Assembly (NCBI GenBank): GCA_019118445.1
Contig: DWYY01000101.1
Span: 1 to 37,312 of the forward strand
Direction of reading: 5' to 3'
DNA: 37,312 bases
Origin: Candidatus Eisenbergiella merdipullorum
Lineage (GTDB): Bacteria; Bacillota; Clostridia; Lachnospirales; Lachnospiraceae
The position numbers and the translations under genes were made by a program. Positions 1 to 37,312 of this stretch are shown here, in pieces. The notes below the pieces were generated by a model that was not told where the DNA came from, made no database searches, and worked only from the letters and a program-made list of their open reading frames with translations. Each line of letters opens with the position of its first letter. Position 1 is the stretch's first letter.

Positions 1-139
1 CGGGGAAACAGACCGCCCTCTGGTCCGCTTCCCCGCGGCGCCGGTTCTTTCCGGACATGGTGCGACAGCACCAAGCGAAAGGGCTTAGCCCTTGAGCCTC
101 CGCTGCGGCTTCCCTTCACGGAACATCCTGCCTGACCTT
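1..139. repeat. Intergenic stretch with two palindromes
   Basis: No gene is supported here. Bases 1-7 (CGGGGAA) can pair with 29-35 (TTCCCCG), with an inner GACC/GGTC pairing, giving an interrupted hairpin. A second palindrome at 79-93 has 7-base arms (AAGGGCT/AGCCCTT) around one base. It lies downstream of the minus-strand lipoprotein gene, but no T-run follows it on that strand, so a standard intrinsic terminator is not supported. The purine-rich palindromic style resembles extragenic repeat sequence; whether it recurs elsewhere in the genome cannot be seen. Confidence 0.3.
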
Positions 140-1189
140 CTATCTCGTCTGCAGGAATTCATATTCCCTCTGCGCCTTCGTGTCATCCGGATACAGCTCC
201 AGATACTCCTCCATGCGCAGCCTTGCCTGATCAAACTGTCCCAGATACTCATAGGCAACGATCTCATTGAACCGGAGCGTCTGCATGATCTGATTTCCTT
301 CCATGGCAATTCCCGACTGGAAGGCCGCAAGCGCCGCACTGTAATCTCCAATGCGCAGATCGCACAGGCCAAGCTGGTTATAAATCTGGGCATCCGGCGT
401 CTGGCTCAGGTAATTGTTGTAAACGCTGGCCGCGTAATTATAATCCCCAAGCTGCTCATAGGTCTGCCCCAGAAGGCTGATCACCTCGGAGGAGCTGTCC
501 GTATCCCTCGCACTTTCCAGCGCGTTTCTTGCGGTATCGAAGTTACCCAGATAGTAATTCATCCGGCCTCTGTTATAATCGCTCAGTCTGCTGTCCTCAT
601 CGTCCAGCACGGTCTGCAGATATCCCTGTCCCAGCTCCTGCTGCCCGTTTTCCGCACAACTGCAGAAAATATCGATCCTGAGGTCATAATCCTGAGGATT
701 GATGGATACGGCTGTATCAAAATCCGCCGAGGCAGCCTCCATGTCGCCCTGTACCAGCTCGATCACGCCCTTGAGATAATAAGCGTTCTTCTCCTTGGGC
801 CTGAGCGCGATGATCGCCTCATATACGCCCTTCGCGCCGTCCAGATTTCCCTGCTTGTAATAGGCTGTGGCAAGATAATAATTGATATCATAGTCCAACT
901 GATCCGGTCTCTCATCACTGTAGGAAAGAGCTCGCTGCAGGCTGCTTTCTGCAGAATCATACTGGGACAGGCCCATGTAGGCCAGTCCCATCCCCCGGTA
1001 GGCGAGCTGTGCGTCTTCTCCGTTCAAAACCGCCGCATCAAAGGACTTCAGCGCTTCCTCATATTCCAGTTGTTCCACCAGAGCCATGCCCTGATCCAGA
1101 TTTTCCGTTTTTCCGGAGCCGCAGCCGGAAAGCAGGGCAAGAAAGAAGATGGTCAGTATGGCTGTTATTTTTTTTCTATTCTGGTTCAT
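140..1189 (-). CDS. TPR-repeat lipoprotein
   Basis: A predicted lipoprotein of 349 residues. A basic start (MNQNRKK), a hydrophobic stretch and the lipobox LLSGC put the lipidated cysteine at residue 23, so the protein should be anchored to the outer face of the membrane. The rest is helical, with repeated tetratricopeptide-type units (for example the AYRGMGLAYMGLSQYDSAE and YYLATAYYKQGNLDGA segments), a scaffold for protein contacts. The start at 1189 is preferred over an upstream in-frame codon because GAGG lies about nine bases before it and the lipobox is then at a normal distance. It follows the truncated ATPase remnant at 1216-1332 and may be read from the promoter at 1378-1406. The partner is unknown. 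The TPR lipoprotein call is solid, the role is not. Confidence 0.85.
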   Translation of the reverse strand: MNQNRKKITAILTIFFLALLSGCGSGKTENLDQGMALVEQLEYEEALKSFDAAVLNGEDAQLAYRGMGLAYMGLSQYDSAESSLQRALSYSDERPDQLDYDINYYLATAYYKQGNLDGAKGVYEAIIALRPKEKNAYYLKGVIELVQGDMEAASADFDTAVSINPQDYDLRIDIFCSCAENGQQELGQGYLQTVLDDEDSRLSDYNRGRMNYYLGNFDTARNALESARDTDSSSEVISLLGQTYEQLGDYNYAASVYNNYLSQTPDAQIYNQLGLCDLRIGDYSAALAAFQSGIAMEGNQIMQTLRFNEIVAYEYLGQFDQARLRMEEYLELYPDDTKAQREYEFLQTR

Positions 1190-1215
1190 CTGTGGTTCCT
1201 CATTTTTCAGACATC

Positions 1216-1332
1216 TCAAGCCGTTTTTCCCGCGCCGTTATCTCCGATCAACAGATTTATGCCTGGCTGGAATGTTATCTGCATTCTGTCAATCGCCTTA
1301 AAATTTTCCATCGTTACAGATTCAAAATGCAT
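1216..1332 (-). pseudogene. N-terminal stump of an AAA/RecF-like ATPase
   Basis: A 38-codon reading frame starts MHFESVTMENFKAID and ends with a Walker A motif, GDNGAGKT, followed by one alanine and a TGA stop. This is the standard N-terminus of RecF/SMC/OLD-type ATPases (a short beta strand, 'NFKAI', then 'INLLIGDNGAGKT'), which normally continue for hundreds of residues. A ribosome binding site (GAGGAGG) lies very close before the ATG. The remainder of the gene is missing, and the lipoprotein gene begins 27 bases after the stop, so this reads as the scar of a deletion. It sits in the position where a jetD gene would be expected after jetC, but its sequence is not JetD-like. Confidence 0.7.
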
Positions 1333-1377
1333 GCCCTCCTCTTTCCTGCCGCCTTAGGCATCATTCCCGTTTCTTCT

Positions 1378-1406
1378 ATCCTACCTCAAAGAACCCCGGC
1401 GGTCAA
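1378..1406 (-). promoter_or_regulatory. Sigma-A-type promoter for ATPase stump and lipoprotein
   Basis: On the minus strand a -35 element TTGACC (1401-1406) is separated by 17 bases from a -10 element TAGGAT (1378-1383). It lies in the gap after jetC and reads toward the ATPase stump and the TPR lipoprotein, so these can be transcribed independently of the jet operon. The match is judged by eye. Confidence 0.5.
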
Positions 1407-1440
1407 CCGCAGGGCAGTTGTTTTCAGGACGCAGCCGCCT

Positions 1441-4400
1441 TCATTCCTCTCCTTCCAGCTCTCCATAATCCTTTTTTTCAAATTCTTGGATAGAAATGCT
1501 CTTCTTGTTAGGATTGGCAAACACGAAGGTCTTGTCCACGTTCTCCAGGTAGTTCTGGATCTTGTCATTGGTAGCGCTGATGATGGCCTGGAAGCCAAGC
1601 CCGCGGATCAGTTCGATGCAGCTCGCCACTTTTTCCGCGTCCATCTTGGAAAACGCCTCATCCAGCACCACCAGGCGGATGGTCGGGCGGCGGGTTCCCC
1701 CGGGAGAAGCGCTGATGTGGTAGGCCTGGGCAAAGCTGGCAAGGAGCGCCACATACAGGGGGTTCTGCCCCTCCCCTCCGGAATTTTTCCGGATCATTTT
1801 GCTCAGGTCGATCACCAGGCGGTCATCCCCTTCCACGATCTGCTCCATTTCAAAGGAAAGGTAGGTGCGGTAGTCGGAATATTTTTCCATGTTCCGCTTC
1901 GCTTCCTCCTGCTGCTTCGCATCCGCTGTCTGGGGCGGAAGGAACATGCGGATCAGATCGTTCATCAGCGCGCCGTACTTCTTTTCATGGTCCATGGAAA
2001 ACAGATCCATCTGCCGGTCCATGGAGCCGGAAAGGGCGGACGGGTCGATCTCCAGGGATTCGTCCATGAACATGTCGTAGTATGCGCCGTCCGGTCCGCG
2101 GTTTCTGGAAATGCGGAACTGGTAGCGGTCCTTTCCAAAGTTCAGGCTCCGCAGGATGCGGTTCAGCTCGTCACGGCGCAGGAATGCCTCCTTGATGGCG
2201 CTGCGTATTTTGTAAATGAAGTCTTCCTTAAAGTGCTCCACAGCGGTCTGTGCCTGTTTTGCAGCGATTCTTTCATATTCCTGGATCTGTTCGCAGGAAA
2301 GGCGGTCGAGGAGCTCCTGATAATCCGTATTGTCCGCCGCGCTGGCCGAGAAATCCCGTCCCGGATGCTTTCTCAGATAGTCGCTGCGCAGATCCACAAG
2401 GGCGTCTTTCTTTTCCTCCAGCAGGCTCTGAGCCGCGGAGGCCTCTTCTCCGGTCTGTTTTAAAAGCGCGTCAAAGGAAGGTTTTCTGATGCCTGAGAAC
2501 CAGGTGTCGAAGGCCTCCTCCCAGTTCGGGCTGGAAACCAGGCTCTTCCTGCCGGAAAGAAGGGCTTCGTTCTTTTCCAGGACATCCTGGCCGTCCTTCT
2601 CCAGCTTCCGGTTCTGATCGTAAATGCGCAGTTTGACGGCATCGATCTCCTTTTCCAAGGCCCGCTGCCTGTCATCCACCTCGGACAGGCGTTCCTTCAG
2701 GGCTTCCACCGCGCCCTCGCCCACCTGGCTGAGCTTTTCGTCCAGACGGGCGAGCTGCTCCTGTTTTCTGCCTTTTTCCCGCATGTCGGAAAAAAGCTCC
2801 AGATAGGTTTCCGCGGGTTCTGACAGATATTCCAGGGACAGCAGGCGGGCTGCCTGCTCCGCCTCTTCTTCCCTGCGCTGCAGTTCCCGCCGCAGGCCGG
2901 AAAGCTGGGCGGAAAGCTCCTTCTGTCTTTTGTGCAGGCTCTTTTCACCGATGAAGGCGCGCTTTGTATACTGCTCCGGATTCAGACGGCGAAGCTGGAA
3001 GCTCTGATAGAGCAGGCAGTCCGCCGTCACGCCCACCCGGCACTGGCGGAGCTGTTCGATGGTTTCGCATTTGATCACATTTCCCAACAGAAAATTTACA
3101 TAGTTTTTCACATATTTTTCCCGGCATTCCACCTCTTCGGCGAGAGATGCGCTCCGGGCGGTAAATTCCTGTTCGGAAAGCTTTCCCGTATCCGCCAGGG
3201 CCACACGGGAAAAGCGGGCGGCGTCCAGCCCCTCATAGATTTCCATTGCCTGCGCCGCGAATGCGGGATCCACCATCAGTGTCAGCTTGTTCCAGCCGAG
3301 ATATCCTTCCAGGGCGTTTCTCCATTTTTCATCCCGGATGTCCAGAAGGTCAGCCAAGACGCGCACTGGGATCGTTTTCCCGATTTTTTCATACAGACCT
3401 CTCTGAATCTGTATCCTTGCCTCCTCCAGGGCTTTGGGGTAGGCTTTTTTCCCCATCTGGAGTTCCTTCAGGTCCTTTTCCAGAAGCGCCGCTTCCTTCT
3501 GCAGGCTTCTTTTTTCCGAAGCGGCGTCCTGCCGCTGCCTCTCCGCTTCGTCCCGGATCCCGCCCAGCTCCTTTTTCAGCCGCAGAAGCCCGTCTCCCGT
3601 GATCTCTCCCTTCCGGAAGGCGTCGATGTCCCACAGGGCCTGGTTGGAAATGGAGTCCTCTTCCTCCCAGGCGGCGAGGCTTTCGCAGAGGGCGTTCTTC
3701 TTCCGCTCGCTGCGCAGCAGAAGCTCCAGGTTTTCTGAAAGGTCTCTGCGCTTCGCCTCCAGCTCGCCGTAGCCGCTCTGCAGGATCTCCCGGTTGATCT
3801 CTTCATGTTCTTTCGCGCACTTCTCTTTCTGCCGGTTCAGGGACGCAAGGGTGTCCTCCAGGGTCTCCAGGTCCTTTTTCCCTGTTTCCATCCGCGCTTC
3901 CAGCAGGGAAATCTGTTCCTGCATCTGCATCAGTCCCAGCCTCTCCGTCCGGTAACGGAGGCTTCCCAGCACATCCTCCTGTCCGCGGACGGCCGCGAAA
4001 CCGTCCCGGATCTCCTCCAACTGTCCGATCTCCTCCGCCGTATCTTCGATCCTTTTGCGCATGCGGCCGTAAAGGATCACGCTCTCCTGCATGTCCTCGA
4101 TGTGAATGTCCTGCTCCATGCAGATATATTCCTTCACGAAATCCTCCAGCCGGATATTCATGCGGAAGGGAATGGCGCGCTTGAACAGTCTGGGAAATTT
4201 CTCCATATCCAGGCCGCCCAGATAAATGTCGTACAGGTTCCTGCGGAAACGTTCGTTATTCGAGGTGGCAAACCAGTCTTCCCTGGCAAAATTCCGGTTC
4301 AGCCAGGTCTTCAGCTCCACCGTGGTCATGGCGCGGGCCGCCCCGGTATTCTCTTTTACCGAAACCTCATATTCTGCAGGGTACGTCTGGGACGGCACAT

Positions 4401-4872
4401 CCAGGCTCATCTGTCCGCCCACCCGGTAAAAATGCTCCGGCAGGCCGCCCCTATGCCAGAAAAACAGGCGGGTGATCTCATTGGTCGCCGTTTCCACGTC
4501 GAACACCACGCCGATGCATTCCTTTTCCCCGGTGACGGTCTGGGTAAGCTCCAGGGCGATGGTGGTGGAAAAGTTCCGGTTCCTTTTGTATTTCGCCTGA
4601 TCATTTTCCCCGATGTTGATCATGCCGCGCAGATATTCGATCAGGCTCCGGTCGGAGTCGTCCGCTGCCGCCTTGTTGAAGAAGCCTCTGCCGTCCGTGT
4701 TGGCGTAGAGCACGATCTGCAGGGCGTCGATCACCGTTGACTTGCCGCTTCCGGAATGTCCTGTAAAAAAGTTAATGCTTCTGTTCAGCTCCAGCACCTT
4801 CGCGTCAATATAATGCCAGTTGTTCAGGACGATCCTGGTGACCGCCTTAAATGCCTGATTGTTATTCTCCAT
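1441..4872 (-). CDS. jetC: JetC/MksB-like SMC-type ATPase of a Wadjet-like complex
   Basis: A 1143-residue SMC/MukB-like ATPase. Walker A (GHSGSGKST) is at residues 38-46. Long charged coiled-coil stretches fill the middle, with a hinge-like globular part around residues 480-620. The C-terminal head holds the ABC signature NSGGEGQ near 1030 and Walker B VVLDEAF near 1068-1074. In the Wadjet/MksBEF family this subunit forms the DNA-translocating motor with JetA and JetB. Its start overlaps the end of jetB by 11 bases, so translation is coupled. The stop is followed by 108 bases without a gene and then an unrelated ATPase stump; no JetD is present. Orphan MksB-type condensin is the alternative name. 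Family assignment is strong, and the anti-plasmid function is uncertain without JetD. Confidence 0.88.
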   Translation of the reverse strand: MENNNQAFKAVTRIVLNNWHYIDAKVLELNRSINFFTGHSGSGKSTVIDALQIVLYANTDGRGFFNKAAADDSDRSLIEYLRGMINIGENDQAKYKRNRNFSTTIALELTQTVTGEKECIGVVFDVETATNEITRLFFWHRGGLPEHFYRVGGQMSLDVPSQTYPAEYEVSVKENTGAARAMTTVELKTWLNRNFAREDWFATSNNERFRRNLYDIYLGGLDMEKFPRLFKRAIPFRMNIRLEDFVKEYICMEQDIHIEDMQESVILYGRMRKRIEDTAEEIGQLEEIRDGFAAVRGQEDVLGSLRYRTERLGLMQMQEQISLLEARMETGKKDLETLEDTLASLNRQKEKCAKEHEEINREILQSGYGELEAKRRDLSENLELLLRSERKKNALCESLAAWEEEDSISNQALWDIDAFRKGEITGDGLLRLKKELGGIRDEAERQRQDAASEKRSLQKEAALLEKDLKELQMGKKAYPKALEEARIQIQRGLYEKIGKTIPVRVLADLLDIRDEKWRNALEGYLGWNKLTLMVDPAFAAQAMEIYEGLDAARFSRVALADTGKLSEQEFTARSASLAEEVECREKYVKNYVNFLLGNVIKCETIEQLRQCRVGVTADCLLYQSFQLRRLNPEQYTKRAFIGEKSLHKRQKELSAQLSGLRRELQRREEEAEQAARLLSLEYLSEPAETYLELFSDMREKGRKQEQLARLDEKLSQVGEGAVEALKERLSEVDDRQRALEKEIDAVKLRIYDQNRKLEKDGQDVLEKNEALLSGRKSLVSSPNWEEAFDTWFSGIRKPSFDALLKQTGEEASAAQSLLEEKKDALVDLRSDYLRKHPGRDFSASAADNTDYQELLDRLSCEQIQEYERIAAKQAQTAVEHFKEDFIYKIRSAIKEAFLRRDELNRILRSLNFGKDRYQFRISRNRGPDGAYYDMFMDESLEIDPSALSGSMDRQMDLFSMDHEKKYGALMNDLIRMFLPPQTADAKQQEEAKRNMEKYSDYRTYLSFEMEQIVEGDDRLVIDLSKMIRKNSGGEGQNPLYVALLASFAQAYHISASPGGTRRPTIRLVVLDEAFSKMDAEKVASCIELIRGLGFQAIISATNDKIQNYLENVDKTFVFANPNKKSISIQEFEKKDYGELEGEE

Positions 4873-5578
4873 TTACGGTCTCTCCTTCTTCCCGTGTGCC
4901 ATACTCCTCCCCGCTGTCCGCAACGGCAGCGTCCTCCGCCGGGCTGGAGCCTTCAGCAGCATCCCCCGCCGCGGCAGCCTCCTGTCCCGCTTCCTCGCCG
5001 AACACCGCCAGAAGCTTTTTTATATCCTCGCGCATCAGCAGGAGGCTGATGCAGGGATAGATGAGAATGCGCGTGTCTTCATTCAGCTCCTCCAGCGCGT
5101 CCAGCGGTTCGATCATCTGATATTTCTTGAGGATGGCGAGCGCCCTCCTGATCTCCGAAAGGGAGGACAGACTTCTGGTCAGGCGGAATTCACCGGCCTT
5201 GGCAGAAAGCGTGCCGAAGGTGGTGACGATGTTCACGCTGGAGGACGCCGCTGCCATCTGTTCATCATAGATCAGCTTCAACAGCAGCAGATAGATGGTC
5301 GCAAGCTTGGGAAGGCGCTCCCCCAGCAGGGCCTGCCCCTGGATATAGATGGCGCCGAGCTCCGTATTCTGCTCGATCAGGATCCCCGCCGCTTCCAGGT
5401 AATCTTTCAAAAATTCCATATGCTGCTCACAAAAATCATAATCCCGGTTCAGGACGAGCCGTCCCACCCTTTTATCATATTTTCTTTCCAGCAGAAAGGT
5501 CTGGCGGTAGAGCTGGCCGAGCACCGACTGCATCCGCTCCTGATCCGCACCGGAAAGACGGCTGATATATTCAAGCAT
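4862..5578 (-). CDS. jetB: JetB/MksE-like DUF4194 protein
   Basis: A 238-residue protein recognised as the DUF4194 (JetB/MksE) subunit from its size, its position between jetA and jetC, and its winged-helix-like core: a hydrophobic helix 'IYLLLLKLIYDEQ', then 'FGTLSAKAGEFRLTRS', and a C-terminal 'ALAILKKYQMIEPLD' wing. In MukBEF-like complexes this subunit bridges the kleisin and the ATPase heads. The ATG begins directly after the jetA stop codon, with no gap, and the 3' end overlaps jetC by 11 bases. The last 40 residues are a low-complexity acidic and alanine-rich tail (about residues 195-238), probably disordered and unlike the core. Confidence 0.85.
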   Translation of the reverse strand: MLEYISRLSGADQERMQSVLGQLYRQTFLLERKYDKRVGRLVLNRDYDFCEQHMEFLKDYLEAAGILIEQNTELGAIYIQGQALLGERLPKLATIYLLLLKLIYDEQMAAASSSVNIVTTFGTLSAKAGEFRLTRSLSSLSEIRRALAILKKYQMIEPLDALEELNEDTRILIYPCISLLLMREDIKKLLAVFGEEAGQEAAAAGDAAEGSSPAEDAAVADSGEEYGTREEGETVNGE

Positions 5579-7066
5579 TTATTTTTTCTCTCCCTTCTGG
5601 GGCGCCCCCGTTTTGGCTGCATCCCTTTTCCTTTTTATGAACATCATGGCAGGCCAGGTGTAGGGGCCGCACTGCACCTGATATCCCGCTTCCAGGACCT
5701 CATACCTGCCGTCCCTGCGGATGCTCAGGTCATAGGCAAGGATCAACTTTTCGAAATCTTCGTCCGTTTCCACCAGGAGCCGCCCTGTATCCAGGCAGCC
5801 GTTTTCCATATGTTCTTCGATATACTCTTCCACCTGGGTGCGGGTGAAGCGGTGGTGGATCCGGTTGAGCTTCAGGATCTCTTCTCTGGAAAGCTCCGGA
5901 TCCTTTTCCTCCGGCTCCAGCTCTTTCATAAAATTTCTTCTGTGCCGGCCCCGGTAGATGGCGTTTTCTCCCAGCACATCCCAGGAAGCCAGGTTCATCT
6001 TTTCCGCGGTCCGGCGCAGCCTGCGCTCCACCTCCGCTTCTTCCTCCGGCTCTCCCAGCCGGTTCAGAAGCTGGACCAAAAGGCCATGGCGGTCGCTCTC
6101 CCCGCTCAGAAGATAGTTCAGGCGGCTCAGCGTGGCACGGATATATTTGCTGTGCTCCCGGTCCAGGCTGGCAATGCGGCGCTCGATCATCTCAAAGCCC
6201 CTCTCGATCTGATCGATCAGATCCAGCACGTCCTCTTCCCCATGGGAAGAACGCCGGGCAAAAGAAGGACGCGGAGCCGGCGTGTCCTTCTTTCCCAAGC
6301 GCTGCTCTTCCTCCTTCTGTTTTGCGCGGACGCGTCCGAGCCAGGCGGTGTCCTCGCGCATCTCCTGCAGCCATCTGCAGATATCCGTTTTATAGATGTA
6401 AAAATTATCGCTGGTCTTGAGGATGTGGTATTTTCGCTCCACCACCTCTTCCACATAACCTTTCAGGTGTTCCTGCAGAAGCTCGCCGTAGTTCTGCTTT
6501 TCCAGAAGCCCGGCGAAAAAACGGTCCATATTGTGCAGCATGTCCTGCAGCGCCCGGTTCAGCTTTCTGGTGTTGACCAGGGCGGTCTTGAGCATGGACA
6601 GATTCATCCTCGCGTCATTTTTAAAGGAAAAAAGAGTGGCGTATACATTCTGGATATAAACCTGTGTATCTTCCTCCGGCTCGCTGGCAAGACGTTCAAA
6701 AGCCTCGATCATGATCGAGGCATAATCAGGTATAACGATATTTGCCGTCATGGTGGAGTAATCCTCCACCCTGCGCAGCCAGCCGAACCGGAGAAGGCGG
6801 TTCAGGATCCGCCCCGGCGCCGCTTCCTGCGCCTCCTCCTCCGTCTCTTCTTCCTCCCGCTTCAGGCCGCCCGGCCCCATCTGCATACACAGATCGGAAA
6901 GGACCTGGAGGCAGGCCTCGCGGCTCAGGAAATAATTGTTGTACTGATACTCGTCGTTGACGGCGAGCAGCGACTCTATGTAAATATCCCGGTTTACAGA
7001 CCGGAATAGGCTCCAGAAGGAAGCCGGTATCTCATAGTAAAAATCCAAAGTATCGTTTCCTCTCAT
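5579..7066 (-). CDS. jetA: JetA-like (DUF5716) kleisin subunit
   Basis: A 495-residue protein matching the type II JetA (DUF5716/MksF-like kleisin) family in size, order and content. It has an N-terminal winged-helix part that starts 'FYYEIPASFWSLFRSVN', helical middle segments, and a C-terminal wing with 'RDGRYEVLEAGYQV'. Kleisins link the two ATPase heads of SMC complexes. The annotated ATG overlaps the stop codon of the upstream GTPase-NYN gene by four bases (ATGA), which ties the two genes into one operon. A TTG six codons later, preceded by AGAGGA, is an alternative start that would place the conserved 'DFYYE' at the N-terminus. Confidence in the family is high; the start is ambiguous by six codons. 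Confidence 0.85.
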   Translation of the reverse strand: MRGNDTLDFYYEIPASFWSLFRSVNRDIYIESLLAVNDEYQYNNYFLSREACLQVLSDLCMQMGPGGLKREEEETEEEAQEAAPGRILNRLLRFGWLRRVEDYSTMTANIVIPDYASIMIEAFERLASEPEEDTQVYIQNVYATLFSFKNDARMNLSMLKTALVNTRKLNRALQDMLHNMDRFFAGLLEKQNYGELLQEHLKGYVEEVVERKYHILKTSDNFYIYKTDICRWLQEMREDTAWLGRVRAKQKEEEQRLGKKDTPAPRPSFARRSSHGEEDVLDLIDQIERGFEMIERRIASLDREHSKYIRATLSRLNYLLSGESDRHGLLVQLLNRLGEPEEEAEVERRLRRTAEKMNLASWDVLGENAIYRGRHRRNFMKELEPEEKDPELSREEILKLNRIHHRFTRTQVEEYIEEHMENGCLDTGRLLVETDEDFEKLILAYDLSIRRDGRYEVLEAGYQVQCGPYTWPAMMFIKRKRDAAKTGAPQKGEKK

Positions 7067-9837
7067 TCGTCTGACCGGGAGCGGCCGTCTGCAGTCCGCG
7101 TCATTTCCTCCAACTGTTTCTTCTGTTCTTCGGACATGGAATCCAGAAGATAATTTTTCTGCGTCCTCCGGTTCTCCAGATAATCCCCGCGCAGCCGTTC
7201 AGAGGCCAGGCGGATCTCTTCCTTCAGGTCCCTCGCCGACAAAAGGCGGCAGCCCTGTCCCCGGATGATGATCTGTTCCAGGTCGTCCGAGGTGGCGACG
7301 GTGATATCGTATTTCGCCCCGTTTTCATGGGTAAACTTCTCGATGTACTGGTCCGCCGTCTCCGCCTCTTTGGTATAAACCACATGGATGTTATGATAAT
7401 CCGTCACTTCCGTTTCATGTCCCTGTACCCGGTAGGCGTCGAACACCACGATCACCTGACAGCCAGCCATGCCCTGATAATTGCACAGGATATCCTGCAG
7501 CAGGCCGCGTGCTCCGTCCACATTCTTTTCCGCAAGCGCGCGGAGCTCCTCCCAGGCAAAAATGATGTTGTAGCCATCCACCAGCAGATAGCGTTCTCTG
7601 CGGGCAGGACGATCTGACCCCCTATATTTCGCATCGGCATCCCCGCCGGTGCTTCCCGCTACGCTTTCCCCGTACACCCGGCGGCCGGAGCGGTAACGGT
7701 TCCAGCCGTCCTTTCTGGGAACCGACTTGTCCCTCTTATTGGCACCGTAGGTGCGTTCGAGGATCTCGTCGATCTCCTCGGTCCCCACCCAGACTTCCTC
7801 TTTTTTCCCGTCCTCTTTTCTGGAAACAGCCTGTACGGACCGGTCGGGAAGCTCCTGCTCTTCCTGCTCCCCCGCCCAGGCAAAAGGAAGATGCATATAA
7901 TCCGGCACCCTGTCCCATGGCACCACAAAGCCGGAACCATGGGTGCAGAACACGGAATCCGCCGGGTTTTCCACATCCCGCGCCGGATTATAGCCGATAC
8001 GCTCCATCACCTCCGCCGTATTGTGGCAGGGTTCATATCCCTTCAGAGTAACGAACAGCCTGCCGTTTCCCCGGCTGTAGGAGACGACCTCCTTCTGATA
8101 GTCCTGCATTTCCGCAGCGGGGGCACATCCCGTCAGAACAGCCGTCTCCCCGTTGTTTTCAGGCGTCTGAAAAGAGCCGTGCATCCGCTCGATATCCGTC
8201 ATTGCCCTTCCCACCAGACCGGCAGGGATCTCCAGCCGGAATTCATACCAGGGCTCCAGGAGCACGCAGTCCGCCTGCATCAGCCCCTGCCGCACCGCGC
8301 GGTAGGTGGCCTGCCGGAAATCGCCGCCCTCCGTATGCTTCAGATGGGCCCGCCCAGAAAGCAGGGTAATCTTCATGTCCGTGATAGACGCGCCCGTCAG
8401 CACGCCGGGATGCTCCCGCTCCTGCAGATGGGTCAGGATCAGCCTCTGCCAGTTTTTATCCAGCACATCCTCGCTGCAGACTGAAGCCACGGTCAGCCCG
8501 CTGCCAGGTTCTCCCGGTTCCAGCAGAAGATGCACCTCCGCATAATGGCGCAGCGGCTCAAAATGGCCCACACCCTCCACCGTATTCGCTATGGTTTCTT
8601 TATAAACGATGTTTCCGGTTCCAAATTCCACCTCCACACCAAAGCGTTCCAGGATCAGGCTTTTCAGGATCTCCGTCTGCACCTCTCCCATGACCTGGGC
8701 ATGGATTTCCTGCAATTTTTCATTCCATACGATATGTAACTGCGGCTCTTCCTCCTCGAGCTGCCTCAGCTTGGGGAGCAGGACTGCCGGCTCACAGCCC
8801 GCAGGAAGCAGGATCTGATAGGTCAGGACCGGCTGCAGGAGAGGCAAGGCTCCCTCCCGCTCCCATCCAAGCCCCTCTCCCGGATAGGACCGCGTCAGCC
8901 CCGTGACGGCACAGACCGTCCCGGCCGGAGCTTCATTTGCCAGCTCGTACTTTTCCCCTGAATAAATACGGATCTGATCGACCTTCTCCTCCCACTGTTC
9001 TCCCTCCTGCACGCCGGTCAGCGTGCTTTTCACCTTCAGGGTGCCGCCCGTGACCTTCAGATAGGTCAGCCGGTTTCCCTGGGCATCCCTTGCGATCTTA
9101 TAGATCCTCGCGCCAAATCCTTCGGGCCATACGCGCTCCGGAAGCCACCTCTCCAGCCCGTCCAGCAGCTGTGATACGCCCTCCAGCTTCAGGGCGGAAC
9201 CGAAATAACAGGGGAACAGGCTTCTTTCCGCGACCAGCCTGCGGATCGTCTTTTCTTCCACCCGTCCCTGATCCAGGAAGCTTTCCAGCGCTTCCTCCGA
9301 GCAAACGGCGATTTCCTCATAAAAGGCAGGATCCATTTCTGTGGAAAAATCCACGCAGCTCTCGTCCAGCTCCCCTTTTAACTGAGAAAGGAGCGCCGCC
9401 CGGTCGCAGCCTGGCTGGTCCATCTTGTTGACAAAGATAAAAACCGGAATCCCATAGCGTTTCAGCAGATACCAGAGCGTCCTGGTATGCCCCTGGATCC
9501 CGTCCGGGCCGCTTACGATCAGCACAGCCGCGTCCAGCACCTGCAGAGTGCGCTCCATCTCCGCCGAAAAGTCCACATGCCCCGGCGTGTCCAGAAGCGT
9601 GACCGCAAGGCTTTTCCAGACGAACTGAGCCTGTTTGGAGAAAATGGTGATCCCTCTCTCCCGCTCCAGCTCATAGTTATCCAGAAAGGCGTCCCGGTTG
9701 TCCACCCGCCCTATTTTCCGGATACTTCCGCTCAGATAGAGAAACGCTTCCGAAAGCGTTGTTTTCCCGGCGTCTACATGGGCCAACAGACCAGCACATA
9801 TTCGTTTTATCGGTTTTTTCTCTTTCTGTTCGCCCAA
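7063..9837 (-). CDS. TetM/EF-G-like translational GTPase fused to a YacP/Rae1-like NYN domain
   Basis: A 924-residue fusion. The N-terminal part follows the ribosomal-protection (TetM/O/W) and EF-G layout. G1 AHVDAGKTT is at residues 19-27, then DTPGHVDFS and NKMD, then beta-barrel and domain III-V regions. The last 170 residues, from 'YLLVDGYNIIFAWEEL', form a NYN nuclease domain of the YacP/Rae1 family with the acidic residues VDGYN, VVFDAY, ADQYIEK and ATSDDLEQ. Where TetM has its domain IV tip YSPVST, this protein has HLKHTEGG, so a tetracycline-resistance call is not safe. The start is set at a TTG with GGAGG eight bases upstream; an in-frame GTG 15 bases earlier lies on that ribosome site. 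The stop overlaps jetA. Both parts act at the ribosomal A site in known relatives. Confidence 0.88.
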   Translation of the reverse strand: MGEQKEKKPIKRICAGLLAHVDAGKTTLSEAFLYLSGSIRKIGRVDNRDAFLDNYELERERGITIFSKQAQFVWKSLAVTLLDTPGHVDFSAEMERTLQVLDAAVLIVSGPDGIQGHTRTLWYLLKRYGIPVFIFVNKMDQPGCDRAALLSQLKGELDESCVDFSTEMDPAFYEEIAVCSEEALESFLDQGRVEEKTIRRLVAERSLFPCYFGSALKLEGVSQLLDGLERWLPERVWPEGFGARIYKIARDAQGNRLTYLKVTGGTLKVKSTLTGVQEGEQWEEKVDQIRIYSGEKYELANEAPAGTVCAVTGLTRSYPGEGLGWEREGALPLLQPVLTYQILLPAGCEPAVLLPKLRQLEEEEPQLHIVWNEKLQEIHAQVMGEVQTEILKSLILERFGVEVEFGTGNIVYKETIANTVEGVGHFEPLRHYAEVHLLLEPGEPGSGLTVASVCSEDVLDKNWQRLILTHLQEREHPGVLTGASITDMKITLLSGRAHLKHTEGGDFRQATYRAVRQGLMQADCVLLEPWYEFRLEIPAGLVGRAMTDIERMHGSFQTPENNGETAVLTGCAPAAEMQDYQKEVVSYSRGNGRLFVTLKGYEPCHNTAEVMERIGYNPARDVENPADSVFCTHGSGFVVPWDRVPDYMHLPFAWAGEQEEQELPDRSVQAVSRKEDGKKEEVWVGTEEIDEILERTYGANKRDKSVPRKDGWNRYRSGRRVYGESVAGSTGGDADAKYRGSDRPARRERYLLVDGYNIIFAWEELRALAEKNVDGARGLLQDILCNYQGMAGCQVIVVFDAYRVQGHETEVTDYHNIHVVYTKEAETADQYIEKFTHENGAKYDITVATSDDLEQIIIRGQGCRLLSARDLKEEIRLASERLRGDYLENRRTQKNYLLDSMSEEQKKQLEEMTRTADGRSRSDE

Positions 9838-9841
9838 TGAA

Positions 9842-9895
9842 AACACCTCCACGTAAGGACATACTGATTTTTAGTATATCACAAGAGGAGGTGTT
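9842..9895 (-). promoter_or_regulatory. Extended -10 promoter inside a nine-base inverted repeat, upstream of GTPase-NYN
   Basis: On the minus strand an extended -10 element, TGATATACT, spans 9873-9881, with no good -35. Around it is a perfect nine-base inverted repeat: AACACCTCC (9895-9887) and GGAGGTGTT (9850-9842), 36 bases apart. The second arm is the ribosome binding site of the GTPase gene. If transcription starts upstream of 9895 the first arm could mask that site; if it starts near 9866 the repeat could instead be a protein-binding site. Confidence 0.45.
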
Positions 9896-10073
9896 CGTCG
9901 AGGTGTCCTTCTTCTTTTACTTTGATCGTACATTCTGCCTGCCAGCTTCGCATTGCATCCCAAATTGCTTTCTCTGCAAAATTACGTTTGATTGCCCGGT
10001 AGTTGCAACTCCTAATAAGACAGCGATACTAAGGCGATGTACTCTGCTTTTTACTCGGAATATTTTGCACCAT
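9879..10073 (-). pseudogene. Decayed C-terminal fragment of a serine recombinase
   Basis: This 65-codon frame has an in-frame TAG at codon 15. The second part reads YRCLIRSCNYRAIKR, then NFAEKAIWDAMRSWQAE and CTIKVKEE. This pattern, a second-half zinc-ribbon CxxxxC followed by an 'aromatic-rich alpha helix ending in W' and a KVKEE-type coiled coil, resembles the tail of large serine recombinases of integrative elements. No recombinase catalytic domain is present anywhere near it. The fragment ends in the promoter region of the GTPase-NYN operon. It is probably the footprint of a lost mobile element that once bordered the jet operon. The assignment rests on a short sequence and is tentative. 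Confidence 0.35.
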
Positions 10074-10128
10074 ACGCGCTCCGCACTTTCCTCAGTATAG
10101 GATAGACACAAAAGAATTCGCCAGTTTC

Positions 10129-10689
10129 TCATCTAATTTCAATGGATACCGTTCCGCCCGCATGGTCGCCCCACACGCCGACATAGGTGCTTGCGCCGTC
10201 TACGTCTGCCGTACCATCGTACTCTCCGCTGTCAGAGAGCAAAATGACCGGATCTTCTGCCCCTGAGCAAAGAAAAACTGCTGCCTCGCCACTTTCCAGA
10301 GAAAGGGAACAGATAATGTGGATTGTGTTTCCCGCTTCGCGCTCCAGGGTGGTTCCGCCGAATAAACGCTCTGTACCTGTAAAATCGGAATACGTTGCTT
10401 CATAAGCCCCCGTGTAATCATCTACACCTTTCTCCCTACGGCCCTGCAATTTGTTTTGGGGTGTCAGAGCTGCTGTTCCCGCATCATTCACGAATGCGCC
10501 AAAGGCCTGATCGGCTCCATCCGCTAAACCACTCATCACGATATTCGTGCCATCCGCCAATCCGTTCAACACGGCGTCCGTGCCATCTGCCAAAGACTGC
10601 ATGATCGTCGAGCATCCAGACATGCTGCCGATACAAAGAAGTGCGCAGAGAAAGGCGCAGATTTTTCTTGTATAGTTGAAATTTCGCAT
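10129..10689 (-). CDS. Small lipoprotein next to peptide-antibiotic ABC exporter
   Basis: A 186-residue predicted lipoprotein: a basic start (MRNFNYTRK), a hydrophobic core and lipobox GSMSGC with the cysteine at residue 26. Right after it come three 11-residue repeats (SLADGTDAVLN, GLADGTNIVMS, GLADGADQAFG). The C-terminal half, from about residue 85, looks like a small beta-rich domain (YTGAYEATYSDFTG, ending TVSIEIR). The start ATG at 10689 has AAAGGA upstream and begins 16 bases after the permease stop, so it is the last gene of the ABC exporter operon. By position it resembles the lipoprotein partner of lantibiotic immunity systems (SpaI/NisI role), but I see no sequence identity to those. 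No lantibiotic precursor gene is visible nearby. Confidence 0.75.
   Translation of the reverse strand: MRNFNYTRKICAFLCALLCIGSMSGCSTIMQSLADGTDAVLNGLADGTNIVMSGLADGADQAFGAFVNDAGTAALTPQNKLQGRREKGVDDYTGAYEATYSDFTGTERLFGGTTLEREAGNTIHIICSLSLESGEAAVFLCSGAEDPVILLSDSGEYDGTADVDGASTYVGVWGDHAGGTVSIEIR
10498..10596 (-). repeat. Three in-frame 33-base repeats
   Basis: Three consecutive 11-codon units encode SLADGTDAVLN, GLADGTNIVMS and GLADGADQAFG in the lipoprotein just after the lipid-anchored cysteine. They probably form a flexible or helical spacer between membrane anchor and the outer domain. In-frame repeats of this kind can change in number between strains. Confidence 0.6.
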
Positions 10690-10705
10690 AAACTTTTTCC
10701 TTTCA

Positions 10706-11509
10706 TTAGGCACGACGCCTGCCGCGCCCTTTTTTGCCTTTTTTCTTCTTGTTGTTTCCTGTTATTTTGCCGGGACGTGAAAGCAGCAAAATCATCATCG
10801 TCAGGATCAGTACCGCAGCCATGCCTACCAGTGCCAGCACAATGCTGGGGGGTTGCGCAGCGCCGTTATACGCCTGCATATCAAAACCAGCGAGGATCAG
10901 CGCCGCCGAAAACGGATAGGCTGAAAGCAGAAAGCCGCTTTTGAAGAACAAAATACAATACCCCAAAAAGAACGTCAGAAGCGAACCGCCAAGGTAGGCT
11001 CCATGCATCTGGCCGAAGATCAAGATCATCGGCATGCAGACCAGGCAGGTATTGAAAGCGGCCGCGACTACCTGCACGCCCTGTCGCAGCACAATGGCGG
11101 CGGAAAGCCCATCCAGACCGGCGATCGTACCGGTCAGGACTGTTACGGCTACGCTGTAAAGCCCGAATAACAGAGACAGGGAAACCGTAACGATCAATTT
11201 CCCGCCCAGTAGTTTTGGGTAAGATATCGGCACCGTCAGCAGATTCTTCATGGTGTCGTTCGTGTTCTCCCGGTCGATCAGCCAGCCGCCGATCATGACA
11301 AGCGAGATCGGCAGAAAAATCTGCGTGTTTCCCCAAATCACATTGGCAAACAGACTGACAAAATTGTAGTTGGGATCACGGATTTCCGGATTGACGATCA
11401 ACTGGCTGCCATATTGCACTACGGGACAGAGTGCCAGAGCCACAATGCCAACCAGCAGGATCTGGCAGCGTCTCAGTTTGCGCCATTCCCCTTTTAAAAT
11501 ACTCCACAT
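10706..11509 (-). CDS. ABC-2 permease, peptide-antibiotic exporter subunit
   Basis: A 267-residue integral membrane protein starting MWSILKGEWRKLRR, with about six hydrophobic segments (for example 'ILLVGIVALALCPVVQYG', 'FLPISLVMIGGWLI', 'VTVSLSLLFGLYSVAVTVL', 'IVLALVGMAAVLILTMMILLL') and a very basic tail (NNKKKKGKKGRGRRRA). The cytoplasmic segment RENTNDTMKNLLTVPISYPKLL, just after the second membrane span, matches the equivalent segment in the neighbouring permease and is typical of BcrB/CprB/SpaE-type ABC-2 permeases. It lies third in an operon of ATPase, two permeases and lipoprotein, which suggests a heteromeric exporter that removes bacitracin-like or lantibiotic peptides from the membrane. 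The exact substrate cannot be read from sequence. Confidence 0.8.
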   Translation of the reverse strand: MWSILKGEWRKLRRCQILLVGIVALALCPVVQYGSQLIVNPEIRDPNYNFVSLFANVIWGNTQIFLPISLVMIGGWLIDRENTNDTMKNLLTVPISYPKLLGGKLIVTVSLSLLFGLYSVAVTVLTGTIAGLDGLSAAIVLRQGVQVVAAAFNTCLVCMPMILIFGQMHGAYLGGSLLTFFLGYCILFFKSGFLLSAYPFSAALILAGFDMQAYNGAAQPPSIVLALVGMAAVLILTMMILLLSRPGKITGNNKKKKGKKGRGRRRA

Positions 11510-11523
11510 GATCTTACACCTCC

Positions 11524-12327
11524 TTAACAGCCCTGGCGCTTATAAACCAGCGCGATCAATGTCAGGAATACCGCCGACTCCAGGATAACGACCAGGAATG
11601 CCTGGGGCGTTGTCACAAAGTAGGGGCTGATCCGTTCCATTAGTTCCGTCATCTGCTCACTGGAGCTGGATGTGTCCAGATACTGAAAGAACCAGCGGAA
11701 GGTCAGCGGTCCGGGCAGCAACGTACCCGGATTGAACCCAAACGGCTGCATGATGAAATGATCGTTGGTGCCAAAAATATAGTTGACCGCTGTATAGAAA
11801 AAAGTGATGATCACGGAAATAATGTAACTGCGGTTCAAAAGCACCACCAAAAGAATGCAGGGCAGCGCCCCGGCCCACATCATGATTCCCTGGCCGATCC
11901 CGACACAAAAGAGTTTCCAAAAGCCGGCCGGCTCCCACCCGGCGGCCAGCACGATTGCCAGATTGACCAGGCCGCCCACGGCCATAAAGGCAATGGCAAA
12001 TAAAAGCAGCAACCCCATCTTTGCCATGGCAAGAGCAGGTTTGCTCACGGGGACAGTCATCAGATTCTTCAGGGTATCATTATCCTGTTCCTCAAACAGC
12101 AGGTTGGATGCAAGCACAACCAGCGCAGGCATGAGAAGCAGATAGGCGCTCATCTGAAACAAGGTGGACATCATACTGTCCACTGCCTCTGCGCCGCTTG
12201 TAAACTCTTTGAAATCAGGCAAAAACAGCGCGCACCCCAGAGGGATCAATGCAGAAACAGCGGCGGCGGCGAAAAACAGCGGCTTTCGTTTCAGTTTGGC
12301 CAATTCACAGTGCAAAAGTTTAAGCAA
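11524..12327 (-). CDS. ABC-2 permease, first subunit
   Basis: A 267-residue permease with about six membrane segments, starting LLKLLHCELAKLKRKP (a charged N-terminal helix typical of lantibiotic/bacitracin ABC-2 permeases). The cytoplasmic segment EEQDNDTLKNLMTVPVSKPAL repeats the pattern seen in the second permease. The start is placed at TTG 12327 because AGGGGG lies eight bases before it and the protein then begins with the conserved motif; a GTG two codons earlier and longer in-frame starts exist. It overlaps the end of the ATPase gene by eight bases, so it is translationally coupled. Most likely works with the ATPase and the other permease in one exporter. Confidence 0.8.
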   Translation of the reverse strand: MLKLLHCELAKLKRKPLFFAAAAVSALIPLGCALFLPDFKEFTSGAEAVDSMMSTLFQMSAYLLLMPALVVLASNLLFEEQDNDTLKNLMTVPVSKPALAMAKMGLLLLFAIAFMAVGGLVNLAIVLAAGWEPAGFWKLFCVGIGQGIMMWAGALPCILLVVLLNRSYIISVIITFFYTAVNYIFGTNDHFIMQPFGFNPGTLLPGPLTFRWFFQYLDTSSSSEQMTELMERISPYFVTTPQAFLVVILESAVFLTLIALVYKRQGC

Positions 12328-13243
12328 TACCCTCACCCCCTGTAACCTGTTTGAAGTAATCCTCCAAAGTATCTTCATATAAATGCGCATCCGATACGGT
12401 CAGACCTGCTTCCACAAAAAGCTGAACCGCTGCTCCTGTGTCCAAGCTAAGGTTACGGACCGTCAGTTCATTGGCGTTATCCACCTGGACATTCCGGATG
12501 CCCATCCTGCTTTGGAGCAGGTTTGCGGCCAGAGCCGCGTTGGAAACTGTAAAGCGGAAATATTTTCCGTTCTTTGCTTCCAGCTCCTCAAGGCTTTCTT
12601 CTTCCAGCAAAACGCCATGGTCGATGATCCCGATATCGTCAGCCAGCAGGGAAATCTCCGACAGGATGTGACTGGAGATCAAGATGGTTTTTCCGGCGGC
12701 ACTGCATAGTTCCCGGATAAAGTCGCGCATCTCTGCGATCCCGATAGGATCAAGGCCGTTGATCGGCTCATCCAGGATCAGCAGTTCCGGGTTGTGCATG
12801 ACGGCCAGCGCGATAGCCAGCCGCTGCTTCATACCGAGAGAATACTGGGAAAATAGCTTCTTGTCCCGGTAAGGGAGGTTGACAACCTCCAGCGCGTTCC
12901 TGATATATTTTGTGCTTTTTAGTCCGCGCAGGTCAGCAAAGATGCGCAGATTTTCCGTTCCGGTCAAATTGGGATAAAATCCAGGAGCCTCGATCAGCGA
13001 ACCAATGCGGGGCAGAAGTTTCTTCTCGTTACCCCGAAGCGGCTTACCAAAAATGGTGACATCGCCGGAAGAAGAGGGAGTCAGCCCCAGGAGCATCCGC
13101 ATGGTCGTTGTCTTGCCTGCACCGTTCCGGCCCAGCAAGCCATAGATGCGTCCCCTGCGTACATGGATGGAAAGGTTGGACACACTGGTTTGTTCCCCGT
13201 ATTGTTTGGTAAGACCACGGGTTTCGATCACATAATCGCTCAT
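12320..13243 (-). CDS. ABC ATPase, bacitracin/lantibiotic exporter type
   Basis: A 307-residue ATPase of the BcrA/CprA/SpaF family. Walker A GRNGAGKTT is at residues 38-46, the Q-loop near 85, the signature SLGMKQR at 135-141, Walker B LLILDEP at 154-160 and the switch histidine in SSHILSEI. The C-terminal 90 residues are a small domain typical of peptide-antibiotic exporters. The ATG at 13243 has AAGGAGG nine bases upstream, better than an earlier TTG at 13249. It is the first gene of the minus-strand operon and is divergent from the two-component genes, so the sensor pair probably controls it. The specific antibiotic is not known. Confidence 0.85.
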   Translation of the reverse strand: MSDYVIETRGLTKQYGEQTSVSNLSIHVRRGRIYGLLGRNGAGKTTTMRMLLGLTPSSSGDVTIFGKPLRGNEKKLLPRIGSLIEAPGFYPNLTGTENLRIFADLRGLKSTKYIRNALEVVNLPYRDKKLFSQYSLGMKQRLAIALAVMHNPELLILDEPINGLDPIGIAEMRDFIRELCSAAGKTILISSHILSEISLLADDIGIIDHGVLLEEESLEELEAKNGKYFRFTVSNAALAANLLQSRMGIRNVQVDNANELTVRNLSLDTGAAVQLFVEAGLTVSDAHLYEDTLEDYFKQVTGGEGIA

Positions 13244-13273
13244 AAGCAAATACCTCCTTGTCGTGATGGTTTA

Positions 13274-13328
13274 AGCATACCACCCCAACTTTGAGAAAAC
13301 GCTGAGCTAACCTTGAATTATCTCTGAG
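13274..13328. promoter_or_regulatory. Direct-repeat operator and divergent promoter of exporter and two-component genes
   Basis: Two related 20-base copies start at 13287 and 13309, exactly 22 bases (two helical turns) apart. The first is AACTTTGAGAAAACGCTGAG; the second, 13309-13328, agrees at 14 of 20 positions. On the minus strand they overlap and precede the -35 position of a weak -10 element, TATGCT (13274-13279), for the ABC exporter. This is the usual layout of OmpR-family activator sites, so the neighbouring regulator is the obvious candidate. A consensus -10, TATAAT, lies at 13367-13372 for the regulator gene. Confidence 0.5.
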
Positions 13329-13402
13329 ATTTCAGATGCATCATGGAAGAATCCGGGGACAGGCTGTATAATGAATAGAGTAACGAAGAAAGGATTACGC
13401 TT

Positions 13403-14098
13403 ATGGCAATTCATAAAATTTTGCTGGTTGATGATGACTGCGATTTATTGGAAATGTTGTGCTCTATTTTCCAGCGGGCAGGATACAGCGAACTCCTTAC
13501 CGCTTCATCCGGGAAAGAAGCGCTCCGGATGTGGAGGGAAAACCAGCCGGATATGATAGTCCTGGATGTCATGATGCCGGACATGGATGGTTTTTCTGTT
13601 CTGAAGGAAATACGCCGGACAAGCCGCGTTCCCGTTCTGATGCTTACAGCCCGCGGAGAAGCGGAAGACCGGATCGAGGGTTTGGAGATCGGGGCAGATG
13701 ATTATTTAGCCAAGCCATTTCTGCCCAAAGAATTGCTTTTGCGTGTAGGGGCCATTCTTGGCCGTGCCTGCCCGCAGCAAAACAAACTGGTGGAACTGGC
13801 CTCTTCTACCGTGGATATGGCAAACGCAACCGTAGAGAAAGGCGGTAAGCAGCTGGCGCTGACCGCTAAGGAGATGCAGCTTTTTGAAAAGCTGTACCAA
13901 AACGCAGGGCGGATCGTTACCACAGGCATCCTGTGCGAAACAATATGCGGAGAGTTCTGGCAGGGATATGAAAGCACCCTTTCCACCCATATCCGGCATT
14001 TGCGGGAAAAGATTGAAGAAAATCCCTCCAGACCGGTTTCACTTGTCACAATAAAGGGACTTGGCTATCGGCTCAATCTGAAGAAGGTGTCGCCATGA
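13403..14098 (+). CDS. OmpR-family response regulator
   Basis: A 231-residue regulator. The receiver domain has the acidic pocket DDD at residues 10-12, the phosphoacceptor D55 in IVLDVMMPDMDG, T82 and K104 in LAKPF. The C-terminal winged helix covers about 130-228, ending in a recognition helix region STLSTHIRHLREKIEENPSR. AGAAAGGA is just before the ATG. The stop overlaps the kinase start (ATGA), so the two are translated together. It is divergent from a peptide-antibiotic ABC exporter, like CprR, SpaR or BceR-type systems, and probably activates that operon through the direct repeats at 13287-13328. That link is inference. Confidence 0.9.
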   Translation: MAIHKILLVDDDCDLLEMLCSIFQRAGYSELLTASSGKEALRMWRENQPDMIVLDVMMPDMDGFSVLKEIRRTSRVPVLMLTARGEAEDRIEGLEIGADDYLAKPFLPKELLLRVGAILGRACPQQNKLVELASSTVDMANATVEKGGKQLALTAKEMQLFEKLYQNAGRIVTTGILCETICGEFWQGYESTLSTHIRHLREKIEENPSRPVSLVTIKGLGYRLNLKKVSP

Positions 14099-15468
14099 AT
14101 GCAGTACAGCGCTTTTTCCGACGGTATATTTTTTCTACCGTCGGAATCATGATCTTGTTTTTGGTCGTGAATATCGCATTGTTCTTTGGCATCCTGATTC
14201 CAGGAAGCATGATTGGGTCGGACGTTTCTTTTTCTGTCAGGGATTTTTCAGACCATGTTGTATTACAGGATGGGAACTGGGCTGCAGACGATACCGCCCT
14301 TTCCATGCTGCAGGAAAATTCTGCCTGGGCAATGCTGTTGAATAAGGATGGAGATGTTGTCTGGCAGCAGGATTTGCCGGAAAACCTGCCGCGTTCCTAT
14401 ACCAGTGCGGAAGTGGCCTCCTTCAGCCGCTGGTATCTGGAAGACTACCCGGTAAAGGTATGGGTGCGGGATGATGGCGATCTGATGGTCGTGGGCTTCA
14501 GGCCCCGAACGCTGGTAAAATTCTATTATGCTTTGGAATGGCCCTATTTAGGGTTTCTGCTGAGCGGCGGGATCGCATTTTTTTGCATCAACCTGTTTTT
14601 GATCGTTTTCCTGATCCTGCGCAACACCCGCAAAGTGGAGCGGGCCATGACGCCGATTTTGCAGGGTATCCATGATCTGAGCCACGGCAAAGCAACGCAT
14701 CTGAACGAGCAGGGGGAATTGGCCGAGATCAATGCAGGGCTGAACCGGGCAGCTGCCTATATGAACCAGAAGGATAATACCAGGGCCGAATGGATCCGCG
14801 GCGTATCCCATGACATCCGCACGCCGCTTTCGATGGTGTTGGGGTATGCCAGCGAGCTGGAAGATAACAGTGCTCTACCACCGCAGGTCAGAGATCAGGC
14901 AGGCATCATCCGCCGGGAAAGTGAAAAGATGAAGCGGCTGATCGACGATCTGAATTTGACCACCAAACTGGAATATGCGCTTCAACCGCTGCATCCTTCA
15001 AACATTGACCTGGTGGAGATCGGGCGAAAGGCCGTCAGCGAAATTCTAAACAACAGTTTGACGCAAGGGTATGAGATGGAGTTTACCGAAATCCATCCAG
15101 GTCAACCTGTTCTGTGTACAGGAGATGAAGGACTGCTGCTGCGGATGCTGGACAACCTGATCCACAACAGCATGGTGCATAATCCTAAAGGTTGTAAGAT
15201 CATGCTCTCGGTCGGGAAAGAAATCGGCCATTGCTTCTATTCGGTATCGGATAACGGAACCGGAATTGCTCCGGACATGTTGGACGCGCTAAACCGTGGG
15301 CAAACGATTTCCAGCACGCAACGCGCCGGAAAGTCAGAACACGGCTTAGGATTGAGGCTGGTCATGCAAATTGTAAAGGCACATGGCGGAACCATTCACT
15401 TTTTTACCACAGCGCCACAAGGGCTGACCGTAAAGATTGAACTGCCTGTACGATCAGATACAATATAA
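14095..15468 (+). CDS. Sensor histidine kinase
   Basis: A 457-residue membrane kinase. Transmembrane segments are at about residues 13-35 and 149-176, with an extracytoplasmic sensor domain of about 110 residues between them. A short linker leads to the HisKA domain with the phosphorylated H239 in GVSHDIRTPLS. The ATPase domain has the N box DNLIHNSMVHN (353-363), G1 DNGTG (386-390) and G2 GLGL (417-420). Its start overlaps the regulator stop by four bases. The larger outer domain differs from the very short sensors of BceS-type kinases and is closer to CprK/SpaK-like sensors. It probably senses the peptide that the divergent exporter removes; the ligand is unknown. Confidence 0.9.
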   Translation: MNAVQRFFRRYIFSTVGIMILFLVVNIALFFGILIPGSMIGSDVSFSVRDFSDHVVLQDGNWAADDTALSMLQENSAWAMLLNKDGDVVWQQDLPENLPRSYTSAEVASFSRWYLEDYPVKVWVRDDGDLMVVGFRPRTLVKFYYALEWPYLGFLLSGGIAFFCINLFLIVFLILRNTRKVERAMTPILQGIHDLSHGKATHLNEQGELAEINAGLNRAAAYMNQKDNTRAEWIRGVSHDIRTPLSMVLGYASELEDNSALPPQVRDQAGIIRRESEKMKRLIDDLNLTTKLEYALQPLHPSNIDLVEIGRKAVSEILNNSLTQGYEMEFTEIHPGQPVLCTGDEGLLLRMLDNLIHNSMVHNPKGCKIMLSVGKEIGHCFYSVSDNGTGIAPDMLDALNRGQTISSTQRAGKSEHGLGLRLVMQIVKAHGGTIHFFTTAPQGLTVKIELPVRSDTI

Positions 15469-15487
15469 GGTTTGCTATTCCGCCCGG

Positions 15488-15963
15488 TCAGCGCCCTCCT
15501 TGTTTCAGGTGTACGCCGAAAAGAAGCGTGAAGATTTTCCAGGCAATATACCCCAGAAACGCTCCGGAGGTATTCGCGATCAGATCATCAATATCGGCCG
15601 CCCGCGCAGTGATCATCTGGGAAAGTTCGATCAGCAGGGAAAAGCCGGCTCCCAGCAATACGGTTCTGCCTGTCCTCCGATAACCTTTCCAGATAAGGGG
15701 AACAAGGAACACCAAAGGCACGCACATGATGATATTCAAAACGAAACGGATTCCAGTCCGGCAAAATGGATCGGATTGACGGTTCCCTGAAAAAGCGAAG
15801 GATGGATGCTCCCCTCCGGGCGGTTAAGGATATCGCTCAGCGTTCCGATCCCGGTCACATCGTACACCTGCCAAAGTGCCGGAAAATTTTGAGCCAAAAT
15901 GCCGAAAAGAATTGTATTTGGAATAATGGAAGATATAATATAGTTATTGTTCCGGTTGGCTGT
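15488..15963 (-). pseudogene. VanZ-family membrane protein, frameshifted and 5'-truncated
   Basis: The downstream part (15488-15739) reads NIIMCVPLVFLVPLIW, then a second hydrophobic helix LLGAGFSLLIELSQM and TARAADIDDLIANTSGAFLGY, the signature of VanZ-like proteins. Upstream, in another frame, the sequence continues back through VNPIHFAGLESVSF and NTILFGILAQNFPALW, which is the first half of the same family. The frames join at a run of four T near 15745 (on the minus strand CGTTTTGAA); one more T restores a single frame. No start codon is found before a stop at 15964-15966, so the first helix is also missing. The region now contains the promoter of the next plus-strand gene. Family members have roles in teicoplanin resistance or are uncharacterised. 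Confidence 0.65.
15912..15939 (+). promoter_or_regulatory. Promoter of lipoprotein gene 15993
   Basis: TTGTAT (15912-15917), a 16-base spacer and a consensus TATAAT (15934-15939) precede the lipoprotein gene, leaving a leader of about 47 bases. The element lies within the decayed 5' part of the vanZ-like gene on the other strand. Confidence 0.5.
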
Positions 15964-15992
15964 TTAAAAGATTGAACAGGAGGATTTGGACC

Positions 15993-17372
15993 ATGCAGAA
16001 AAAAAGACTGATCCTGGCGGTCCTGCTCGCGCTGCCGCTCAGTATTGCCGGGTGCGGAAATAGCGAAGAAAGAGCAACCGCGGCTGAAACCGCAAACATC
16101 ATTCCCCCGGCCGGGGAAACTGCGGAAACCGGAGAAACGGCTGCGACTGCCCCATATGCAGCCGCCCCCGATATAACCGTCCCCGGTGTGCCTGGGACCA
16201 TCATACCGGACCAGACCTTTGAGGCAGATCTGGATGGCTGGGGCAGCGTGACGTTTGCTTCCCTTGCACCGGAAACCGCTTCGCCCGCCTCGGACGGCAT
16301 GTATCCGGATGTGAGATTCTGCCTAGTGAAAGACGGAAATGTACTATATGAATTTCCGGGATGGAATGAGGAATACACCAGCCCGGATCAGTTTCTTGCG
16401 GTATCCGCAGTCGCCTTCCGGGACTACAATGAAGACGGCCTGCAGGATGTGATAACCCTCTGTGAATACGAAAGTACACCGGATTCCGATTACCGGATGG
16501 CAAGGGTCTTTTTTCAGCTGCAAGACAGACAGGGATTTGAAGAAGACCGGTCATTGACGGAATACCTGCTCAAAAACCATCTGACCGACAGCATCGCGTC
16601 CATCCTGGGGGCGAAGGAGGATTATCGGGACTATTCTGCTTCTCTGAACGGGCAGAGCGAAACGCAGGAGCAGCTGAAGATCATTGCGGAAAATAAGGAT
16701 ATGTGGATCGGAAATCCGGAGTATGCGGATGATCTTTACCAGTACGCGGTGACTGACCTGGACCGCAACGGCAGGTATGAAGTGATCGTCTCCAATATGG
16801 GCGGGACCGGCATGTATACCTATAACAGGTTTTTCGAGGTCAATGAAAACTGCGACGGACTGACGGAATGCAGCACGGACTTCGTGGAGGGAGATTCTCA
16901 GCCGGACCTCATGACAGGCTCGATGGGAGGCCCCGACGCTTTGCCGAATACCATGAGTACCCTGGATACCTATGTGAATGATCAGGGAATGTTCTGCTAT
17001 GCGGTCTATGATATGGTAAAAAACGGGGCCGCCGAATATTACGAAAATATCCGCTCTCTCACCCTGCAGGACGGAATGATCCGAACCGCTCCCATCGCCT
17101 CCAGGACAACCATCTACGACGGGGAAACGCCCACTGTAACCTGCAGCGACGCAGACGGGAACCCAATCTCGGAAGAAGAGTATGAAAGCGCGGCGGACCG
17201 GTACTTTGCCGGCTGGGAAAAAAGGGAAACACGTCTGGGCTGGCAGAGCGTGAAAGACCTGGGGAATACCGTGGATGAGATCACGGCTCAGTTAGAGCAG
17301 TCCCTGAACGTGTATCAGGATAAAAATCCATTCGATCCAACACCTCTTTCTGTCTTGATGTGGATAGAATAG
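15993..17372 (+). CDS. Secreted lipoprotein with FG-GAP/EF-hand-like motifs
   Basis: A 459-residue predicted lipoprotein: MQKKRLIL, a hydrophobic stretch and lipobox SIAGC (cysteine at residue 20). A proline-, alanine- and threonine-rich linker follows. Two acidic motifs, DYNEDGLQDV and DLDRNGRYEV, match the D-x-[DN]-x-[DN]-G calcium-binding loops found in FG-GAP/VCBS repeats. No catalytic domain is recognised. The ATG at 15993 has AGGAGG nine bases upstream, better than an earlier in-frame codon. It stands alone between a decayed vanZ and a decayed two-component remnant. An extracellular binding or adhesion role is possible but not shown. Confidence 0.7.
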   Translation: MQKKRLILAVLLALPLSIAGCGNSEERATAAETANIIPPAGETAETGETAATAPYAAAPDITVPGVPGTIIPDQTFEADLDGWGSVTFASLAPETASPASDGMYPDVRFCLVKDGNVLYEFPGWNEEYTSPDQFLAVSAVAFRDYNEDGLQDVITLCEYESTPDSDYRMARVFFQLQDRQGFEEDRSLTEYLLKNHLTDSIASILGAKEDYRDYSASLNGQSETQEQLKIIAENKDMWIGNPEYADDLYQYAVTDLDRNGRYEVIVSNMGGTGMYTYNRFFEVNENCDGLTECSTDFVEGDSQPDLMTGSMGGPDALPNTMSTLDTYVNDQGMFCYAVYDMVKNGAAEYYENIRSLTLQDGMIRTAPIASRTTIYDGETPTVTCSDADGNPISEEEYESAADRYFAGWEKRETRLGWQSVKDLGNTVDEITAQLEQSLNVYQDKNPFDPTPLSVLMWIE

Positions 17373-17404
17373 CACATCAACCCTACTGCGGGATAACCTG
17401 CAGC

Positions 17405-17490
17405 CTACAATTTTGTAGGGATCAGAAAATTTAAGGTGAAGCTCATGCCCGCCCCCGGCTCGCTGTCCACCTCAATGGTCCCGATATGAG
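17405..17490 (-). pseudogene. C-terminal tail of a histidine kinase
   Basis: This frame reads HIGTIEVDSEPGAG then MSFTLNF and ends TKL with TAG at 17405. 'GTIxVxSxPGxGxxFT' is the invariant end of histidine kinase ATPase domains. Everything upstream in the kinase is missing: the next sequence is the response-regulator fragment, in another frame. The join lies near a GAGCTC at about 17487-17492. This indicates a single deletion that removed the end of a regulator gene and nearly all of the kinase gene that followed it. Confidence 0.7.
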
Positions 17491-17823
17491 CTCACCCGCC
17501 GTCAGGCCGAGGGGCATGCCGTTTTGGGTGAACTTCCGCGTAAGAAGCCGGACCTTTATCCCGTTCGAGTTCAGTTCCTCTCCGGCCTGACTGAAGTTTT
17601 CACTCCTGCGCAAAAGCGCGTTCAGCCGGGAAAGGAATACCGTCAGCTTAAACGGCTTGGTGATGTAATCGTCTCCGCCCATATCCAGCCCCATGATGAT
17701 GTCCGTTTCCTCGTCGGCAGCAGTCAGGAACATGATCGGCACTTTTGAAGTTTTCCGTATCTTTCGGCACAGGTCGAACCCGGAGCCGTCCGGGAGGGTG
17801 GCATCCAGGATCACCAGGTCACC
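17443..17823 (-). pseudogene. Response-regulator fragment, both ends lost
   Basis: The sequence carries the phosphoacceptor motif LVILDATLPDGSGF, FLTAADEE, and DDYITKPF, followed by the linker and the first part of an OmpR-type winged helix, up to GLTAGE. After that the frame runs on by chance for 15 codons in sequence that belongs, in another frame, to a kinase tail. At the 5' end the first 45 or so residues of the receiver domain, including the acidic pair, are missing; the join is with the end of the YHGS-motif gene at about 17821. It has a GTG but no acceptable start. It is a remnant, not a functional regulator. Confidence 0.7.
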
Positions 17824-18145
17824 TCGTATACTCCAGCTCCGCTGTCAGCTTCACCTTCAAAGGCCGCCGGGTCAGGAATTCCGCATTTTCATCCATTGAG
17901 GTCCCCGGATGCGGACAGATGTCTTCTCCCACCGCAACCGGTTCATCGATGATGTACAAATATCCTTTTTCCGTCCCGTTGTGTTCAATATTGCCGTCAT
18001 CGTCGTAACTCAGGCAGGTTGGCTTATGGGAAAAGGCTTCCGCCAGTTCTTTCCACTGTGTGACCGTGCTGCCTTCCCTTAATCTGGATAATATCACATT
18101 GGAGCCATGATACCAGACTCCGTCCGGATTGATCTCTATTTTCAC
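17819..18145 (-). CDS. Small protein with YHGS motif, ADP-ribosyltransferase-like (tentative)
   Basis: A 108-residue protein of unknown function, starting at a GTG with AGGGGGG seven bases before it. It has WYHGSN at residues 11-16 and GSTVTQWKELAEAFSHKP at 25-42, then a beta-rich second half (GYLYIIDEPVAVGEDI). An N-terminal YHGS/T with a later 'LAxAFSxxP' segment resembles small ADP-ribosyltransferase or RNA 2'-phosphotransferase-like folds, but no full motif set can be shown. The last residues (TAELEYTR) adjoin the deletion junction with the regulator fragment, so the C-terminus may have changed. A promoter is present at 18291-18319. Toxin, effector or housekeeping roles are all open. Confidence 0.45.
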   Translation of the reverse strand: MKIEINPDGVWYHGSNVILSRLREGSTVTQWKELAEAFSHKPTCLSYDDDGNIEHNGTEKGYLYIIDEPVAVGEDICPHPGTSMDENAEFLTRRPLKVKLTAELEYTR

Positions 18146-18290
18146 GGCTTTACCCCCCTCGGCTGTCAGTTTCTCAGGATCATACCCCTCTGGATTTCAG
18201 ATACCTGTCCTCGTCTTCTCTCGCTTCAAGAAATGCTTTTTCCAGATCGATGCCTGTCCATCTTTCGTATTACAACAAAACTCTACTGCC
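18146..18290 (-). other. Leader with short remnant frame
   Basis: No full gene is seen here. Between a stop at 18270-18272 and TGA at 18180-18182, on the minus strand, there is an open 29-codon stretch (WTGIDLEKAFLEARED, then EDRYLKSRGV) with a protein-like, acidic composition but no start codon. It may be the end of a lost gene that was once upstream of the YHGS-motif protein. Confidence 0.25.
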
Positions 18291-18319
18291 ATTATATCAT
18301 TTCGGGCTTTCCTGGCAAA
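18291..18319 (-). promoter_or_regulatory. Extended -10 promoter toward the YHGS-motif gene
   Basis: On the minus strand TTTGCC (18314-18319), 17 bases, then TATAAT (18291-18296) preceded by TGA, an extended -10. It reads toward the gene at 17819-18145, leaving a leader of about 140 bases. Confidence 0.5.
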
Positions 18320-18420
18320 TAAAAACCGCAGGCTTCTCGCAAGTTCTCTTGATCTGGCAGGCAGCAAGTATACACCTTATACCATGCGACGGACAACCTT
18401 GTACTCGGGATGGCGTCTGT

Positions 18421-18464
18421 CAAAAAAACAGACGGCGGGTCAAGTGTGAACCCCCTGACCCGCC
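18421..18464 (-). terminator. Intrinsic terminator of the FAD oxidoreductase gene
   Basis: A perfect nine-base stem, GGCGGGTCA (18434-18442) with TGACCCGCC (18456-18464), and a 13-base loop. On the minus strand it is followed by seven T (18422-18428 complement). It lies 35 bases after the oxidoreductase stop. Confidence 0.85.
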
Positions 18465-18498
18465 GAGTCTTTCCGACAACGTTCTATTTTCTCCCCCT

Positions 18499-19791
18499 TT
18501 ACTGGTCATCCTTTGCCAAACATTCCTGAATTTCAGCCGCATTGACATAGCGTGGAGCGATTCCCTTTTTCACGGAAATGGCCGCCGCAATACCGACTGC
18601 CTCTCCCATTGCTAGGCAGATCGGCATAGCGCGATAGTTGGAATGGGCCATATGGGTACCTGAAATATTCCTCCCGGCAAATAAAAGGCCATCTATTTCC
18701 TCCGGCACAAAGCAGCGATAGGGGATCGTATATTTCACGTCTTTTGGGAATTTTGCCTGAACCCCTGTTTTATCAAGACTGCCCCCCGTCATGTTATGAA
18801 CATCGAAATTAAACTCCGCCCCTTTTACCACATAATCCTCAAATTGACGGCGCTCCAGGATATCCGTTTCTGTCAGAGTATACAGACCTTTCAGATGCCT
18901 CGTCTCACGAATGCCGATCAGGGAAGCCGTACTGATCACATAGCAGTTCTCATAGCCCGGCACATACTCATGGAGAAATTCGATGATCGCAGGAATCTGC
19001 TTTCTGCATGTGATCTCTGCCTGTGTCATTCCCTCTGCAGTTGTTCCATCAATACCAATGGCATTTGTCATATTCACCGTAACAATCCCGTCATGTGTAC
19101 TTTTGTATAACAGTACATGGCCCGCCGGATGGGGCAGCAATTTTTTTGCCAGGGCCTGCAGTTCGCCCTTTTTTGTGGGAACGGTCGTCTCAAAAGAACC
19201 GGGAAAGACAGCATGCTCCATATCAACTCCCGCGACTTTAAACATCAGCGTTGCAGGCTGCATAGCTCCGTCACTCTCACGGCCTTTTATATAGGGAACA
19301 CCTGCGCTTGCCGCAATATCTCCATCCCCCGTCGCGTCAATGACCACCTTGGACAAAATTGCCGACCGGCCGCTTTTATTTTGGATCACCACCCCTTTGA
19401 CCACATGATCTTCCACGATCGCCTCGCATGCCATGGTGTAGAACAGCATCTCCGCACCGGACTCCTCTAAAAGCTCTATCCATGCAAGTGTCATGCTGGT
19501 AGGATCAATAACAGTTGCGGATATCCCCTTTGCAGCCATCTGGTCATCCTCTGCCATACGCTGAAGAACTTCACGATAAAGACTGCTATCCACTGTGCCT
19601 GTGTAGTGACTCATCAATCCGGATGTGGATATGCCGCCCGGAATAGACATATATTCCACCAGCAAGGTTTTTGCCCCGTTACGTGCAGCGTTAATAGCCG
19701 CCGCACTTCCGGCCGGACCACTTCCTATTACAAGAACATCCACCTCACGGGAAACCAGGATCTCTTTTTCCATTTTGGAAATTGTTACCAT
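18499..19791 (-). CDS. FAD-dependent oxidoreductase
   Basis: A 430-residue flavoprotein of the FAD_oxidored type (PF12831-like). The Rossmann motif GSGPAG is at residues 23-28, 'SGLMSHYTG' follows the usual glycine-rich flavin region, VVIDATGDGDIAASAG is the second signature, and DGLLFAGRNIS is the C-terminal flavin contact. Substrates in this family are varied (organic acids, sugars, succinate-like compounds), so no reaction is assigned. The ATG has GGAGG ten bases upstream. A good terminator follows. It is divergent from a PocR-AraC regulator, which probably controls it. No partner gene lies in the same operon. Confidence 0.82.
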   Translation of the reverse strand: MVTISKMEKEILVSREVDVLVIGSGPAGSAAAINAARNGAKTLLVEYMSIPGGISTSGLMSHYTGTVDSSLYREVLQRMAEDDQMAAKGISATVIDPTSMTLAWIELLEESGAEMLFYTMACEAIVEDHVVKGVVIQNKSGRSAILSKVVIDATGDGDIAASAGVPYIKGRESDGAMQPATLMFKVAGVDMEHAVFPGSFETTVPTKKGELQALAKKLLPHPAGHVLLYKSTHDGIVTVNMTNAIGIDGTTAEGMTQAEITCRKQIPAIIEFLHEYVPGYENCYVISTASLIGIRETRHLKGLYTLTETDILERRQFEDYVVKGAEFNFDVHNMTGGSLDKTGVQAKFPKDVKYTIPYRCFVPEEIDGLLFAGRNISGTHMAHSNYRAMPICLAMGEAVGIAAAISVKKGIAPRYVNAAEIQECLAKDDQ

Positions 19792-19820
19792 AAATCGTTC
19801 ACCTCCCTTAACTTTATTGT

Positions 19821-19887
19821 ATTATATTCCTTGTTTTTATCCTATTACCTTAATATTTTTGCTTTATTTTGCTTAAATCAGCAAAAT
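19821..19887 (-). promoter_or_regulatory. -10 element and inverted repeat before FAD oxidoreductase
   Basis: On the minus strand a consensus TATAAT (19821-19826) precedes the oxidoreductase start at 19791. An eight-base inverted repeat with a six-base centre (ATTTTGCT...AGCAAAAT, 19866-19887) lies upstream, where a -35 element is weak. It could be the binding site of the divergent PocR-AraC regulator; this is inference. Confidence 0.45.
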
Positions 19888-19902
19888 TTTTTCCTATATT
19901 TC

Positions 19903-19932
19903 TTGCCGCTATTCTTGGATGTATGTTACAAT
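19903..19932 (+). promoter_or_regulatory. Promoter of PocR-AraC regulator
   Basis: TTGCCG (19903-19908), an 18-base spacer, and TACAAT (19927-19932) preceded by TGT (an extended -10). It reads toward the regulator gene at 19987. Confidence 0.5.
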
Positions 19933-19986
19933 CCAAGCTGAAAAGCAACAAATGGTCTCTATTGAAGAAGGGGAGGGAGCGCTTTT

Positions 19987-20940
19987 ATGAGCGAATCTAA
20001 TACTGAGAAACTGATTGACGATATCTGCAATTATATCGACTATTTAAGTATTCAGTTCGACTACTCTATTACTGTCCATAATGTAGAAGCTGAACTAGGA
20101 AGCTACTTTTACCGCTTTTTAAAGTACTACTATCATTCCTGCCAATTATGCAAAGCTGTAAAACATTCTTCCCAAGCCTGGCAGTATTGTGCAGACCGGC
20201 AGGAAAAAGTTCGTACAGCCGTTTCATGCCATCCCATTTTAGGTACATGTTATGCTGGAGTTACGGAATACGTCTTTCCATTAAAAAATATGTCAGGAGA
20301 GGTCCTGGGATTTGTTTGCCTCAGCGGATATTCACATAACCTTAAAGATTCCCGTGAACGGGCATCGGCGTTGGCACACAGGTTTTCTCTTTCCGCTAAG
20401 ACACTATTGACTGCAACAGACAGTCTCAAAACACAAATCCCTGACATGAAAACCGTTTCCTGTCAAATTGCTCCGCTCCAGCACATGTTTTCCTTACTGT
20501 TCCATTTTGCAGGCACAGATCATTTTGATCCGGAACACTCACATTCCAAAGAGTCTCTTTATGTAAAAATCTCTTCTATCATAAATTATAATTACAGGGA
20601 TCCGCATTTTTCTCTGCGGAAACTAAGTGAGATGTTGAATATGAATTATTCCTATATAAGCCATGTCTTTTCCGATTTTTTCTCCTGTTCCTTTTCGCAG
20701 CATATTCACTCTTTAAGGATTGAATCGGCTAAAAAATATCTGGAACTTACAGACGAACCTATTACTATGGTGGCTAATGTTCTGGGCTTCAATGATTCCA
20801 ACTACTTTTCCGCCATCTTTAAAAAAGAAACCGGTCTTTCTCCAACAGAATGGAGAAAGAAATATTCTGCCATACACCATTCAGGCGAAGGAAATCAGCC
20901 TTACGATGAGGATATCCTTCAACCGAAAATTTCATCCTGA
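19987..20940 (+). CDS. PocR-domain AraC-family regulator
   Basis: A 317-residue regulator. The N-terminal half holds a PocR ligand-binding domain, shown by CQLCKAVKHSSQAWQYC, then SCHPILGTCYAGVTEYVFPL and GFVCLSGY. The conserved cysteines are typical of this domain, which in PdtaS/PocR relatives binds small polar ligands. The C-terminal half, from about residue 200, holds two AraC-type helix-turn-helix motifs (SLRKLSEMLNMNYSYISHVF and PITMVANVLGFNDSNYFSAI). GGGAGGGAG precedes the ATG. It is divergent from the FAD oxidoreductase, and its own operon once continued into a Gfo/Idh/MocA gene that is now only a stump, so the regulated pathway may have been partly lost. Confidence 0.88.
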   Translation: MSESNTEKLIDDICNYIDYLSIQFDYSITVHNVEAELGSYFYRFLKYYYHSCQLCKAVKHSSQAWQYCADRQEKVRTAVSCHPILGTCYAGVTEYVFPLKNMSGEVLGFVCLSGYSHNLKDSRERASALAHRFSLSAKTLLTATDSLKTQIPDMKTVSCQIAPLQHMFSLLFHFAGTDHFDPEHSHSKESLYVKISSIINYNYRDPHFSLRKLSEMLNMNYSYISHVFSDFFSCSFSQHIHSLRIESAKKYLELTDEPITMVANVLGFNDSNYFSAIFKKETGLSPTEWRKKYSAIHHSGEGNQPYDEDILQPKISS

Positions 20941-20954
20941 AAGGGGACGTTCCT

Positions 20955-21026
20955 ATGAAAGAATATCGCTGGGCCGCGATCGGAAGCGGCGACATCGCCA
21001 CGCCCCACAACACGCACAGCGGCTAG
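20955..21026 (+). pseudogene. N-terminal stump of a Gfo/Idh/MocA oxidoreductase
   Basis: A frame of 23 codons begins MKEYRWAAIGSGDIA, the Rossmann entry strand of this NAD(P)-dependent sugar dehydrogenase family (RWxxIGxGxIA), then goes out of homology (TPHNTHSG) and ends in TAG. The rest of the gene, normally 330 or more codons, is missing. AGGGG is eight bases before the ATG, and the gene follows the regulator stop by 14 bases, so it was the second gene of that operon. The join with the facing MATE stump is at about 21027. Confidence 0.65.
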
Positions 21027-21181
21027 TGGCGCTGACTGCCCGCCCGGTTCTCCCGTTTCCAAGATCCGCCCTACGAAGTCCGGTCAATGATGCTGTAGAG
21101 CATATTGAAAAGCTGACCGAACATGGCCGGAATCCTCAGACACAGGACCAGACTCCGGACAAACAGCTCTTTCGCGTACAT
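21027..21181 (-). pseudogene. N-terminal stump of a MATE-family efflux protein
   Basis: On the minus strand a frame starts MYAKELFVRSLVLCLRIP and reads AMFGQLFNMLYSIIDRT, the first helix of MATE transporters (LxxxALPxxxxNLFNxLYxIxDxxFVG). After RT the frame meets TAG, but a +1 shift continues as FVGRILETGEPGG, so the gene is also frameshifted. The rest (about 400 codons) is gone, and the sequence ends at the junction with the Gfo/Idh/MocA stump. AGGAGG precedes the ATG at 21181. The divergent HxlR regulator gene survives, a usual regulator of neighbouring efflux genes. Confidence 0.65.
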
Positions 21182-21204
21182 GGTAATTCCTCCTTTATGC
21201 GGAA

Positions 21205-21233
21205 TTGACTTTTCCTGCTGTTCCTAGTACAAT
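21205..21233 (+). promoter_or_regulatory. Promoter of HxlR operon
   Basis: TTGACT (21205-21210), a 17-base spacer and TACAAT (21228-21233): five of six matches at both elements. It gives a leader of about 100 bases before the HxlR gene, in which the AAGTAT half-sites lie. Confidence 0.65.
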
Positions 21234-21271
21234 CATATCAAGAATGCAACAGGAGACGAGTATGCATATTA

Positions 21272-21319
21272 AAGTATGATACTTACAGTCTTATCAAATA
21301 CTTACCAAAAAGAAAGTAT
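21272..21319. promoter_or_regulatory. Cluster of four AAGTAT half-sites, likely HxlR operator
   Basis: AAGTAT occurs at 21272-21277 and 21314-21319, and its complement ATACTT at 21279-21284 and 21298-21303. The first pair forms a near-perfect palindrome with one central base. The second pair is inverted the other way with a ten-base gap. HxlR-family dimers bind inverted repeats close to their own promoters. Placed in the leader of the HxlR gene, these sites suggest self-repression. Confidence 0.5.
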
Positions 21320-21342
21320 ATGTTTTTAAATGGAGAACAAAG

Positions 21343-21675
21343 ATGGGTAAACGGTGTATTTCCAATGAGAATTTAAGCACCACCGGCTTCAGCTACACGC
21401 TGTCACTGATCAACGGGAAATATAAGATGACGATCCTCTATACGCTGATGGAATTCGGCGTGGTGCGCTTCAATGAAATGAAAAAGTATATCGGAGCGAT
21501 CTCCTACAAGACGCTCAGTTCCACCTTAAAGGAGCTGGAGGCCGACCAGCTCGTCCACAGAGAGGAATATCCCCAGATCCCGCCCAAGGTGGAGTACAGC
21601 CTGACGGAGCGGGGGAAATCACTGATCCCCATTCTGGACGGCATGTGCGAATGGGGTGATAACAACAAATTATAA
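21343..21675 (+). CDS. HxlR-family transcriptional regulator
   Basis: A 110-residue winged-helix protein. The family pattern is clear: SYTLSLINGKYKMTILYTL, VRFNEMKKYIGAISYKTLSSTLKELEADQLV, and KVEYSLTERGKSLIPILDGMCEWG near the end. Family members often sense oxidative or electrophile stress through cysteines, here C5 (in GKRCIS) and C104 (in GMCEWG). GGAG lies seven bases before the ATG. It leads an operon with a PPC-domain protein and a nitroreductase and is divergent from the MATE stump. Confidence 0.9.
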   Translation: MGKRCISNENLSTTGFSYTLSLINGKYKMTILYTLMEFGVVRFNEMKKYIGAISYKTLSSTLKELEADQLVHREEYPQIPPKVEYSLTERGKSLIPILDGMCEWGDNNKL

Positions 21676-21711
21676 CAGTATTCCGCCTGCAGCGGAGAAA
21701 GGAAACAACAT

Positions 21712-22134
21712 ATGGAATATCGGAAATTTGACAGCACTTATGTGGTCCGGCTCGACCCGGACGAGGAAATCTGCGGACAGCTCCTGGCCCTTGCCGGAAA
21801 AGAAAACATCGCGCTGGCGCAGATCAGCGGCCTGGGCGCGGTGAAGGCCTTTACGGTCGGCGTTTTTGACACGAAAACTAAGGAGTATCACGCCAACTCG
21901 TTTGAAGGCTCCTATGAGATCGTTTCCCTGACCGGGACTCTGACCACACAGGAAGGAAAGCCCTATCTGCACACCCATTTTGCTGCGGGAGACGACAAAG
22001 GGCATGTGGTCGGCGGTCATCTGAATCAGGCAGTCGTCAGCGCTACCGCGGAGATCATCCTGAACCTGATCCCCGGCACGGTAGAACGGAAATTCAGTGA
22101 AAAGATCGGTCTGAACCTTTTTGATTTTCAGTAA
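21712..22134 (+). CDS. PPC-domain (DUF296) protein
   Basis: A 140-residue protein made of one PPC/DUF296 domain. The motifs are SGLGAVKAFTVGVFD, then EIVSLTGTLTTQEGKPYLHTH and GHVVGGHL. In bacteria the domain is found as a stand-alone trimer, sometimes with metal-binding histidines (HTH and GGH here). The role is not known; in plants it is joined to an AT-hook. It lies 36 bases after the HxlR gene, with AGAAAGGA before the ATG, and the nitroreductase gene follows. Confidence 0.85.
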   Translation: MEYRKFDSTYVVRLDPDEEICGQLLALAGKENIALAQISGLGAVKAFTVGVFDTKTKEYHANSFEGSYEIVSLTGTLTTQEGKPYLHTHFAAGDDKGHVVGGHLNQAVVSATAEIILNLIPGTVERKFSEKIGLNLFDFQ

Positions 22135-22177
22135 GAAATTTCTGTCCAGAAAAATTTTTCATGAAAAGGAGGAGCCC

Positions 22178-22687
22178 ATGAACACATCAGAAGTGATCCG
22201 GACAAGAAGGAGCATCCGGAAATATCGGAAAGGGGTCGTGATCCCCAAAGAACACATCGAACAGATGCTGGAAGCTGCCATGATGGCGCCCAGCGCCTGC
22301 AACCGCCGGCCCTGGGAATTTGTTGTCGTCCAGAAGCCGGAGGTGCTGGAACAGATCATGGAAATCCATCCCTACACCCAGATGCTGAAGACCGCCTCCC
22401 TCGCCATCATTGTCTGCGGCAGGCCGGACCTTCAGGAGGGCATCTGCGATGGCTTCTGGCCGCAGGACTGCGGAGCCGCCATTGAAAACCTGCTCCTTCA
22501 GGCCGCAGAGCTCGGCTACGGCACCTGCTGGTGCGGCTGCTACCCCGCCATGAAGCGGGCGGAAGCGCTGCAGAAGCTCCTGGACGTCGCCAGCATCCCG
22601 CTTGCGGTCATAGCGGTAGGCGAGGCGGATGAAGCCCCGGACGCAAGAGGGTTCTATGATGCTTCCCGGGTGAAATGGATTTTGTAA
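22178..22687 (+). CDS. Nitroreductase-family flavoprotein
   Basis: A 169-residue nitroreductase-like enzyme. The start has the usual RTRRSIRKYRKG phosphate-binding segment, MMAPSACNRRPWEFVVV follows, and GTCWCGCYPA in the second half is the typical flavin-contact region. Family members use FMN to reduce nitro compounds or quinones with NAD(P)H. The short length suggests no added iron-sulfur domain. The ATG at 22178 is chosen over an in-frame upstream start because AGGAGG lies right before it. It is the third gene of the HxlR operon, consistent with a redox or xenobiotic response. Confidence 0.88.
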   Translation: MNTSEVIRTRRSIRKYRKGVVIPKEHIEQMLEAAMMAPSACNRRPWEFVVVQKPEVLEQIMEIHPYTQMLKTASLAIIVCGRPDLQEGICDGFWPQDCGAAIENLLLQAAELGYGTCWCGCYPAMKRAEALQKLLDVASIPLAVIAVGEADEAPDARGFYDASRVKWIL

Positions 22688-22704
22688 AGCCGTTTATCCC
22701 ACAT

Positions 22705-23241
22705 TCAGGACAGATGCAGCAGCAAAGGCTCATGCCCGATTTCTTTCAGGATCTTTCCCGTCAGATCATCAAACGCCAGGCGCAGGCTTGTGGTATTGAC
22801 GCAGGGATGGCAGCCGAAATATTCCTGCTTCAGGATCTCTTCATCTATCAGAAGCCGCACCTGTCCTTCATGGTCGTTCATCAGCCCCAGCACGCTGACC
22901 GCCCCGGGACTCAGATCCAGCAGGCGCTCCATATCCTCCGGCGGTGCGAAGGACAGCCTGGAGCTTCCTGCCAGACGGGAAACCTCTCCGGAATGGAACT
23001 TTTTTGCTCCGGGAAGCATCAGCAGATAATATGCCGTTTTCTGATGATCGCACAGGAACAGGTTTTTGCAGATCGCCGCGTTCAGGATGCGGTCCACCTC
23101 CAGGCAGTCTTCCATCGTCCGCATGGGCGCATGGTCCACATATTCATATTCGATATTCAGCCGGTCCAGCAGGTCGTACACGCGGATTTCCCGCTCCTGC
23201 CTGCCGGAAAGAGCTTCCGGCCTTCCCTTCATCAGATGCAT
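22705..23241 (-). CDS. YbaK/ProX-type aminoacyl-tRNA deacylase
   Basis: A 178-residue protein of the YbaK/ProXp family. It has YVDHAPMRTMEDC near residue 35, the lysine in AICKNLFLCDHQK, and the substrate-pocket segments VSVLGLMNDHEGQV and EYFGCHPCVNTTSLRL. Members of the 'prolyl-tRNA synthetase-associated' type remove alanine wrongly joined to tRNA-Pro. The gene starts seven bases after the beta-glucuronidase stop, so the two share a transcript, which is an odd pairing without an obvious reason. The gene after it, on the plus strand, converges. Confidence 0.85.
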   Translation of the reverse strand: MHLMKGRPEALSGRQEREIRVYDLLDRLNIEYEYVDHAPMRTMEDCLEVDRILNAAICKNLFLCDHQKTAYYLLMLPGAKKFHSGEVSRLAGSSRLSFAPPEDMERLLDLSPGAVSVLGLMNDHEGQVRLLIDEEILKQEYFGCHPCVNTTSLRLAFDDLTGKILKEIGHEPLLLHLS

Positions 23242-23247
23242 TTCTGC

Positions 23248-25092
23248 CTACCCCTTCTTGTAGTCCCGCGGGAGGCTTTCCCAGCGCTTTTTGAAATAAT
23301 AAGCAGCCGCCTTTGGCTGGCGCTGTCTGGTAAAAATACCCTTTTTATTTCCGTTCATGCGCATGATTCCCTCGGTTGTCTGAAAGTCCGCGAAATTCCA
23401 AACCAGTTCTCCGGCCACGAAATCGTAGGAATCAAAAACCCGGTGGCACATTTCCAGATATTCCACCTGATACTCCTGGCTCCACATGACGGACGGAAGC
23501 TTGTGTTCTGCGGAACTAGTGTCCGTGCCGTATTCTGTAAAGATCACCGGCTTATTCATCTGTTTGGCCGCCCAACCGTCCATTTCTTCGCGGAACGCCT
23601 CTTCCGCGTCCGAAATCTCATATCCGCCCATGGAATACCAGCCATAATAACGGTTAAGGGAAAGAAAATCGCTGAACTGATAGCATTTACAGGTATCCGG
23701 CCCGGAATTGCCGATCATCGCAAAGGTGCGCGGCCGTTTCTGTGGATCCACCTCTCTGGCTCTGCTGAAAATCTTTTCAAAATAAGGGACGCAAGCGTCA
23801 TCCGTCGTCTCCGGCTCATTAAAAAGACTCCAAGCGATCACGCAGGGATGATTTTTATCACGGCAGATCATGTCTTCCACACACTGAAGATGATGCGCAA
23901 GAAGCTCAGGAATGGTCGGGGCCTGGAAGAAGGAGGTCCTTTTCCCGGTGGACGCCTCCGCGAAATTCATCAGGCTGCGGAACAGGCCGACCGCCGCCAC
24001 CTCATCGATGATCAGGATCCCTTCTCTGTCCGCCATCTGGTAGATTTCCTCGCTGTAAGGATAATGGGAGGTACGGAAGCAGTTTGCCCCGATCCATTTC
24101 ATGCACTCAAAATCCCGCTTCATCACCCCAATGTTAAAGCCCCGTCCGACAATATCGCTGTCCTCATGCTTTCCAAAGCCTTTCAGGTATACTTTTCTGC
24201 CGTTTAACAGAATGTCCCTGCCGCGGACTTCCACAGTGCGGATGCCAATCCGGTCCGAATACTCATCGATCAGCTCCTGTCCGTTCCTGATCTGAATCCG
24301 GATTTCGTAGAGATATCCGTCTCCCACATCCCATTTATGTGCTTCCGGCACGCGGATCATGCCCTCTCTGCCTGAAGCGGATGATACCTGCTTTTTCTCC
24401 GCGTCATACAGATCTACAAACACTTCATGAGCCTCTTGGGGAACGCCTTCCTGTATTCCCGCCGTCTCCACAGAATAATGGATCAGCGCGTCCGCACCGT
24501 CGAATTCAAAGCTTACGGAATAATCCTCCACATGTTCCTTGGGATAGGCGATCAGCTTTACCGGCCGCTGAAGTCCGGAATAATTAAAGAAATCAAAATA
24601 AGGCTTCGACATCTTTTTCCCATTCTTCAGCACCTTTGTGGCCCCGCAGGGAATGCGCGTTTCACTCAGTTCGTTGTTGACCTGCACGACCACCCGATTG
24701 AAAGCATTGTACTGCACTATGTCCGTCACCACCGCAAGAAACGGCAGGAACCCGCCTTCATGGGCAGCAGCCTGCATGCCGTTTACGTATACCTTCGCAC
24801 AGTGTGTCGCGCTTCCGAACCGAATGGCTACTTCCTTTCCCTTCCATTCTCCCGGAACATAAACTTCTGTTTCATACCAGACATCTCCCGTATATTCCCG
24901 GATATCCTTATCCGTATAGAAATCCTGGAAGCTCGCAGGAACAGGAATCATCTCACTGCCGGGCAGGCCATCCTTCCATCCCTTTTCCTCTCCTTCCTGT
25001 TTCCCATCCAGAGAAAATTTCCACATCCCATCCATGCTCACGGCGCGCCGTGTGGCTGAATTTCGGGGATATAGCATCTGACATGTTCTCAT
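23248..25092 (-). CDS. uidA: GH2 beta-glucuronidase, Loop-1 type
   Basis: A 614-residue GH2 enzyme close in layout to E. coli GusA. A jelly-roll domain comes first, then an immunoglobulin-like domain and a TIM barrel from about residue 290. The acid/base E426 is in FNEPE, and the nucleophile E520 is in FTEYGTD. The NxK motif that recognises glucuronate is N582-K583-K584 in GNKKGIFTR, so a galactosidase is ruled out. The loop after DEVAAVG (about 369-397) is as long as Loop 1 in E. coli, a class known to act on drug glucuronides. No signal peptide is seen. ATG 25092 has AAGG upstream; a GTG two codons earlier is the alternative. It has its own promoter after the importer terminator. Confidence 0.92.
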   Translation of the reverse strand: MRTCQMLYPRNSATRRAVSMDGMWKFSLDGKQEGEEKGWKDGLPGSEMIPVPASFQDFYTDKDIREYTGDVWYETEVYVPGEWKGKEVAIRFGSATHCAKVYVNGMQAAAHEGGFLPFLAVVTDIVQYNAFNRVVVQVNNELSETRIPCGATKVLKNGKKMSKPYFDFFNYSGLQRPVKLIAYPKEHVEDYSVSFEFDGADALIHYSVETAGIQEGVPQEAHEVFVDLYDAEKKQVSSASGREGMIRVPEAHKWDVGDGYLYEIRIQIRNGQELIDEYSDRIGIRTVEVRGRDILLNGRKVYLKGFGKHEDSDIVGRGFNIGVMKRDFECMKWIGANCFRTSHYPYSEEIYQMADREGILIIDEVAAVGLFRSLMNFAEASTGKRTSFFQAPTIPELLAHHLQCVEDMICRDKNHPCVIAWSLFNEPETTDDACVPYFEKIFSRAREVDPQKRPRTFAMIGNSGPDTCKCYQFSDFLSLNRYYGWYSMGGYEISDAEEAFREEMDGWAAKQMNKPVIFTEYGTDTSSAEHKLPSVMWSQEYQVEYLEMCHRVFDSYDFVAGELVWNFADFQTTEGIMRMNGNKKGIFTRQRQPKAAAYYFKKRWESLPRDYKKG

Positions 25093-25137
25093 TTTCACAC
25101 CTTACCTTTCTTCATCCTGTCCTATCTACCGTTTTCT

Positions 25138-25146
25138 ATTATATCA
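25138..25146 (-). promoter_or_regulatory. Extended -10 element of beta-glucuronidase gene
   Basis: On the minus strand TGATATAAT (25146-25138) is a perfect extended -10 placed about 46 bases before the start codon. The -35 region falls in the terminator stem of the importer operon and is poor, so an activator may be needed. Confidence 0.55.
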
Positions 25147-25153
25147 CTTTATG

Positions 25154-25193
25154 AAAAAACAGGCTGCCTGGAATCTACTTAAACCAGGCAGCC
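25154..25193 (-). terminator. Intrinsic terminator of importer operon
   Basis: A perfect ten-base stem, GGCTGCCTGG (25162-25171) with CCAGGCAGCC (25184-25193), with a 12-base loop. On the minus strand it is followed by a T-run (complement of 25154-25159). It lies 15 bases after the permease stop and separates the importer from the beta-glucuronidase gene. Confidence 0.92.
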
Positions 25194-25208
25194 CTAAGAA
25201 ACACAATT

Positions 25209-26114
25209 TCAACCCTTTACAGCTCCGATCATAACGCCCTTTACGAAATACTTCTGCACAAAAGGGTAAATGCACAGGACAGGCACCGTCGTCAGAACGA
25301 TCGTGGAATATTTGATCGCTTCCGCGAACTGGTTGACCTGGTCGTTCTCCGCCGCCGCGGAATTCAGCACGTTGGAGTTCGCGATCAGGATCGCCCTCAT
25401 GATATTCTGGATCGGCAGCTTCTCATTATCCTTCAGATAGATGGATGCGTTGAACCAGGAATTCCAGTGCCCTACCCCGTAGTACAGCAGCAATACCGCC
25501 AGCGTCGGCTTGATCAGCGGCGCTACGATACGGAACAGGATCACCAGGTCATTGGCCCCGTCGATATACGCCGACTCCCTCAGCGAATCCGGCAGCCCTT
25601 CGATCGCCGTCTTGCAGATGATCGAATTGTATACGCTCAGCGCTCCCGGCAGGATCAGCGCCCACAGCGAATTGTATAATCCCAGGTCGCGGATGTTCAG
25701 GTAAGCGGGGATCATCCCTCCGGAAAAGAACATCGTGAACAGGATCAGGAACTGCACCACCGGCTTGAACATCATCTTTTTCGACGCCAGGAAATATCCC
25801 GTAAACAGCGTCAGCAGGATGTTGATCGGCAGCGATACCACCAGCACGATCAGGATGTTCCGGTAGCCGGAGAGCAGCAGCGGGTGCGTTAAGGCCAGCC
25901 CGTAGGCCCCCACCGTGAACTCATGCGGCCACAGGAGCAGCCCCGGATGGGAGACCAGATACGTATTGGAGGTAAACGAAGCGCACACCACATACCAGAT
26001 CGGGTACAGGGTCACGACGCACAGCAGGATCAGGATGACTGCATTGATCACGCTGAATATCCTGTCCCCCAGGGATTCTTTTACTTTCACGCTTGTAAGA
26101 TTGTTTTTCTTCAT
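25209..26114 (-). CDS. Sugar ABC importer permease, LplC/YtcP type
   Basis: A 301-residue permease with six membrane segments, starting MKKNNLTSVKVKESLGDRIF. The EAA loop is ESAYIDGANDLVILFRIVAPL, which couples to an ATPase. It ends in VQKYFVKGVMIGAVKG, the invariant end of the LplC/YtcP family, whose studied members import aldouronates or oligogalacturonates. The ATG at 26114 is chosen because GGGAGG lies ten bases before it; a longer reading starts 20 codons earlier inside the neighbour gene. No ATPase gene is in the operon, so a shared MsmX-type ATPase elsewhere probably drives it. Confidence 0.88.
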   Translation of the reverse strand: MKKNNLTSVKVKESLGDRIFSVINAVILILLCVVTLYPIWYVVCASFTSNTYLVSHPGLLLWPHEFTVGAYGLALTHPLLLSGYRNILIVLVVSLPINILLTLFTGYFLASKKMMFKPVVQFLILFTMFFSGGMIPAYLNIRDLGLYNSLWALILPGALSVYNSIICKTAIEGLPDSLRESAYIDGANDLVILFRIVAPLIKPTLAVLLLYYGVGHWNSWFNASIYLKDNEKLPIQNIMRAILIANSNVLNSAAAENDQVNQFAEAIKYSTIVLTTVPVLCIYPFVQKYFVKGVMIGAVKG

Positions 26115-26133
26115 GGCAGTATTTCCTCCCTTT

Positions 26134-27123
26134 TCAGAACAGGCTGGATTCCGTAGCCTTCTTGCTGATCTCATTCGTTATCATGAGGAAGACCACATTC
26201 ACCAGCGTATTGAACAGGCCGATCGCCGTTGACTTGGAATACATGGGCGAACCTCCGCTCGTCGGGAAGGACAGGCGGTAGGTGTAGGTGGAAATGACGT
26301 CCGCCACCTCATAGGTCGTCGCGTTATACAACAGCAGGATCTTCTCATATCCCACGTTCAGGATGTTGCCCATGCGCAGGATGAAGAGGATCATGATTGT
26401 CGGCATCAGGCCGGGCAGCGTGATATGGAGCATCTGCTGGAACCGGTTCGCACCATCCACACGCGCCGCTTCATACTGTTCCTGGTCGATGGCGGACAGC
26501 GCGGCCAGGTAGATGATGGAATCCCACCCGATCTTCTGCCAGATATCCGACACCACATATACCGTCCGGAAATATTTGGGATTGGCCAGATAGTTCTCCG
26601 CCACCCCGCCGAGAGCTGTAGCGATCTGGGCGAACAGACCGTCCTGCATGCAGAACACCTTGATGATACCGCACATAACGACCGTTGAGATGAAGTACGG
26701 CATATAGGTGATCGTCTGCACCGTGCGCTTGAACGCCTTGTTGCGCACCTCGTTGATCAACAGTGCCAGGATGATCGGCGTGGGGAACCCGAACAGGATC
26801 GTCAGGCCGCTGATCAGGAACGTGTTCTTGATCACGCGCGGGAAATAGGGGTCTGTGATAAAGTTGAGGAACCATTTATACCAGGGGTCCGCCCAGGAAG
26901 AACCCGCGATCCCCCTCGTGATCTTATAGTCCTTAAAGGCGATGATCAGGCCGTACATCGGTTTATAACAGAACAGCGCCAGGTAAATGAGCACCGGGAT
27001 GATCATGATGTATTTCCACTTGTTCATGTTCCAGTCTCTTCTGAGCCTCTGGCCGAATCTTCTGAGCCTCTGGCCGAATGTCTTGGTTCCGGTGCCGTTT
27101 ACATTCACAGCATCTGCTTTCAT
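26134..27123 (-). CDS. Sugar ABC importer permease, LplB type
   Basis: A 329-residue permease of the LplB family. Its first membrane helix is KYIMIIPVLIYLALFCYKPMYG, the coupling loop EQYEAARVDGANRFQQMLHITLPGL, and the end is NEISKKATESSLF, typical of the family. Near the N-terminus a seven-residue unit, FGQRLRR, is repeated in tandem because of a 21-base duplication at 27038-27079. GGAGGAAGGAT precedes the ATG. It sits between the binding protein (90 bases upstream, across a stem-loop) and the second permease. Confidence 0.9.
   Translation of the reverse strand: MKADAVNVNGTGTKTFGQRLRRFGQRLRRDWNMNKWKYIMIIPVLIYLALFCYKPMYGLIIAFKDYKITRGIAGSSWADPWYKWFLNFITDPYFPRVIKNTFLISGLTILFGFPTPIILALLINEVRNKAFKRTVQTITYMPYFISTVVMCGIIKVFCMQDGLFAQIATALGGVAENYLANPKYFRTVYVVSDIWQKIGWDSIIYLAALSAIDQEQYEAARVDGANRFQQMLHITLPGLMPTIMILFILRMGNILNVGYEKILLLYNATTYEVADVISTYTYRLSFPTSGGSPMYSKSTAIGLFNTLVNVVFLMITNEISKKATESSLF
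27038..27079. repeat. Perfect 21-base tandem duplication within lplB-like gene
   Basis: Two exact copies of a 21-base unit (27038-27058 and 27059-27079) sit side by side. They encode FGQRLRR twice in the cytoplasmic N-terminus of the LplB-like permease. In-frame and near-perfect, so recent; the copy number may vary between strains. Confidence 0.9.
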
Positions 27124-27156
27124 ATCCTTCCTCCTTTCAAAAAGCCCGTACAGGCA

Positions 27157-27192
27157 GACAGCAGTGGAAGACTCTCGTCTTTCACTGCTGTC
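27157..27192 (-). other. Strong stem-loop between binding protein and permease genes
   Basis: Bases 27157-27172 pair with 27177-27192 in a 16-base stem with one G-T pair and a four-base loop. No T-run follows on the minus strand, so it is not an intrinsic terminator. Such intercistronic stems commonly protect the 3' end of binding-protein mRNA and allow more binding protein than permease to be made. Confidence 0.75.
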
Positions 27193-27212
27193 ATTCAGCC
27201 GATCAGCTTCTG

Positions 27213-28925
27213 TTAACGTGCCACATACCGGTCATAGCAGGCCTGACGGATCTCAAGTATACGGGTTAAGTTGTAGGTTTCCAGATCAGCCAGATACTGT
27301 TCCCATACAGCGTCGTCATCGATATCCTTCGAGCCGTTCAGGAATGCGCCAAAGCTCTCATCCACATAGGTCGTGATGTTCTGTCCAATCTCGTCCATCT
27401 CATCCGACTCCTCCGTGGTATAGGTCGCGCCGACAGGCCATTTCCATCCGCTGGTAACCGCTGCATTCTTCTCTTCATCATCCGGGTAAACATAATACCA
27501 GGTATCGTTTGCTTCAATCGCTTCCGCACTGTTCTTCTCATACAGCAGGTTGGTCGCCTGGATGCAGGAGCTTCCAAAGGTAGCGCCCACATACTTGGTC
27601 ATCGGGTCAACGTCCGGATCATCTTTTACCAGGCTGGTATAAGCCGGGACTCCCTCATCATTGTACTCCCAGGATACGCCTTCGTCCCCGTAGTTCCAAT
27701 ATAAGAATCCCTCGTCGGTATATGCGTAGTTCAGCATCTGCAGGCAGAGCTTCATGGTTTCTTCATCCGCCGTTGTGGTGATAACAGCGGTCTGCGTACC
27801 GATACCGGGGCCTCCGAAGATGCAGGAAAGAGAACCGTCATCCGCGGTCGGGTAAGGAATCCCGATCCAGACCGCTTCTTTTCCGGCTGCCTCACGCTCG
27901 GAATTCCAGTTGCTCAACTGTCCCATAGAGGTCAGGGAAATACCGCACTTATCATTGTGGATCTTATCCTTGATCGTGGTGTCGTCTTCGGTCAGGATAT
28001 CCTGGTCGATCAGGCCTTCCTCCCAAAGCTTGTTCAGCCAGCTGACATATTCCCGCCATTCCGGCTGGGCAGCCGCAAGGCCTACCGTACCGTCCTTCAC
28101 GAACCAGCCGTTGCTTGCGGAAGCATCTGCGGTGCCATATGCTCCGAACGCGCCGGCAATGCCCATTGCCTTAAATCTGATGGAATAAGCCGCATTAAAG
28201 GTTGCGCCATACTTCTCGTTGAACACGCGGATCACGTTTTCAAACTCGGAGATGGTCTTGGGAATCTCCAGGCCGCACTCCTCCAGCCAGTCCTTACGCA
28301 CGACAGGCCCCTGATAGGAGTCGTTCCAGCCGCCGTCCTCACGGAAGAAGCCGAACGCATAATACCGGCCGTCATCCGTCTTCATGGCCCTGTCATAAGC
28401 GGGATTGCTCTGAAGCCATGCATAATAATCAGGCGCATATTCCTGGATATAATCGGTCAGATCCCAGATGATCCCGTCATCCAGATACTGGTTCGCATTG
28501 TTCATCCAATATGTCTGCATGATGTTCGGCAGGCTTGCCGGATCCGCCAGCAGCGTCGTCGTATAGGTGTTGCCGTCAGAGCCCGTCGTCGGGAACGACC
28601 ACTCGATATCCACGCCAAGATGTTCAGCCAGCCCGATATGGAACGGAGATTCGTCCGCGCTTGCGAACTTCTCGTGCGGCAGGATATTATCCTGCGCATA
28701 CCAGGATACTGTAACATCGCTGCTCAAGGGATAGGTAATGCTTCCCGGTTCTGCTGCGGCAGCATCGCCGCCCGCCTCATCTGTTGTTGTACCCGCCGCA
28801 GAGGATGTATCAGATGACGTATCCGCTGAACCTCCAGAGCTGGAACTTTGCTGTGACCCGCATCCTACAATCAGCATTGCAGCCATTGTAATGATACTGG
28901 TTACTTTTAATAATTTCCTTCTCAT
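27213..28925 (-). CDS. Extracellular solute-binding lipoprotein, LplA type
   Basis: A 570-residue binding protein with lipobox LIVGC (cysteine at residue 22) after a signal peptide MRRKLLKVTSIITMAAM, followed by a Ser/Thr/Gly-rich linker. The size (over 500 residues), the tryptophan-rich content and the neighbours fit LplA-type binding proteins of aldouronate or oligogalacturonate importers. AAGGAGG precedes the ATG. It is the first gene of the importer operon and is divergent from the AraC regulator gene. Because beta- and alpha-glucuronidases lie on both sides, glucuronic acid-bearing oligosaccharides or glucuronides are the likely substrates, which is an inference. Confidence 0.9.
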   Translation of the reverse strand: MRRKLLKVTSIITMAAMLIVGCGSQQSSSSGGSADTSSDTSSAAGTTTDEAGGDAAAAEPGSITYPLSSDVTVSWYAQDNILPHEKFASADESPFHIGLAEHLGVDIEWSFPTTGSDGNTYTTTLLADPASLPNIMQTYWMNNANQYLDDGIIWDLTDYIQEYAPDYYAWLQSNPAYDRAMKTDDGRYYAFGFFREDGGWNDSYQGPVVRKDWLEECGLEIPKTISEFENVIRVFNEKYGATFNAAYSIRFKAMGIAGAFGAYGTADASASNGWFVKDGTVGLAAAQPEWREYVSWLNKLWEEGLIDQDILTEDDTTIKDKIHNDKCGISLTSMGQLSNWNSEREAAGKEAVWIGIPYPTADDGSLSCIFGGPGIGTQTAVITTTADEETMKLCLQMLNYAYTDEGFLYWNYGDEGVSWEYNDEGVPAYTSLVKDDPDVDPMTKYVGATFGSSCIQATNLLYEKNSAEAIEANDTWYYVYPDDEEKNAAVTSGWKWPVGATYTTEESDEMDEIGQNITTYVDESFGAFLNGSKDIDDDAVWEQYLADLETYNLTRILEIRQACYDRYVAR

Positions 28926-29149
28926 GTTACCCTCCTTCTAAGCCTAGCGAATTGCATGTACAGCTTTCATCTCTATTCCATTTGATTGGATATATTGCTG
29001 TATATCGCTCTGCTTTTTTATTATTTTTGTTGACATTTACTATAGTACATCATTGGTAAAATCTTTATAATAACATATAAAGCAAAAAAACTTACATATC
29101 CTGCAATCATGTAATATAATATACAAAATACACAGAAGGAGTGGAACTC
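28926..29149. promoter_or_regulatory. Divergent control region with inverted repeat
   Basis: This 224-base AT-rich gap separates the binding protein from the AraC regulator. An inverted repeat GATATA-N6-TATATC lies at 28989-29006, a possible operator. For the plus strand TTACAT (29092-29097), 17 bases and TATAAT (29115-29120) form a plausible promoter of the regulator gene. No clear sigma-A promoter is seen for the importer, which would fit activation by the AraC protein. Confidence 0.45.
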
Positions 29150-29981
29150 ATGAAGATATTTTTTGGCGGATATAACGGTGGAGATGCGGGCAGTTTTCCT
29201 TTCTCCAATCCTGAAAAACGGAACTATCATGTTCTCCATCTTCTGCACGGCAAAGGAGAATACGTGATAGATTCCATTCCATACGCGTTATCTTCCGGCT
29301 TCTGTATTCTGATCTCACCGGAAATTTCATATTCCTATTCCAGCTCTGATCAGTCTTTTTCCGATGACTGGATTTGCTTTCAGCTGGAAAAAGGAGAGGC
29401 TCTCCCGTCCTCCCTGATCTGCAACATGCCGTTTCAGCTCAACGATTTTGATCACTGCGCCCTTCTGATCAAACAGCTTTTATGGGAGAACTCTTCTGTA
29501 CATAATGCCCCCCCCCAATCATTCATCGGGCAATATCAACGCTCTCTTTTACGTGCTCTTAAATCACCTTTCTGCTGCCTGTTATCTGCAGCAAAAAGCA
29601 GAAAAAAGAAGTCCGTATCTGCATAAATTTCAGCTTCTGCGCCTCCAGATAATGAATTCGCTGGATGAGGAGCACACCATCACCGGGCATGCAACACAGC
29701 TATGTATGAGCACTTCTCATTTTCAGCATTTATATTCCCAGTTTTTTGGGATTTCATTTCAGAATGACCTGATACGGATGCGGATCTCACATGCCGAGGC
29801 CCTGCTTCAGAATACATATCTTTCCATGGAACAAATTGCGGAAGCCTGCGGTTATTCCAACAGCACGCATTTCTTCCGGCAATTCAAGCAGATAAAGGGA
29901 GTTTCTCCTGCGAAATGCAGAAAGGCATCCCATTTTCCCAGGGCGGTGGTAAATCAGAGCGCTGCCATTCAGAACGCCTGA
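29150..29981 (+). pseudogene. AraC-family regulator interrupted at a run of nine C
   Basis: The 5' frame encodes an N-terminal cupin-like sensor domain (NYHVLHLLHGKGEYVIDS, then GFCILISPEISYSY), and the 3' frame an AraC DNA-binding domain (ITGHATQLCMSTSHFQHLY and MEQIAEACGYSNSTHFFRQFKQ). Both belong to one protein of about 276 residues. They are one base out of frame, and the break falls on the C9 run at 29508-29516; with eight C the gene would be intact. The ATG at 29150 has AAGGAG eight bases before it. Divergent from the importer operon, it is its likely activator. Explanations are a real mutation, phase variation, or a sequencing error in the run. Confidence 0.8.
29508..29516 (+). repeat. 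C9 homopolymer within AraC gene
   Basis: Nine consecutive C in the middle of the AraC coding region, at the point between its sensor and DNA-binding halves where the reading frame changes. Loss of one C, or gain of two, restores the full gene. This is a typical site for slipped-strand change. Confidence 0.85.
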
Positions 29982-29999
29982 CAAACCGGATGTTTCTTC

Positions 30000-30028
30000 T
30001 TTACAAGATGTCTCTGTTTCTTTATAAT
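30000..30028 (+). promoter_or_regulatory. Strong promoter of RRXRR-like gene
   Basis: TTTACA (30000-30005), a 17-base spacer and consensus TATAAT (30023-30028): five of six and six of six matches. The transcript would start near 30035, leaving a leader of about 105 bases that holds the decayed copy of the gene start. Confidence 0.7.
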
Positions 30029-30043
30029 AAAAATGGAACTGCC

Positions 30044-30089
30044 GGGGAAGACACCCATCAAAAAAAACGCAGCAGTGTGTCCCGCATCC
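30044..30089 (+). repeat. Decayed duplicate of the RRXRR-like gene start
   Basis: Bases 30044-30089 resemble 30128-30173, exactly 84 bases further on. The ribosome-site and start region matches best (GGGGAAGACACCCAT against GGGGAGGACACCCAT), but the start codon is ATC in the first copy. In frame the two copies encode IKKNAAVCPA and MGKNIAVIDA. It looks like a tandem duplication of the 5' end whose first copy has lost its start. Confidence 0.6.
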
Positions 30090-30140
30090 GCGGGCGCAAA
30101 TATATCACAAAAAGCTATCAGACAGGAGGGGAGGACACCC

Positions 30141-30707
30141 ATGGGAAAAAACATTGCTGTCATTGATGCACAAGGAAACGTTTATGCGTCCACCTGGCCG
30201 AAACGCGCCAGAGGGCTTGTCAAAAGCGGCAGGGCGCGCTTCGTAGATCAGAACAAGATCTGCCTTGTGCGCCCGCCCGGATATTCGGAGGGTAAATGTA
30301 TGGATCATACCGTTGAACAGAAAATGATAAAGGAACCTAAGACAGATGCTCCCAAAGAGGGACAGACCGCCGGTGCGGAAGCTGCCGGCAGCCAGGAAAG
30401 CCCGGATATGTCTTATGTGCTCTGCAAGATCGATGAGATTCTGGCAGGAAATGATGAACTCAAGGCTGCCATCGCGCAGATGGAGAACCTGGATGATACG
30501 CCGGCAGAGGCGCTCAGCCATATGATGGAGGCAAGGGAGATGACCAATCAGAAGTTGATCGTTCTTCTTCAGAACGTTCTGGAAACGGTCAAACCAGACC
30601 CCGCCCTTATCCGTCTGGAAACGGTGACAAATCTTCTTTCCAATGCCGGACTGGAAGAAAATCACAAATTTGATCTTCTGAACCAGACGATCCAGCGTCT
30701 GTTTTGA
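30141..30707 (+). CDS. Small protein with RRXRR-like N-terminal domain
   Basis: A 188-residue protein. The first 45 residues (NIAVIDAQGNVYASTWPKRARGLV, with KSGRARFVDQNKICLV just after) match the pattern of the RRXRR/PLMP domain that starts IscB-type proteins: a short strand VxDxxGxP, then PxRARxLLKSGRAxVV. No RuvC or HNH nuclease follows. Instead there is an acidic linker and a helical C-terminus from about residue 85 (MSYVLCKIDEILAGNDELKAAIAQME), probably a coiled coil. The ATG at 30141 has GGAGG upstream. Similar stand-alone proteins appear to be common in Clostridia, but I know of no assigned function. RNA or DNA binding is the obvious guess. Confidence 0.6.
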   Translation: MGKNIAVIDAQGNVYASTWPKRARGLVKSGRARFVDQNKICLVRPPGYSEGKCMDHTVEQKMIKEPKTDAPKEGQTAGAEAAGSQESPDMSYVLCKIDEILAGNDELKAAIAQMENLDDTPAEALSHMMEAREMTNQKLIVLLQNVLETVKPDPALIRLETVTNLLSNAGLEENHKFDLLNQTIQRLF

Positions 30708-30757
30708 ACGCCTGGAGGCTGACAAAACTATGTCTTTTGGAGTAATTGATTGACTTG

Positions 30758-30791
30758 ACTGCCGCTTCCTGTAAAGAAGCGGCAGTTTTTT
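30758..30791 (+). terminator. Intrinsic terminator just before TM1266-type gene
   Basis: A perfect 11-base stem, ACTGCCGCTTC (30758-30768) with GAAGCGGCAGT (30776-30786), a seven-base loop and six T. It lies 50 bases after the RRXRR-like gene. Only 14 bases separate it from the TTG start of the next gene, with the ribosome site directly after the T-run, leaving no room for a promoter between them. Confidence 0.92.
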
Positions 30792-30805
30792 ATGGAGGTA
30801 ATGCT

Positions 30806-31069
30806 TTGGAAACCCGAGTAGCTGTTATGAGCATCATCGTCGAAAATAATGATACAGTCGGCCAGTTAAATTCCCTTCTCCACGAATACGGGGAATATAT
30901 CATCGGCCGGATGGGAATTCCCTATCGCAAACGAAGGATCAATATCATCAGCATCGCGCTGGACGCGCCGCAGAATACCATTTCCGCGCTGTCCGGCAAA
31001 ATAGGAAAGCTTCCCGGAGTCAGTGTGAAGACGGCCTACTCTGGAGTGATCAGCCATAAGCAGGAATGA
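30806..31069 (+). CDS. TM1266-type iron-only hydrogenase system regulator
   Basis: An 87-residue ACT-like small regulator. The family pattern is clear: ETRVAVMSIIVENNDTVGQLNSLLHEYGEYIIGRMGIPY, here split as ETRVAVMSIIVEN and NSLLHEYGEYIIGRMG, followed by IISIALDAPQNTISALSGKIG and LPGVSVKTAYS. The TM1266 protein of Thermotoga and relatives is named as a regulator in [FeFe]-hydrogenase systems, though its DNA target is not well known. The start is a TTG with GGAGG seven bases before it; a longer reading would run into the terminator stem. No hydrogenase gene is in the window. It must be transcribed through the terminator. Confidence 0.82.
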   Translation: METRVAVMSIIVENNDTVGQLNSLLHEYGEYIIGRMGIPYRKRRINIISIALDAPQNTISALSGKIGKLPGVSVKTAYSGVISHKQE

Positions 31070-31094
31070 GCTTGAGTCATAAGGCCGATCGATC

Positions 31095-34000
31095 TCAGCT
31101 CTCCCACTCCAGATCTGAGGGCGGCAGCGCATCCCCTTTCATCAGACAGATCCGCTCGAACCGCATACCGGAGGCCATCGCGTAAATCTGAACAGTATGG
31201 TCTCCCCGCGCAAGATCCGTTACCGCCATAGGAACCCAGCGGTAAACCTGTTCCGCCTCATATCTCCAAAGGCTGCCGTTTTTATGGCTTTCCGTAGGCT
31301 CAAACACTTCTCCGTCCACTCCGACAAGTACGCGGGCTTCTTCCCCCACGCCAAAACGGCACAGCAGCCAGATCACATAATTTCCGCCCTCCGCATAAAT
31401 CCAATAGTTCAGGCATGGGGCTTCCTTCGCGTCTTCCCATTCTGTCCCGGCATGGCGGAGATACATGGCAAGGCCGCTTCTTCCATAAGTCTCGCCAGCG
31501 CAGTACTGCCATCTGCCGTCTGAAGGATATGCATATTCGCTTTTTGCAAGCGCTGCGGCAGCATTGATCCGGATCATTCCGCTTCTTTCTTCAAAGACTG
31601 CCTTTCCCGCTGACAAATAGTGCTGTGGGCTTACCTGGCCCGCATAACGTTCCGGCCAGTTCACACGATCGCTGACCACCACATTGTCCCGCGGGGTCCT
31701 CATGGCTTCCCAGAACTCCGGACGGGGCTTCAGCTCTGTTTTTCCATAAAATTCTTCCGTCCATCGGCTTATATCCCATTCCTTAGGAAGCTCCTGGCAG
31801 CCCGTCACACCGGCAAGGTTGTTTTCCTTACGCTCTTTCGTATAAATGACGAATCGGGAAAAAGCAAAATACCGGTCCACCGCATGCAGGCAGATCTGAT
31901 GAACGCCCGCGCCCATCCGCGGAAGCTGCACATACAGGCGGTCAACGTTGTTCAGCACGTTTTTCTTCCAATTTCCACGCCATTCGTCTGTAGAAGGCGA
32001 TTCCACGATCTGTACGTCTCCACCGTCCACAGATACGCCGATCCTGATTCTCCCTGTGGAATTCAGAGAAGGGAAGCGGTGGATTTCCAGCAGGAATTCA
32101 CCTTCGCTCACCAGACAGACAAAATAGCGCAGCGGCTCTTCCCACTCTCCCGCTTCCTTTGCTGTCATCCGGCATTCCACCAAGCTGCCCCGGCAGCGTC
32201 CTGCTCTTTTGACCACACAAAACTGCGGAGAAATTTTTTCCGCCGCATCCGCTTCCACACAGACCAGTCCGTCATCCTCTACGCTGCCTTTCAAGTGCGG
32301 GGGCGGCGCGATCAGCCGCACGGGAATCCTCTGTTCCCCGCCGTCGGTCATATTTCTCACCAGAAGGCTTCCGTTCCTGTTTCTTCCCGCATCTTCTGCA
32401 GTCACCAAAATACGTGTCTCCGTGCGCACCGTTCCCCGCTTCTGTGACAGACCGATCCAGTCGGGCGTTTCTATTTCAAAATCAAATTCTCCCTCCCCTC
32501 TGTTTCCAATTTCCAGCCACTTCGCACCGCTGCCTGTAAAGGAAAGTTCTTTTTCTTCATTCCAGAGATTGAGGATCATCCGTCCCTCTCTTCCAACCGG
32601 CTCTTGCAGGTTTTCCGGCAGCGGCGGCGTACAGGCCGGAAGCATTGCCGTCCGCGGCGGCGGATAACTCTCAGGATCCAGGATGCCGTCCCATTTTCCC
32701 TGCGCCATCCGTTTGTTGTAATAAATCAACATTTTCCGTCTGGCATCGTCCAGCTCCCTGGTCTTTCGGACATACTCCGCGGCGGCAGCGTACTTTCCCT
32801 GCCTGCAGACCAGCGTGCTCCTATCTCCATAATACCAGGAAAGATTGGTAAAATACGCCGCATGGATCCGCATCAGCACCAGTTCAAAGAAGGCGTCCCG
32901 CTCCTTTTTGGGCAGTCCCGCATAAATGGCGTTTCCCTTTTCAAACAGCTCATCATATTTGTGGATGCGCACGGCGGCTTCGTCCCCGTAGGCAGTCTGA
33001 GAGAAAGCGTCGTCGTCCATATTTTCAACCTTTCTCACATTGGTGAGCTGGGAAAAATCGTTGAGCAGCTCCGCCACCTGCATCCCGATGCCGTGGGAAA
33101 ATTTCCCGGAAAAATTCCCGGAAAAATTCCGTGCGATCCAGTCCGCCACATAGGCGTCCACGTCCTGCGTCAAGGGACGTTCCCGTTTTCCGGACAAAGC
33201 GGCGAAACGCGGAGTTTCCTCTTTTCCGATCTCCCATGCCAGGCGCAGGAAAAATTCGATTTCCAGCTCCAGCGGCTTCATGGCTCCCACGTTCATCACC
33301 CAGAGCTTCCGGATATCCTCCCGCCAGGCTTTCCCCAGCTCATAGGCTGTATGAGCCAGCGGAATGGAACAGAGGAACACGTAGGACATGCTGGGCGGCG
33401 CCCAGTAGGAATTGTGGTAGTAAACGCCGTTGCCGCCGCGGCGTTTTTTCTCCTTCTCAGAAGGATAACGACGGATATAGCCGTAGTTGTCATTTGCCCA
33501 CACCAGCGTCAGATCCTCCGGCACCTCCAGGCCCGCGTCATACAGATCCAGCACTTCTTTGTAGGGGATGAAAGTCATCATGGTGTCATGGCCCAGGGTT
33601 TCCTTCAGAATCTCCTTCTGATCCCGGATGACCGTTTCCAGCAGCTTCACCTTTGCAGCCTTCCGTTCTTCCTCCGGAAGCTGCATGATGGCTTCTGTCT
33701 CAAAACCGGAATCGTGGATGCCGCGCATGCCAAGTGTATAGCAGACTTCAAAATCCTTGTTCTGTTCCACACTCTCCCGCCAGTATTCCTGCAGGATCTC
33801 CCGGTTCCTTCCGGGGATGGAATAGTCGTACACTGCGTTCTGGTATCCTTTTTTCTCGATCCAGGGCTTCCACTCCCGATAGTTGGAGCGCATCAGCATG
33901 TCGCAGTGGGACGTTCCCACCACGATTCCCATCCGGTCCGCCAGAGCTCCGTTTTCGGGCTTCACGTTAAAAGAGTTGACGTGCATGGCAGGCCAGATAT

Positions 34001-34586
34001 AATTGGCCTTCAGGCGAAGCAGCAGCTCAAACACCTTTTCATAGGTCTTCACCCCGATGGTGTCCTCGCCCATGTGCTTCTTCACCCACCGGTCCAGCTC
34101 CTCTTCATCATTGATGAAAATGCCCCGGTATTCCACAGACGGCCAGTCCGCCTTTTCAAAATCCTCAGAAAGGAAAAATTCCTCCTTCTCCTTCACAGGC
34201 ACATCCGCCCAGAAATACCAGGGGGACACGCCGATCATGCCGCAGAACTCATAAATACCATAGACAGTTCCCCGCCTGTCCGTTCCCGCGATGATGAGAC
34301 GGCCCTCCTGCACATACATCAGATACCCTTCTTTGCGGAGCTTTCCATTTTCCTCATACAGCCCGTAGCGCGAAAGCCTCTCCGTTCCCACTAGCGCGTC
34401 GAAATCCGGAGAAACGCCCATGGTTCCTGCCAGGATTTTCGCTGTCTGATCTGCGTCTTTGTCCGTTTTACCGAATACCTTTTCCAGATCCGTGCACAGG
34501 TTTCCGGCCGCGATCTTTACCGCTTCCGTTTCCCGATCGTTCACCCGGACCGGACAGTCCGATCCCCGTTTCAGATAAAATTTCAT
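31095..34586 (-). CDS. GH115 alpha-glucuronidase
   Basis: A 1163-residue enzyme of family GH115, which removes (4-O-methyl-)glucuronic acid from xylan and its oligosaccharides. Family hallmarks are YRGIFINDEEELDRWV near residue 150, NYIWPAMHVNSFN, GIVVGTSHCDML, MRGIHDSGF, LVWANDNYGYIRRYP, and GGNGVYYHNSYWAPPSMSYVFL. The C-terminal third is beta-rich and may bind carbohydrate. No signal peptide is seen (MKFYLKRGSDCP), so the enzyme is probably cytoplasmic and acts on imported aldouronates, like those taken up by LplABC-type importers. AAGGAG is seven bases before the ATG. The glycerate kinase gene is 46 bases upstream in the same operon. Confidence 0.92.
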   Translation of the reverse strand: MKFYLKRGSDCPVRVNDRETEAVKIAAGNLCTDLEKVFGKTDKDADQTAKILAGTMGVSPDFDALVGTERLSRYGLYEENGKLRKEGYLMYVQEGRLIIAGTDRRGTVYGIYEFCGMIGVSPWYFWADVPVKEKEEFFLSEDFEKADWPSVEYRGIFINDEEELDRWVKKHMGEDTIGVKTYEKVFELLLRLKANYIWPAMHVNSFNVKPENGALADRMGIVVGTSHCDMLMRSNYREWKPWIEKKGYQNAVYDYSIPGRNREILQEYWRESVEQNKDFEVCYTLGMRGIHDSGFETEAIMQLPEEERKAAKVKLLETVIRDQKEILKETLGHDTMMTFIPYKEVLDLYDAGLEVPEDLTLVWANDNYGYIRRYPSEKEKKRRGGNGVYYHNSYWAPPSMSYVFLCSIPLAHTAYELGKAWREDIRKLWVMNVGAMKPLELEIEFFLRLAWEIGKEETPRFAALSGKRERPLTQDVDAYVADWIARNFSGNFSGKFSHGIGMQVAELLNDFSQLTNVRKVENMDDDAFSQTAYGDEAAVRIHKYDELFEKGNAIYAGLPKKERDAFFELVLMRIHAAYFTNLSWYYGDRSTLVCRQGKYAAAAEYVRKTRELDDARRKMLIYYNKRMAQGKWDGILDPESYPPPRTAMLPACTPPLPENLQEPVGREGRMILNLWNEEKELSFTGSGAKWLEIGNRGEGEFDFEIETPDWIGLSQKRGTVRTETRILVTAEDAGRNRNGSLLVRNMTDGGEQRIPVRLIAPPPHLKGSVEDDGLVCVEADAAEKISPQFCVVKRAGRCRGSLVECRMTAKEAGEWEEPLRYFVCLVSEGEFLLEIHRFPSLNSTGRIRIGVSVDGGDVQIVESPSTDEWRGNWKKNVLNNVDRLYVQLPRMGAGVHQICLHAVDRYFAFSRFVIYTKERKENNLAGVTGCQELPKEWDISRWTEEFYGKTELKPRPEFWEAMRTPRDNVVVSDRVNWPERYAGQVSPQHYLSAGKAVFEERSGMIRINAAAALAKSEYAYPSDGRWQYCAGETYGRSGLAMYLRHAGTEWEDAKEAPCLNYWIYAEGGNYVIWLLCRFGVGEEARVLVGVDGEVFEPTESHKNGSLWRYEAEQVYRWVPMAVTDLARGDHTVQIYAMASGMRFERICLMKGDALPPSDLEWES

Positions 34587-34632
34587 TTGCAGTCTCCTTC
34601 TTCTATTCCTGCTGCCTGAAGCGACATATCTG

Positions 34633-35904
34633 TCATGTCCGCAGCAGTAACGCCACATCATTGACATTAGTTCCCGTAGCGCCGGTGATGATCAGGCCGC
34701 CTACGGCCTGAAGCGCGTGGTAGGCATCATTTTCCCGCAGCATCTCTTCGATGTCCAAGCCAAGCGCGCGGAGTTTTCCCGCCGTTTCTCCATCCACCAT
34801 GCCGCCCGCGGCGTCTGTCGGCCCGTCCGTGCCGTCAGAGCCCAGGGAGAACAACAGGACATTTTTCTTTCCATCCAGAAAACGGGAGGCGCTCAGGGCA
34901 AGTTCCTGATTTCTCCCGCCCAGCCCCTTTCCCGTCACCTTCACCACCGTCTCTCCTCCCGCGATCAGGGCGAAGGGCCGCTTATAATCCAGGCTGTCCG
35001 CCAGTAACGCAAGCCTCTCCCCTTCCCTCTTTGCCTCTCCCTCCATGGAATCGGTGAGAAGATACGGATGGTATCCCAGCTCTTTAGCATGCCTGGCCGC
35101 AGCCCTGCATAGCTCCCGGACGCTTCCCACCACGTGATTTTCCACTCGACCGGTTTCCGAGCGTTTCATCGCCCCCGCGTTCCGGATCAGAACGTTTTCC
35201 ACATGCTCCGGAAGCTTCAGCCCATACTTATCCACAATGCAGCATGCCTCCTGTGGATTGCTGTTGTCCGGATAGGTCAGACCGGATGCGATCATATCTT
35301 CGCTTCCGCCCACCACGTCGGAAAGGATGATGGAATAAGCCTTCGCCGTTTTCAGATATCCAGCCAGCTTTCCCCCTTTGATCGCCGACAGCTTCTTGCG
35401 GATCAGATTGATCTCCGTGATTTCCGCGCCGCAGCGGAGAAGCTGTCCCGTCACATCCTGAATATCCGAAAGGGAAAGCCCCTCCTCCGGCAGCTCTAGA
35501 AGGGCGGACCCTCCTCCGGACAGCAGGAACAGGACCGTATCCCCTTCTTCCGCCTCCTGCACAAAATGGACCGCATCCCGTCCCGCCCTGACAGAATTCT
35601 CATCCGGTACGGGATGTCCGGATTCAATGACTGAAAAACGTGGGATCATCCCTTTTGCGTGGCCGTATTTCGTCACCACCAGCCCCTTTTCCAGCCGGGT
35701 TCCCAGCCAGTCTCCGGCTGCCTCTGCCATCACCCATGCCGCCTTTCCGACGGCGAGGACGAATACCCTTCCCTGCAGGTTCAGTCCCTCCAGCGCTTTT
35801 CTCACCGCCCTGTCCGGCAGGACGTCCGCTATGGTTTTTTGAATGATCGTTTCCGCGTGCTGACGAAGGATCTTCCGGTCCTGTTCTTTATCTTCTATTT
35901 TCAT
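34633..35904 (-). CDS. Type 2 glycerate kinase (GckA/MOFRL family)
   Basis: A 423-residue kinase that makes 2-phosphoglycerate from D-glycerate. The N-terminal domain (GLVVTKYGHAKG, then VIESGHPVPDENS and LFLLSGGGSALLE, with EITEINLIRKKLSAIKGGKLA) and the C-terminal MOFRL domain (GGETVVKVTGKGLGGRNQEL, then GSDGTDGPTDAAGG) are both present and complete. The ATG at 35904 has GGAG six bases before it. Longer in-frame starts run through an inverted repeat and are rejected. It is first in an operon with the GH115 gene, so glycerate from uronic acid or C3 metabolism is probably passed to glycolysis. The exact route cannot be seen in this window. Confidence 0.9.
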   Translation of the reverse strand: MKIEDKEQDRKILRQHAETIIQKTIADVLPDRAVRKALEGLNLQGRVFVLAVGKAAWVMAEAAGDWLGTRLEKGLVVTKYGHAKGMIPRFSVIESGHPVPDENSVRAGRDAVHFVQEAEEGDTVLFLLSGGGSALLELPEEGLSLSDIQDVTGQLLRCGAEITEINLIRKKLSAIKGGKLAGYLKTAKAYSIILSDVVGGSEDMIASGLTYPDNSNPQEACCIVDKYGLKLPEHVENVLIRNAGAMKRSETGRVENHVVGSVRELCRAAARHAKELGYHPYLLTDSMEGEAKREGERLALLADSLDYKRPFALIAGGETVVKVTGKGLGGRNQELALSASRFLDGKKNVLLFSLGSDGTDGPTDAAGGMVDGETAGKLRALGLDIEEMLRENDAYHALQAVGGLIITGATGTNVNDVALLLRT

Positions 35905-36176
35905 TTTAATCTCCATTCCGCAGCGTAAGCGACGGGGCGATGCCATCAGAGCAATTTGTGACGCTCCGGCACAAATTGCCGCCTTCCTCCCCGCCGCGCA
36001 GAGAAACCGCATACGTGATCTCTCCGCACCAGCCATCGGCTTCTTTTCCATGGCTTGGCTGAAAGCTGTTCAATATCTCCTTCATAAAGGATGATAGCAC
36101 AGGTTTCGGGGAAAGAGAAGAAAAGACTTTCCAAATCGAAAGGCTGAAACCGTCCTGCGGTCAATTTCCATTACTC
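35905..36176 (-). promoter_or_regulatory. Upstream region of glycerate kinase operon with inverted repeat
   Basis: No gene is supported. A perfect ten-base inverted repeat with a nine-base centre lies at 35951-35979 (GCAATTTGTG...CACAAATTGC), about 50 bases before the kinase start. There is no T-run on either side, so it is either an operator or an mRNA hairpin. A possible -10, TATCAT (36091-36096 on the minus strand), has a weak -35. A 59-codon open frame in the leader has a low-value composition and is not called as a gene. Confidence 0.5.
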
Positions 36177-37148
36177 TTAAAATTTCACAGACACAAAAAC
36201 ATAATTTGCCATCCACTGAGTTATTTCATTTTCAAAGGGGAATATGTCTGAATCAGGCGCGGGAAGTTCATCATATATTTTTGTAAATTTATTTTCTTTA
36301 AATCCGGTATTTTTGCATTTTGTCAGCCATTCCTCTATATCGATAAACTGATCCGTCACCCATTCCGTCTCTCCCTTCTCAACGCCGGAAAGCAATAACT
36401 TCATCCTTTTTTCAGAATTACTGTTTTCGCGGCCTTCTATCAGCGTTTTTGTATAAACAGTACAGCCACCGCTTTTTATCACGCGGTAGGACTCCCGGAA
36501 TCCATCCATCATTTTAGCCTGCATACTTTCATATCCCGCATAGGAAAATACAATGTCAATGGAACCGGACATAACGGGCAGATTTGAGCCGTCGCATGCC
36601 AGATATATCATATCAACAAACGGATTTTTACACTCAGTTGAATAAAAGACTTTATCCCATTTCAGGATCCTGTGGCTTAAATCTGTCATGATGATGGTCA
36701 CAGGCCAATTTATTTTTTCTATCTGGCGTTTAATCCCCTGGCCTGTCCCGCAGGCCATGTCCAGGATTACTTTTGGACGTCACTTCTCAAGTATATTCCA
36801 GATTATATCTGATTCATTTCGCCCTCTGTCATAATTGGGATTTCTCGCCCAGTGATGCTCATGCAGATATTCGTTGTAGTTACGGAAAGACAACGACCAT
36901 TGTTCTCCGGGGATTTCTCTTGTTTTAAAATCCAAAACGCCGTCAACCATTTTATATTTGTGATCATTGTCGCACTCAAAAGAAAAGCTGTTGTCATCGC
37001 TCTTTTTCAGCTTCATTTTTCTGCGGCATTTAGGACATATGAGAATTTTATTTAGAAACATTAATTTCCTGTCCACGCTGCCGGCTTCTTCGATATAATC
37101 TCCGCCCTCTAAAATATTGTTTATAGATATTTTAAATATCCATGACAT
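36177..37148 (-). pseudogene. Zinc-ribbon SAM methyltransferase with in-frame TGA
   Basis: A class I methyltransferase gene interrupted by one TGA at 36780-36782. The first part holds a four-cysteine zinc-ribbon (LICPKCRRKMKLKK, then FECDNDHKYKMVDGVLDF), as in RlmA-like enzymes. After the stop the same frame continues RPKVILDMACGTGQG, the SAM-binding motif I, then MTDLSHRIL, and FSYAGYESMQAKMMDGF, to a normal end. The true start may be ATG at 37061 (AGGA before it), just ahead of the zinc-ribbon. The region is more AT-rich than its neighbours, suggesting transfer. A restart at the ATG within DMACGTG would lose the zinc-ribbon but keep motif I. Confidence 0.75.
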
Positions 37149-37215
37149 ATTTAAGAGGGTCTCAATATCAGGCAGGGAAACCCCGGTATCACATAGTTAA
37201 AGATATTGGTGTCAT

Positions 37216-37312
37216 TCAATCAATCTTGCCGATAAAGCGGTAGAAGATTTCTACCTCCTGTTCCCTGCTTCCGTCCTCACCTTTGACCGCTTCATGGACA
37301 ACGATTTTTTCA
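37216..37312 (-). CDS. C-terminal end of a serine recombinase (DUF4368-like), partial
   Basis: The window ends inside a minus-strand frame whose last 32 residues read EKIVVHEAVKGEDG, then SREQEVEIFYRFIGKID and TGA. This is the typical end of serine recombinases with a DUF4368 region (KIxVHExxxxxGxxxQxVxIxYxFVG). The catalytic part would lie beyond base 37312. It suggests a mobile element starting at or past the right edge of the window, next to the broken AT-rich methyltransferase gene. Confidence 0.6.
   Translation of the reverse strand, partial: EKIVVHEAVKGEDGSREQEVEIFYRFIGKID

What the first reader, a model, noticed from the sequence alone, without database searches (positions are those of the whole stretch)
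1441..9837. JetABC without JetD, joined in one operon to the GTPase-NYN gene
jetA, jetB and jetC are present with coupled starts, but no jetD follows, and the first gene of the operon is the GTPase-NYN fusion, whose stop overlaps the jetA start. Wadjet needs the JetD nuclease to cut plasmids. This operon may be a MksBEF-style condensin, or a Wadjet-like system in which the NYN domain replaces JetD or senses translation. The second possibility would be new.
Basis: partly seen in the sequence, partly recalled or inferred. Interest (0 to 1): 0.85.

Follow-up and report, generated by a model that had tools for sequence, protein, structure and literature searches.

The report
Plasmid-defence motor missing its cutting enzyme
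This gut bacterium keeps three of the four genes of a known plasmid-destroying system but lacks the gene for the DNA-cutting part, a loss seen again and again in its relatives, while the neighbouring translation-factor gene is an ordinary core gene that happens to sit beside it.

Summary
A type I Wadjet jetA-jetB-jetC set (1441-7066, minus strand) lies directly behind an EF-G/Tet-like GTPase fused to a YacP-type NYN domain (7063-9852). No jetD is found in the locus, in the 78%-complete genome, or in a completely sequenced relative. The joint reading fails. NYN_YacP is near-universal in the family (135 of 150 genomes; JetA in 38 of 150). GTPase-NYN adjoins jetA only in the Eisenbergiella group (7 of 77 named loci). 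One same-genus genome has it without jetABC, followed by the TPR gene that flanks the window's cassette. E. porci has GTPase-NYN, jetABC and jetD in a row. The better story is recurrent JetD loss: in this jetABC clade 46 of 64 loci lack an adjacent jetD. The label needs 15 changes on the jetABC tree, while JetD follows the jetABC tree, so JetD was probably ancestral and lost many times. JetABC stays under purifying selection without it. I read it as an MksBEF-like, nuclease-free loop-extruding SMC complex derived from Wadjet; function is untested. JetD-less Wadjet operons are in print, so this is a new member of a known kind.

The parts
1441..4872 (-). jetC (type I Wadjet SMC/MukB-like ATPase, 1143 aa), ATPase motifs present
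4862..5578 (-). jetB (KITE/MukE-like, DUF4194, 238 aa)
5579..7066 (-). jetA (kleisin, PF18982, 495 aa from the ATG; a TTG 18 nt further in fits relatives better)
7063..9852 (-). EF-G/Tet-like translational GTPase fused to a YacP-type NYN domain; widespread gene of the family, neighbour rather than part of the system
1219..1332 (-). short stretch that reads like the N-terminus of an AAA/OLD-type ATPase (Walker A), ending in a stop just before the TPR gene; in E. porci jetD is the first gene behind jetC
   Evidence: read from the translation; no family search was run on it
140..1219 (-). TPR lipoprotein gene (the ATG is further in); right flank of the cassette and, in G107, next gene after GTPase-NYN

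Best explanation
The locus is a chromosomal type I Wadjet cassette, lying between two resident genes (GTPase-NYN and a TPR lipoprotein), that has lost its nuclease gene jetD. What remains (SMC JetC, kleisin JetA, KITE JetB) is intact and selected. It most likely works as a nuclease-free, ATP-driven DNA-loop-extruding SMC complex of the MksBEF kind, beside the cell's ordinary Smc-ScpAB (only ScpA was searched for and found). The GTPase-NYN protein is a separate translation/RNA factor that at most shares the transcript. Shown here: the anatomy, the absence of JetD, its recurrence in relatives, purifying selection, and the independence of the GTPase-NYN gene. Inferred: that absence means loss, loop extrusion, and a condensin-like or silencing role.
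For: JetD lies right after JetC in 18 of 64 loci of this clade and not in 46, window included. The label needs 15 changes on the JetABC tree, 14 forced by starred branches, against a shuffled mean of 15.9, while the 18 JetDs follow the JetABC tree (Pearson 0.64, 0 of 2000 permutations as high), so loss from an ancestral JetABCD is favoured. E. porci (L035) keeps jetD; E. tayi (L068), the complete genome L036 and the avian loci L031 and L032 do not. Of the 45 named JetD-less genomes, 27 have no JetD_C hit, 8 only weak ones, 9 have their hit in another Wadjet-like locus and 1 a detached JetD of the same clade. dN/dS between the window and L031, L032, L033, L083 is 0.10-0.19 for jetA/B/C, like the neighbouring GTPase-NYN gene in the same pairs (0.12-0.15). 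No column of JetA, B or C separates JetD+ from JetD- rows beyond label permutation (lowest p 0.06). ScpA is found in the own genome. Empty site in G107, no jet match in its 8.5-kb stretch; G107 is nested in the genus.
Against: No functional datum. The own genome is 78% complete, so a jetD on a missing stretch cannot be excluded; JetDs of this clade away from jetABC do occur (L175, L179). GTPase-NYN and jetA are adjacent in the 7 named Eisenbergiella-group loci where both could be seen, which one could read as selection for linkage. dN/dS in the window's pairs is higher than in most pairs from other genera (0.03-0.11), though the neighbour gene is equally high. JetD+ rows are slightly more conserved than JetD- rows (not significant). 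Recurrent gain of JetD is not formally excluded.
Confidence: 0.72

Rival explanations
1. A new Wadjet-like system: the GTPase-NYN protein replaces JetD as nuclease effector or couples the SMC sensor to translation.
For: The genes are adjacent, in tandem, and possibly overlapping in the window; adjacency holds in 7 named Eisenbergiella-group loci.
Against: NYN_YacP is found in 135 of 150 family genomes against 38 of 150 with JetA; 70 of 77 testable named jet loci lack it upstream; E. porci has it with jetD present; G107 has it without jetABC; the start overlap is not conserved. YacP-NYN is described as an RNase-type domain (PMC4342817, passage).
Confidence: 0.04
2. Nuclease in trans: JetABC works as a full Wadjet with a JetD encoded elsewhere.
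For: JetDs of this clade stand away from jetABC in the L072 and L046 genomes, in family genome G026 (13 kb off) and perhaps G065 (another contig).
Against: 27 of 45 named JetD-less genomes have no JetD_C hit anywhere; in the 13-genome genus only E. porci (G232) and G238 have a JetD by profile, that of G238 in a second complete system. Some of these genomes are incomplete drafts.
Confidence: 0.1
3. A decaying defence remnant without function.
For: All four subunits are required for plasmid restriction in B. subtilis (PMC10586767, passage); G107 lacks the whole cassette; a JetD remnant in L110 shows decay.
Against: All three reading frames are intact with low dN/dS, equal to the neighbouring gene; the JetD-less state is spread over many lineages with JetABC kept.
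Confidence: 0.14

Closest known systems
Wadjet type I (JetABCD; MksBEFG; EptABCD)
   Same: JetA, JetB and JetC match PADLOC type I profiles over most of their length, in the same gene order, with ATPase motifs present; E. porci carries the four-gene form at the same site.
   Different: No JetD nuclease, hence no expected plasmid cleavage.
MksBEF / MukBEF-type complexes without MksG/JetD
   Same: Three-subunit SMC-kleisin-KITE set without the nuclease. The review PMC10586767 (passage) says that P. [quoted passage not shown] PMC7617805 (passages) states that several Wadjet-group members lack MksG/JetD.
   Different: Recurrent absence inside one Lachnospiraceae clade, with JetD+ and JetD- forms as close relatives, several at matching sites.
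JetD-less Wadjet I of Stenotrophomonas maltophilia (PMC11680222, passages)
   Same: Conserved jetA, jetB and jetC without jetD in a chromosomal island.
   Different: Other phylum; called probably inactive there.
Tet-like GTPase with YacP-NYN domain (PMC4342817, passage)
   Same: Same domain fusion, reported there from ten Clostridiales species.
   Different: No SMC link in the passage read; here the upstream neighbour of jetA.

Membership tests
Wadjet type I (JetABCD) | JetA, JetB, JetC of type I in order | tested here: met
Wadjet type I (JetABCD) | JetD nuclease encoded with or near jetABC | tested here: not met
   none in the window or the own (78% complete) genome
Wadjet type I (JetABCD) | Restriction of small circular plasmids by cleavage | not testable with these tools
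   needs transformation assays
MksBEF-type SMC complex without MksG/JetD | SMC, kleisin and KITE with ATPase motifs, no nuclease gene | tested here: met
MksBEF-type SMC complex without MksG/JetD | Maintained by selection without the nuclease | tested here: met
   dN/dS 0.10-0.19 between the window and four relatives
MksBEF-type SMC complex without MksG/JetD | Role in chromosome organisation | not testable with these tools
   needs Hi-C or segregation assays
Joint JetABC plus GTPase-NYN system | Conserved linkage or co-occurrence of the four genes across relatives | tested here: not met
   linkage only in the Eisenbergiella group; each occurs without the other
Tetracycline ribosomal protection proteins | Score above the curated NCBIfam cut-off | tested here: not met
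   tet_protect 406.8 bits against cut-off 775

The most novel reading that the evidence does not exclude
In one Lachnospiraceae clade the Wadjet motor has repeatedly been freed from its nuclease and kept for a selected, nuclease-independent job, for instance silencing or sequestering foreign circular DNA by loop extrusion alone, or serving as a second condensin. Defence would then be turned into a bare motor many times in parallel, with close JetD+ and JetD- sisters, some at matching sites.
Probability: 0.35. Interest if true: 0.7.

Novelty: new member of a known kind. Interest (0 to 1): 0.42.

Why it matters
The GTPase-NYN link can be dropped. What remains is a natural experiment: JetD presence changes some 14 or 15 times on the tree of closely related JetABC operons, several with a JetD-bearing sister in matching surroundings. 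That makes the question of what JetABC does on its own testable with matched pairs; [quoted passage not shown] It also warns that jetABC calls in gut Bacillota should not be counted as plasmid defence without checking jetD.

Tried and rejected
Rejected: NYN as JetD substitute (see rivals). A common replacement effector behind JetC: of the 49 loci listed I gave the first downstream gene of 10 to Pfam; nine different families came out (OTCase, ABC_ATPase, MoxR-type AAA, GntR/FCD, peptidase M20, metallophosphoesterase, dehydroquinase twice, phosphorylase, AraC); the other 39 were not scanned. Plasmid carriage: 3 of 72,556 plasmid records match JetA, all under 26% identity. JetB N-terminus (the review names an IFDR motif there as a JetD contact): I see no IFDR in the first 75 aligned residues and the N-terminus looks alike in JetD+ and JetD- rows; inconclusive. 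A JetD-interface signature in JetA/B/C: no column beyond permutation.

Limits: the 80 named loci are the best of 157 by likeness to the window's JetA, so 46 of 64 describes this clade only. 17 of 81 loci (window included) were dropped because JetC was cut or absent or fewer than 1400 nt followed it. The family sample used PF09983 and an 8-kb rule; contig ends were not checked, and some of its genomes are also among the named ones (identical JetDs). L033 and L083, used for dN/dS, end 0.6 and 1.1 kb after jetC; their genomes show no JetD above the cut-off. dN/dS is a simple Nei-Gojobori count with high dS in some pairs.

Full report
Observation. Pfam and PADLOC identify them as an EF-G-type GTPase with a YacP NYN domain and as JetA1, JetB1 and JetC1. 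The GTPase scores far below the curated cut-off for tetracycline protection proteins. The next gene on the strand is a TPR lipoprotein (140-1219). JetD_C is not found in the genome, nor does a full-length JetD alignment find one. The genome is 77.8% complete in 205 contigs, so its own silence is weak evidence; relatives had to decide.

Is the GTPase-NYN gene part of the system? The evidence says no. NYN_YacP is found in 135 of 150 genomes of the family, in most of them in one open frame of about 850-1000 residues, that is apparently as the fusion (read by eye from the table; about a dozen stand in short frames). JetA is found in 38 of 150. In 80 named loci around JetA homologues, 77 have more than 1 kb upstream of jetA, and the NYN end of a GTPase-NYN gene lies there in 7: six named Eisenbergiella and L036, which groups with E. 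tayi. In the same-genus genome G107, which has no JetA, a GTPase-NYN gene (71% and 75% identity in its two parts) is followed by the TPR lipoprotein gene (59% over the 105 residues before the contig ends), with no jet match in the 8.5-kb stretch. These are the window's two flanks without the jet genes. On a GTPase-NYN tree G107 is nested among the jet-bearing Eisenbergiella, so one insertion and a later loss is the simplest account. Within the genus 10 of 13 genomes have JetA and 10 of 13 the NYN domain; two of those without JetA also lack NYN and may simply miss the region. The fusion itself was reported in ten Clostridiales species (PMC4342817, passage).

JetD. I built a JetD profile from the family's JetD loci. 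Among loci with a full JetC and at least 1400 nt behind it, 18 of 64 have JetD right after JetC and 46 do not, the window included. One of the 18 is E. porci, with GTPase-NYN, jetA, jetB, jetC and jetD in a row. Several JetD+ and JetD- loci share neighbours, on both sides for L098 and L082, L103 and L108, L050 and L065, on the left for L105 and L104. A tblastn with the 18 JetDs found a remnant behind jetC only in L110.

History. On the tree of concatenated JetABC the JetD label needs 15 changes, 14 of them forced by starred branches, and is no more clustered than shuffled labels (mean 15.9). The 18 JetDs nevertheless follow the JetABC tree (Pearson 0.64, Spearman 0.50 between distances, 0 of 2000 permutations as high by Pearson). 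JetD is thus most simply ancestral and lost many times; the counts themselves cannot tell gain from loss. In the family sample, drawn without regard to jet genes, 3 of 18 members of this clade (JetA at least 40% identical) have JetD within 8 kb against 20 of 23 other JetA loci (Fisher p 7.5e-6). Missing JetD is a habit of this clade, not of Wadjet in the family.

Elsewhere in the genome? Of the 45 named JetD-less genomes, 27 have no JetD_C hit, 8 have only weak hits (full-profile E 1e-12 to 4e-5 against 5e-73 or better for the best piece of true JetDs), 9 have their hit in another Wadjet-like locus (in two of these JetD is split over two frames, in two the locus is of a distant kind that I did not type), and 1, that of L072, has a detached JetD of the same clade. 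A second detached case, L046, was outside the 64. In the genus, the JetD profile finds one copy in situ (E. porci) and two copies in second systems.

Selection. Between the window and L031, L032, L033 and L083 dN/dS is 0.10-0.19 for jetA, jetB and jetC, equal to the neighbouring gene in the same pairs (0.12-0.15). Over all pairs without adjacent JetD on either side where a value could be formed, values lie between 0.03 and 0.19; pairs with a JetD+ member give 0.03-0.11, so the window's group is at the high end, as is its neighbour gene. JetD+ rows are slightly more conserved than JetD- rows, but not beyond label permutation (p 0.16-0.25 for means, 0.06 or more for the best column). The complex kept its constraint without JetD.

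Mechanism. From published work (PMC10586767, passages), JetABC is the shape-sensing, ATP-driven motor and JetD the cutter, and P. aeruginosa MksBEF likely arose by loss of JetD. PMC7617805 (passages) notes that several Wadjet-group members lack the nuclease, and PMC11680222 (passages) describes a conserved JetD-less Wadjet I in Stenotrophomonas. By analogy the window's complex most likely extrudes DNA loops without cutting, beside an ordinary Smc-ScpAB (ScpA found; Smc and ScpB not searched). Whether it organises the chromosome, hinders foreign DNA, or both, is inference.

Literature. Eight full-text searches (one search listed 15 of 24 papers) of the open library showed no report of recurrent JetD loss in Lachnospiraceae or of a jetABC/GTPase-NYN link in titles and abstract starts, nor did the passages I read of eight papers. 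Subscription papers and preprints are not covered, and the operon list of PMC7617805 (Data S1) was not seen; it may hold some of these loci.

Noticed in passing
window 1219-1332 (-): Between jetC and the TPR gene the window reads an N-terminal AAA/OLD-like ATPase fragment with a Walker A motif, cut short; the interval right of jetC differs between Eisenbergiella loci (OTCase-like gene in L031; JetD plus further genes in L035; a 731-732-aa gene in L036 and L068).
   Followed up: partly
L175:7956-9122, L179:1415-2668: JetD genes of the same JetD clade without jetABC neighbours, in genomes whose jetABC has no adjacent JetD.
   Followed up: partly
L181:56-4474: Two small genes (156 and 150 aa) stand between a jetC part and jetD.
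   Followed up: no
L059, L064, L066, L067, L069, L073: jetA is separated from jetB by other DNA (about 9 kb in L059, 2 kb in L064), or jetB and jetC are not within the locus held.
   Followed up: no
L110:7736-8089: Short JetD remnant directly behind jetC, matching two separate parts of JetD.
   Followed up: partly
window 31098-34667 (-): Large glycoside hydrolase family 115 protein near two ABC permeases (25212-27123) and a DUF4147/MOFRL protein: perhaps a glycan-use cluster.
   Followed up: no
window 22675-24204 (+) and 27216-28925 (-): Open frames of 510 and 570 aa without a Pfam match at E 0.001; the second lies beside the ABC permeases and could be their binding protein.
   Followed up: no
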